The translations under genes and the position numbers were made by a program. Source: Terebella lapidaria (Eukaryota > Annelida > Polychaeta > Terebellida > Terebellidae). Taken from it: a DNA stretch of 64,000 nucleotides. The stretch is from contig OX424569.1 of NCBI GenBank assembly GCA_949152475.1, forward strand, positions 18,451,170 through 18,515,169, read 5' to 3'. Below the pieces are notes generated by a model, which was given only the letters and a program-made list of their open reading frames with translations, did not search any database and had not been told where the DNA came from. Below, piece after piece: positions 1 through 64,000 of the stretch (its first letter is position 1; the number at the start of each line of letters is the position of its first letter).

Positions 1-526
1 TTATTGAGCCACGATAGCAAAGCTTGTACACCATTGAAAACAATAAATCCAATAAATTTAACTGAATGAATTTCGGAAGAAATCTAAGTTGGCAATCTTA
101 GAATCAATATTGCACATATAGAAATGATATATATGTTGAATATTCTCATGACCTTGAACTTGACCTTCGATTCTATTTACTACATGTAGGTCATAGTACA
201 AAATGGCTTATATCTCCCTTAATGTCGACCTCACAGCTTAGGATTCAATTGTGAGCATATAGGAAATTGTGTATGCTGAGTATTGTCATGAAATTGATAT
301 TGACATATACCTCATGTTCAAGGTCACAGGGCAAAATGGCTCATATTTCGTTTATGACCGAGTTTATAACTTGACAATGAAATGTGGACATACAGAAAAT
401 GATATATGCCGGATATTCTGATGACCTTTAATTCGACCTTTGAATTTATTTTCAAGGTCACATGAAAATTTTGCTTATATTTCTCCTTATTGAATTTACA
501 TATAGGATGCTGAATGCTGGATGCTA

Positions 527-2104
527 CACTGGTCAAAAAAAAATAAGACTCAAGAAATATTTTTTTGAATTTTCAACCAAATTGAATTTTTTTCTCTTCT
601 TTGTTATGTCTACACTTTTATTGTTTCTTCAACTAAGCTATTGGGTGTGTTTGGTTTGTCAAGATCTCTTAGTTTTTGTGCAACAGACTGGAGTGTGGGA
701 TTCCCACAAAATCACCGTTCACATGCCACAAATCATAAACATGTTTTTCTTCAAAAACTACTTTATTGGAAAAAATAATGACTCAAATTGTTCACTAGTA
801 ATGGGTAGATGCACCATTCAAGTTTACACATTCCAGACACCGTCTCCGCATCGAAACAACAGTGTTCCGGATCACCGCTCGAGGAATGTCGTTCCACTCC
901 TCCTGGAGGGCTGTGGTTAGGGTTGCAACGTTTGTTACGGCGGGATTGCGGTTCCTGACCCTTGTCCCCAACATTGCCCAAATGTTTTCTATGGGATTAA
1001 GGTCAGGAGACATCGCTGGCCACTCTATCCGCTGGATATTGTTGTCCTCAAGGAACGTCGTAATGATCCTGGCTCTGTGTGGAGCAGCGTTGTCGTCCAT
1101 AAGAAGGAACCTGTCACCCACACGGTTTCTCAATGGTAGCACAATGGTCTGAAGAACACTGTCACGGTAGTAACGTGAGTTCATGTTGCCTTGAACGATG
1201 TGCAAGTCAGTTCGCTCAGTCACGGAAATTCCGGCCCACACCATTACGGATCCACCACCCCAGCGGTTAACAGAAACTGAATATTGAGGGTTGTTACGCT
1301 GTCCAACACCTCTCCACACACGCAAACCACCATCAGCATGGTCCACAGTGAAACGGGACTCATCCGTGAAGAGCACGTTGGACCACTGTGCAACGTTCCA
1401 ACGAGAGCGTGCCCTGGCCCACTCAAGACGACGTCTCCTGTGATCAGCTGACATCCTTGGAACAACACGCGGTACACGAGAGTGAAGACCAACTTCTCTG
1501 AGTCTGTTACGTACAGTTTGGGAGCTGATTGTGATGCGTGTAGCTTGCCTGAACTCATTCTGGATCCGTCGTGCACTCTGGAATGGGTTTCGTCGAGCCG
1601 AAAGCGTCAGATACCGGTCATCCCCAGCAGTTGTGGCCCTTGGTCTACCAGAACCACGACGTCTGCGATAATCCTGGGTCTCCTGGAATCGTCCCCAAAC
1701 ATTCCTGATGCAGCTTTGACTGACCCCTAACTCGATGGCCACATCACGCTGAGTTCTGCCATCCTGGAGCATCTGACATGCTCTCGCACACTGCACTTCA
1801 CTCAAATGCACTCTAACACTTATCACACACACAAAAAAGCAAAATCCCATAAAAAATTCACTGTCAAATGCATTTTCGTGTTTTGAAGCATTGCCCTGGG
1901 AATGCATGTGAACAGTGATTTTGTACAGAGTTTCACACTCGAGTCTGTTGAGCAAAAACCAATGAAGCATGACAAACAAAACATACCCAATAATTGAGCT
2001 CAATTATCAACAAAAGTGTACACATAACACAGAAAAATATTTTTCTCAATTTGGTTGAAAATTGTAACAAAGATTTCTTGAGTCTTATTTTTTTTTGACC
2101 AGTG
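527..2104 (-). mobile_element. Tc1-like DNA transposon, full length
   Basis: The element is bounded by inverted repeats that begin CACTGGTC on both ends and stay recognisably similar for about 95 bp, with small differences. It is flanked by TA on both sides (525-526 and 2105-2106), the usual target duplication of Tc1/mariner. It carries one long open transposase on the minus strand. It sits inside the half-site-rich repeat, so it is younger than that repeat. The intact frame and the TA-TA edges suggest a fairly recent insertion. Whether it still moves cannot be told from one copy. Confidence 0.93.
795..1850 (-). CDS. Tc1-family transposase (DD34E)
   Basis: This is a cut-and-paste transposase that would bind its own inverted repeats and act in the nucleus. 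The open frame extends up to 2003. I chose the methionine near 1850 because it gives about 351 residues, close to the ~340 usual for Tc1, and is followed by the N-terminal helix-turn-helix (VQCARACQML, then DVAIELGVSQSCIRNVWGRF). A GRPR-type basic motif (GSGRPRA) follows. The catalytic triad is visible: TDESRF for the first Asp, MDDNAAPH for the second, and PDLNPIENIW with the Glu 34 residues after the second Asp. That spacing is diagnostic of Tc1 rather than mariner (DD34D). No stop interrupts the frame. The start codon is the least certain part. Confidence 0.9.
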   Translation of the reverse strand: MGFCFFVCVISVRVHLSEVQCARACQMLQDGRTQRDVAIELGVSQSCIRNVWGRFQETQDYRRRRGSGRPRATTAGDDRYLTLSARRNPFQSARRIQNEFRQATRITISSQTVRNRLREVGLHSRVPRVVPRMSADHRRRRLEWARARSRWNVAQWSNVLFTDESRFTVDHADGGLRVWRGVGQRNNPQYSVSVNRWGGGSVMVWAGISVTERTDLHIVQGNMNSRYYRDSVLQTIVLPLRNRVGDRFLLMDDNAAPHRARIITTFLEDNNIQRIEWPAMSPDLNPIENIWAMLGTRVRNRNPAVTNVATLTTALQEEWNDIPRAVIRNTVVSMRRRCLECVNLNGASTHY

Positions 2105-2172
2105 TAAATGCTGCATATTCTCGTGACCTTGAATTTTAATATTTAAGCCTATATTGTCCGGTAACCGGACAG

Positions 2173-3761
2173 TCGCTATGAGGTCAACATTGGAGCTATT
2201 TTTCCTATATCCGTTCTTTCGTGTTCTGTCATATTTCGCATGAAGCTTCCCCAATCCGAAAATGGAGACGCCTTTATTCTTTTCTTACATGTATGGAATC
2301 CCGGTCACGACCTGCAAACTGCTACATGCAACATTGTGCTTGGCACAACATGAGATGATCTTTTTTAATTATTCCGTAATAAACCATGGTTTAATAAGGT
2401 AAAATGTATATACCAAATATTCAAGTTGCATTTTGTTTTACGCAGGTCGCAGTTTGTAACATTAGCTCGCATGTCGCAGGTCGCAGTTTATAGCGCCCAG
2501 GTCACATATGAACTATGTTCAGTTTCTTATGTGATGTTTACAGTTGTTCATATATTTGTTGCACGAAAGTGGAACGACCAGGCGGAGGAGCAGTTAGCCA
2601 TCATAAATCACCAAATACAAATCAGTCCCAGTTACTTATCTGGATATTCCAATTGCCATATTGATTTTTTCTGGATGTGAAATCAATCACATATAGCCAA
2701 CAAAATTGGTCACAGATTGAAAATAACAAACAAACCGGATTTTACGGGAACAAACCTGATTCTATGGGTAGATTTATTTGGTAGTCATGAAAATCTGTCA
2801 TCCATGTTGCTGACCTACACGTAGAAACAGAACATAAACTGCTATATTCATGCAGGATATAGCCTTGAGAAGCCCATAGTTCCATGGCTATCAAAAAATG
2901 GTCTACCTATATAGAATCAGGGTTGTTTCTGGTACCGATCACACTTTCTCCACCAAAATTACAGTTTTAAGTTTTCGAAGTCATTGAAGGTCAAATGCAA
3001 GGTCATCACTAAAATCTCTGTTGTGACTCTCCCATTTGAATGTTCCAATAGTGAAGCTCGATGTGATAAATGTGGTCTTTGGTATTATATCGACACAGAA
3101 TACTATTTATATTTTATTTGAACTGTGCACAGTGATGAGTATACAATTTGACCCGGTGATAGATGTAAAACATATAATATACACTGGGGTAAAACAAATG
3201 CAGCAACAAAGCATCAAAAACAAATAAATGTGATAAATGTATGTTCACCTGTGAATATAAGCTAATTATATATAAATGTTGAATGACCAGATGATGAATG
3301 TAACTAATTAACTATATTTGCTTTTCTATCCCAGGTAAGTCTGAGAGTCGCCGAGTGTACTGGCTGGGATGAGTAATAGACATGTCAATGAGTAACAAAA
3401 TACAGTTATGTTGTACACAGAACACAAGTCCATGACGACAAATAGTAGATGAAACATCAAACTCTAATATGGCAATTTTATCATTAAATTATTAGTATTT
3501 TTAGACTACATTTATTGGATTCTAATTAGTTGGGATATAATTCCAGAGAGATGTTAACATATGAAAGTGAAATTAGCGAATGATGAACAACAAATATTCC
3601 CGAGCAAATTACATTGACTATTAAAATAGAGACACCTGGCGAACCAAAAAAATGAAGAAAAAAACGGAGTTAACGTAGACGCATTATGATGAATAAAGTA
3701 GAAGATCATGATGTAACCGTTGAGACACTATTAAAGAACATGAAATGCATGCCGAGAAAAA
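2173..3761. other. Intergenic stretch, no gene recognised
   Basis: AT-rich sequence without a convincing coding frame. It includes a few TGACCT/AGGTCA-like blocks (around 2980-3010) and short imperfect repeats of 'cgcaggtcgcagtt' near 2440-2500. No exon with both splice sites and a recognisable protein was found on either strand. Confidence 0.5.
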
Positions 3762-5620
3762 TTAGCCCAAGGGTTAGGCAAGGTTACCGGGAAAATGTTC
3801 AGTTTTAAACCACAGTTTTTTTCATCAAAACTCGACCTTTACCTATTGTCCTTTCAAGGTCATTGAAGGTAAAATTTAACGTCACCATTGAAACTTAAAT
3901 ATATGATTTTCCATTTGATACTGCCAATATTTAATTTCTATCTTGCAGTGTTCTAGAAGTTTACTCCATAAAGCTCCCATTATGAAGGAAAATGAGGTTA
4001 AAGGTCAAATTCAAGGTCATGACAATATTCACCATATATCATTTCATATGTTCACAATTGATTCCTGAGCCATAAAGTTGATAACAAACGAGATATTAGC
4101 CATTTTGTTATCCGATCTTGAAAATAGGGTCAAAGGTCAAGTTCGATGTCATGAGAATATTCAGCTTATATCATTTCCTATATGTAAGCAATCTATTCCC
4201 TAACTCCGTGATCCGTGATCCGGATCAGGATCACGTTTCTGCTCCGTACGCGAAAAACACTTCCAACCCAAAAATGTGATCATTTTGTACATGTACTACA
4301 GCTGCTTGGTAAACACGTAGCAAATACAATACAAATCATTCCCAAAATGTAGGGAACAGTGCAACAGCAAATGCTGGGAGCAGTTTCATCAGATAGCCTA
4401 TCTTCGATCTTTATGGTTTGTCTGATCCCAGATCACTAACCTGATCCGTATGCTTCTTGTGGGATCAGGTCTGTGATCCGTACACAAAAAAACACACCCA
4501 CTATAATCATTTCAAGCTCTGACCGTGAAAATGGATGCCAAGGGTCGAATTCAAGGTCATCAATATGTTCAGCACATATCATTTCCTATTTGTGCACAAT
4601 TGATTCCTAAACCGTAAAGTAGATATCGAGTAAGGTATTAGCCATTCCGTTCTCTGACCTTAAAACTGGATATCAAGCTCATCAAAATATTGAGCATACA
4701 TCATTTCCTATATGTCCAAAATGTATTCCCTAGCTGTAAAGTCGATATTAAGCGAGATAACCGTTTTGTACTCTGACCTCGAACATAAGGTCAAAGGTCA
4801 AGTTCAAGGTCATGAGAATATTCAGCATATGACATTTCCTATATGTGCACAGTTGATTCCTAGCCTGTGAAGTCGATAATGAGTGAAAACAATATCACCA
4901 ATTTTGTGCTTTGCCATTGACACTGAGGTCCAAGATCAAGTTCAAGGTCATGAGACTATTCAGTATATATCATGTCTATAATGTGCACAATTGATTCCTA
5001 ATCTGTAAAGTCTATAATAAGCGAAATAGTACCCATTTTGTGCTTTAACCTTGAATTAATTGAGGTCAAAGGTAAAATTCAAAGTCATGACAATGTTCAG
5101 CATATATCATTTTCTGTGCGTGCACAATTGATTCCTAGGCTGTAAAGTCGATAATAAGCGAGATATCAGCCATATTGTGCTCTGACCTTGGATATCAGGT
5201 CAAAGGTCAAAATCCAGGTCATCAGAATATCGGACTATATCATTTTTTTATATGTGTACAGTTTATTCCTAAGCTGCAAAAACGATAATAGTTGGAATAT
5301 TAGCCATTTTTAACAAAATCAAAGCTCAAGTTCAAGGTTATGAGAATATTCGGCATATGTTATTTCCTATATGTCCACAATTGGTTCCTAATCTCCAATC
5401 TCAATATTAAGTGAGCTATTAGAAATAATGTGTCCCATTATAAAGCAAAGGAGAATTTAACATGGGCAAGTGCAATTTGTTACCCGTCGAAAATATCAAA
5501 ATTACCGCCACACGCACACCGACGATTTAAGGCAACAAAACTCATACACGTTTGAAAAGTGTATGAGGGGAATCTTTCGAAACAAAACTCACAAATCTGA
5601 TCAGACGGTTTTTGAGGCCA
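3762..5620 (+). repeat. Half-site-rich element with ~138-bp tandem array, plus orientation
   Basis: It starts with a hairpin-like TTAGCCCAAGGGTTAGG followed by the box AGGTTACCGG (3781-3790), the same left terminus as the repeat at 11946. From about 3980 to 5440 a unit of about 138 bp repeats (the mark 'cacaattgattcct' recurs near 4058, 4848, 4986 and 5125). After 5440 it changes to the 'atggccgcc / cacacgca' module found near the right ends of related copies. It breaks off near 5615 without the usual right terminus. It is probably a truncated copy. Confidence 0.6.
4206..4525. repeat. ~320-bp insertion in the array, rich in GATCC motifs
   Basis: The array unit is interrupted here, and both flanks belong to one broken unit. 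The insert has GTGATCCGTGATCC at its left end. Its right end has GGGATCAGGTCTGTGATCC, which reads as GGATCACAGACCTGATCCC in reverse, so the two ends are loosely inverted. No open frame. It may be a small fold-back element; family unknown. Confidence 0.35.
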
Positions 5621-5823
5621 TGAGGGACATGGTGAATGACTCTTGGTGCTGCTGATCCAGTTTAATTTCAGTCTTTAATTTTTTGTTAGTATTAGCCTGT
5701 GAACCCATAGTTGTTTGATTCCAGCCAAGCTCCATACAACAAGCGTGCAGGAGGGTGCACACTCTGTATTGTGTAGAAGTTGAAAGCAAGACAGTTTAAT
5801 CCTATGTGTTTTGTCTGTTTCAG

Positions 5824-6118
5824 GTCCGCGCGGACGCCGGCCCCAGGGGCAGGCAGCAGTCATCAAGGTCAAGGCGGGTGAACTTGATGCTGCTGCCACA
5901 GCTTATATTCTTAAGTTATTATATATTCTATTCTTTCCAGATTAGTGCAGTTTCCCTGGCATTGCGAGGAGGTGGCCTTGAAGGACTTGGTGGAGGACGC
6001 TCAGTACTGCTGCTCCAGTGCCGTAGTCCACTTCTGCGTGTGGAGCAGCCATCCCATACATTCAGGAACTGGGCTCAACCCATCGCCTCTATACACACCA
6101 TCGACTTGGATCGACAGG
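5824..6118 (+). CDS. Possible two-exon gene fragment, function unknown
   Basis: Two GC-richer blocks stand out from AT-rich surroundings, each with proper splice borders. Block one (about 5824-5877) follows a 'ctgtttcag' acceptor and ends before gtgaac. Block two (about 5941-6118) follows 'ctttccag' and ends before gtaacc. Reading across them in one phase gives a plausible peptide containing GQGGLVQFPWHCEEVALKDL and then AVVHFCVWSSHPIHSG, with several Cys, Trp and His. A second frame is also open across block two, so the frame is not certain. I do not recognise the family, and no further exons of it were found. It lies between two repeat elements in opposite orientation. It could be a remnant of a gene or a fragment carried by a repeat. 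Confidence 0.3.
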
Positions 6119-6184
6119 TAACCGACATCAAAATGTATGTCTCAAAAACATGATCTCATTTGATTCCGTTGTACGTTGATATTT

Positions 6185-7430
6185 TTAGGTTACCATACCT
6201 TTGGTTTGATAAATTATTGCCGTGGCTTTGCGTCCGTCGTCGTCGTCCGTCGTCGTCGTCCGTCTACATTTTTATTTAAAGTTTACGGTCGAATCTTTCT
6301 GAAATTTTGCACAAAAATACCTAAAACTATTTCAAGAGGGAGGTATTTTTTTATTTATTTTTTTTTAATTTTCGCAATTTTTTTCAAAATGGCGGCCATT
6401 TTTGACGTAAAATGGCAAATTTTGGACTTTGGCGGCCATTTTATAAAAAAATGTCTGACCACTTTTGAGATTTTTTTTTCAAAAGATTCCCCTCATATAC
6501 CTCTGTGCGTGTATAAGTCTGATTGCCCTTGAATCGCCGATTTGCGTGTGGCAGCCATTTTGATTTTTTCGACGGGTCCCAAATGGGACTTTCTCATGTC
6601 AAATTCTCCTATGCTTTATATTGGGAAAGATTTTTCCTGATATCTCAATTAATATTGAGATTACAGATTACGAATCAATAGTGGACATATAAGGAATGAT
6701 ATGCCAAATATTCTCATGACCTTGAATTTGACCTTTGACCTAATTTTCAAGGTCATAGCACAAAATGGCTAATATCTCGCTTATTATCAACTTTACAGCT
6801 TAGGAATCAATTGTGGACCTATAGGAAATGATACATGCTGAATATTGTCATGACCTTGAATTCGACCCTTGACCTCATTTTCAAGGTCATAGCACAAAAT
6901 GGCTAATATCTTGCTTATTATCGACTTTACAGCTCAGGAATCAATTTTAAACATATTGGACATGATGTATGCTGAATATTTTGATGACCTTGAATTTGCC
7001 CTCTGACCTCATTTTCAAGGTCAAAGGGCAAAATGGCTAATATATCGCTTATTATCGACTCTACAGCTTAGGAATCAATTGTGAACCTATAGGAAAGGAC
7101 ACATACTGAATATTGTCATGACCTTGAATTTGAGCTTTGATCTCATTCCCAAGGTCAGAGCACAAAATGGCTAATATCTCGCTTAATATCGACAGATCAG
7201 GAATCAATTGTGCACATATAGGAAATGAGATAAACTGAATATTCTCATGACTTTTAACTTGTTCTTGAGCATCATTTCCAAGGTCAAAGCACAAAATGGG
7301 TGATATATCGCTTATTATCGACTTCACAAATTGGGAATCAATTGTTCACATATAGGATAGGATATACGCCGAATATTCTGATGACCTTGAACTTGACCTT
7401 CGACCTCAATAGTGACATGAGGATCTTCGA
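6185..7430 (-). repeat. Half-site-rich element with tandem array, minus orientation
   Basis: Read on the minus strand it has the ~135-bp array (6620-7430; 'aggaatcaattgtg' near 6802, 6936, 7070, 7200 and 7335), then the 'atggccgcc' module, then a cgtcgtcgtccgtc microsatellite (about 6235-6265), and ends with GGTAACCTAA at 6185. This is the same order of modules as in the copies at 11946-13260 and 28664-30553, so it shows the right half of the element. The left terminus was not identified. No coding sequence. Confidence 0.6.
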
Positions 7431-10400
7431 GTAACTAGGCATGACAACACTAATTATATGACGTCATTGTCTTATATATGGACCTGCTGGTTTACTGATG
7501 TGTAATCGGTCAGTGTATTTAATGTTCATGTCACATGTCCTGTTTGCAATGGGTCACGTAATCGTGCTTTGTTCAGAACCATACATATAAGAATGCTGCC
7601 TAACATTGTGGCACATCCAGCACTGGTCAAATCGACACAGGGCTTCCAGCCCCTGATTTTACGCAGTGTCAACACCGTGCTGTGTATTGGAGTAGTGTCG
7701 ACTGATCTCGTACTTCGATGAATGGCATTATGGTATTTTTATTGCCTACTGTACGTCTGCATTGCAGATATCATATTGCATCTACATGTAGGTGAAATGT
7801 CTGGAGTTTTTTGCCTATGTAGTATATATGACTTCATCTCGTACATGTGATCTTCTTTCTACTGGTTTACCGACGTCATATCTCACTACTGTCTGTTAAT
7901 ATATAATCGGTTTTATCATGTATCACATTATTTGTATCGGTACCGAGCGATTTAATCATGTTATGTTTTAAAACTACACAGAATGCGGTCTAAAATTCTG
8001 GCGTGTTCAGCACTGGTCAAATGGGCACAGGTTTCCAGCACGGCTGGTTTTTCCTGGACGGCGATCACGCAATGTCAAAACTGTGCCGTTATCATGCATT
8101 ATGAGTGGCGTCTGTTCACTCACCTTATGTCAAACAGGTAGGCCTATCCTATCATGATTATGAAGTTTCTGAAATGTATTCTATGAGCCTTATCAATGTT
8201 AGTAATTAAGGTATCCATTTTATGGTTATCCAGTTATTTTTGCAACCAAGATGTCGATTGTAATTGAAAATGTTCATGCCTGGAATTTACCAAAGTCAAT
8301 ACCAGTCGAGTAGGCCTGCGTGTTAAAGCGTTTTTATTTGTGCCTCATTGACAAAAAACAGTGTCGGTTTCAATTTGAGACATACATGTACACCACATGA
8401 ACTCCTATGAGGCTTTCTTTTGTCAAGTCTGAGTGACCAAGACAAATCAAACGAGGTGAATATTTTTTTAGGAATTGGATATTGGCATCAATGTATTGAA
8501 GCAAGTTTGATTGAATTTCTCCGAGTCGGTCATTTGGGCATGAAATGGGGATTTTCAGAGGATTTTTCCTGTATATTTCCGCTCACTAGTTGCTAGGGGC
8601 ATACACGCCATGAATACTGATAATTGTTGAAATGTAGATGAATAAGTTAATTAAACACGCATGATTAATTGTGAAACTAGACCATTCAGGTTCCGAATTA
8701 GGATCCAAGCAACCACATACGGTTTATTTTTATGGTCCTAATTCATAACCGATTTTAGCAAACTGTGAATATGACATTTACAGCATACCATTTTCGACCG
8801 CATTCTGTACATTCGCATGGCATTTTATTATCCGCTGTCTCGTGAAGAGTTTTTGGAAAAACTTCTCGATGTCAGCGATTGTGTGTAGACCCCTTCCAAC
8901 TGTACAATCCCCACACAAAAATCTGCTGATCCATTACGGATAATCATGATAATATAGTTATGTACGTGAGCGAAATAGTCTAACAGGTCATGGAAACATT
9001 CGTTTCAGGGAAATACCTCCTTTTTCTCTCCCTGGCGTACTTAAGGTGAGTGACATGGCCTCTGTCATGCCTTTTTCCTATGCAAGAACGAGTAGCATAC
9101 CCAAGAACGCGTACAATGTTTGCCAGAACGCGTTCCGATCTACCACCGACAGGGGCGCCGGAACCACGGGGGCAGCACGGGGGTAGAAAGGTGCCCCTTA
9201 TTCTGTACTCTAGTGAATGTCCTTTACAAAGTAATTTCTTTACAAACAATATTGGGTTAATCGGTAACTGTAGAATACATGTAAGCTGGGGCAATCTCAC
9301 CAATGCCGTGTAAACATGGAATACCCGATAACTAGTATCCAGGATTATTGGATTATTTGTCGAATCTCCACAGGGATGTTGTTTTTCGCATATCGGCGCA
9401 AGATACCCAACTTTCGACTTCGACAGTCGATTTTAAAGTCTGTCCAGTGACTTTTTTTTTCTAATTTTGCACTAACTTAAACTTACAATGTACGAAGATG
9501 GCATGTTTTTAATCGCTCGGAAAGCCCGAAATTGAGGCTCAAAAGGACAAAAAGAACGCCGAAAATCTACATCTTGGCACTTGCTGGAAATCAATTCAGT
9601 AACTTTCTCTCTAATTTCACGTATGTATGACATTTTGAACTGCTTATCTTGTGTAAAAGCAAGATGGAATTCCTTCCTCCTTCAAATCCCAGAATGTAGG
9701 CCCAAAATGGCGTAAAATTCACAAATTGACCCATGGGGACAAAATGCTTTTGCAGCTTCGGTATACACTACGACCATATATATTCACAATATGGAACATC
9801 CTTTGGTGAACTTGAACCTCACCTCACAGGACCTGGTGTGCCTGTTTTCAATGTCACACCTACCTGAATGTATATTGACCTCTACAAACAAAACTGAAGC
9901 CAGATGAAGCTTGGGTTTGTACTTTGAGCATTTTCATACACGTATAACGGACCGTCACATTAATGGTCTTCAACTTGACTTAAAATCACCTGGGTGGTAA
10001 ATGTCATTTCAGACCTGAATAATATAAATTGGCCACATAGGTAGATCTTTTGGTGACATTGAATTTGACCTCCAATGAACTTGATAGGACAAATCAGCAA
10101 TTTTAGTTAACAATGTGCATTTATCCTGCTTATCGTGGATTTATAATGGCATATACATTTAAACAGTGTAGTAAATCAGTAGTCATAATAAGGTAAGATA
10201 CTACTTTTTGGGATATTATGAGGATGTTCAATAAACATTCAAGCTCCTTTACATGAATCTAACATGCCCCACTTATTTCACTACCTCGAATACAGTTGTC
10301 CATTGATAATTCAGCTGGTCTTCACTGTCCAAAGAATACATGTTTGTGAACACGCGCATGTGTGTGTGTGGGGGGGGGGGGGTCCCTATACCCATTTAGG

Positions 10401-11134
10401 TTTATTTTTCATTATTACAGCGATTCATTATTATACAAAATCTGTCCTTCTGATCACTGCTGCCCCCGCCCTTCAAATTTGCTCTCGACGCCCCTGACCA
10501 CCGTGTATATATATGGAATAGTTGCTATTACAAAAGCGTACTAGTTATGACTACGGTATATATTGCCATTACTCAAAAACAGAATTTGAAAGATGAAGCT
10601 TCTAATGTACCTAATTAAAACTGCTATTGACATTTAGACAGTACGGCGAAATAGGCAGATATTCATGAGCGAGTGCGAAAAGATCTGATATCGGGGGAAG
10701 CATAACGTATCCCCGTCCTGAAACAAAAGGGACTTCTAAGTAGTATCAAGTGATAACAAAAACAATTTTTTAAAAAAAGCTAGAATATAACACCTCCTCC
10801 GTACTCACCCTGCTCGTATTGAAATCTGTCCGGGAGAGCGACGCAGTGTATCATAATGCACTCAGAAACGTTTGCATATCATGAGGCAACCATAAATGCT
10901 TTTGAATATCAAAACGCACTCATAAATGTTCAGAGCATCATGATCTACCCATAGAATACATTGCCACTGCTACCAATGAAGAATTATTTTTTGTTACCTT
11001 TTCTTCAAACTATCATTTTGTTTATCTTGTTAAAATCTTACTAACCCGAATTATACATATATTGTAAATTTGAAGCTGTAATTTCGAACTTCCCCTCTGA
11101 ATAAACGTATCTATAAAACATGTAAAAATTAACC
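7431..11134. other. Long intergenic stretch, no gene recognised
   Basis: No exon or protein family could be supported. Two stretches, 7600-7700 and 8000-8100, repeat the theme 'ccagcactggtcaaat...acag...ttccagc', so this region contains a diverged local duplication of about 390 bp. A run of 13 G lies at 10370-10382. Short open frames (for example 9050-9313) have no recognisable features. Confidence 0.5.
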
Positions 11135-11330
11135 TGAGGGCGAAGAAAGGTTACCAAAATTGCCGTTTTGACCTTTTAAGGTCATTTAAGGTCAAATTCA
11201 AGGTCAGCTGTGAATTCGCCATATATGACTTTCCATTTGAATGTGTCAATATTTAAGCTCCATCTTGAGCGGAAAAATAATTTTTCAAAAGCAAAAAAAA
11301 ATATTTTTTTTTATGGCTCGCAACAAATAG

Positions 11331-11896
11331 TACGGAGCCCCTGAGGTGACATACCAGATATATTTATTAATCCGTGCGCACGAATTAGTAAACCGTGCGC
11401 ACGAATTAGTAAACCGTGGCCACGAATTAGTAAACCGTGCGCACGAATTAGTAAACCGTGGCCACGAATTGGTAAACTGTGGCCACGAATTAGTAAACCG
11501 TGCGCACGAATTAGTAAACCGTGCGCACGAATTAGTAAACTGTGGCCATGAATTAGTGAACCGTGGCCACGAATTGGTAAACCGTGCGCACGGATTACCT
11601 TAACTAATCTGTGGCCATGATTAAACAATCCGTGGGCACGATTTAATAATTCGTGGGCACGATTTAACAATTCGTGCGCACGAATTAGTATTTCGTGGCC
11701 ACAGATTGGTATAACTAATCCGTGGGCACGATTTACCAATTCGTGGGCACGAATTAGTATTTCGTGCCCACGAATTAGTGAATCGTGCCCACGGATTGTT
11801 AATTCGTGGCCACGAATTATTAAATTGCGCACGGATTGGTAAACCGTGCGCACGGATTAATAAATATTTTCGGTATGTCACCTCAGGGGCTCCGTA
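11331..11896. mobile_element. MITE-like TIR element filled with a 21-bp minisatellite
   Basis: About 50 bp at the left end (starting TACGGAGCCCCTGAGGTGAC) is inverted at the right end. The flanks carry a direct 6-bp repeat AAATAG (11325-11330 and 11897-11902). The uninterrupted version of the site, 'gaatagtgacttgatttgg', is visible at 29692 and 30136, which supports the target duplication. Between the ends are some two dozen units of about 21 bp, AATTAGTAAACC plus an 8-bp core. The core is one of a few near-palindromes: GTGCGCAC, GTGGCCAC or GTGGGCAC/GTGCCCAC. Units in the left half run one way; in the right half they are mostly inverted. It encodes nothing; the open frames across it are repeat by-products. 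Confidence 0.85.
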
Positions 11897-11945
11897 AAAT
11901 AGTGACTTGATTTGGGGAAAAAAAGTTTGCCAACCCATCGAAAAA

Positions 11946-13260
11946 TTAGCCCAAAGGCTAAGATAGGTTACCGGACAATTTTGGTTTGGCCATGGCAGCA
12001 TTGGCAGGTAACAGACCTTGAGATTTACCAATCAAGGTTCGCAGTGTAAACATATGACCTTGAGATTTACCAATCAAGGCCATCCGTGTGAACTTTGATG
12101 TCACCATTACATGTATGTGTGCGGCATTTGATATTCTATATGTTCATAATACAAAGATATATCTGGGTGGAATCGTTTAAGCCGCTCAGGTCAATTTACA
12201 CATTCCAAGTCAGACATTTGGCACTCAAGGTCATCTGACGTCAAGTTCATCATTAGTTGTGCCATATATGTCTTGCTATATGTTCATAATGCAAACATGA
12301 GCTCTATCTGCAAGCATTTCATCTATAGAGGCAAATCTGGGCATTTTTTGACCCCAAAATGGCTGTTTTTGACCTTTCAAGGTCATCGAAGGTCAAATTC
12401 AAGATCACCACACAAGTCGCCATATGACTTCCCATTTGAAAGTGCCAATTTCTAAGCTCTATCTTCAGGCGTTCTATGAGTACAGTCCCGACAGCTCCCA
12501 TTATGAAGGAAAATTAAAAGGTGATGAATCTGGAATAGGCCCATGAAAGTTTAAAATTGGGTCTTTAGGGCACAGATTTTGAGCCCTTCGAGCAATTCGA
12601 GGCAATCATTCTTCAAAGATATCATCATCAATGTGAACTGTCATCCACATGTGAAATTAGAAGGAAAGTTACTGAAGAGATTCCGAGAAATGGGCGAAAA
12701 AGTTAAATTTTCACATTTTCTGGCCTTTTGGGCCTAGATTTTGGGCCTTTTGAGTGATTCAAGGCCTTTGACCTTCACACATCTCATCAACAGTGTGAAT
12801 TGTCATCCACATGAGAAATTAGAAGGAAAGTTACTGAAGTGATTTTGAGAAAATGTCGAAAAAGTGCAATTTCGGCCTTTTTGGACCATTTGAGCCTAGA
12901 TTTCGGGCCTTTAGAGCGATTCAAGCCCATCCATCTTGATACACGTTACGAAGGACATAATGAAGCATCTTTGTGCAAAAAAAAGAAAAAAAGTTACTGA
13001 ACAGATTTTGAGAAAATGGCCGCCAAAGTCCAAAATTTGGCCATTTTCGACGAAAACGGCCGCCATTTTGAAAATATTGTGAAAATCAAAAAACTAAAAA
13101 ATACCTCCTTCTTGAATTATTTTTGTGCATTTTTGTGCAAAATTTCGGAAAGATTGGTCCGTAAACAAAAAAGATAAAAATGTGAACGCCGACGCCGACA
13201 CCGGACGCCGGATGCAACGCCATGCCAATAAGTTATCGGACCATAGGTCCGGTAACCTAA
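11946..13260 (+). mobile_element. Complete non-autonomous element with hairpin/box termini (rolling-circle-like, tentative)
   Basis: The left end is the hairpin TTAGCCCAAAGGCTAA (11946-11961) followed by AGGTTACCGG (11965-11974). The right end is the hairpin GGACCATAGGTCC (13238-13250) followed by GGTAACCTAA (13251-13260). The right-end box is the inverse of the left-end box, so the two boxes form subterminal inverted repeats. Inside lie two half-site clusters (about 12050 and 12370), an 'aatggccgccatttt' module and a gacgccgacaccgg microsatellite before the right end. It sits inside a relative of itself. Subterminal inverted repeats with hairpins recall Helentron/HINE elements, but no helicase or Rep protein is present, so the class is an inference. 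Confidence 0.6.
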
Positions 13261-14093
13261 AAATCAAAGGCCGCCACACACAGATCGGAGAGTCAAGAGC
13301 AACGAAATGCACATCATGAAGGTACATAAGGGGAATCCTTTCGAACAAAATTCTCAAACCTGATCACACATCTTACGGTCGCCAAAGTCCGAAAATCATT
13401 GTTTTTCGACGATAAAGCACTTACGACCTTTCAAAGTCATTGAAGCTCAAATTCAAGGTAACCACTAAAACCGCAATATATAATTTCCCATTTGAATGTG
13501 CCCATATTTTAGGCTCTATCTTGGAGTGTTCTAGGAGTGTACTCCACATAGCTCCTATTATGAAGAAAAAATTGGGCGAAATTTTCATTAAAAAATAAAT
13601 TTCCAAAAGGGAAGAATTTTTTTTTTTGACTGGAAATCACTCATAACCTATAATGACTTGATTTGGGTTAAACTAAATTTGCTCGTCGACCATCAAAAAA
13701 TCCAAATAGCCGCCACTTGCAGACTGTCGATCCAAAGGCAATGAAAATTATATACAATGTATGTCACAAAGATACATAAGAGGAATCTTTCAAAATGAAA
13801 ATCTCAAACAATCTGAACAGTTTTTGAGAAAATGGCTGCCAAAGTCAGAAATTGTGTTCACAAGAAATGCTGTTTTGACCTTTCAAGGTCATTGAAGGTC
13901 AAATTCAAGGTCACCACTGAAACTGCAATATATGATTTTCCATTTGAATGTGCCAATATTCAAGCCCTATCTTGAAATGTTCTAGGAGTTTACTCCATAC
14001 AGCTCCCATAATGAAGGAAAAATTGGATGAAAAAGTCCAAAAAAGTTTTGAGGAGTGAAAAAGAAATCTAAATTCAAAGGTCCGGTAACCTAA

Positions 14094-14970
14094 AAATTAG
14101 TTCAAGCGCTAAGCTCAAGGGCTCAGGGGTGTTTTCACCAGAATTGACGTTTTGACCTCTCAAAGTCATTCATGGTTCGGTAATCACAGAAAAGCGTGCA
14201 TTCTTTACTTTGACAGTCCAACTATTTTGTGGTTGTTGGTGATAGCTCGATCGGTGTGTCATGGACATCATATGCAACTAATTATGGTTTCAGATGTCAT
14301 AGTAGCATAACTATTGTGTAATATATTTGGAAAATCTTCTCTGTTACACACCCACTGTTACTCTCAGTGGCAATGTATACAGTTTGTAATATTTATATCA
14401 CTCAAGATCATGGAGTTCAACTAGTAAAATATAATTTCCAGTTATTTGTTCATATACATGTACATGAAGGTGTCCCATCATTCCTATGCACCCAGTATCA
14501 AAAAGTTCACTTTAACCAAAGAAGGCATAATTGGACAGAGATTAATTCAATATTTTCATCTTGTGACCTTGTGATCGATATCATGGATTATCCTCAAGAC
14601 TTTTATGGATTTATTAGCTTGAAGATAGTGATACAGGTGATTCCACATTTTCCAACACATAATTTCAAACACGAGTTCCATATGTTCTGTTGTGCCAGCA
14701 AACATTTTCAAAATTGCTGTATATGTGAACACAATATCAACATTTGAACGAACAGCTTCAAAAGTTCATAGGGAAGAAAATTGGGCTGTGTCTGATCCAC
14801 TCTTGTTCATGAATAATTAAACAAATTTTCATGCCAAAAACTTGCTAATTCAGCACATATATGCACACACACACACATACACATATTTTCTAGTCAATGA
14901 CAGTATCACATAACAATGGATTGTAATCAATAGAGAGACAGCTAGCCAGTCACATGATCCTTGTACGCCA
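14094..14970. other. Region downstream of the epsilon-tubulin gene
   Basis: This is the 3' flank of the minus-strand tubulin gene. A TTTATT at 14610-14615 reads AATAAA on the minus strand, about 360 bases after the stop codon, and could be its poly(A) signal. A (ca)n/(ta) stretch lies near 14862-14886. The 126-codon open frame at 14367-14747 has no recognisable feature and is not called. Confidence 0.4.
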
Positions 14971-17900
14971 TCACGTGACGACTTGTAGCCGCGCAACGGC
15001 CTGCGGTGGCGCCCCCATGTGTTTGTGGAGGGAGCTGTACTCTGAGATGAGGTAGTTAAGTGACTGGAGACTGTCTGTAAAGTCCGACACTTCCATCCCG
15101 TCCGTCTGTGTGTAGTGATGTACGTGCGCCTGCAACACATACCAACAGTATAATGTCATCTGAACAAGTCTCCGCAAAACCAAAACTTGTGCATTTATGT
15201 GTTAAATTGCAACATAAACTAGAACATTTCACATGTAATTGAACCTGTAATTAAAGGATACTTCAATTTTTTTTCATAAATTTTGACAAACGTGGTTTTT
15301 TATTCTCTGACACACATTGAACCATCTGACAACAGCTGATCACACGCATATTCTCGTGACCTGTCACGCTCGGACCCACCTTTCTGCGGTAGAGTTTCAT
15401 GAAGCGGTCGCGTAGAGAGGAGAAGTTCTGTGTGATGCAGGTGTTGTTAGCTAGCGTAAGGAGAGAGTACGGATGTCCGACCGGTGCCACGGAGCAGAGG
15501 CCTGTCTTCCAGCCCTCCTGGTTCCATGGGATAAAGTGGAGTGATGGTCGCAGTCTGCAAACACATGGTGCAGGATCACTGTATTGTAGTCAATACAGTG
15601 GTCTCCTTCACATAAGACCTACCTTCCTGCCACACAATTGAGGCCTTATCTAATGGGGAGTCTTATTAGACGGGTTCATTTACGTTAAAGTCATCCTGGC
15701 ACCATAGGAAGAAGTCAATACGGAGGGGGGAGTTTTATAGAGGGAGGTCTATCTCAAGGAGACCAATGTACCATACAATAATTGAACAGAGAATAATGTT
15801 CTACTAATACTGAATACTACTCTCTACTAATATTCTGTTCACAAGTTGACATGCAATTTTGAAATCTTGAAACTTGATATCTTATGATATTATGTTTGTA
15901 AAAGTGCAAAGAGAAATGTGCCTATGGAGAAATTGAACCTAATCACATCAAACTATCAAACAAAAACGTTTGTGATACATGGAGCCCTGCTGGCCGGCAA
16001 GCCCATACATGTACCACATTAAAAATGTACCAGAACGCCCTATCAATGCCGACCTGTCAATGTTTCTGCGGACGTCGGACACGTTCACATTCCCACGAAC
16101 CATCAGCGCACAGGCAAGGTACAGCGCGTGTCGTGGATCAGACTTCACCAGCTGGTGGTCAGCGGAGAACGCATCCGAAAACATCTGGTCCAGTCTGAAA
16201 CACACATTGCATTTGGAAACACCTCGTCCCAACCTGAAAGAACTTCACAAAAGACATTCACTCGGTTCAACTTGTTGATTCTGGAGTGTATATATTTCTA
16301 TTTTGGCCTGTCAGATACAACAGGACTGTCATATAGTATTATGTACTAACACCGAGCGTGATGCACAACAAGGTTGCTGTACCTGCGAGGTGGTACTCTG
16401 ATGTCTGAGAGAGCGTACAGTGGAGTCTGACTCGCCACGAGGTAGTGTAGCTTTGGAAACGGCACCAGGTTCATTGTGATCTCGTTCAAGTCAACATTCA
16501 GTGTCCCTTCAAACCGCGCTGAACTAAATACAACCAAAACAAAGCACATGCCAAACATAAATCTGCTATCACTGCCTCTCATGAAAGCTATAAACACAAA
16601 TTGATAGACTTGTGGTGTGTCTAGAAATATTGCACCACATGTTTGGTTTCAAACCTACAGCTCGAATCTCACATCTGGTACGGACATGACCCCAGACTGA
16701 CCTTGTGAGGTTGAGAAGCAAGTTGGCCACGATGTTGTTCATTCCGTCGAAGGGTTTCTCGTCACTTGGTCTGGTGACCCCACCCTCGCTTGCCGTAAGC
16801 GCGCTGTCCGCCTTCACCCGACTGCCGCCAGAGGGCGCCCCATACGTGCGCTTGCCGGTACGTCCAGCCGGCACAGCCTGCTGGATCTTACCGATAATGT
16901 CACTCAGCGCCTGGCAGGGACACACAGCGGGAAGTGTGTTCAAACAGTCCATGGCATCATTCATGATTCTCAACATCACGTATTGCTAATGGCATGTAGT
17001 ATTTTTTATGGAGTATTTTTATGAATTACTTATTGGAAATTGTTCAATGATAATGCTCAAATCAATGATAGGCCTATTTCATAGTGAAATCAATGACAAG
17101 AATCAGCATATCAAAATATGTGAATGAAGTCGGTTATCACGTGCATGGGAGTTTTACCAGCACGCTAAACTTCAATGGTTGATGAGTAAATCAGTTGATT
17201 AATGGTTTCAGTGCTTATTTTTTCACCTGATTTTCGATGGGCATGACACAGTCAGCATTCTCTGTGAGTTGGTGCATCGCGAGGACGCTGTTGTAAGGAG
17301 AGGTGACAACATCGTCATCAGCCGATGGATATACTGCCGTCACAAACCTGCCACAGGGGTAGAAGATAGGTGAAAAGCATGTATGTTGTGTGGGCATTGA
17401 GAGGGGATTCACTGAAACTATATGTCAGACTGTTGCCATGGTTACCTGTATACGTCTGGGTACTCGTCTCTAAGCAAGCTAAGGACGTATGTGCCAACAC
17501 CTGACCCTGTACCTGTATACAAAAACATGTAGAAATTGCACAACAAATACCAAAAGCTGATATTAATTGATATATTTACATATTGACACTTTGCTGAATA
17601 TTTGTTTAAGGTGCGGTATGAACCCATTAGTGAGCTACATGTATATTATATTTGAGTTGGTGCTAGGGGCCTATCTAGCCAATGAGGGGGGTTAGATCAC
17701 CATGGTGAAAGTCAAATACCGCACCTTACTCGAATATTTCCGCCTCGTCAGATGAATAAAGTACATGTCTGTCTATCATGTATAGATCATGTTCTACTAC
17801 ATGCACAGTAGGTTAAACTGCTTTTTTCATTTAATTAAAGTTGTGTCCACTCATTGTATATGAGAACAGCGGCTAACAAGGAATTGTCTCAGTGAACCAC

Positions 17901-20900
17901 ATATAAAATGGATATTCTACAGAACAAAAAATAAAAGATGACTCATTATAATTTTGGATACTTTATATATATGTTGGATGTAAATGAATAGATGCTCTTT
18001 TTGAATGGTTTATGGTGTTTTGCTCTGTTTACATGACAACCCTTCAACACTGCCTGATGTGACTAATCCTGCTCAAAGTGCTGTCAATGACACCAATACA
18101 TTAGCCTAAATACCCCCCCCCCCCCCCCCCCTGCCCAGACGAATCAATACCCCAGTGGAGCGTGGCCGTGTGTCACCAGAGTTAGCTGTTCTTGCTGCCT
18201 GAACCAATCAATAAATACCTGTCCTCCTGTGGGATTACTGCCCTCACAGCCAGGTGGAATATTTTGTTTTGATCTCAATGATCTTGGAATATTAGACATG
18301 GCGAATACCATGATTTGATCTTAGAGAACCATTCAACATTGACGGGTTTGTAAAGCAAAGTTATGTTTTTACTGTCACAAATTCAAAGAAAAACATAATA
18401 GACACAGAGGTGTCACAATGTGACTGCCAGCAGCTTGGCTGAATCAGACACAATAACATGTATCAAGTTCAGACAGGCCCAGTGTGACAGCAGTGGTGTA
18501 GAATCTGGGCTGCATATGTTATAGATAGAAGTACAATTGACATATTAAAAAGGGAAACAAGTAAGATAACTCGATTTTATCATGATTATGATATCTTGTG
18601 AATTTCTTAAATTTTTTCTGTTCTGACAGATTCACATGCCGACTTCACCAGCCGATTTGCTGGGCAAGATAGGATGAGTCAGGACCACATACAGGGTCAC
18701 TTCCTGAAAATCTGTGACCTTTGAGGACCAGTGACGTTTGACCTGACGACACCATGTCAGGGCGCAAGCTATCAGAGATCCAGGTGGACTTCCTGACGTG
18801 TAAGATCTGTCGCCTGCCGTTCGACAAGCCCAAGGTGCTGAGCTGTCTGCACACGTTCTGCAAGCGCTGCCTCGTGTCGCACGTACAGAAGAACGGCGTG
18901 CGCGGAAAAGACGGAGCTAACTGCGTCTTCTGCCCGCTGTGTACGCAGGTCTGCGACCTTCCCCGCTCCGGGATAGAGGGACTCAAGGTCAGAGCTCACA
19001 TATGCTTACTATATAGTTCAGTCTGTAGTTATTTCAGAATGATTTACATGTCGAAGAAATATCAGCAGAGATAGGTGTGGGTTATGTTGTGCCTTAATAC
19101 TACTCATCAACTGAAAACATGCCATTTAATTTGTCACCTTTGTCACCAAAATTCTTTCAATAAGCATAAATTACTTGGGCCAGAAACAGCTGTTTCTTGA
19201 ATTCATCAAGAAACAAAACCATCATAGAAACATAAATCCATGACTTGTATTTTTATTGCAATACCTAGTCTCCTGCATAAGAGCTTACTGTTACTGTGTA
19301 TATATTATATACACATGCCCATCGGTCATGTTGGTGCTGTAATAGGATTAAACAAGGCTTCGATGGGTTGTCACTACAATATTTGTACATTGACTATATG
19401 GTGACGGGTTCGAACCTGCTCAACACACAAGCATGTAAAGGGCAATCATTAGCCATGCTAACTGGCCATTCACACACAGTGCTCATCTGGAAAGAACTTC
19501 TACCATTCCTCCATATTTATGATACAAACCTGACTGTGATTCCTGTATTGGTAAGTCAGTGTTTAACACTTAAAAATGATTAATAAAACCAAATTGTACA
19601 TGGAGGCCTGTTTTCACACATGGTGGGTGTTGTGTTTGTCTAACCATGCTAACCGAGTCGTGACCAGAAAGTTTGTTTATCACAGCTATGCCATAGTTTG
19701 AATATTCTTCATTGGCATTTGACACAATGATATCATGTACTTCATGCCTTAAATTGATCTGAATGATCTGTTTTCAGTCAGATCAAGACATTGCCAACTG
19801 ATATGCTCATGTTGTTGATGGTGGAGCTGGAGCCCCTATTATAGCCACCTTGTGATGACCTGTATTCTGTCTGTTTCCAGGACAACCAGCTGCTGCGGAA
19901 CCTGTTAGAAATGGTGGGCTCCAAGTCCATGCAGAACTGTGACCTGTGCCGAGACGAGGGCGACACCCGTGCTGCCACCTACTGCTGCATCAAGTGTGAG
20001 GAGTTTCTCTGTGATGAGTGTGCAAAGATGCACAAGCGTACACGCCTGACACGCGAACATCTCGTCGTCAACATCGGCTCCATGATCGACCTCTGTCGTG
20101 GGCTACAGGGCAAAGAACAGTCCGCCAAAATCAACGCTCGACTGCTCACAAAGTTTGGTCGACATGGCAACTCGCTCAGCAACCCCATGGCAATCACCGT
20201 CAACAAAGCAGATGACATTCTGGTATCCAATGATGACCACACGATCTCTGTCTTCTCACAGTCCGGCACGTGCAAGAAAGTCCTAGACCAGACCAGCTTC
20301 TATGGCGCAGAGAAACACTCACTTCCAAACAAAGGAGTGGCCGTCACCCCCGAGGGCTACGTCGCGGTGGCAATGCGCAAGGACTTCACCCCACAGCTGG
20401 TGCACATGGGAGTGGTACAGTCCCTGGCGGGCCGAGAGATCTCCATCCTGACCGCCAAGGTCAAACATGCTGCAGACTGTCAGCCCCATGGAATCGTCGT
20501 CACCCCTAACAACCACATCGTGATCACTGATGTCGGTCGCCACTGTGTGTACGTCTTCGACTCAGAACTGCAGATGGTGAAACAGTTTGGCAAGAAAGGC
20601 AGCAAAGGTCGGCGACAGTTCAAAGGTCCTTACTACGTCTCAGCCACTCCAAACAGCGACATCGTTGTGTCTGACTATGGAAATCACACTGTCAAAGTCT
20701 TCGACCTCAAGGGCAAACCCAAGCTCGTGATTGGCCGTATGGGCAAGAATGATGGCGAGTTCATGCACCCAATGGGTGTGTGTGTGGATCGCTATGGCAA
20801 CACATTTGTAGCAGATCGGGACAACCACCGTGTGCAGATGTTTGACAGTCGTGGGTTCTATGTGGCGACAATTCTGCAGGTGTCCTGTAAGGACGGGAAT

Positions 20901-23900
20901 GACATCCGGCCTCAGGATGTTACCATGACGACTTACGGTCACTTGGCCGTGCTGCTCCGAGGTATCGAAGGTGTGGAGATGGCGGAGATACAAATCTACC
21001 AATATGGCAGTGTTCGGGCAGTCGTTCCGAGCAACCCTTCCACTGCACGGTCCAGTGTGGCGGCACAGGATTCTGCGGCTGACACAAGTGAGGGTGGGGG
21101 CACGGTGCCAAGACGGCTGCCGCCACTTAATGGCAATGGTGGCGCCGCCCTGGGAGCCACTCCAGACTTACTCCCGCCAGGTCACAAGGTCAAACCCAGT
21201 GATGATGCTACTGTACTCGCCGCTCTCTACGCAACAACAACAGGACAGCGTCTGCCCAACAACTCCGACCACAACTCACAGATCTGTACCATCCTCTGAA
21301 CCAAACTACGAAAATTCTTTGTTCAAGGTTTAATGTTGTGTAAAACAAATTTGGCATGATATTGGTTTATTCTCATTCATAAGAATATCTCTGATGTGCT
21401 TTCTCTATGTTGAATTAGGTCACACTCGACCACTGCCATACATACATATGTCTGTCGATGTGTACATACACATATTTTATTTATTACTGCCATTATATTA
21501 TGTGGATTAGAATGTAAATCATTGTGCACAAAATTTAATGATGCATTTTACATAATTTTATTGTTCAATTACCTGTATTTATTTAATAAAATATAAATGA
21601 ACAAATATATGTTTCCAATTCAATTGATTGTTGCACCATTCGAAAGCAACAAGCATATTTAGTTTCCCTAAAAACCTTTACCACATTCATTCCACGGTCC
21701 ACCACTGATGAGGAAATCATTGAGCATATCATATGAATGATTTTTCTAAACACGTTACATGTATAGGCATATACCAAAGTAAGTGTCAAGCAAAAAAATT
21801 CAATCGCAGCTACATACAAGTACTGACATCCATTATTACGGTACATAATTATGGAAGTTTTCTTTCTAAAGTACAGATCTCAAAATTAGCAAACTGGTGA
21901 CACCTGAATATGACACAATTTCTGGGCGTCACAAAAAATAGTGTATATTAGAGATGGTAACTGGGGTCAAGATCACCCCCTCCCCCTCCTTTCTTGAAAA
22001 ACATACACATCAAAGAGGGCCCCAGACCCCAGCCGTATTATCTTGCCACAGTTATCCCCAATTCATTTCCTATGGCCTAAGCCTATAAGAAGTCATGTCT
22101 ATATGGCACATCTTTTGGTGACCTTGAACTTTACCTTAAACGACCTTAAAGGCCAGATCTCAAAATCTTGCCTGACCTGACATGCGTAAATTGGCCTCTA
22201 CAGACAAAACACTTGTGAAACTTGTGATAGAGCTTATATGTTTTACTATGAACTACGTATAGGAAGTCTTATGCAGCATACCTATATCATGACTCAAATG
22301 TAATGGTGACATCGAAGTTCACAAAGATGACCTTGATTGGTAAATCTCCATGTCACCTGCAATGCTTAAAATCAAAATTGTCCGGTAACCTATCTCAACC
22401 CTTGGGCTAATTTTTTGTTGTAATCACAGAATGTTTTGATAAGATATCACAAGTTTTTCTTACAAACCTATGAATATGATGAATACCACAAAGGATTACA
22501 AATCAGAACACAGACACACAATACTTTTGACCACTGCCTGTATCTCTGGGCTGTTCCAATAGTCATCGTCAAGTTTCCTGTCATCAAATTTTTAACGACT
22601 ATACTATTGGAATCGAAGAGTGACATAACTAAATTTCATATTATACTGCGGTAATATTGGTATTTCAATAATCCTCTTGAATTATGTAAATTCAATAAAA
22701 ACGCTGTGCCAATCTTTCTTTTTGCAATTGACTCGCGAAGAGGGGGGATTCCCACGAATGTAACAGCCGAGTATCCGGTTGTAAACAAAAAAGAATGACT
22801 CGATCGCGTCTTGCATGATGAAAAGTTTAATTCGAATTTATATCGATGGTTTTAAAACATTACATAAACGCAAACTTGATCAGGTATGTCGGAATTCAAT
22901 GTTAGCATAATCTGCTTCTATTATTATGTGAGAATCTGGCGGAATTAACTGAACTTTTTGCGAAAACATTCTTGGTCCAAGTGATGCCTGGGCGATAATA
23001 GAGTTTTGTGATGCTTACCGGTACTGGGTTGAATCGAACAGACTAATTATTCGTTGCATTTAAATCAATGTTATATTTGGCAACTTCGGATGTGTTTTTC
23101 ACCTTTTCAAAAAAAAAAAATGGGGCTTAGCGATTTATAGGGTATAACAGTATAATCATAATCCTTCAAGTTCAAAAAAATCTATGTCACTACAGACTCA
23201 GAGCATGATAGCACCCAGCCACCAGTTTTCCATAAAATGAAGCTGAACAGGACCCCTGTCAATTTAGCCCGTTTTCAGATCGCAATTGCCCACCTAGCAT
23301 ACACATTACATACAGCAAAACCTTTCTCTACTCCAAATTCCGGGAAATACCATCGGGATTTTTGCTTTTCCCAAAACCAGACTTCCACATGCGCATAATA
23401 AGCCAGCACGTGGATCAATATTGCTTCGTGTTGTCTCCCTAGACAACCATACATCTGGCGACATGACATCACTTACAACGGAATCCTCAATGTGTGAGGC
23501 TTCCCCAAATCTATTCCTGGTTTGTACCCTACTAGCGCCAGCTGATTGGCGGATGTGACGATAGGCCCGTCTTTTTTATTCAGTCGATATTACATACCCA
23601 TTACAAGTAATAATATTTGCAAATGACTTCTTTCATATCCTACATTTTCTCTGTTTATCAGGTACCCAGAAGCCAGATGTCACTGAACTCCAGTAGGCAT
23701 GGCGTCCGCAAGTCCTGAGGCTCAGATTGTCTCCCGAATCAAACAGGACCACCTCAACTGTCAGATTTGCCAGTGCCGCTATCGTCTTCCCAAAGCTCTG
23801 CCTTGTCTTCACACATTTTGTGCTCAGTGCTTGCAGGACTTTGTGCGCAGTCGGAACTATGAGGACATCGGACACTTTCCGTGCCCTGTCTGTCGGGTAT

Positions 23901-26900
23901 CTGTAGATTTACCTGAGGATGGAGCTGTTGGTTTCCCTGACAACCATTTTATTGTGACCCTGATGGACACCGTACAGCTGGATGATGGGGGAGGTTCAGC
24001 ATCTGGGTCACTTTACCCAAATCTTGACTGTCTCATGCTGGAAAATGGACTTTCTGAGGAGTGTAAAGGGGCAGCACAAGCTGGAAAGCCCACTCCACCC
24101 ACAGGTGTGAATCACCGCACAAACGGAGCTCCCCCAAAACCTCGGCGTCTGCTGCCTCCAAGAGCTACACCCCCCAGCCGAGGAACCCCACCGGCTCGAC
24201 CGAGCCCCCCTCGGCCTAGTCCACCCGTCAGGTCACCCCGTGGGAATCCTCTGTCCCCACGGTCACACCAGCCCAGGGGGACACAAGCACAGCCACAGAG
24301 CACGGCTCCTGTCCAGCGAAGACTTGTCCTTCCCGGGGAGTCGTACCCAGTACCGGTGGTCTTCAATAAACATGGAGCTGAGGTCTCGTTTGGACAGTAC
24401 GGGCCAGGACTGTCAGAGTTCCAGAAACCTGTCGGTCTTGCCGTGTCACCTGAGGGTCACATCGTCGTCGGCGACCAGCGCGATAACAGAGTGTTCATCT
24501 TTGAACGCTCGGGCAAACTCAAGACGATTTTCACTTGCCAAGGGGTGATACAGGACCTGTCCATCAACTCCAGGGGTTTGATTTATGTGGCGAACATGCA
24601 AGCCAAGCGTTCACTGGTAACGTGTTATAACTCGCGTGGACATACCGTTGCAAGTCTCGGGAGCTTCTTTACCTTTGAGAAGCCACACGGAGTCGCTGTT
24701 ACTGAGGACAACCACATGGCTGTGACCTCAACAGACACTCATCAAGTTTATTTGCTCAACGAGTATGGCAAAATGACTCACAAGTTTGTCGGCAAGGGGA
24801 AAGACGGCAAACGATTGAACTACCCATACCATGTTGCTGTCACCAGCAAAAATAGGATAGTAGTCTCCGACTATGGCAACGATTGTATCAAAGTTTTTGA
24901 CAACACGGGCAAGTGTAAGTCGCAGTTTGGGAAGTATGGGCTGAAGCCTGGTCACTTGAATGGTCCGCGGGGTATCTGTGTAGATCGCCGTGACAATGTG
25001 CTGGTGGCTGACAGCAGGAACCATCGCGTCCAGGTCTTCACCTCCAAGGGCCAGTTCCTCTCAGTCGCCATGGAGATTAGTCGGGAGGATGCAGGTATCG
25101 GAGCCTGTCCCATGAATGTTGCTGTGACGACAGACTCTCGCTTGGTTGTGTTGTTTTCTGGAGGTAGTTTTGCTCAGGTTCGGGTTTATCCGTACAGCGT
25201 GTGACAGTTCACAAGTTTTTAATGTACTGTCTCAATGTTTCCATTTCAAAATTGTGTGCTAAAAATGTGCCAGACCTACTAATTTGAAGTGAAATTTCTT
25301 CACTTCACTTACAACATGCTCAAGTTTCTTTCCCTATTTGCGAGTTGAATCTCTTTAGAAGAACGTGTCCTGTAATGGAGGTTTCCTGTCAACTGATCTG
25401 CAATTATGTAAATGTCTAATGTATAAAACCATTCTACACTGTGATAACATAAATAATGCTACACTGCAGTTACGTATTGAATTTAAACATGTGTAAATAA
25501 TGTAATAATGTACAGCGTGTTAATATTAACGTTCATGAAATCACTGCTGTTCAATATCACTTCTTCTCAAAATGTTGTGATCATTTAGAAGTGAAGAAAT
25601 CCAATGGGCAATTGTACATATCATGCATATGTAGTTTACTAAGTTTATATACAGGACTCACACACTGCGAACTGTGTCATGTATATCGAAGGGCACAATG
25701 CTATAGATGCATCAGTTAATACTAAAAAAAAGTGTGAATGTAAGATGCACAAATCCACCTGGTATTTAAGTTAACATATATTCAAAATCACAGAAAATGC
25801 ATATCTATTATCTTGTACAATGTACTACATGATTGTTACATGTACCCACGACACAATCAATGTGAATCCTGGTCTGTTTAAAGAGTAATATTCTGTATTT
25901 TTTAATCAATAGTCAATGTTATTCACAGAATGCATTTACTTTGACCTTGTTTACACAAATAATGCCTTATAAACATTGTGAATGTTTTCATGTATGTCTT
26001 CATGAATGTTTTCTTAGTCCTCGTGTATCTGGAGCATTTTAAACCAACATGTGTTCGTCAGCTGCTGAGATATTTGAACAGTTTTTTCAATCAATACTGC
26101 CCAGATGTGTTCATGTTCATACATTGTAAATTACAACACATATTTTTTTATACATATGTATTTGAATATTTTGTGCAATATACATATACTGAGTAGTTTT
26201 AATTAAAGAATCCTTTTTATCCAAGTAGGTTTTATTTTTAGGAGAAAAAAGTGCAAATGAATGTGTTTCAGACAGGTTGAATTTTTTCGAAAATGTAGAA
26301 TCCAATTATGGAATGCAGGTTTCTTCATTTTTTTGAATTTTTTTTTATCATCATAAATTTGAGAAATTTTTACACATTTGGCTCCAAAATGTATTTATTG
26401 ATATATATTTCATTCTGTATTATGTGTACAGTTACAATAAATATTGTTAAATAAATCTTATTTTTTTGTGTGCATGTACATGAGTGAAACAATATTCCCT
26501 TCTTATTGGGATAATGTTGGGATGTCATGTTAAATGAACTCCTTCAATGCCATGAAAATACCTGAGATTTAACCGTGAACCTGGCAGATAGACATTGGAG
26601 TTTGTGCTCACTCATCTGAGATGACATCAAACAGAACACAAGTCATACAAGCTACAGTTACCATGGTTACTGACCTCCGCCCATGGAATGCAGGACGAAG
26701 AAGCACTGGAGACAGTCGCAGGCCTCGGCCGACTTGCGCACCACCTCCGAGATTTGGTCGTGGTACTGTGGTCCGTACATCTTGTGTCCCACTGACCTGC
26801 CACATATACAGTAACCATGGTAACACAGGCTATGTGGGAGTGGCTGGAGACATCTCTAATGTTAAAAAGTTTAAATAGGAGTACTGAGAAGATGTGATTG

Positions 26901-29900
26901 AATGGTTGATGAAGCTGGGCACTAACCAATTGTTTCCAGACCCAGACACGTCTGAGATGAGCTGTCTATGGTCAAACACGTCACGGAGTGGACCTTTCAG
27001 TGTTTCACTGAGAACCCCCTCCTCCATGTCCACCAACACCGCCTTAAACGCAACAACACCGCCTCAAACTCATGTATGTACCAAATTTGAAGTCATGATA
27101 GTAAACCGTTATTATATATCAATGTTGACGAAAAATATATATACAATGGTCTCCCTCAGACAAGAGCCCCCTCAAAAGACTCCCCCCTCTGTAAAGACTT
27201 TTCCTTATAGTGCTAAGATGACCTTGCCATGTAAATGAACCCTTCTAATATGACTCCCCCTTAGATAAGACCTCAATTATGTCGCAGAAGGTTAGGTCTT
27301 ATATCTGAGGAGTACCACTGTTAATCTTTCCACATAAAATAGACACATCATCAGTATTGTAAGAAAAAGGAACAGGATCACATATGATACAAATCTTACT
27401 CTGGCTTTGAGTGACTTGATTTTCCCTTTGGAATTCCCCAGAGGAATATCCACGACATCATCATAGCGGGTGTCGACATTCCTGAAGAAACTGCTCATCG
27501 ATTCATCATAAACTCCTTGCTGTTTGATCAAAAGAATGACAGTGAACATCACATTTCTCACATTTATAGTGATCAAGTCATACAAAAGAAATTAAAGACA
27601 TCTCAATTGGTAATCATGTACTAGTATGACTGGCATGCTGAAGCATTTCAGTACTGGTATAGGCTCATGCAGGACGATGAGCATTGTCTCTATATCACAA
27701 CAGAGAGATGTTGCTCCTCATCCTGCTGCTGCAGCATGTTTTACATTGCCAGTGTTTAATTTCTATCGATAGTACTGATAACATGTACAGATAGCTATTC
27801 AAAATTAAATTATATTATTGTCTTCGATCCCTTTCCTGGCGACCACCAGTTTTTGTTTTCCGATGTTTTTCTCAACTGAGAGGTTTGTTAAGGACTCAAG
27901 AATCAAAACACAAAACGCACACTTACATAATCCATTTAATCATGATAATTAATAATGTGCAGTTACACTAACCTTGTTGACGGCAGCATGTTCACGAAGA
28001 GCCAAATCCCAGAATCGACAGCCGATCTGGTTCCCACACTGGCCAACTGTTTGGAAGCAAACACTATTACAGACTGGACAATTAAGTCAATCATTCTGAT
28101 GTCAGCATTTTGGTGTACATGTACATGCACCAATTTAAGGCTTAGGTTGTTGAGAGAGCTAAACATATAATGATCAGAGTCGTGTTTCTCCAGAATGTTT
28201 GTAAGTGAGACAATTAGGTTTGGGGTGCGGTGACCTCGGCCCATGGTGATCTCGGACCAGTGACTTCGGCCCACCCAGTAGATTGCAAATATTGTAACTG
28301 TTAAACGCCTACATGAGCACATCAAGCAAACTGCTAAACAAGGTTCTCGGTAACATGAGCAGATCCAATTTGAATTGCAATTCACATACCTGGGATGCCT
28401 TTATTGAGTCTCAGTTTCAAATGGTTATTGAAGTATCATAGAGTCAGTTCAATTTATGTGCTATTGTGCTTTCCAAATTCAAAATTGTCACCCGACGGGG
28501 GATGGGGAAGACAGGCAGAAATCTGATTACTATTATTATATATTATTATTCATTCATATATCTTTATTTCCAACATACAAAATTAACAATATGTTAATAT
28601 CAAATGAACTTCAAAATGAACACTTTACAGGATAAAAAAAAATATAACAGAAAAAAATAACATAGCACCAAGGGTGCTGTAGCTTACCGGCAATCATGTG
28701 AATTGCATAGAATACTGTATACACATAAATTGTTACACTGATGTTAAAATCAATACGTTAAAACATCTTCGTAAATGTTGATAGAAACACATTTTCTGTA
28801 TGGACTATAATACGAAATCAAGTTACATCTTGAAATATTTTTTTTGTTAATGACAAATTTTCACAGATAGTTGATTCAAAGGCAACAAAACTTATACACA
28901 TCACAAACGTACATAAGGATAATCTTATACATGATTTTGAGGAAAACTGTCTGAATAGATTTCGATAAAATGACCACCAAAAGCAAAATTCATCATTTTT
29001 TCGACGAAAAAGGTCGTTTTGACCTTTCAAGGTCATTGAAGGTCAAATTCAAGGTCACCACTCAAACCACTATATATGATTTTCCATTTGAATGTGCCAA
29101 TACTTAGACTCTATCTTGAAGTGTTCTATGAGTTTACTCTGCACAGTTCCCATTATGAAGGAAAAATTGGGTGAAATTTTCTAAGTCCAAAAAATTTTTC
29201 AATGGCCAAAAAAAATTTTTTTTTTTTTTTGCTGGAAATGGCTCAAAACGAATAGTGACTTGATTTGGTCCAAAAAAGTTTTTTTCGCCGACCCGTCAAA
29301 AAATCAAAATGGCCGCCACACGCAGGCCGGCAATTCAAGGGCAACGAAACTTATACACGTCATAAAGGTACATGAGAAGAATGTTTTGAAACAAAAATCT
29401 CAAAACTGATCAGACAGTTTTTGAGAAAATGGCCATCAAAAATCCAAAATTGGCCATTTTTTGACAAAAAAGGTCGTTCTGACCTTTCAAGGTCATTGAA
29501 GGTCAAATTCAAGGTCATCACTCAAACCGCAATATATGATTTCCCATTTGAATGTGCCAATACTTAGGCTCTACCTTCAAGTGTTCTATGAGTTTACTCT
29601 GCACAGTTCCCATTATGAAGGAAAATTGGGTGAAATTTTCCCAATGGCCAAACAAAATTTTTTTTTTTTTTTGCTGGAAATGGCTCAAAACGAATAGTGA
29701 CTTGATTTGGTCCAAAAAAGTTTTTTTCGCCGACCCGTCAAAAAATCAAAATGGCCGCCACACGCAGGCCGGCAATTCAAGGGCAACGAAACTTATACAC
29801 GTCATAAAGGTACATGAGAAGAATGTTTTGAAACAAAAATCTCAAAACTGATCAGACAGTTTTTGAGAAAATGGCCATCAAAAATCCAAAATTGGCCATT

Positions 29901-31417
29901 TTTTGACAAAAAAGGTCGTTCTGACCTTTCAAGGTCATTGAAGGTCAAATTCAAGGTCATCACTCAAACCGCAATATATGATTTCCCATTTGAATGTGCC
30001 AATACTTAGGCTCTACCTTCAAGTGTTCTATGAGTTTACTCTGCACAGTTCCCATTATGAAGGAAAATTGGGTGAAATTTTCCCAATGGCCAAACAAAAT
30101 TTTTATTTTTTTTTGCTGGAAATGGCTCAAAACGAATAGTGACTTGATTTGGGACAAAAAAAATTTTTTTCGCCGACCCGTCAAAAAATCAAAATGGCCG
30201 CCACACGCAGGCCGGCGATTCAAGGGCAACGAAACTTATACACGTCATAAAGGTACATGAGAGGAATGTTTTGAAACAAAAATCTCAAAACTGATCAGAC
30301 AGTTTTTGAGAAAATGGCCTCCAAAGTCCAAAATTGGCAATTTTTCGTCCAAAATGGCCGCCAAATAGGCAAAAACGATTCAATCAAAAAAATTAAAAAA
30401 ATTTTTTTAGATACTGGCCCAAGGTATGTTCTGACAAATTTATGGGGAAATTCATCATGTCAAAACAAAGTTACAGACCCGGACGGACGACGGACGGACG
30501 ACGGACGAAATACCACGACAATAGCTTATTGGCCCAAAGGGCCGGTAAGCTAATAAGTGGATCAACAAAATGAGTGATAGGCCTATTTTGAACAACAAGA
30601 AAAATGATGCACAGACGTATTAAAAAAGACCAACAAATACTGTGGAACTTATGTAGGCCATAGATATTAGTTGGGACAGGGACCGGTTGAGGCATTGATT
30701 GCCTTCGGTGATTTCGTTATAGGCTAACATAATGAAATATCGCCGTAGCAGGGCGGGCCAACATCACCGGTCTGTTGAAGGGCGGGCCGACATCACCGGG
30801 CCGAGGTCATCATGGGCCGAGGTCAGCTATAGTGTTAGGTTTCATCGCGATACAATATTATACCGGCAGGCTTCTCATATTTGAGTTTAGGCTAATTCAG
30901 GGGAGGATCATGGCTGCATGGGTCATCAGCAATTATACATAACACAAAACTAGCCCCAGTGGTGACCCTGTACACAACTATTTTATATCTGATGTTTATG
31001 TTGTTGTGTCACACAACAACATAAACATCAGATATAAAATAGTTGTGTACAGGGTCACCACTGGGGCTACACAAAACAAGACTAGACGTCTATATAAAAT
31101 GAAGGTATCAGACAAAGACTGAGTTGCATGCATGGTGACCTCATCAGGGAGGGTCGAGGGTCTTCATGATGTAGTGTTACAGCCTCCGGCGCTCCGCGTC
31201 GCTCAGGCTGGTAGTGGTACCAGGGTACTACTACTGTAGTGTTAGTGACGGGTACTATACTATGATGGATGAAACACGAGGAACCTCAAACCCAAACTGC
31301 AACGAGAGTCTGGGGAGTGGGGCAGTAACTTTGGGCTCTTGTCACATGTTTGACGTTGCATTTTACAATACATACTAAAATCACAGTAGTACCTTGCACC
31401 ACTATAGACTGTGTCAT
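14971..31417 (-). CDS. TUBE1: Epsilon-tubulin, 12 coding exons
   Basis: Epsilon-tubulin is a centriole/basal-body tubulin needed for stable triplet microtubules. Exons (minus strand, first to last): 31393-31417, 27973-28046, 27400-27519, 26927-27042, 26675-26796, 17446-17512, 17227-17347, 16702-16910, 16383-16523, 16054-16194, 15380-15554, 14971-15129. All junctions are GT-AG and the phases join to 489 residues plus TGA, close to the ~475 of vertebrate TUBE1. Visible landmarks are the start MTQSIVVQ, then GQCGNQIGCRFWDLALREH, SSFFRNVDTR, GSGNNW, the nucleotide-binding loop GGGTGSG (about residue 152, split by intron 5), DEKPFDGMNNIVANLLLNLT, LDQMFSDAFSADHQLVKSDP and the C-terminal ALMVRGNVNVSDVRRNIDR. 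The first coding exon is only 25 nt. Intron 5 (9.2 kb) hosts two genes on the other strand. Identity is certain from family knowledge; exon 1 rests on the match of its eight residues and on phase. Confidence 0.95.
18115..18131. repeat. Poly-C tract
   Basis: An uninterrupted C run of about 17 or more bases in TUBE1 intron 5, upstream of the first nested gene. The exact length is probably unreliable. Confidence 0.8.
18636..18724 (+). promoter_or_regulatory. Two overlapping uORFs in the leader of the first RING/NHL gene
   Basis: After a splice acceptor (ttctgacag at about 18621-18629) the leader has ATG at 18636 with a stop at 18675-18677 (13 codons). A second ATG at 18674 has its stop at 18722-18724 (16 codons). 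The stop of the first and start of the second overlap as ATGA. The main start follows at 18754. Such a layout is expected to lower or regulate translation of the main frame; this is inference. Confidence 0.5.
18754..21299 (+). CDS. RING / B-box / NHL protein of the TRIM type, two coding exons, C-terminal CaaX
   Basis: Coding exons 18754-18987 and 19881-21299 (GT-AG, phase 0) give 550 residues. Residues ~15-65 are a C3HC4 RING finger (CKICRLPF...CLHTFCKRC...CPLC), the hallmark of E3 ubiquitin ligases. Residues ~95-135 are a B-box-type zinc finger (CDLC...CCIKCEEFLCDECAKMH...REH). Residues ~165-450 hold NHL repeats (NPMAITV, HGIVVTPNNHIVITD, DYGNHTVKVFD, HPMGVCVDRYGNTFVADRDN), which form a propeller for protein or RNA binding. 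The last four residues are CTIL, a good CaaX geranylgeranylation box. A leader exon precedes the start. The closest known families are TRIM2/3/32/71-like and invertebrate nhl genes; orthology cannot be set here. Poly(A) signal AATAAA at 21585-21590. It lies wholly within TUBE1 intron 5 on the opposite strand. Confidence 0.9.
21591..23670. other. Spacer between the two nested genes
   Basis: No coding exon recognised. It holds a diverged piece of the half-site-rich repeat family at about 22080-22410. The end of the spacer carries the acceptor 'tctgtttatcag' (about 23651-23661) for the leader of the next gene. Confidence 0.5.
22080..22410 (-). repeat. Left end of a half-site-rich element, minus orientation
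   Basis: Reading the minus strand from 22410: the hairpin-like TTAGCCCAAGGG, then AGGTTACCGGACAATTTT, the same left terminus as at 11946 and 3762. It is followed by TGACCT/AGGTCA-like blocks. Only this end is clear; the rest fades toward 22080. Confidence 0.55.
23677..23718 (+). promoter_or_regulatory. uORF overlapping the start of the second RING/NHL gene
   Basis: An ATG at 23677 opens a 13-codon frame that runs over the main start (23699) in another frame and stops at 23716-23718. A ribosome using it would bypass the main ATG, so it could restrain translation. Inference from position only. Confidence 0.45.
23699..25204 (+). CDS. RING / proline-rich / NHL protein without B-box, single coding exon
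   Basis: 501 residues in one exon, preceded by a leader spliced at 'ctgtttatcag'. Residues ~20-68 are a C3HC4 RING (CQICQCRYRLPKALPCLHTF, then CAQC...CPVC), implying E3 ubiquitin ligase activity. Residues ~135-210 are a Pro/Arg-rich linker with many PxxP cores (PPRATPPSRGTPPARPSPPR), a likely SH3-type docking region and probably disordered. Residues ~215-500 are NHL repeats (FGQYGPGLSEFQKPVGLAVS, DYGNDCIKVFD, GPRGICVDRRDNVLVADSRN). The NHL part resembles the upstream gene closely, so the two are probably tandem duplicates. This one lacks the B-box and the RING/B-box intron. AATAAA signals lie at 26436-26441 and 26450-26455, still inside TUBE1 intron 5. Substrates cannot be inferred. Confidence 0.9.
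   Translation: MASASPEAQIVSRIKQDHLNCQICQCRYRLPKALPCLHTFCAQCLQDFVRSRNYEDIGHFPCPVCRVSVDLPEDGAVGFPDNHFIVTLMDTVQLDDGGGSASGSLYPNLDCLMLENGLSEECKGAAQAGKPTPPTGVNHRTNGAPPKPRRLLPPRATPPSRGTPPARPSPPRPSPPVRSPRGNPLSPRSHQPRGTQAQPQSTAPVQRRLVLPGESYPVPVVFNKHGAEVSFGQYGPGLSEFQKPVGLAVSPEGHIVVGDQRDNRVFIFERSGKLKTIFTCQGVIQDLSINSRGLIYVANMQAKRSLVTCYNSRGHTVASLGSFFTFEKPHGVAVTEDNHMAVTSTDTHQVYLLNEYGKMTHKFVGKGKDGKRLNYPYHVAVTSKNRIVVSDYGNDCIKVFDNTGKCKSQFGKYGLKPGHLNGPRGICVDRRDNVLVADSRNHRVQVFTSKGQFLSVAMEISREDAGIGACPMNVAVTTDSRLVVLFSGGSFAQVRVYPYSV
28664..30553 (+). mobile_element. Element with hairpin/box termini and near-identical ~442-bp tandem units
   Basis: The left end is the hairpin AGCACCAAGGGTGCT (28664-28678) followed by GTAGCTTACCGG. 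The right end is the hairpin GGCCCAAAGGGCC (30531-30543) followed by GGTAAGCTAA (30544-30553). The terminal boxes are inverses of each other. Inside are about three units. The last two (starting near 29443 and 29885, period 442) look nearly identical by eye, and an earlier one is more diverged. Each unit has the half-site cluster, the 'ttgaatgtgccaatacttagg' block (at 29546) and the 'atggccgccacacgcaggcc' block. A gacggacgacgg microsatellite precedes the right end. It lies in TUBE1 intron 1. No protein is encoded. Confidence 0.7.
30951..31069. repeat. Perfect 119-bp palindrome with 8-bp flanking direct repeats
   Basis: Two 59-bp arms (30951-31009 and 31011-31069) are exact reverse complements around one central C. 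Each side is flanked by CACAAAAC (30943-30950 and 31070-31077). The arms start TAGCCCCAGTGG. This fits a small hAT-like fold-back element with an 8-bp target duplication. A template-switch event or an assembly or library hairpin artefact is the alternative. Confidence 0.7.
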
Positions 31418-31978
31418 GACATCTCCTTTGACATTTCTCTTTCCACGTGCTGTTGATTTTGGCTCTCGTTTTCTCAACCAATCACATTGCTTTGTTTTGT
31501 TTACTTCCGCTGTCAATTGAACCAACTAAAGTCCGTCATGAACTAGATGTACTCGGTCGATATGTTTCCAAAGAGTTTACCACAATGCTTTGATGTTTCC
31601 CTACAATAACGCAAAATCCATCAGCCGATAACTAATGAAAAGAAAAATAAACCTTATGTAAATGTATTGAAATTTTTACATGTATATTGGAAAAAAACTC
31701 ATAAAATATAACAATATTAAATTGATATCATATTGGGCCTACAACTAAGAAAAAATATGGGCTACATTTTGAAAGATTAAAATGGAAGAAATTCATAGTA
31801 GATTATATGTCAGGCCGTTAAAAATAATCAAATATTTCTTTTTGCCTCCGTTGCTCTTAGTAAAAAGAAAAAGAGTTCCCCTGCCTGCACTCCCGGAGAG
31901 TGTAACGAGTAGGCTAAGGGGCAGCTAAATAAAAAATAATTGGTATATTTTTCTGTATATATTTTTTTTTCATATATA
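31418..31978. promoter_or_regulatory. Upstream region of TUBE1, up to the Gypsy insertion
   Basis: About 560 bp between the TUBE1 start codon and the left LTR. It must hold much of the proximal TUBE1 promoter or leader. I see no reliable TATA box. AT-rich with no open frame. Confidence 0.35.
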
Positions 31979-32841
31979 TGTGGCGATTTTGCCCTAAGCA
32001 CGCGGCAGGTGATTGTAAACATAAATGCCATTTATGTGGCCTTTTCGTACTTGGCCTTGTTTTGACATGCTCCGTTCGAGCGTGCGTTGCCACGGCGACG
32101 TATTGTAATTTACGCTCCAGTAAACTATAACAATGGATCGATTAAACCTCGCGTGCGTCCTACAGCTTGTGGTGTATTATATATACACTGGAAGCTACTC
32201 GATCGAGGAGATTGTCCGAGAGAGAGTGAACAGGACGCACGCAAGGCTCGCCATGAGCTTTGCGTTCCCTGGTCAGGACTAGTGGGCTCTTAGAGCCCTG
32301 GGGACGATTTCCATGGGGAGGCCCGGGCTGGGAGAGACAAGTTGCTGACTCGGGGGCGTAAGCCCTGTGGATCGCCAGTTCTCTCCCTTCCCGGGACGTG
32401 TGACACAGGCTCTGGCAGACCGTCGGGCTGGCTCAGAGTTCTATCTCTGTGACAGTGCCTTCGGCGAGACCGGCCAGCAACATGCCCACGTGTACGTGCT
32501 CCGTGGAGCCGCTCCATGGCTCCTCGGACTCTACACACGGCTACATTACCATAACGAATGTATAATGTGCATGTTGTAGATAAGGTGATGATGATGATAT
32601 GTGTTATGTTGTGATGTATGACGGCCGGACCCGTTCCGGATATGCGGAGCCCGTTCCGGATGTGCGGAGTCCCGTTCCGGATGTGCGGGACTCGTTCCGG
32701 AGCCCGTTCCGGATGTGCGGGACCCGTTCCGGATGTGCGGAACCCGCTCCGCATGTTCTGGATCCGATCCGGAGGTGCTGTTACCTGGTTGTAGTTGTTA
32801 CCGTAGAGAGCGGCGCCCTGTAGCGGGCACCGAACTTTACA
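31979..32841 (+). repeat. Left LTR of the Gypsy element
   Basis: About 863 bp, TG...CA. Its last quarter is a minisatellite of ~18-bp units around CGTTCCGGATGTGCGG (about 32630-32775). The middle section is also found, diverged and inverted, in the solo LTR at 40503-41093. Confidence 0.9.
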
Positions 32842-32959
32842 TTGGTGCCGTGACCAGGATCAGTCCGACGGCGTCCCATTGCAGCCTAATGTCACAGTGT
32901 CGTAGCCTCCTTCGTCCCTGGGGACCCTGCGCTCCTCCGGGACCATCTCCGCACGAGAT

Positions 32960-35197
32960 ATGAGTGAGAAAGACAATGGGAGGGAAAAGGGAGGAAACGT
33001 TGCGGACCGGACCCGGTCCCGCGACGGCCGGGAGCCGCTCCAGGGTGGCTCCGGCGATGGTGCGGAGCGCGCGGAGCCCTCCGCAGACAGTACCCAGTCT
33101 GCGGAGTCGACTCCGGCGTCCGCGGCTCCGTCTCCGGACGTGGAGCCGAGCCCTGCGGGGCTGCAACATGTGTTGCCATCGAGGCCTAGTCTTGATGTGT
33201 TAGGTGCGGTTGACGGAGCTGGCAACGGCTCTACACCGCGCCTGCCCTTGTCCGGACGACGTTCGTGGCAGGCGGCGCTCTTCCAGGGGACGTCTCCAGA
33301 CGTCCGGAGATCCAGACATTCGGAGATCCGGACATCCGGAGGTCCGGACATCCGGAATAGAGTGCCAACTGCTGCGATCAATTCCGGATCTGCGGACCAA
33401 CTCCTCCGGTTACCTAACCCGGCTGGGTGGACCCCCTCGAGGGTCTCCGGCCCGGATACCGGACGGTCCGCACTGGGCGAGATGGACCAGCTCACCAACA
33501 CACTGAGTGCGCTGGCTCCTCTAGGGCGCTACGGCCGCGCCCGGTTGCCCCAACAGGGACGATCAGATCGGCGGATCCGCTCACCCTCTCCGCGGCCACG
33601 GAGCCCTTCGGGGCCCATGTCGGAGAGGGAGCAGCGGCTGATAAACATGGCGCTTGACCAGTACAAGTGCAATCAGCCAGTTCCGAGCGTGGATCCGACG
33701 ATCCCTTACAGTCCGGGGATGACTGGGCCTATGGCTCCTCCCCAAGTCCTGCCAAGTCCGCAGGCGCCAGTGGTCTCAGCAATGGGATCCGCGCCTGCTC
33801 CGCGGCTTGGAGGCACCACGCTGGCTACCGCTCTGACCGTTCCTACGGCCGGAGTTAACGCCGCGTGGTCGACTTACCCTGGTGCGCCAAGTGTGTTACG
33901 CGGGCAGTGGCAACCGGCGGCTCCGGCCCCGAGCTATGCTAGCTTTGCCGCCCCATCTGGAGCCTACCCCGTAGGTTCGATGAGAGCCCCGCCCGCACCT
34001 AGCCAGGGTGGGCTACAAGCGGGAATGTACCCGGCGGCGAGCGTGAGCTTACCTGCTCCTCCGTCCGCGGCGTCGATGTTTGCTCCGGCAGACTCCGCCG
34101 CAGGCGCAGGAAGCGCACGGAACTTGCCGCAGTACACGGACGACCCCGGAGCCGGGACCGCACGTCGGGCGCGTAGCAAACGTGATGACGGGCCCGACCA
34201 CTCTTCGTGGCGGAAACGGTTCAACGGGGATAACGCCGACTTGGAGGACTACTTGCTCCAGGTATGGCGTACCGCCGTGTACGAAGGATGGTCCCAGCAT
34301 GAAGCTGGACACGTCCTCGCGGGGAGCCTGGAAGGGAAAGCTCTCCGCGTGATGCCGTGTCTGCCGGTGGGAACAGTGACGTTCGGCGAGGTTGCTCGCC
34401 AACTTCGCCTGCTGTTCCCGCCGACGACCAATCGGCGGCAGTCTGAACGAGAGTTCAAGGCGCGTATCCGCCAGCTGACTGAGTCCGTGACAGACTATGC
34501 GTACAGCTTACGCATACTCGGCCGGAGAGCTTTTCCGGACATGGACTCCAGACGGTTTGAGACGATGCTGATCGATCAGTTCATCGATGGCCAGCCTTAC
34601 CACCTAGCGTACGGGCTGGCCACCCATGAAAAGCGATCGATGGAGGAGGCAATAGACTCCGCGCTTGCGCTTGAGATGGCTGTCCGTCCTAGACAGTTGC
34701 CTCCAGCCCTGGCTCCGGCCTCGGCTGTACCCGCGCAGGCGGCGATTCCTCCTCCGGTCAAGGCATCGCAGGTAACCCCGTGGCAGGACCCGGTCGTCCG
34801 GGAACCCGCCAGGGAACCTACCCAGCAGTGGGTTAGTGCGCCGGCACCCTCTACAGGGGCGCCCGCACATGCGGCACCGGTCGCCGCGCCGCGCTCGCCT
34901 TCGGACGAGTGCGACATGGAGGAATACGACCTCGGCGCCGCGCAGATGATTGCGCACTGCGCCGGGCTCGAGGCTCCGGGACCCGCAGAATATTGCGCGT
35001 TCACTTCCGGACCAGCTCAGAACCGTCCCTGCTACTTCTGCGGAAAGCAGGGACACTTTTGGCTGAAGTGTCCGGAGTTGTTGGAACGCCTGCGGTCGCG
35101 CGGATACCAGGGAGCTCTCCCTGGCCCGCAACGGAGGAATTCCTTCCGGTCTGGTCCTCCGGGACAGCAGAATCGGAACCCGCGACAGGGAAACTAG
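32960..35197 (+). CDS. Gag polyprotein of the Gypsy element
   Basis: A 745-residue frame. The N-terminal half is rich in Pro, Ser, Ala and Gly and of low complexity. The middle part (about residues 410-570) has the capsid-like helical character usual for Gypsy gag (SWRKRFNGDNADLEDYLLQV). A CCHC zinc knuckle, CYFCGKQGHFWLKC, lies near residue 690. It overlaps the pol frame; Ty3/Gypsy elements commonly make pol by frameshift read-through from gag. Confidence 0.85.
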   Translation: MSEKDNGREKGGNVADRTRSRDGREPLQGGSGDGAERAEPSADSTQSAESTPASAAPSPDVEPSPAGLQHVLPSRPSLDVLGAVDGAGNGSTPRLPLSGRRSWQAALFQGTSPDVRRSRHSEIRTSGGPDIRNRVPTAAINSGSADQLLRLPNPAGWTPSRVSGPDTGRSALGEMDQLTNTLSALAPLGRYGRARLPQQGRSDRRIRSPSPRPRSPSGPMSEREQRLINMALDQYKCNQPVPSVDPTIPYSPGMTGPMAPPQVLPSPQAPVVSAMGSAPAPRLGGTTLATALTVPTAGVNAAWSTYPGAPSVLRGQWQPAAPAPSYASFAAPSGAYPVGSMRAPPAPSQGGLQAGMYPAASVSLPAPPSAASMFAPADSAAGAGSARNLPQYTDDPGAGTARRARSKRDDGPDHSSWRKRFNGDNADLEDYLLQVWRTAVYEGWSQHEAGHVLAGSLEGKALRVMPCLPVGTVTFGEVARQLRLLFPPTTNRRQSEREFKARIRQLTESVTDYAYSLRILGRRAFPDMDSRRFETMLIDQFIDGQPYHLAYGLATHEKRSMEEAIDSALALEMAVRPRQLPPALAPASAVPAQAAIPPPVKASQVTPWQDPVVREPAREPTQQWVSAPAPSTGAPAHAAPVAAPRSPSDECDMEEYDLGAAQMIAHCAGLEAPGPAEYCAFTSGPAQNRPCYFCGKQGHFWLKCPELLERLRSRGYQGALPGPQRRNSFRSGPPGQQNRNPRQGN

Positions 35198-38100
35198 ATC
35201 CGGACGTGGTGGCGACCAACACTACGTCCGGGGATAGTTGTTCCGTGGCAAAAGATGCCGCCCCACCCGCTGATGAGCAGGACGAACCCCAAGTTGATAT
35301 GACTTCTCCGGAAGTAGTCCTTGGAGATCAGTCTAGCTCCTCCGCGGCTGAGGCGGATGGTGAGGACTCCGTAGATGAGCCCAGCGCGTGCGAACGGTAT
35401 CGCCTTACCTGCGCACTGGTGAGGGACCCCCGCTGGTACCTGCCCCTGTCCTTCGGACGGGAGCCGGTCCGGTTCCTTGTGGACTCTGGCTCGGAGGTGA
35501 CCCTCGTTGCCGCAGGAACGTTTAAGAAAGAGCCCGCGCTCCGCAACCTAGAGTTGCGGGATCCCGGACCTTACAAGCTCTACGGAGCGGGTAATGACCG
35601 CATCCGCATCCATGGCATCATCGATCTGCCTATTACCCTTGGGGACAAGGTGTACCTAACAGAGGCAATCGTTGCGGATGTCGGAGCGGCCGGGATTATT
35701 GGGATGAATTTTCTCCGGACCCACCGGGTGACCGCCAATTTCAATGCTGGCGAATTCCGGATGGGAGAGGACACACATTTCCTCTTCCGCACGGGTCCGG
35801 CGCATTCATTTCAATTGCGGGCGGCGCGCACTACGGTTGTGCCGCCGATGAGCGAGATGATCATTGAGGCGAGGCCGCGTCGTCCCCGCATGCCCCTCGA
35901 TGGTCGTCCGTGCATAGTGCAACCGGTGAGCAGTTTCGCCAAGGGAACTGGACTCGTGTTGGGTGGGGCTCTGGTCAAGTCCGACGCCCGCTCGATGCCC
36001 ATCCTTGTGGTGAATCCTACGGATGCTCCCGTTGTACTGCGGCGCGGCTGCGTGGCAGCTACTGCTACGCCCGCGTCGTCGAGTCGTGTCCTCCCCGACG
36101 ATCCTGTCTGCCGCGCTGCGTGTGCGGCGGCGGCCGCCGGAGATGACCCGTTCACCCTGCCGGACCATTTGGAATCTCGGGTTCCGAAGGACCGGTTGGA
36201 TGAAGAGCAGCGCCAAGCGCTCCGCAGACTGCTGCGGCAGTATGCGGATGTGTTCATGGGTCCTGATGGTGCGGTTGGCAAGACTGACGTCGCCAAACAC
36301 CGCATCGACCTCGTGGACGAGCGTCCTCTCAAGCAGCGTCTTCGTCGGGCAGCGATAGTGCACCAAGAGGTCATAGACCAGGAGGTGCAAAAGATGCTCG
36401 ACTTGGACATCATCGAACCCAGTGACAGCCCTTGGGCCAGTCCTGTGGTTATGGTGAAGAAGAAGGACGGCTCGTGGAGGTTCTGCGTGGACTATCGGAA
36501 ACTCAACGATGCCACGCGGAAGGACTCATATCCTCTCCCGCACATTGAGGATACCTTCGATGCCCTGGCCGGGTCGCACTATTTCTGTGCTCTGGATCTG
36601 GCCTCCGGGTATTGGCAGGTGGAGATGGAGGAGAGTGATCGGGCGAAGACTGCCTTCGTTACCAAGAACGGGCTCTACCAATTCAAGGTAATGCCGTTCG
36701 GGCTCTGTAACGCACCAGCGACGTTCGAGCGCCTCATGGAGATGGTACTTAAAGGGTTCCTCTGGAAGCGATGTATGGTCTACATCGACGATGTCGTCGT
36801 GTATGGCCGGTCGTTCGAGGAAACCCTCACCAACCTCCAGATGGTGCTCCATCGCATCCGCGGAGCAGGGCTTAAATTGAAGCCAAGTAAGTGCGAGCTA
36901 TTCGCGCAGGAAATCCTGTACTTGGGCTTCATGGTAACGGGCACCGGAGTGAGACCAGACCCCGCAAAGGTGGCGGCCGTGCAGAAATGGCCTCCGCCAT
37001 GTAACGTGGCGGACGTGAGGTCCTTCTTGGGCTTCGCGAGCTACCACCGCAGGTTTATTCGCGGCTTTGCGGAGATCGCGCGACCCCTTACTATCCTCAC
37101 GGAAAAGGGCGCCGATTTTGTTTGGTCCGCCGAGCAGGCTAACGCCTTCTCGGGACTCCGGCAGGCCTTGGTAGTGGCCCCGGTGCTGCGGCACCCTCGT
37201 CCGGACTGCGAGTTCATCCTGGACACTGACGCGAGTAACTTTGCACTCGGCGGTGTCCTCTCGCAGATCGTGGACGGGCAAGAGCGGGTAGTAGCTTATG
37301 CGAGTGTGGCCTTGAGCCGCTCTCAAATGAACTACTGTACCACTCATCGCGAGTTGCTCGCGGTGGTTACGATGACCAAGCGCTTCCGGCACTATTTGTT
37401 GGGACGCCATTTCCGCTTGCGGACTGATCATAGTTCGCTGAGATGGCTCCTCAACTATAGTGAGGCCGATGGCTTGGTGGCGCGGTGGCTCGTCAAACTC
37501 CAGGAGTATGACATGCAGATAGAGCATCGCGCTGGTAAGTTGCACGGCAACGCGGACGGCCTGTCCCGTTGTCATAAGTGCAAGAATCCGGGTTGTGCAG
37601 GAATGGCGCCATTCCAGCAAGCCGCGGATTCGTCCTCAGACTCGGAATTGGACGTTCCGGGGAGACCGCAGGCCGCCGCCCCCTCTAACAACACGGCGGC
37701 CGGAGCGTCTAGGGCTCATCTCCGCGCGCGGACCCGCCGATATCGGCGAGGGCGTCCCGCATATGAAGCGGAGGTGCGGCTCAGCTCCAGCGAGTCTTCC
37801 TCGAGTCCGGCGGTGTACTCCTCGTGGGTACCCTCGTCCTCTGGAGAGTCTGAGTATGAGCGGTCCTTGCCCCCTGTGGTAATGGCCGCTGCGGCGCAGC
37901 CGGACGCGACGGATGAGGAGCCTAATTACTTGGGTGGCTACTCTCCGGCGCAGATAGCTGCGACGCAAAGAGCTGACAGAGCTCTGGCACCGGTAATCAC
38001 AGCCCTTGAGGCCGGCCAGAAGCCCTCGAAGGATGAGCGAAAGACCTACAGGGAGGAGACCTTGTCTCTAGTATCTCAGTGGGAACGACTCTCCTTGAGG

Positions 38101-39108
38101 GATGGCCTCCTGTACCGGCGCTATGAGCCACCGACCCCACTGCCTCCAATATGGCAGTTGGTGCTTCCGGCGGAGCTGCGGAAAGAAGTACTCCACCAGT
38201 TGCATGACCTCCGGGTGACCGGTCACTTGGGAATCCGGAGGACCGTCCATAGGCTACAACAGCGCTTTCATTGGCCTGGTAGCGGCTTGGACGTGCAACG
38301 GTGGTGCGCAGCCTGCCCTCGGTGTCAAGCTCGCAAAGGAGTCCCGACTCCTGGCCGCCACCCCTTAACCACGGTTAAGGCGGGCGCGCCGTTTGATCGG
38401 ATAGCTCTGGATATACTGGATACCCACCGGGTCACCCCGCGCGGTTTCCGGTACATCCTGGTGATATCCGACTATTTTACCAAGTATACCGACGCCTACC
38501 CACTGCGCCGCCAGACTGCGGACGAGGTAGCTCGGTTATTGGTGAATAGATGGGTGGTGTACCATGGGGTACCTAAACAGGTACATTCGGATCAGGGCAC
38601 GCAATTTGAGAGCAACCTGTTCCGGAACCTAGCACAGATGCTAGGGAGTACCAAGGTGCGGACCACCCCCTACAGGCCCCAGTCTGATGGCCAGGTCGAA
38701 CGCTTTAATCGATCGGTCCTCAACATGCTGGCGGCCTTTGTGAATGATCGTGCGAATGATTGGGATGACCACCTCCCGTATGTCTTAATGGCGTACAGGT
38801 CGTCGGTCCACTCTTCGACCGGAGTTACTCCGCACGCGATGTTGTACGGCCGGGAGTTAAATTTGCCCGTGGATATTATGTATCCAACTGCGGCAGAGAC
38901 CGGCGCGGTACCCCAGTGCGGTCCGGAATACGTGGAGTGGATTCGCCGCGCCCTGGCGAACGCCCATGATTTCGCGCGCGCGCGCCTGGACAAGTCTGCC
39001 CTCCGGCAGAAGCGAGGCTATGACGCCCATGCTAAGGGTAGGCCAGCTTTTGCAGAAGGCGACAAGGTGCGCTACTATTATCCGCCGCTTAAGCGGTTTA
39101 CTCCGTAA
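34909..39108 (+). CDS. Pol polyprotein of the Gypsy element
   Basis: A 1399-codon frame. Landmarks are the aspartic protease DSGSEVT (near residue 190), reverse transcriptase with YIDDVVVY (near 624), RNase H starting LDTDASNFALGG (near 771), the H2C2 zinc region of integrase (HQLHDLRVTGHLG...CPRCQ), and the integrase core with LDILDT, HSDQGTQFES (near 1225) and VERFNRS. The domain order RT-RH-IN makes it Ty3/Gypsy rather than Copia. I see no chromodomain after the integrase. Confidence 0.92.
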   Translation: MRHGGIRPRRRADDCALRRARGSGTRRILRVHFRTSSEPSLLLLRKAGTLLAEVSGVVGTPAVARIPGSSPWPATEEFLPVWSSGTAESEPATGKLDPDVVATNTTSGDSCSVAKDAAPPADEQDEPQVDMTSPEVVLGDQSSSSAAEADGEDSVDEPSACERYRLTCALVRDPRWYLPLSFGREPVRFLVDSGSEVTLVAAGTFKKEPALRNLELRDPGPYKLYGAGNDRIRIHGIIDLPITLGDKVYLTEAIVADVGAAGIIGMNFLRTHRVTANFNAGEFRMGEDTHFLFRTGPAHSFQLRAARTTVVPPMSEMIIEARPRRPRMPLDGRPCIVQPVSSFAKGTGLVLGGALVKSDARSMPILVVNPTDAPVVLRRGCVAATATPASSSRVLPDDPVCRAACAAAAAGDDPFTLPDHLESRVPKDRLDEEQRQALRRLLRQYADVFMGPDGAVGKTDVAKHRIDLVDERPLKQRLRRAAIVHQEVIDQEVQKMLDLDIIEPSDSPWASPVVMVKKKDGSWRFCVDYRKLNDATRKDSYPLPHIEDTFDALAGSHYFCALDLASGYWQVEMEESDRAKTAFVTKNGLYQFKVMPFGLCNAPATFERLMEMVLKGFLWKRCMVYIDDVVVYGRSFEETLTNLQMVLHRIRGAGLKLKPSKCELFAQEILYLGFMVTGTGVRPDPAKVAAVQKWPPPCNVADVRSFLGFASYHRRFIRGFAEIARPLTILTEKGADFVWSAEQANAFSGLRQALVVAPVLRHPRPDCEFILDTDASNFALGGVLSQIVDGQERVVAYASVALSRSQMNYCTTHRELLAVVTMTKRFRHYLLGRHFRLRTDHSSLRWLLNYSEADGLVARWLVKLQEYDMQIEHRAGKLHGNADGLSRCHKCKNPGCAGMAPFQQAADSSSDSELDVPGRPQAAAPSNNTAAGASRAHLRARTRRYRRGRPAYEAEVRLSSSESSSSPAVYSSWVPSSSGESEYERSLPPVVMAAAAQPDATDEEPNYLGGYSPAQIAATQRADRALAPVITALEAGQKPSKDERKTYREETLSLVSQWERLSLRDGLLYRRYEPPTPLPPIWQLVLPAELRKEVLHQLHDLRVTGHLGIRRTVHRLQQRFHWPGSGLDVQRWCAACPRCQARKGVPTPGRHPLTTVKAGAPFDRIALDILDTHRVTPRGFRYILVISDYFTKYTDAYPLRRQTADEVARLLVNRWVVYHGVPKQVHSDQGTQFESNLFRNLAQMLGSTKVRTTPYRPQSDGQVERFNRSVLNMLAAFVNDRANDWDDHLPYVLMAYRSSVHSSTGVTPHAMLYGRELNLPVDIMYPTAAETGAVPQCGPEYVEWIRRALANAHDFARARLDKSALRQKRGYDAHAKGRPAFAEGDKVRYYYPPLKRFTP

Positions 39109-39292
39109 GTCCGGGGGTAGTTCCCCATTCTTCCAAAAGGGACTCTTAAAGTCCTAGTGTCTTGCGCCGTGACTTCCGGGCGTTGCCATCTTGCCTTCTT
39201 CCGGACCCCGCCATGCGAAGCCTTCGTCGGGTTTTGGCTGTTTTGGGCGCGGGCGGAACATGTTGGGGACCAACATTGTAAGAAGGGGGTAA

Positions 39293-39770
39293 TGTGGCGA
39301 TTTTGCCCTAAGCACGCGGCAGGTGATTGTAAACATAAATGCCATTTATGTGGCCTTTTCGTACTTGGCCTTGTTTTGACATGCTCCGTTCGAGCGTGCG
39401 TTGCCACGGCGACGTATTGTAATTTACGCTCCAGTAAACTATAACAATGGATCGATTAAACCTCGCGTGCGTCCTACAGCTTGTGGTGTATTATATATAC
39501 ACTGGAAGCTACTCGATCGAGGAGATTGTCCGAGAGAGAGTGATGTATGACGGCCGGACCCGTTCCGGATATGCGGAGCCCGTTCCGGATGTGCGGAGTC
39601 CCGTTCCGGATGTGCGGGACTCGTTCCGGAGCCCGTTCCGGATGTGCGGGACCCGTTCCGGATGTGCGGAACCCGCTCCGCATGTTCTGGATCCGATCCG
39701 GAGGTGCTGTTACCTGGTTGTAGTTGTTACCGTAGAGAGCGGCGCCCTGTAGCGGGCACCGAACTTTACA
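39293..39770 (+). repeat. Right LTR of the Gypsy element
   Basis: About 478 bp, TG...CA, matching both ends of the left LTR, including the CGTTCCGGATGTGCGG minisatellite. It is shorter than the left LTR. Confidence 0.9.
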
Positions 39771-40502
39771 TATAATTGTGTCCTTTGAAGGCAAGTCAAG
39801 AAAATTATATACAAATATTGATTTTTGATTAAGTAAATACTTGAAAATAGGTACCTGTCGCCCAAAGACAAGGTGAATACGTCTTTGGCGACAGTTACAT
39901 ATCTTCACGTATTCACTAGAACCAAAAGTTAATATTTGTTTATTATATTATACACGTGAGAAGTTCATGCAAATACTGAAGTAATGTATGGCGTGGAAGT
40001 TATGATATAAGGCATCTGGAACTACACTTCCACATACATGTGTTAATTTGAATACTGCACCAGTGACACCTGTAAATTTCAATTTGATGTAAATATTTAA
40101 GAAAACTTATAACGTCTTCAACAGACGAAGAATGATTTGGGTAATTTTACCTCCAAAATACCTGAAAAATGGGTCATTTTTGGCCATTTTTTTTACTAAA
40201 ATCAATTTTCAACACAAATTTCTGCAAAACAAAATCTGAGATTTAGCTTATTTATCAACGAATTCGTGTGCATGTTTTTGATACCAAAAAATATGGAGGT
40301 CACCATGCACACTGGTTCGTTGATAAAAAAGCAGATTATCAGGTAAAATTACCAAATTTATCATTGAAAACAATATTTGATCCCGAATTTATGTTTCCGA
40401 ATACACAATGTCATATTGATAATTGTTTAAAAAAGAAGTTCAAGTTTTAACTCCTCTCAGTCGGTCCAGCTTCTACACATAAAATGAATTATCGCTTGTA
40501 GT
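39771..40502. other. Spacer between the Gypsy element and the solo LTR
   Basis: AT-rich. A short inverted repeat of 'tcgccaaagacg' type lies at about 39857-39895. No gene seen. Confidence 0.4.
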
Positions 40503-41093
40503 TGTAACGTTTGATGCCCGCTATCTAGGGTCACTCCGGATCACCGCTACCTAGGGTCACGGCGGGCGTGGTGAATACCAAACAAGTCTGCCAAACAAGT
40601 CCGACTGTCATACATTACTCAGATCGTCATACATTATTGCATCATCGCTGTAATGTAGCCTGCTGTGGCGAGCCCAGAACGCCATGGGCGTGGCGCCCGG
40701 AACCCGCGCACTTGCCGACGGCACTGCCGCGGGGATGGAACCCCGGACAGCCCGATGGTCTGCCAGAGCCTGTGTCGCACCATCTCAGGGCAAGAGACTA
40801 CCCCGGATCTAAGTAGCCCCCTCCTGGGCCCCCAATTGGAAATTGCCCTGCCCCCAATTGGCACCGGGATCCTCACGGACCCACTTTAGCCAGGAAAAGA
40901 GGACGTGGAGCACATGGCCGTACTCGCCCTCGTTCTCTCGCCTTGACTGCTCTGAGACAACTCCGAGTAAGCAAGATGGGCTGGCAGCTTACGTATATAG
41001 CCAAAACAAGACTAGTGTGTGAAAAGCAAAACAAGAATAGTGTGTGAAAAACCAAACTCCTATCTTTAGCTATCTTTGGACAAATTCGCCACA
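40503..41093 (-). mobile_element. Old solo LTR related to the Gypsy element
   Basis: On the minus strand it starts TGTGGCGAATTTG (compare TGTGGCGATTTTG of the intact LTR) and ends TAGCGGGCATCAAACGTTACA-like (compare TAGCGGGCACCGAACTTTACA). Its middle matches the left LTR section with 'gacacaggctctggcagacc' in diverged form. There is no internal region, so it is a solo LTR. The level of divergence makes it clearly older than the neighbouring full element. No clear target duplication was found. Confidence 0.7.
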
Positions 41094-42537
41094 TATATAT
41101 ATGGACAACTGCACATACCAATGTAGATCACTGATGAATAGACCTTAATTCGGTGTTCTACTTTGGAATCACCCATTTAAAATGTAGGCCCTATAAGACG
41201 ATCAGTGATGCCAACTTTTCTGTTATCGGTTTTTTGGCCAAACTTCCGACAAACTAAAAATTCCGGTATGTGCATGTATAGCGATATAAAGTATTTTCTG
41301 TGCATCAGAAATATAGTTTTCTCTGCATCGAAAATGTTTTAGACGCATTGAAAATGATTCAGACGCACTGAACTGTACAGTACATTTTCGGATCTTTGCT
41401 CTGGAGCAAAGCTCAAAATGATGGTGGATATAAGCCACCGTATCAATCAGTTCACTTTTGATAACTTCTTTCTCCGTATTTCTACGGAAGCTCATATTCG
41501 CCACATAGAGGACCGCAAATTTTTTAATTACAGTGTAATAACGCTGTAATACAGCGTTATAACGCTCTAATTTAGAGCGTTATAACGCTCTATTTTAGGC
41601 GAATATGAGCCACCGTATTTTCACCAATAATGGCTGATGCACACATTTTTCGTGACGCTTTTTAGTTAACTGAAACGATGGTAAACAAACGAAATGTAAT
41701 TTTGTATATTGTCTTCGAATTCACCACAAAAGTACTTCACTAAGTTGTTGTAAGTGTACCAGCAAAGTTTTAATCTTCACCATCAAGTAGTACTTCATTT
41801 GTTTTGGCGTTTCTTGTCATTTCATGTGTACAGTAAATATATTTAATGAGGCTGATATGTGAGCGATAATTGGGTATTTTTAGTTTACACAAACACGTAC
41901 TGTAATCTGTATTGATGGGGAACCTATGCCAGGCAAGATGGGACACCTAACTCATGTAAATGTTATACCGGTGCTGTGTATTGTGATCAAATATTCTTTC
42001 CGAAGCAGCAGACATTGTACATTAAGTCGAGCTCCGGGTCGTTTTGGCTGCTTGAGGTGAAGTTCAACATTGAAATAGATTGCTAACCTATTCCCTTTTG
42101 GCCATGTTGGCATAGATCTAAAGCCATATTTTTTAGGTTTACATTTACTCTTTGATCTTCATACAAAACTGGTGCATATTGAACAAAATAGATTGTTTGG
42201 GTTTTTTTTTTTGGGGGGGGGGGGGGGGGTTGTGTGAAATCATCACACACAAATTTGTAGTGGAGGCTCCAGTGGAGCTCTTAACTAGGGAATTGATGGG
42301 GAGGTCTGGCGAACCCCAATGTCTTATGAAAAATATTGCGAATGAAGAAGGACTCACAGTTGTAAGACGCTGACTTTCATATTATAACAAGTACGCAGAC
42401 TGTACGCTGCAGTGTACTCTCCAAAATTGCAAGTGTGCTGCAGTATGTAAAATGATATTATCATTTATGACCGTATGAGATTTAATTATAATTTGTATGT
42501 ACTTGCTTCTGTACAGTAATCCACAATAATCATCAAG
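41094..42537. other. Upstream region of DNAJC27
   Basis: No coding exon recognised. It contains the palindrome cluster at 41490-41610 and a T/G homopolymer stretch at 42201-42229. The sequence just before the DNAJC27 start (gtacag, about 42511-42516) looks like a splice acceptor, so a leader exon probably lies in this region. Confidence 0.4.
41490..41610. repeat. Nested palindromes inside an inverted repeat
   Basis: An outer inverted repeat, GCTCATATTCGCC (41490-41502) and GGCGAATATGAGC (41598-41610), encloses two adjacent perfect stem-loops built on TAACGCT/AGCGTTA (41539-41559 and 41560-41582). It may be a small fold-back element. No open frame. Confidence 0.6.
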
Positions 42538-45500
42538 ATGAGAAAATCACTGAGGATAAAAATCATTAGCATGGGCAACGCCGAGGCAGGAAAGGTAAGT
42601 TTTAGTATTCAAGCCGACACTGCTGAGCAAAGCCTGTAATATATTCCTGCCATTCCTGATATTAATGTCAATGGTGGAGATAAGAAATAGTGGCTGTACT
42701 AGAGTATATATTGTATTGCATCATACATGTAACCAAAATTATCTTTTGGAAAATCACCCGAAATGATCAAGATGATTGTTTATTGGTAATATTTTCAAAT
42801 ATAGTTTGGATATAAATGTTTCTTTATTATATTCCACAACATGCTGGATTCCATACTTTCTCTTTTCAGAGCTGTATAATCAAGCGTTATTGCGAGAAAC
42901 GGTTTGTCCACAAATATCTTGCAACAATAGGAATTGACTATGGAGTCACGAAGTAAGTCAATATTCAACAATTCAAACAAATCGCAGGACAATCTTCAGT
43001 ATATAAAATCTTGATGTATCGATTCTCGATGATGTACATGATGATAACTCATGGTACATCTTATGTTCAATATGCTATACTCTTATTGTCATGTGATCAT
43101 GGCTCTCAGTTTGTATCCAACATGAAAAATCATCTTTTCGCATATTTTTATATCCTTTTTTGACAAACAATTAAATAATTGACGTCATTCCACATGTGTT
43201 CATCAGTTTTCTAACTTTCTGCTCCTTCTGTCAAGGGTCACTATCAAAGACAAGGACATCAAAGTGAATATTTTTGACATGGCAGGTCATCCAATATTTT
43301 ATGAGGTAAGTTTTATTTCAATTTTTTTGTACTGCTTGCAGTAAAGGAACGACAAAATGATTCCAACAAAAATTCCATAAATTCCTTTGAAAAAAAGTGG
43401 AAAAACACCAGTATGAGAAATGAGCTGTTGCTTTTGCAGTAAACGAACGACAAAATGATTCCAACAAAAATTCCATAAATTCCTTTGAAAAAAGGTGGAA
43501 AAACACCAGTATGAGAAATGAGCTGTTGTTTTTTTGCAGGTGCGGAATGAGTTCTACAAAGATACACAGGGGGCGATCCTGGTGTACGACGTGTCTGACC
43601 GAAGCAGTTTTGAAGCGTTAGAGCCGTGGTTCGCCGAGATGAAACAAGAGATCGGTAACCAGACCGAGATTGACAATATTGTGTTTGTCGTCTGTGCCAA
43701 TAAGGTTAGAATGTCTACATTATGCACTATGCATTGACAATAAATCTATTTTTAAAAAGTGATGTTCCGTCATTCAGTCACTGTCTGTCATCTTTCAAAT
43801 CATTGTTTTCTGCTCGAGTAACAAACAAAATTATTGATGATCTATGAATACGAATGTTGGGATGAGATGATCTGAATGTCACTCCATGCCTACATGTTAA
43901 TATCTGACAGACGGACAAGAAGCGGGTTGTGGAGGAGGCAGAGGGTCGACTGTGGGCTGACTCTAAAGGCTTTCACTACTTTGAGACATCAGCACAAGCC
44001 GGTGATGGCATAAATGATATGTTCCAGGTATTTTGTTACTGGGCAGTGAATTTTTGCATCCAGATTGTGGTTGTCACAGCTTTTCCGAGATGCTTAACGT
44101 CATTCATGTATGTGATTCGGGTGTTGCTATGGTTACAGACACTGTTCGAGGGTGTGGTTGTCGCGGCGGAGAATGGCGGTCGTCGTGCGCCTGTAGCGAC
44201 ACAACTCGGCTATACAAAAGAGCAGGTGGAGGCGATACAGCGACTCAAGAGCGCGAAAGATAACTACGAGAGACTTGGACTGACACACAGCGCCAGCAAG
44301 TTAGTAACTTATCATTATGTAATGTAGTGCAATCAGCAGTCAAGTTTCTATCATTTTGTTTTTGACATTCTTGCTGTATTGTTGGTTTCTTTTGATTCAA
44401 ATATGGATGTAAAACATAATATGAATATTTATTGCCATACCACTACCTCTATAATAAACTCTTTGGGTAATCTTACCTTGGCATTCAAAGAAGAGGAGAG
44501 AGAAATGAATGTCACAAGAATTTTCTCAAAATTCCTGACATCCATCTCGAACTCTAAATTGAAAGAAATTACTCTCACACATCTCAGATTCCCCGCGGTG
44601 TAGATGTGACGTCACACCGGTCATATGATTGACCTTAGCCGCCATTAATTTGCTCCTCCATTGTTGGATGTGTCAGCAAAGTCTTGCTTTTGGCATTCGA
44701 AGTTGATTTTTCACGTCTTCGAGCGTCTTCTGGCTGTTCTTTAGTCAGCCTTTTTTGCTTTTAATCGTGGTTACGATTGTTAGCTAGCTTAGAGTTAGTT
44801 ATTTGCGATTTTTTTGGGAGGAAATGGTAAAGCCTCCCCAGGCCCCTTTCCTTCCCCTATTGTCGCCCGTTGTACTTCGATGTGATATGTTTCAGATATG
44901 AAGTGCATCATGTGCAAACACTACCTTCCAAAGTGGGAGGTACACAACGCCTGCTGGCAGTGCAGAGACACTGTGTATTGTCGTCCGACGGCGACATGTG
45001 AGTTGTGCGCGGACTGGTGTCTGGACGACTGGAAGTTATGTCTGCAGGGGCTTGTCCCACCCCCCCTTCCCCGTCTGATTCTAAGCCGCGCCCCAAGGCG
45101 TCCGACGAGCGCAAGCGGCGGTTAGATCTTCAGTTGTCAAATGCTGTTTGTGCTGTAAGTTTTGATTTATCATTGTATCTTTCTTTCTGCGCACGGGTCC
45201 CGGGAGCCGCTCGCTCGGCTCTCGGCACCCTGGCTTTCCCACAGCCTACGGGTTTGTGTGGCTCTCTGTTGGCTCCCTCTCTACTGGCCCCTCGTTCTCA
45301 TGCTTCTCTGGCTGAACGACCTGGGTTCCAGTTTCCGAGTGTGTTTTCGGGGTCTGCCGGTTCCGTCGGGCACACGACGGTTCCTTGCGCCCGGAATCCC
45401 TCTGGAAGGAGAGCGTTGTTTCCCCCTCCGGGTCGGGCTCCGGCCCCCGGGGCTGGGATTCAACCCAAGAGCCAGGGCGGATTTCGGTCCGGGTCCGTTA

Positions 45501-48500
45501 CGCCAGTGTTTCGGCCGCCGGTTCCCGATTTCCCGCCGGTAACTGGACCCCAGGCCGTGGCCCCTTTAGCCGTGGCCGGTAGGGACCGGGAGCCAATGGC
45601 TTTGAGCTGTCCAAACCCACGGGTTTCTGGGACCCTGTTGTTTCCAGGCTCACCCGTTTGTTCCGATAATAATTCTGTTCATATTTTTCAGATTGCCGAG
45701 GATATTCAGGACGACTCCCCTCTCTCTTCCCTTCCCGTCTGCTCTTTCGCCTCGAGCCAGGGCATGATGTCGTTCGCCCAGGTAGCCCAGGGGTCCACTG
45801 GTCCGCCATAGCCGCACGACTCTCCAGTCCAGGGGACTTCTCCTACTGTTCCGCCCGAGCAGCGCCTCAGGGGCGAGCTGGAGGCCTTTCGGGCCGAGAT
45901 GTTGGGGCAGTGGCAACAGTTCCTGGCGAGGTTCCCTCCGCCACAACAGCCGCCACCTCCTCCTCCTTCTCCGTCTCTTCCCAGGGAAGACCCGCCCTCG
46001 GATGGGGAATCTTCTCCACCGGCTCAGCCGTTGCCTGGTCCTTCGGGTCTTACGCTGCCCCTGAAGCGTAAGGCCGAGTCCGACCAGGAGCTCGCTCAGC
46101 CCGAGTCCGATGACCCCTTGTCTTGGGGAGAGAAGCTGGACTTCGTGAAGAGGGTCCTCCCGGGTTTGTGGCCCGAAGAACATGCTCCGCCGCCAGTCAA
46201 GAAGGTCGCGAGATCTATGATATCGTCGGAGATGGAGCATCCACGGCCGTCGAAGGACGCCCTACGTTTCCCCCTTTCGGCTGGAGTCCGCGGCTCCATG
46301 CAGGAGCGGATCGAGGAGACGGTCAGGACGAACAAGACCGCGATAGGCGCCTTTCCTTCCCGTCCGTCTGTTACGGATTACTACACCTCGTCGGAGCTGG
46401 ACGACAGGCCGACCACCTTGAGGAGGCACCACCTCTCTGCAGTCTCTCTGCGGCCTATGGGGCACGCCGATGGTCGATTTGTTTGCGACCCGGTGGAACC
46501 ACAAACTTCCTTCGTTTGTGTCTCCCATTCCCGATCCCACGGCCATGTCAGTGGATGCGATGTCGACGTCCTGGGAGGGCATGTACGCGTTTGCTTACCC
46601 CCCAGCGGTGTTATTGGACAAGGTGATCGCCAAGTTTCGGACTCACCAGTGTCGCCTCCTGCTGATTGCTCCGTGTCTGCCGCAGAGGTCGTGGTTCCCG
46701 GACCTTCTGGAGTTGATAGTAGACTTCCCTCGTCAGCTTCCGGATGGGTGGGACCTCCTCAAACAACCTCGCTCCAGCATGTTTCATCAGGCTCCCGCAA
46801 GTCTGAAACTTCATGCCTGGATATTGTCGAGCGATGTTTCCGAAAGAAGGGATTTTCAAGGGAGGTGTCCGCAAGGATCGCCCGATCAAATCGAAAATCT
46901 TCTTTGGCAGTCTACCAATCGAAGTGGACTTCCTTCTTTGCTTGGTGTCGTCGCCGGAAGGTTAGTCCTTTCAGAGTCGATGCTCCCTTAATTTCTGAAT
47001 TTCTTCTCGAAAAGTTCAATGAAGGGCGAGCTCCATCCACGATCGCAGGTTACCGTACGGCTATCGCGAAGACTCTAAAACCCAAACTTGGGATCGATTT
47101 TGGTCATGATCAAGGTTTGACTGCGTTGATTAATAGTTTCGAGATCGAAAGACCGAAAGCTAGGAACCCGGTTCCTGAGTGGGATCTATCGCTTGTTCTC
47201 AACGTCTTAAGAAAAGATCCGTTCGAACCCCTTGAGCGGGCCTCTCTAAAGTTTCTGACGTTTAAGACGGTCTTCCTTTTGGCTCTGGCTTCAGGGAAGC
47301 GACGGAGTGAGCTCCACGCCCTGTCCTTTTCCAAAGTTAAGTGGAAGTCGGATGGCTCCTCGGTTCTCCTCGGAGTCATTCCCTCCTTTCTGGCCAAAAC
47401 TCAATTAGCAGGTACGCCATTATTGAGCTTTTCCATTCCCGCCCTGACTCCTTCTCTGGGGTCGGGCCTGGAGGAAGACGCGAAGCTTTGTCCCGTGCGA
47501 GCCCTCCGCATTTACGTTAATCGTACGCGTGAGCTGCATCTCGGCAAGCGTTTGCTTTTCGTGTCCTATCTTAAGGATTTTCCAAATGATATCCGTCCTG
47601 CTACGATCTCATCTTGGATCAAGAAGTGTGTTAGATTTTGCTATGAAAAGTCACAGGCGAAAAAATCCACAGGTTTCAGAGTCAAAGCGCATGATGTGAG
47701 GGCTCTCGCGGCTTCACTTGCCTTTACGAATAAAGTATCTCTGAATGATGTCATGTCTGCCTGTACCTGGAAATCTCATAACACATTCACTTCTTTCTAT
47801 CTCAGGGAGTTAGCTTGGGAGGATGACTCCGGCCTCCAGCTTGGACGACTGGTGGCGGCGGAGAGTATAGTCCAGCTGTAAATTCCTGTAGATAGTTCAA
47901 CACGCCTCTGTACAGATGCACCTGAGGTCGACTCCCAGGGGAGTTGCTCCTCTTCTTTGGCGAGGGAAATTTTTGTTCATCTGCAGGAGGAAAGTCACCT
48001 CTGCAGAGCCCCTGCTCGTCTCCATGCATCTGAAGGTAATTCAGGCGTGTATTATGGTATGGTTGTAAATATCCTGTAAATATGTATTTTCGACTTAAAA
48101 TAAAAGCCTATAGGCTTTGTGGCATCCCCCAATTTGTTCTTATCATTTCAAATGGTCATACTGGACTGAGAAAAAAGGATACATAGGCCATTGTATGTGG
48201 GTAAGAGTGAGAGCTCATCAGACAGTTTCTTACCAGAACTGCTTTCTATCATCTTGACAACTTGGCCCACCAGACATTTGCCACCCAAAATGAATGGACA
48301 ATTACTCAGCCAATATTCAGAGTACTACCCAGCCAATATTCAGAGTACTAGTATATTTAATCAGGATGTTCGTGATATTTTTCAGGTGCTCCTGTCAAAT
48401 GTAAAATGATACGTGACTAAAAGAATGCTGTGTCATCTTGGCCAATTTTGTGATTCCAAAACTGGTACAAACAGTGGAATATTCGCATTCACATTATAAC

Positions 48501-50836
48501 CAAAGCCAAACATTTCCCAGCTAACTAAAACAATGATGATTTGGTCATTGCATGTGAAATAGAGTTGAATAACAAAACATTCAAACAATACATGTTTGTA
48601 CAATATAAATGCAGACAGGGCAAATCATCCCCCAAGCATGTTGTGTCATGTGTGTTGGCTTATTAACCAACTATTGTATCCTGTGGGGTGGAACTTCATT
48701 CTTTTACCATGTACACACACTAGTAAACCAGGCTTTGGAGGGGGGAGTGAGGGATTATGCATGGATATGAGCCTGGGGTCAAGTTGGACATGCTAGCTGT
48801 ATCACTTGTCAGGCATGACTGAGCAGGGCTGGCTGAGAGGGCGGAGCCTATTGCTGTGCTGGACAGACTGGCTGATCTTGTAAGGCATGACTGAGCAGGG
48901 CTGGCTGAGAGGGGCGGAGCCTATCGCTGTGCTGGACAGAGTGGCTGATCTTGTAAGGCATTACTGAGCTCTCATATACTGCACTGGCTGAGAGGGCAGA
49001 GCCCAGCCTCATGCTGGACATGCAGGCTGCAGTCAGTGAATACAGTAGCATGGCTCAGTCACAGTATTACATCTGCATGGGGGCAGGCGAGGGAAAAATT
49101 CTAAGTCCAAAAAAAAATACACCCAAAAAATTTTTTCCCCCTGGAAATTGCCTGAATCAAATTATGACATTGACAGGAATCGCCCGATTTTTTTTTCCAA
49201 AATGGCCGCTGGCGGCCATCTTGGATTTCGGATCTCGACGAAAAACAATAGGGGTTAGGAGCAAAGTATTTCGGATGAGCTGTGAAAATTTCGGAAAGAT
49301 AGATCAAGGCGTTCAAGAGTTATGATCCGGAAACCAAACGGCGGAAGAAAAAAAAAAAAAAAGAAAAAAAAAAAAACAGACAAAAACATAAGGCCTCCCG
49401 ATTTTCAATCGGGATGCCTAATGGACATGCTAGCTGTATCACTTGTCAGGCATGACTGAGCAGGGCTGGCTGAGAGGGCGGAGCCTATTGCTGTGCTGGA
49501 CAGACTGGCTGATCTTGTAAGGCATGACTGAGCAGGGCTGGCTGAGAGGGGCGGAGCCTATCGCTGTGCTGGACAGAGTGGCTGATCTTGTAAGGCATTA
49601 CTGAGCTCTCATATACTGCACTGGCTGAGAGGGCAGAGCCCAGCCTCATGCTGGACATGCAGGCTGCAGTCAGTGAATACAGTAGCATGGCTCAGTCACA
49701 GTATTACATCTGCATGGGGGCAGGCGAGGGAAAAATTCTAAGTCCAAAAAAAAATACACCCAAAAAATTTTTTCCCCCTGGAAATTGCCTGAATCAAATA
49801 ATGACATTGACAGGAATCGCCCGATTTTTTTTTCCAAAATGGCCGCTGGCGGCCATCTTGGATTTCGGATCTCGACAAAAAACAATAGGGGTTAGGAGCA
49901 AAGTATTTCGGATGAGCTGTGAAAATTTCGGAAAGATAGATCAAGGCGTTCAAGAGTTATGATCCGGAAACCAAACGGCGGAAGAAAATAAAAAAAAAAA
50001 AAAGAAAAAAAAAAAACAGACAAAAACATAAGGCCTCCCGATTTTCAATCGGGATGCCTAATTATAATTTCAAAGCAAAACACAATATTTACTACTTTCG
50101 ATGGATATTTCCTACTCTCACACATCGGTGATGAATTCCCGGGAGAGGGTTAAACCCACCTCCTTTGGTTATTCTGATATAACCCAAAGAGTTTATTTTA
50201 GAGGTAGTGGTATGGCAATAAATAGGAAGTTTTAACTTGTTTAAAACCAGTATTTATTACATACCTACCTCTATAATAAACACGATTATTCTCCCTCCCG
50301 CCTCCCCTGCCTTAACCAGGTGGGCAAATTAATGGCGGCTAAGGTCAATCATATGACCGGTGTGACGTCACATCTACACCGCGGGGAATCTGAGATGTGT
50401 GAGAGTAATTTCTTTCAATTTAGAGTTCGAGATGGATGTCAGGAATTTTGAGAAAATTCTTGTGACATTCATTTCTCTCTCCTCTTCTTTGAATGCCAAG
50501 GTAAGATTACCCAAAGAGTTTATTATAGAGGTAGGTATGTAATAAATACTGGTTTTAAACAAGTTAAAACTTCCTATTATTGGATATGAAATGAAATATA
50601 TCATGTTTCTTGTAACACCTCAGCATTCAAAGTTGATGTTATGCAGTCCAAGGATCGATTCTATGAATGATACTTTGATTCCATGACCTTGACCTTGCAG
50701 AGATGACGTGAACCGCTCGTTCCGGAAGCTGTCGGTGTTGCTGCACCCGGACAAGAGCGTGGCTCCAGGTAGCGAGGAAGCCTTCAAGATGCTTGTCGCC
50801 GCACGGACGGCGCTTCTCAAAGCTGCTCAGAGATAA
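42538..50836 (+). CDS. DNAJC27: DnaJ homolog subfamily C member 27 (Rab-like GTPase with J domain), 7 coding exons
   Basis: Exons 42538-42594, 42870-42952, 43236-43305, 43540-43704, 43911-44027, 44139-44299 and 50701-50836 join in phase to 262 residues (273 in human). GTPase motifs are P-loop GNAEAGKS (the human protein has Val for the second Ala), effector region KYLATIGIDYGVTK, DMAGH (where Ras has DTAGQ), NKTD and ETSA. The C-terminal J domain has SFRKLSVLLHPDKSVAPG with the HPD triad that stimulates Hsp70. In vertebrates this protein (RBJ) is linked to MEK/ERK signalling. The His replacing the catalytic Gln suggests weak GTP hydrolysis, as in the family. A splice acceptor precedes the start, so a leader exon is likely. 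AATAAA at 51499-51504. The last intron (6.4 kb) is mostly mobile DNA. Confidence 0.95.
43326..43539 (+). repeat. ~98-100-bp tandem duplication carrying copies of a 3' splice site
   Basis: In DNAJC27 intron 3 a block with 'cgacaaaatgattccaac' and 'tgagctgttg' is repeated. It yields three acceptor-like sites (AG at 43340-43341, 43438-43439 and 43538-43539). The last one is used to keep frame. The first two are followed directly by TAA in phase with exon 3. Confidence 0.75.
45899..47881 (+). CDS. Fragment of DIRS gag-like region with tyrosine recombinase (fossil)
   Basis: A 660-codon frame. The first part is a Pro/Ser-rich gag-like section. The second half is a phage-integrase-type tyrosine recombinase: STIAGYRTAIAKTLKPKLG in the arm-binding domain, then ASGKRRSELHAL, KAHDVRALAASLA (HxxR) and the region with the Tyr (HNTFTSFYLRE). 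It closely matches the recombinase at 59219-60280 of the second copy. Part of a broken element. Confidence 0.75.
   Translation: MLGQWQQFLARFPPPQQPPPPPPSPSLPREDPPSDGESSPPAQPLPGPSGLTLPLKRKAESDQELAQPESDDPLSWGEKLDFVKRVLPGLWPEEHAPPPVKKVARSMISSEMEHPRPSKDALRFPLSAGVRGSMQERIEETVRTNKTAIGAFPSRPSVTDYYTSSELDDRPTTLRRHHLSAVSLRPMGHADGRFVCDPVEPQTSFVCVSHSRSHGHVSGCDVDVLGGHVRVCLPPSGVIGQGDRQVSDSPVSPPADCSVSAAEVVVPGPSGVDSRLPSSASGWVGPPQTTSLQHVSSGSRKSETSCLDIVERCFRKKGFSREVSARIARSNRKSSLAVYQSKWTSFFAWCRRRKVSPFRVDAPLISEFLLEKFNEGRAPSTIAGYRTAIAKTLKPKLGIDFGHDQGLTALINSFEIERPKARNPVPEWDLSLVLNVLRKDPFEPLERASLKFLTFKTVFLLALASGKRRSELHALSFSKVKWKSDGSSVLLGVIPSFLAKTQLAGTPLLSFSIPALTPSLGSGLEEDAKLCPVRALRIYVNRTRELHLGKRLLFVSYLKDFPNDIRPATISSWIKKCVRFCYEKSQAKKSTGFRVKAHDVRALAASLAFTNKVSLNDVMSACTWKSHNTFTSFYLRELAWEDDSGLQLGRLVAAESIVQL
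48101..50061 (+). mobile_element. 1.96-kb rolling-circle-like insertion inside the DIRS element
   Basis: The second DIRS copy gives the uninterrupted site (CGACTTAAAATTATAATTT, read on the minus strand at 59009-58991). Comparison puts the insert between A and T with no target duplication. The left end is a hairpin AAAGCCTATAGGCTTT followed by GTGGCATCCC. The right end is a hairpin CCCGATTTTCAATCGGG followed by ATGCCTAA. GGCATCCC/GGGATGCC are subterminal inverses. Insertion between A and T, a 3' hairpin and a CTRR-type end (CTAA) all fit Helitron-like elements. The 5' end (TAAAAG) does not fit the canonical TC. It encodes no recognisable protein. Confidence 0.6.
48785..50061 (+). repeat. 637-bp tandem duplication
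   Basis: The segment from 'ggacatgctagctgtatcac' to the hairpin and CTAA end occurs twice in a row with a period of 637 bp and very few differences. Within each unit a ~67-bp block ('ggcatgactgagcaggg') is itself repeated. Each unit ends in the same hairpin-plus-GCCTAA terminus. No gene. Confidence 0.85.
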
Positions 50837-50967
50837 CACACGCCTCCACCTCTCGTGCTGAAAATGACATTCTATGTTTAAAATGTGTACCATTTGCTTT
50901 GTCAATGGCTATAGATGGAGTGTTGAATATGTTTGACATGCTACACTTCTCTAAAAAATATTGAAAG

Positions 50968-51222
50968 TTTAAAAGGACACTGTATGGGATTCAGTTTTTC
51001 AAGAAATGTCCGCCGACGCTTCAGCGATATTCTATTCATAGAGCAAAACGTCAAATTACGATTGACCCAGGATCTCTGCCGAACCGATGGTCAGATAACC
51101 TCAGGTTGGCTCGGCAGAGGTGCTGGGCCAAAAACGTAATCTGACGTTTTGCTCTATAGAACAGTCCTGAAGTGTCTGGCGACAAATCCTTGAAAACCGA
51201 ATACCATATAGTGCCCCTTTAA
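50968..51222. mobile_element. 255-bp fold-back MITE
   Basis: Long inverted arms of about 95 bp with some differences run from TTTAAAAGGACACTGTATGG to the inverse CCATATAGTGCCCCTTTAA. The edges show TTAA-like sequence (TTTAAA and TTTAA), as for piggyBac-type or similar MITEs. It lies just after the DNAJC27 stop codon, so it is probably inside the 3' UTR, because the AATAAA lies farther on at 51499. Confidence 0.75.
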
Positions 51223-51504
51223 CCCCCCTATACTTGCAATTTGTGTCGAATTCGATTCGGAACTCCCAAGTCAATTTCTCCATTATTTCATGTGCCAACT
51301 CAAACTGCAGTGTATAATCCTGAGGACACATCAATCTCTGGAAAATGTATTCTGTGTTTCTGTATTCCTCTTGTCAAATATATCCAATACAGTATCATAC
51401 ATTATGTGTTGTAGGATTTTACCAATTATTGTTATTTTGTCAAATGTAATTTTGTACTTTTATGATACATTACATTATTTATAAATTGAAATGAATGGAA
51501 TAAA

Positions 51505-54500
51505 ATATTTCACATGTGGAAATTGGTCAGCTTATTGCAAGTGACAGGTGTGTGGTTGTGAAGGTCAATTTTGTCAAACAGTGCAACATACATGTAATCT
51601 CGGCTCAGATATGTTATGCTGCCTTTTCTGTTCCATTCAATAAGAATATGAAGGCAGAAAATCGTGATGGAATGGCAGTGGACAAGTAGTACTAAGGGCA
51701 GCATACCCTATTTGGCCCCCTTGTAAATGGATCAATATTATCAATAGCCTCGATCGCAGAACTTTTACAACTTGCATACCGTATTGGTCCTAATAGGGGC
51801 ACGCGCCCTAATAGTAGAGCACCCCCCTCTTTTCACCAAAAATGTTCGATTTTTGAAACCTTGTAATTCACTTCATATCTTTCTAATAAAATCTTGGGAG
51901 TGTTCCAATCCACATATTTATGTTATTTGAATCATAATAAAGGGGATTGAAGACTATAAGTATATTTTTGAGTGATTTTCTTAAATTTGACATGAATTTT
52001 GACCTAATTTTTGCGCGCGCTTGGCTTGCCGTGCTACTATTAGGACCAATACGGTACATGTACATGTACACGGTGTCTGAACACAGATCCTGAGAACCAA
52101 AAAGACAGAATACTGGTATACACCATATCTTTATTCTAGTCTCTAATCAACTACATGGTGAAGCTAACTGTCATCATATTTGTGATATTAGAATATCATT
52201 CTCAATATTTAATATGTACACATTGTACAGATTCCAAACTTCCTATTCGTCACACATATAATGCCACAGAAATGACAACATTTCACAATATTGGATATAA
52301 TACTTGTGACTCTCGGAGACCATCTACTGATGTTATCATCCAAGAACTGCTGAAAATATCCAGCATGAAACGTACTACTTCAAGCAATAAAACAGAAAAG
52401 ACAACATTCACGAATAAGAAATGAACATTCCAGTTTTTGAGATTTCGATAATTGTGCGAAGTATTAAATACATCTATTATACACCACCCACTTGATTTAA
52501 GTTTTAATGATTTTTTTTAATTTTTAACCTTTGTAATTTTTTCAATAATCTTTGAGACAGTGGTACATAAATATCTTGACAAACACAAGACAACACTCGG
52601 ATATATTATTATACCAGTTATTACTGCAGAGTTGGAATGCTCAATTACTTATAAATGATATAATTTCCAAAAATATTTCAATAGCACTGTTTGCAATAAA
52701 TTTTAAGGTCGAAAGTTCAAATTAGTATACACAAAATATCACATGCAAAGTTATATTTCGGAAAAAAAATAAATGCAAAATGCTTCCTTTTATAGAAGAG
52801 ATACATCAAAATGCAATGCAACAGTTCAACGAGAAATGTTATCAGGTTACAATTGACACTTCTACATTACACGGAATTTCTATCATATGAACAGTCACAG
52901 TTTCTTTGTCAGCTACGAAAGATAAAATGTATTTCATTTTCATGTGAACTGACAATTCTCAACAATTGTCATAATTGCATAGAAATCTGATAGTTAGAAC
53001 ATATTTTTGTGCAGAAAGACAACAAATGCAAGTTTATGAGTATAATGGAACATACATGTGTCCAATTATTTGCCAGATATCTTCTTTTCTTTATTCACAA
53101 TTGAAGATTGAATCAAGAGCTGAACTCACAATATGTGAATTAGCTTTATATTCAACAACATTAATTTACAAGGCTAATTCAGGCCTGGATTTCATGAAGC
53201 CATTTTACAGTGCAGACTGGAGTTAGAATCAAACATTAGTTGATTTGATAGGGAAATCTTCCGACGTCTCTTGGTACTTGATCTCTGAAACTTTACAATG
53301 ACAGAAGTACTCTGTATTGAGAATTATGCATGATTTAATGAAAAAAACTTGATGAAGCCTTTGCAGATTTGTACACACCAGAACATAAATTATGAACACA
53401 ACAGACTTCATAAAAATGATCACTAACAAAATGTAAAGTGCCCTGAAATTTTTTTTTCCTTGAAACATATAATATCGTGTTTTATTTTGTTTTCGAGAGA
53501 TTTCCATAAATGCTAAATTCAACATTATTCGACTCTAAACAAGATTTTCATACTTAGCTAATATGCTTCAAGATGCACATAATTTAATTTATAATCTTGT
53601 TAACGAGTGTTTGTATAACACACAAACATTCTCCGGCACAGCGATAACGTCTTCCATTTCATAAGTGAAGCCACTCAATTTTGCGACATTTCATCTTTGG
53701 CATGTTTACAAGTACATGCAATTTTTACAGAGACATTGATCAAAGACATGTTTTGAGACATGAGGTGGTCCATAACCTCCGAGTGGAGTGGAGAGGTGAA
53801 CACAAAGTTCCGAGAGCTGCCAACTAACTATACTTGTATAGTGTACAACCGTTCACGATAGCGGTGTCGGTGATCACGCAAAGTTACGCTCGTCAAAACA
53901 CAGCCAAAGAACACACGACATCAAACCACTAACATAATAAGGGTGGGTATTCAAATGGCTCAACAACAACAGAGTAACATGCGAAACTTGTCTCAACATA
54001 CGAACTTGATACAGAGATATGAACAACTATTAAAGGACTTCCTATCAAATTCAAATGCAATTTGGTAACATACGAGTTCCAGACACATGGCGTATTCATT
54101 CAGATGACTTCAAAATCGAAGAAATCATATTTTTAAAACTACAACTGAATTCAAAAACGAAAAGAAACCAACTTAGCGGGCCACACCCTTCAACTGGGGA
54201 GAATGAATGAGTAGCAACCGATGACGTCATTGTTTTGATGATAACGGGCAACGAAGCACTTCCAGCATATTTGGTTCCAGTGGAATGAGCCGCCTGTCGA
54301 GGCTTCTATCAAGCCAGTGACGTCACAGAAATTTACGTCATATCTGACATTTCTGTCAGCCATGCACTGACGTGTGGCACATGTACGACAAAACAGATTT
54401 CCAGTGTTTTTGATGTTATATCTTCTGTACGATTTGTTTGTGCTGAACAAATATATAAATATTTTATATGTGAACGAAGCTTAGAGTCTTTTATTTCCAA

Positions 54501-55415
54501 ATGCAAAGAAATATATTTGCTATAATATGTTTTAACTGTAAAATCATGGGTCAAAGCCAATACACATTGATAGGAAGTCCTCCTTTAAAGTAAAACTTGC
54601 TACAACTGCTTAAACTTGGAACACGTGCTTGTTTAGTACAATGTATGAAATGATACATACATGTGATTTAATGACTAAGTATGTCTAGCTGTGCCACACA
54701 TGGGCAAGAGTAGATCACATACATGTTTTATGCTAGTTACTACGGTTACAGGCGGTGTTAGTATCCAATACTTAGTAATCTAGGCAAATCTACCGAACAC
54801 AAACAAAAATCCACACATATCTGATAACAGAAACATCAAGAACAAGCACAAAAGCTGAGGTAAAGACCTACGGTAATTCTCACAACAATTACCATGATTA
54901 TATACATGTACTTACAACAAGATATCACAATTTTTCATTCTGTACTCGAGGTACAAATATCGGCAAATATCACAAAATCCCACAGGAGTTTATCAACATT
55001 ACATACATGTACATATGTCATATGTATTCACTCTTCAAAAACAAAATACAAGTATTTTTAAATATGGTTTGGCAAGACATCTCTACTTCTCCCCTATGTA
55101 TAGTATGGTGATTGTGATTCTTACAGCATTTTATAACTACAAAAAAACATGCTGTTGTGGTGAAAATGACTTGGATTTGGTGCCAATACATTAGTCGGAT
55201 TCCAAATCTAGAAATATTTAATGATTTCTAGGAATTTATAATGAAAGTAAATTTTTTGATCATGACTCAAATCATGAAACAACAAACCTCCATACATCAC
55301 AACAACTGCAATGCCCCAAATGTCACTTGGCAATGGAAGTAAATAAATTAACAAAACTCTGGCAGACACGCTGGGGTGGGCTAGCCGTATCCATGGGAAC
55401 CGAGGGAGAAGATGC
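51505..55415. other. Intergenic region between DNAJC27 and NAPRT (convergent)
   Basis: AT-rich sequence, no exon recognised on either strand. At about 51780-52055 an imperfect inverted pair ('ccgtattggtcctaatag...gcac' at 51779 and 'tattaggaccaatacggta' at 52037) marks a likely ~275-bp MITE. Part of the region should be NAPRT 3' UTR, but I cannot pick its poly(A) site. Confidence 0.45.
51779..52055. mobile_element. Probable MITE with inverted ends
   Basis: The left end 'taccgtattggtcctaatag' (from 51778) and the right end 'ctattaggaccaatacggta' (to 52055) are inverses. A GCGCGC-containing segment lies inside near the right end. No open frame. Confidence 0.6.
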
Positions 55416-56775
55416 CTAGGATAGCTCTCCAATTGGTGCGTTCTTCAGCCACAGGCTGTGAATGAACATGTACAGTTTGTCGCTCACCGACACCTACAGG
55501 GAAACAAATATAATCATTTACAGGGACATGTATCGTGGAATAACTTAAGTGGTACATAATGAGCATGACATGATGACTAGTGTCACATACCTTGTACGGT
55601 GTAGGATTCAGGGCTCGTTTGTGGTCTGTTCGGATTGTCCGTAGCGATTCCTGGGCCTTGTCTCGCAACTCCTTGAGACTGGGGCTTGACTGACAGATCT
55701 GACAAGTATTGGACACTGTGTGTTACCATATACTTTACTGACACAGAAAATTCAGCAGAATACCTAAATTTTACTTTGATTTTCACTACAGCTCAGCCAT
55801 GAAGGATTCCTGACAATCAATGCACACACACACAGTTTCATCATGTTTTGTGTCTTGTCAGAATATTTACCTTGCCGTTTTTCCACTGCGGTTTGTAGAG
55901 GGCCTCGACCCGCGCTGGACAGACGTATGCACGCTTGGACTCCTAGGATGAGAATGAGTCACAAAATCCCACAGGAATGTAACCAGCACGACAATAAAAC
56001 AAATCCATGTGAAACAATGTCTCCTTAATTGACGTCAAGGTACATGTGGACATGAAATACTAGCTTTTGAACATTTGCTTGTGAATAGATTACGTCATAT
56101 TTTTAGGCACCCTAGAATTTGACCCACCTGGAAGGGGTGTCTCACAAGAACACGATCGCCTTTTTTCGGTGGAGATTCGTCCGGTTGCTGGAGTAAATCC
56201 ACCAGCGCATTGCCTGTAACCATGAATAGAGTGCATGCAATCTTTGCTGTTTAGCTTAGTTTGCTTCATAATACTTACTCGAGCAAATTTCAGAACAGTC
56301 ATGACTTGAATTCAACGCCACAATAATGATATTGTTCTGACACCATGGACACAGATCTGACAAGACTGACTTCAGAAACCCGAATCTGGGTACATTGATA
56401 TGGAAAGTAAAATGACTGCTGATCAGTTCTGTTATTAGACCAAGACAATAGAACTGTGTCTCACCATCATGTCCGTAGAGTCGGTAGATGTCTTTACGTC
56501 CGGGCATCGTGACTTTTTCCACATCCTCACTCAACTTCATCCGCGGCTGGTGGTTCACTTCAACCAACTGTCAACAACAGAGTCATATATTAGCCATGGG
56601 ATACACGGCAGGCAAATAAATTCACATCACCATAGAGCAAAGATATAGACCTCGTAATCTGACCTTGAACTTGAAGACAACGACCTTGACTGACCTTGAA
56701 GACACAGCCGAGCGCAGGTTGTTTCTGACACGTGACCAGGTGGGTTCCGATCCCAAATGAGTCAATACAGTGTCC
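55416..56775 (-). CDS. NAPRT: Nicotinate phosphoribosyltransferase, C-terminal six exons
   Basis: NAPRT makes nicotinic acid mononucleotide from nicotinate and PRPP in the Preiss-Handler route to NAD. Exons (minus): 56695-56775, 56465-56567, 56128-56213, 55942-55871, 55698-55591 and 55493-55416, all GT-AG and in phase, give the last 175 residues. Visible stretches are [20 protein letters not shown], then [60 protein letters not shown] and the C-terminus KNAPIGELS. The FGIGTHLVT loop belongs to the phosphate-binding end of the active site. The N-terminal two thirds are not found in 56776-58492 and may lie beyond the DIRS copy outside the window, or be lost. Confidence 0.9.
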
Positions 56776-58492
56776 CTGTGACCATGGCAATGAAAACATC
56801 GGTAATTTACCATGGGCGAGAACATCACATCAAAGATCACGAACATTTTCTGATGATCATCAAAAAGCTACAATTTAGTAGCAAATTTTAATCTTTCTAA
56901 TGCAATTTGAGCATGATTTATTCAGATAATTCTGCATTATAATATAAGTTATTAAAATAGCAGGAAGCAGGTTTACAGCTTTTTAAAAGACAACACAGAT
57001 CTCCGCTAAACAGTATAGACAACACAGAACAACATCCAAAATGTGTCAGACAGAACGCCAAAGGTGAGCACAGAATACAACATAATCATCGAGCAAGTCA
57101 GATCAATTTCACCAGATTACATTGTTATTTATTTTACTTGGCCCGTTTCAAGTTTTCAGATCAAACAAATAAGAATACAGTCGATGATACAGATTCGAAA
57201 ATAAAGTGTGATGTGTTACTACATATACTGAAACTTGCACACAATAACTGACAGTGGAAAACATCTAATCAATGATCAGCACCCGGATTTAAATCAGCCG
57301 AATCTTTAGCGATTAGCTGTTGGTGACCAGTGTTCAACCCAAAGAATCATAAATGTGTCAGCCCCATTAGGAAATTGTAGAATCTGATTTGTAGAAAACC
57401 CAAGATTTCTGACATTGACAAAATACTAGTAACCATACACCTCTACAGATATACGCTGGACAATGATAGACAATGTGACGTAGAAATAGGTGTCAATATA
57501 CCGAAATCTAGACATGTAATATGAATTTAAACAAAGCATGTGCAGAATTAGAATTTTATGAAAATACATGTACCAAGAGCTCGTTAAATTTGAATCAGAT
57601 GTTTTTACTTCAATTAAAATGTTTATACATTTGTAACCATGTACCACTTGCTATAAATCGTTTTAGGAATTATGTAATACTGGTGTATTAAATCAAGATA
57701 TCGCAGATGTGGTGAAAGTTATCTGCTGCTGAAAGCCACATTAATCAACAAAGCCACAGCGATATACGATCAACAGCTACGCAGTTAAATGGTATGATGC
57801 CAGGCGGCGGAAAATTTGAAACATCATTATATCGTCAGAACTAAATATTTCTGGGGGTCATCTCAATGAATTACGGCAAAAGGAGGCCTATAGAACATTG
57901 ATAATGTATTGGGAGAAAGCACGTCTACTAATCACACGGTTGCTTCTGTGTGTATAGTGTATGCCACGTACAGGGACATAATATTTATTATTACGTTATT
58001 TTGGAATACTACGACACACAGGAACAACCGTGGATGTGGTTAAGGCATTGGCTAAGTACAGCGGTGGACTGATTCTACAAGCGTTTTGAGAAGACCCCTG
58101 ACACCGATAGCGAATACTTGCCTGAGGGGGGCCGGTCTCTAGAGCTACTTGCTGTGTTTATACAGAGTTTGGTACATATTTGTGGGAGGGGGAGGGGGGA
58201 CGCGTTCAGTGACAAGTGCCGAGAGAAAGCAGAAAAACAATGTGTTAAAAACTGTCTGCAAAGAAAAAGAGTTCTACCTGCGAGAATGAATCTGAAGCAA
58301 TTCTGCTAGTTATTTTATCATATTTCTATCGAAATCTTGAGAGCGCATTACATATTTCCAAAATTTAGGCATTTTAACAAACAATGTCTAGCTCACCACA
58401 TATTTTACATGTGTACAAATTACCGATGCATGCGCAAAGCTTGTGTATGATGTACAGGGTGCCGAAATTGTTCCAGCTTCTAAAAGGAAGTT
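56776..58492. other. Putative NAPRT intron, no exon recognised
   Basis: AT-rich, without a NAPRT-like exon on the minus strand. A short open frame at 58118-58309 (plus) has no recognisable feature. Confidence 0.4.
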
Positions 58493-59218
58493 TTAACTTG
58501 TTTAAAACCAGTATTTATTACATACCTACCTCTATAATAAACTCTTTGGGTAATCTTACCTTGGCATTCAAAGAAGAGGAGAGAGAAATGAATGTCACAA
58601 GAATTTTCTCAAAATTCCTGACATCCATCTCGAACTCGAAATTGAAGGAAATTACTCTCACACATCTCAGATTCCCCGCGGTGTAGATGTGACGTCACAC
58701 CGGTCATATGATTGACCTTAACCGCCATTAATTTGCCCACCTGGTTAAGGCAGGGGAGGCGGGAGGGAGAATAATCGTGTTTATTATAGAGGTAGGTATG
58801 TAATAAATACTGGTTTTAAACAAGTTAAAACTTCCTATTTATTGCCATACCACTACCTCTATAATAAACTCTTTGGGTTATATCAGAATAACCAAAGGAG
58901 GTGGGTTTAACCCTCTCCCGGGAATTTCATCACCGATGTGTGAGAGTAGGAAATATCCATTGAAAGTAGTAAATATTGTGTTTTACTTTTAAATTATAAT
59001 TTTAAGTCGAAAATACATATTTACAGGATATTTACAACTATACCATAATACACGCCTGAATTACCTTCAGATGCATGGAGACGAGCAGGGGCTCTGCAGA
59101 GGTGACTTTCCTCTTGCAGAAGAACAAAAATTTCCCTCGCCAAAGAAGAGGAGCAACTCCCCTGGGAGTCGACCTCAGGTGCATCTGTACAGAGGCGTGC
59201 TGATCTATTTACAGGTAT

Positions 59219-61729
59219 CTACAGCTGGACTACACGCTCCGCCGCCACCAGTCGTCCAAGCTGGAGGCCGGAGTCATCCTCCCAAGCTAACTCCCTGAGA
59301 TAGAAAGAAGTGAATGTGTTATGAGATTTCCAGGTACAGGCAGACATGACATCATTCAGAGACCCTTTATTTGTAAAGGCAAGTGAAGCCGCGAGAGCCC
59401 TCACATCATGCGCTTTGACTCTGAAACCTGTGGATTTTTTCGCCTGTGACTTTTCATAGCAAAATCTAACACACTTCTTGATCCAAGATGAGATCGTAGC
59501 AGGACGGATATCATTTGGAAAATCCTTAAGATAGGACACGAAAAGCAAACGCTTGCCGAGATGCAGCTCACGCGTACGATTAACGTAGATGCGGAGGGCT
59601 CGCACGGGACAAAGCTTCGCGTCTTCCTCCAGGCCCGGCCCCAGAGAAGGAGTCAGGGCGGGAATGGAAAAGCTCAATAATGGCGTACCTGCTAATTGAG
59701 TTTTGGCCAGAAAGGAGGGAATGACTCCGAGGAGAACCGAGGAGCCATCCGACTTCCACTTAACTTTGGAAAAGGACAGAGCGTGAAGCTCACTCCGTCG
59801 CTTCCCGGAAGCCAGAGCCAAAAGGAAGACCGTCTTAAACGTCAGCAACTTTAGTGAGGCCCGCTCAAGGGGTTCGAACGGATCTTTTCTTAAGACGTTG
59901 AGAACAAGCGATAGATCCCACTCAGGAACCGGGTTCCTAGCTTTCGGTCTTTCGATCTCGAAACTATTAATCAACGCAGTCAAACCTTGATCATGACCAA
60001 AATCGATCCCAAGTTTGGGTTTTAGAGTCTTCGCGATAGCCGTACGGTAACCCGCGATCGTGGATGGAGCTCGCCCTTCATTGAACTTTTCGAGAAGAAA
60101 TTCGGAAATTAGGGGAGCATCGACTCTGAAAGGACTAACCTTCCGGCGACGACACCAAGCACAGAAGGAAGTCCACTTCGATTGGTAGACTGCCAAAGAA
60201 GATTTTCGATTTGATCGGGCGATCCTAGCGGACACCTCCCTTGAAAATCCCTTCTTTCGGAAACATCGCTCGACAATATCCAGGCATGAAGCTTCAGACT
60301 TGCGGGAGCCTGATGGAACATGCTGGAACGAGGTTGTTTGAGGAGGTCCCACCGATCCGGAAGCTGACGAGGGAAGTCTACTATCAACTCCAGAAGGTCC
60401 GGGAACCACGACCTCTGCGGTAGACACGGAGCAATCAGCAGGAGGCGACACTGGTGAGTCCGAAACTTGGCGATCACCTTGTCCAACAACACCGCTGGGG
60501 GGTAAGCATACGCGTACATGCCCTCCCAGGACGTCGACATCGCATCCACTGACATGGCCGTGGGATCGGGAATGGGAGACACAAACGAAGGAAGTTTGTG
60601 GTTCCACCGGGTCGCAAACAAATCGACCATCGGCGTGCCCCATAGGCCGCAGAGAGATTGGAATACCCTGGGGGCAAGACTCCACTCCATGGCCTGGACC
60701 TGGACCCTCCGGGAGAGGCGGTCCGCCCAAACATTCATATGACCAGGGATATGCCTCGCGAAAAGCGAAATACCCCGGTCGTGACACCAGAGCAGGAGGT
60801 CGATAGCGGCCTGGCACAGCGACTGGGACTTCGTACCGCCCTGCTTGTTGATGTAAGCGACAACGGTGGAGTTGTCGGTGGCCACCAACACAGCCTGATT
60901 GAGGAAATGTGTTTCCCAATGCCTGAGAGCCAAGAACACGGCCTCCAGTTCCAACAGGTTTATGTGCCATTCCTGCTGAGACGAAGACCAGGTGCCCGAG
61001 ACCTCGCTGTCGTCCCAGTGAGCGCCCCAGCCGTCCATACTGGCATCCGTAAATACGTGCCTGGATGGAAGCGGCCGGCGGAATGACGACCCTCGGAGCA
61101 GATTGACGGGATCCAGCCACCATTGCAGATGGGAAACGACTTCCGGAGAGACCTGCACGAGCTGGGATCTGTCTCCCGTGACCTGGGACCATTGAGAGTG
61201 TAGATGCCGCTGAATAGGCCGCATGTGCAGGCGGCCCAACGGAACTAACTTTTCCGTGGACGCCAGCATCCCGAGAAGGGACTGCCAGCGTCTGGCCGTC
61301 TGTGGAATGCGACGAAGGAAGCCTTCTGACAGCACGGATAATTTTGACTGACGATCCAGCGTCGGCAACACAGTCTCTGAGGTAGTCTGATAACGATACC
61401 CCAAGAAGACGAAGTCTCGACGCGGTGACAAGTCGGACTTTTTTTGGTTGATTTTGAACCCCATCCGTGAGCATAGATTTACCACAAACTGTGCTTGGAC
61501 GATCAGCGTTTCGCGACAATGGTGCCGGATTAGCCAATCGTCGAGATATTGGTGGATAAAAATCCCCCGCTTGTGGGCGAGAATCTGGACTTCCCGAGCC
61601 ACCATGGTGAAAATCCACGGCGCTGTCGATAATCCGAACGGGAGCGCCCGAAACTGCCATACGCGGCCGAGATAGAGAAATCTCAGGTATTTGCGAACTG
61701 CAGGTTTCATTGGAATATGGAATAGGCAT
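59219..61729 (-). CDS. DIRS tyrosine recombinase frame (fossil)
   Basis: An 836-codon frame. The recognisable part is the C-terminal tyrosine recombinase (from about CLDIVERCFRKKGFSREVSA on) with ASGKRRSELHAL, the HDVR motif and the terminal Tyr region HNTFTSFY. The upstream part overlaps, in another frame, the RNase H-containing frame; overlapping frames of this kind are a family habit of DIRS elements, so the upstream part is probably not all translated. Confidence 0.75.
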   Translation of the reverse strand: MPIPYSNETCSSQIPEISLSRPRMAVSGAPVRIIDSAVDFHHGGSGSPDSRPQAGDFYPPISRRLANPAPLSRNADRPSTVCGKSMLTDGVQNQPKKVRLVTASRLRLLGVSLSDYLRDCVADAGSSVKIIRAVRRLPSSHSTDGQTLAVPSRDAGVHGKVSSVGPPAHAAYSAASTLSMVPGHGRQIPARAGLSGSRFPSAMVAGSRQSAPRVVIPPAASIQARIYGCQYGRLGRSLGRQRGLGHLVFVSAGMAHKPVGTGGRVLGSQALGNTFPQSGCVGGHRQLHRCRLHQQAGRYEVPVAVPGRYRPPALVSRPGYFAFREAYPWSYECLGGPPLPEGPGPGHGVESCPQGIPISLRPMGHADGRFVCDPVEPQTSFVCVSHSRSHGHVSGCDVDVLGGHVRVCLPPSGVVGQGDRQVSDSPVSPPADCSVSTAEVVVPGPSGVDSRLPSSASGSVGPPQTTSFQHVPSGSRKSEASCLDIVERCFRKKGFSREVSARIARSNRKSSLAVYQSKWTSFCAWCRRRKVSPFRVDAPLISEFLLEKFNEGRAPSTIAGYRTAIAKTLKPKLGIDFGHDQGLTALINSFEIERPKARNPVPEWDLSLVLNVLRKDPFEPLERASLKLLTFKTVFLLALASGKRRSELHALSFSKVKWKSDGSSVLLGVIPSFLAKTQLAGTPLLSFSIPALTPSLGPGLEEDAKLCPVRALRIYVNRTRELHLGKRLLFVSYLKDFPNDIRPATISSWIKKCVRFCYEKSQAKKSTGFRVKAHDVRALAASLAFTNKGSLNDVMSACTWKSHNTFTSFYLRELAWEDDSGLQLGRLVAAERVVQL

Positions 61730-63933
61730 CTTTGAGATCGATCGTTACCACCCACGAATCGCGAGGCATGACTGAACGAACTTGCTCCGGCGTTTCCATG
61801 GAAAACGTCGGCACTATTAAGAACTTGTTCAACGGAGAAAGATCTATCACTGGTCTCCAACCCCCCGACGCTTTGGGAACCACAAACAACACGCTGTAGA
61901 ACCCGGGAGTGTCCCCGGGAGCAGGTTCTATCGCTTGTTTCTCGATCATCGCCGTTATCTCCTCGTGGAGAACACGGCGGCGTTCTGGATCGTTTGGAAG
62001 AGTGAAACCCCTTGGGACGGGCGATAACGGTGGCAATTTCTCGAATTTCAGGCCGAATCCTCGACGGAGCGTCGAGACGACCCAGGGGCAAGCCCCGAGC
62101 CGCTCCCACTCTTTCCAAAACAGAATTAAACGAGCTCCTACGGGCTCGTCTGAGGAAGGAATATCGACCGAAACGAGCTGACCATGCAGCTCTTCTCGAC
62201 ACTCGAGCAAAGGATCCGGCCCGGAATCCGAAGCTATACGTACCCGGTTTCTTTTCCCCTGCGGGCTTGGGAGCCTCTCCGCGTCCTCGGCCTCGGCCAC
62301 GACCACGGTCTCCTCGGGTGCTGCCGGCAGAGGCCCCGCGAAAGGGCAACCCTGAGGCCCTGCCTCTCGCTCTACCACGGCCACGAGTCGGCTGTTGCTG
62401 AGGCTGAGACTGCTGAACTGCAGACTGGGGCTTCTTAAAGGCCGAAACCATCTGTTGTGTGAGGCGTTCCAGAGACTTCGACTGGCTCAGGAGGGCATTG
62501 GAAGTAGAGGACTTCGCGGCCTTCTCGTCGGCCTCCTTCTTCACCTCCCGCAACTCCGCAGAACGGTCAGGGAGTAGAAGTGAAGTAGGGGCTCCGGAAG
62601 AGGGGATAACGGGGTGGAGAACTCTCATGTCTGTCATGAGCTGGTCCGGAACCTCGAACTTGAGGGATGAGAGGAAGGCGTCACGCCGCCACAACTCGGA
62701 CACCCAGAGTGAGTGGGAGTCCAGGGCCACCTTGTCACCGACACCTTTGCCAATGGAGGTGACCAATGAAGCGCAGCTCAATAAGGCTTCTGCCAAATCA
62801 TCCCGGTCGACGTCAGGGTTGTCCAGGACCTGGTCACGGCACTGAAGAATGGCCCGTCTCGTAGCCATCGACAGCCAGTCCATGGCCGAATCCGTGGCCA
62901 GCCCCACTCGAAACGTGTGCTGCAGCTCCGCCAAGGCCGCCCATGGGATCTCCACGGCCTTAGGCTCCTTGAAAAAGGCGTAATGGGGGTGATGCCTCCT
63001 CAAAGCTGTAGGCTTGTCGTCCAACTCCGACGACGTATAGTAGTCGTTGACAGACGGGCGAGCAGGATACGCGCCAATCGCCGACTTGTTGGACCTGATG
63101 GTCTCGTCCATGCGCTCCTGCATGGAGCCGCGAACTCCCTGTGACAGAGGGAACCGTAAGGCGTCCTTCGACGGCCGGGGGTGCTCTATCTCAGAAGAGA
63201 TCATCGAACGAGCCACCTTCTTGACTGGGGCCGGAGCATGCTCTTCGGGCCACAAACCCGGGAGGACCCTCTTCACAAAATCCAACTTCTCCCCCCAAGA
63301 GAGAGGGTCGTCGGACTCGGGCTGGTCCGCCTCCTGGTCCGGGTCCGCCTTACGCTTTCGCGGAAGCGTGAGGCCTGACGGGCCAGGTAACGGCTGGTCA
63401 GCCGACTGAGAGACCTGTAGGGAAGGTTCCTCATCTGAAGACGGCTCTTCCCTAAGCAGAGGGGAAGACGGGGGCGGTGGCGGCTGTGGAGGCGTGAACC
63501 TCGCCAGAAACTGCTGCCACTGGCCTAACATCTCTTCCCGAAAAGACTGAAGCTCGCCCCTAAGGCGCTGCTCTGACGTCGTGGAAGAGCTCCCCTGGAC
63601 AGGAACACCGGACGGCTCCGACGCACGGGAAGACCCTTGGTCCGCCAACTGGGCGAAGGACAACATACCCTGGCTAGAGGCGACGAAACCGGAGGGCAGG
63701 GCCGTAAGAGGGGAATCGTCCTTGATATCCTCGGCGATCTGAAACACACAGGGCGAATCAGAAAAAGGAAACTCTGGAAACCGTGGAGACATGGAAACTC
63801 CAGGAACCCATGGGTTTGGACGGCTCATGGCCCTTGGCTCCCGGCCCCTACTGGCCACGGCTCCGGTAGCCACGGCCTGGGGTCCAGTAACCGACGGGAA
63901 ATCGGGTGCCGGCGGCCGTATCACTGGCGACAC
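60109..63933 (-). CDS. DIRS gag-like, reverse transcriptase and RNase H region (fossil)
   Basis: A long frame that begins with a Pro/Ser-rich gag-like section with an RG-rich stretch (GRGRARGRASG). It then covers reverse transcriptase (FGLSTAPWIFTMVAREVQIL, YLDDWLIRH) and RNase H (VFTDASMDGWGAHW, ATDNSTVVAYINKQGG). Some of the reverse transcriptase N-terminal part is read in a different frame (61707-62384). The element is broken and no full product is claimed. Confidence 0.75.
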   Translation of the reverse strand: MSPVIRPPAPDFPSVTGPQAVATGAVASRGREPRAMSRPNPWVPGVSMSPRFPEFPFSDSPCVFQIAEDIKDDSPLTALPSGFVASSQGMLSFAQLADQGSSRASEPSGVPVQGSSSTTSEQRLRGELQSFREEMLGQWQQFLARFTPPQPPPPPSSPLLREEPSSDEEPSLQVSQSADQPLPGPSGLTLPRKRKADPDQEADQPESDDPLSWGEKLDFVKRVLPGLWPEEHAPAPVKKVARSMISSEIEHPRPSKDALRFPLSQGVRGSMQERMDETIRSNKSAIGAYPARPSVNDYYTSSELDDKPTALRRHHPHYAFFKEPKAVEIPWAALAELQHTFRVGLATDSAMDWLSMATRRAILQCRDQVLDNPDVDRDDLAEALLSCASLVTSIGKGVGDKVALDSHSLWVSELWRRDAFLSSLKFEVPDQLMTDMRVLHPVIPSSGAPTSLLLPDRSAELREVKKEADEKAAKSSTSNALLSQSKSLERLTQQMVSAFKKPQSAVQQSQPQQQPTRGRGRARGRASGLPFRGASAGSTRGDRGRGRGRGRGEAPKPAGEKKPGTYSFGFRAGSFARVSRRAAWSARFGRYSFLRRARRSSFNSVLERVGAARGLPLGRLDAPSRIRPEIREIATVIARPKGFHSSKRSRTPPCSPRGDNGDDRETSDRTCSRGHSRVLQRVVCGSQSVGGLETSDRSFSVEQVLNSADVFHGNAGASSFSHASRFVGGNDRSQRCLFHIPMKPAVRKYLRFLYLGRVWQFRALPFGLSTAPWIFTMVAREVQILAHKRGIFIHQYLDDWLIRHHCRETLIVQAQFVVNLCSRMGFKINQKKSDLSPRRDFVFLGYRYQTTSETVLPTLDRQSKLSVLSEGFLRRIPQTARRWQSLLGMLASTEKLVPLGRLHMRPIQRHLHSQWSQVTGDRSQLVQVSPEVVSHLQWWLDPVNLLRGSSFRRPLPSRHVFTDASMDGWGAHWDDSEVSGTWSSSQQEWHINLLELEAVFLALRHWETHFLNQAVLVATDNSTVVAYINKQGGTKSQSLCQAAIDLLLWCHDRGISLFARHIPGHMNVWADRLSRRVQVQAMEWSLAPRVFQSLCGLWGTPMVDLFATRWNHKLPSFVSPIPDPTAMSVDAMSTSWEGMYAYAYPPAVLLDKVIAKFRTHQCRLLLIAPCLPQRSWFPDLLELIVDFPRQLPDRWDLLKQPRSSMFHQAPASLKLHAWILSSDVSERRDFQGRCPLGSPDQIENLLWQSTNRSGLPSVLGVVAGRLVLSESMLP

Positions 63934-64000
63934 GGGCCCGGACCGAAATCCGCCCTGGCTATGGGGTTGAAACCCAGCTCCGGGGGCAGGTGCCCGACCC

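Follow-up and report, generated by a model that had tools for sequence, protein, structure and literature searches.

Background

The nested share of genes has been given as ~6% in the fly, 2.1% in the worm and 0.5% in human (PMC3786989), and another review puts it at ~10% in the fly and ~1% in human, two thirds of the cases being on opposite strands (PMC4394429). The opposite-strand arrangement is described as the commoner orientation of nesting (PMC4394429, PMC3192792). For C. elegans, 567 opposite nested pairs are reported, among them ceh-10 in polq-1, a pair in which the nested ceh-10 induces a short transcript of its host (PMC12274878). Human TRIM32, a RING/NHL gene, lies antisense within an intron of ASTN2, and the sources that describe this nesting also list it in fish-type vertebrates and give it as absent in frog (PMC8282839, PMC3933685). 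A single intron of human NF1 holds three genes of the opposite strand, OMG, EVI2A and EVI2B (PMC4394429), and vertebrate CENPP hosts ECM2, ASPN, OMD and OGN, which are listed as different-strand nested genes (PMC3933685).

Here we describe a stretch of 64,000 nt from the annelid Terebella lapidaria (C16:18451170-18515169, hereafter the window; genome of 761.6 Mb in 438 contigs), in which the whole coding sequences of two genes, termed G1 and G2, are found inside one intron of another gene. The layout, two RING/NHL genes antisense in one tubulin intron, looks real, but it is of a well-known kind. It resembles TRIM32/ASTN2 in that a RING/NHL-type gene occupies the opposite strand of an intron of an unrelated host; it differs in having two nested genes rather than one and in its host, which in the vertebrate case is an astrotactin, and no kinship between TRIM32 and G1 or G2 is implied. 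TRIM32 combines RING, B-box, coiled coil and NHL in a complete TRIM protein, which, going by their models, G1 and G2 would not appear to be. With NF1 the locus shares the presence of several antisense coding genes (three in NF1) in one intron, although the genes and the host are unrelated and NF1 spans 282 kb. CENPP likewise has multiple different-strand nested genes per host, which are leucine-rich-repeat genes as against RING/NHL genes here. The C. elegans pairs have the same topology; ceh-10/polq-1 differs in having one nested gene and a demonstrated regulatory effect, which here would be hypothetical.

Given the TRIM32/ASTN2, NF1 and C. elegans precedents, we do not share the view of an earlier, sequence-only reading of this DNA that the layout is unusual: the same gene class occurs in the same layout, several antisense genes can share one intron, and the opposite strand is the commoner choice. 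Among the literature matches listed we found no description of TUBE1, or of epsilon-tubulin, as a host of nested genes, which is not proof of absence.

The host tubulin gene and its fifth intron

Placing the exons by motif and joining them gave the following host gene.

14971..31417, minus strand: TUBE1 (epsilon-tubulin-like), the host gene; 489 aa from 12 coding exons
31417-31393, 28046-27973, 27519-27400, 27042-26927, 26796-26675, 17512-17446, minus strand: TUBE1 exons 1-6
17347-17227, 16910-16702, 16523-16383, 16194-16054, 15554-15380, 15129-14971, minus strand: TUBE1 exons 7-12
17513..26674, minus strand: TUBE1 intron 5, 9162 bp, containing both nested genes

All 11 introns have GT-AG ends, the joined frame of 1470 nt (489 codons) has no internal stop, and the spliced product is a full-length tubulin with both the GTPase domain (Pfam Tubulin, 6.2e-54) and the C-terminal domain (Tubulin_C, 1.5e-29). 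The exons can thus be placed to the base, as the sequence-only reading had claimed, and its coordinates for the start of exon 1 (31417), the stop (14971), intron 5, G1 (18754-21299) and G2 (23699-25204) proved exact. Intron 5 is the longest of the introns, the remaining ten measuring 98-3346 bp. It splits codon 153, so that the exon 5/6 junction falls inside the tubulin GGGTGSG loop (residues 151-157); because the junction interrupts this loop, removal of intron 5 is needed for a tubulin, and we infer that either half of the gene alone, without the junction, could not give one. Judged from the sequence, the splice sites, the phase and the motif across the junction would demand one host transcript for both sides.

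The host tubulin is most likely epsilon-tubulin. The name rests on human TUBE1, which the host presumably resembles in its start and course. Neither Pfam nor NCBIfam returned an epsilon-specific model for the host product; NCBIfam gave it no tubulin match, and its matches to G1 and G2 were all below cut-off. In the PDB search, the 60 matches listed of 172 were all beta-tubulins, and no other tubulin match listed for the genome exceeds 50% identity to the host. A further tubulin gene lies on the strand of TUBE1 at C16:18545376-18546805 (minus strand), ~30 kb past the right end of the window.

The locus is found at ~18.45 Mb in the interior of C16, which is at least 31 Mb long, and the window contains no N. 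Genome-wide searches returned 11 exon matches of 74-98% identity at the TUBE1 locus, all others among the 90 matches listed being at most 50% identical; no second copy of the TUBE1 exons was seen among these 90, exon 1 (8 codons) being too short for detection. A 24-base stretch of intron 2, searched as a DNA pattern, had a single match, and among the matches listed both G1 and G2 are found at 100% identity in a single place of the genome. An Rfam scan of the window gave no match at gathering scores.

Two RING/NHL genes on the opposite strand

Within intron 5 we annotated two genes on the plus strand.

18754-21299, plus strand: G1, two coding exons, 550 aa; RING, B-box-like finger, NHL
18754..18987, plus strand: G1 coding exon 1, C3HC4 RING; in-frame stop at 18739
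19881..21299, plus strand: G1 coding exon 2, with a B-box-like zinc finger, an NHL propeller and a tail of low confidence that ends in CTIL
23699..25204, plus strand: G2, single coding exon, 501 aa; C3HC4 RING, proline-rich linker, NHL propeller

Both reading frames are complete and contain the whole C3HC4 RING pattern, and Pfam places an NHL propeller on the C-terminal side of both proteins (2.6e-20 for G1 and 3.6e-29 for G2), which bears out the claim of two complete plus-strand RING/NHL genes inside the intron. The RING of G1 is matched by Pfam zf-C3HC4 (2e-09), and that of G2 matches TRIM2 chains at 2e-19. The B-box-like finger of G1 has Pfam matches below the curated cut-off and matches TIF1-beta B-box chains at 1e-05 in the PDB search; for G2 no Pfam match to a B-box was listed.

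The AlphaFold2 models used 20 of the 43 distinct gathered proteins, G1 being represented by its second exon only, and have mean pLDDT values of 77.6 (G1 exon 2) and 78.2 (G2). Values are mostly <50 in the tail of G1 and in the linker of G2, where the model contains one 9-residue helix. In Foldseek the G1 exon 2 model best matches TRIM2, TRIM3 and fly Thin in their NHL domains, and the G2 model adjoins the same domains. The G1 model has a helix at residues 65-80 ahead of the propeller, and neither model has a long coiled coil linking the finger to the propeller. Going by these models, then, neither protein would appear to be a full tripartite (TRIM) protein. We also observed that G1 ends in CTIL (window 21288-21299), which we take to resemble a putative CaaX-like prenylation box of the geranylgeranyl type.

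Kinship of G1 and G2

We searched the genome with both proteins, scoring 90 of 516 first-look candidates for G1 and 86 of 1049 for G2. The 148 and 92 matches listed fall into 59 loci, which after removal of 16 duplicates gave 43 proteins; one of these, L059, lacked an NHL match and was left out, so that the tree contains 42. G1 and G2 are mutual best matches among the scored candidates, with 41-42% identity over the aligned part, and in the tree they are sisters with a support of 98/87, on long branches. Over 260 alignment columns they are 34% identical, and the tree path between them is 2.11 changes/column. The nearest outside row by path is L013, which, like TRIM2/3/71, has B-box, filamin and NHL domains, in a neighbourhood that is weakly supported; the rows are the best-scoring NHL relatives of the same genome only, and the deeper branches are weak. 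The sister placement on long branches fits one old tandem duplication, and the great divergence of the two suggests that the pair is ancient. That they are recent retrocopies of one another is rejected in view of the coding intron of G1, the identity and the path length.

The genome contains many further NHL-domain genes, with clusters of single reading frames on C1 (96 Mb), C15 (18-32 Mb) and C17 (16-26 Mb), which are probably a lineage-specific expansion.

Candidate leaders, promoters and polyadenylation signals

The following candidate elements flank the two coding regions.

18630..18753, plus strand: candidate leader segment of G1, whose predicted acceptor (18630) has a consensus score of 11.2
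21585..21590, plus strand: AATAAA, 286 bp past the G1 stop
22700..22883 (start approximate), plus strand: G2, predicted non-coding first exon or promoter region, CpG-rich; donor after 22883, score 10.0
23662..23698, plus strand: predicted second segment of the G2 leader, with an acceptor (23662) of score 12.1; in-frame stop at 23684
26436..26455, plus strand: two AATAAA, 1232 bp past the G2 stop; the second ends 220 bp before TUBE1 exon 5

By this rough score the genuine TUBE1 donors reach 4.2-9.5 and the acceptors 4.0-9.7, and sites above 6 and above 7 arise by chance at ~2.1 and 1.3 per kb. The acceptor at 23662 has the top score listed between 21300 and 23700 and, together with the donor at 22883, suggests a spliced G2 leader within intron 5. 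The CpG observed/expected ratio over 22501-23200 is 1.29-1.46, above the window's 95th percentile of 1.27; equally high patches are found elsewhere in the window, including tandem repeats and parts of a Gypsy element.

For G1 we found no convincing upstream exon or promoter inside intron 5. The sole donor near 18630 on its upstream side is weak (18560, score 8.0), and CpG ratios upstream of the gene within the intron are low (0.18-0.43). A strong acceptor with neither a good donor nor a CpG-rich patch ahead of it would fit a G1 with a non-coding first exon outside intron 5 and a first intron spanning TUBE1 exons 6-12, the genes then being interleaved and not nested; the top plus-strand donor between 10000 and 18800 does lie outside, at 10192 (score 11.2). 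Yet plus-strand donors that score at least 10 have a density of 0.17/kb in the window, the CpG-rich patch at 12801-13600 lies partly within a tandem-repeat array, and a 69-nt leader intron using the donor at 18560, or an unspliced leader, would suffice, so we consider interleaving unlikely.

The hexamer AATAAA occurs at 0.64/kb on the window's plus strand, and the copies past G1 and G2 are therefore of little weight. Of the claim that the nested genes have their own leaders and poly(A) signals, a leader for G2 is plausible and one for G1 inside the intron no more than possible, and the AATAAA are plain and common by chance.

Probable ordinary nesting and possible effects on the host

We think it very probable that the locus is a case of ordinary opposite-strand nesting, in which two independent, tandemly duplicated RING/NHL genes with promoters of their own occupy intron 5 of epsilon-tubulin. 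One ancestral RING/NHL gene would have inserted into, or been enclosed by, this intron and would then have been duplicated in tandem, the order of the two steps being our inference. The copies would since have diverged strongly: G1 has a B-box-like finger and an intron in its coding region, whereas the coding region of G2 is one exon and encodes a proline-rich linker. Each would be transcribed from a separate putative promoter on the plus strand, and the TUBE1 pre-mRNA would splice out the entire block as intron 5. The products are most likely RING-type ubiquitin ligases, with a predicted ligase activity and an NHL propeller that is predicted to bind a protein or RNA target, and a functional link to the centriole would not be required.

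As annotated, the mature mRNAs of the host and of the nested genes do not overlap. The longest perfect antisense matches to the TUBE1 coding sequence are 10 and 12 nt for G1 and G2, against means of 10.5 and 10.8 in 50 shuffles each, with G1 taken to 21620, G2 taken from 22701 with its predicted leader, and the untranslated regions of TUBE1 left out. These results weaken the suggestion of antisense pairing made in the sequence-only reading; as no match rises above chance, pairing could mainly concern nascent RNA.

Transcriptional interference with TUBE1 by the nested genes, or induction of TUBE1 by them, is possible. The last AATAAA of G2 lies so close to exon 5 that read-through past it would run across host exons. 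Nested genes can trigger intron retention or early polyadenylation of the host (PMC3192792), the protein-coding cases tabulated there being same-strand, and in worm, fly and human the coexpression of opposite pairs is reported to be lower on average than that of neighbours that are not nested, a pattern compatible with selection against polymerase collision (PMC12274878). Such observations would favour a regulatory pair, in which nested transcription controls TUBE1 through collision or through a short internal TUBE1 transcript, as ceh-10 does for polq-1. We nevertheless regard this as quite improbable, given that the antisense matches are at chance level and that, in a mixed literature, one survey described expression as uncorrelated across 109 human and 752 fly pairs (cited in PMC3192792, PMC3786989). 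It is more doubtful still that the tubulin host and the RING/NHL pair form an old conserved module; if both G1 and G2 had been in TUBE1 since an ancient duplication, transcription of the nested genes might gate TUBE1, a gene of centriole and cilium building, according to cell type, perhaps through a short transcript. An assembly artefact or split host, with the RING/NHL genes misplaced into TUBE1, was raised in the sequence-only reading as well and can hardly be credited, since the splice sites and frame are clean across intron 5, the sequence is free of N in the interior of a long contig, and the host and each nested gene have a single place among the matches listed.

Surroundings of the locus

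A young Gypsy-type LTR element (window ~31978-39771), with reverse transcriptase, RNase H and integrase, comes to within ~560 bp of the TUBE1 start codon on the upstream side. Its LTRs agree at every base of their shared parts (252/252 and 232/232 bases), the left LTR having ~385 bp extra, and by eye TATA stands at both flanks. A frame of the Tc1/mariner transposase type is found at 795-2003 (minus strand; Pfam HTH_Tnp_Tc3_2 and DDE_3). Similar long frames in opposite orientation at 45002-47881 (plus strand) and 59219-62486 (minus strand) are by eye of the tyrosine-recombinase retroelement type; for three frames from these regions Pfam gave nothing at 0.001. Arrays of tandem repeats, their periods being 134-442 bp, are present at 4673-5290, 6640-7408, 12611-12925 and 29192-30345, and a stretch of intron 5 (22298-22415) is similar to 11941-12112 and 3757-3808.

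Two other contigs of the assembly carry mitochondrial genes. C438 is a mitochondrial genome of 15.97 kb whose recognisable long frames are, by eye, all on the plus strand, in the order nad4L, nad4, (rRNA), nad1, nad3, nad2, cox1, cox2, cox3, nad6, cob, atp6, nad5, which we take to be consistent with annelids. C417 contains at ~44600-46450 (L069) an AT-rich (24% G+C) mitochondrial cox1 that reads TGA as Trp and has a large insert, adjoining a nad1-like frame; this contig presumably represents a ciliate mitochondrial genome, from a symbiont or contaminant in the assembly.

Conclusions

This locus is a further, well-defined example of antisense nesting in a host intron, here of tandem RING/NHL genes, and resembles TRIM32 in ASTN2. 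If related worm genomes share the layout, the nesting event could be dated, and whether nesting constrains or regulates the host could be tested.
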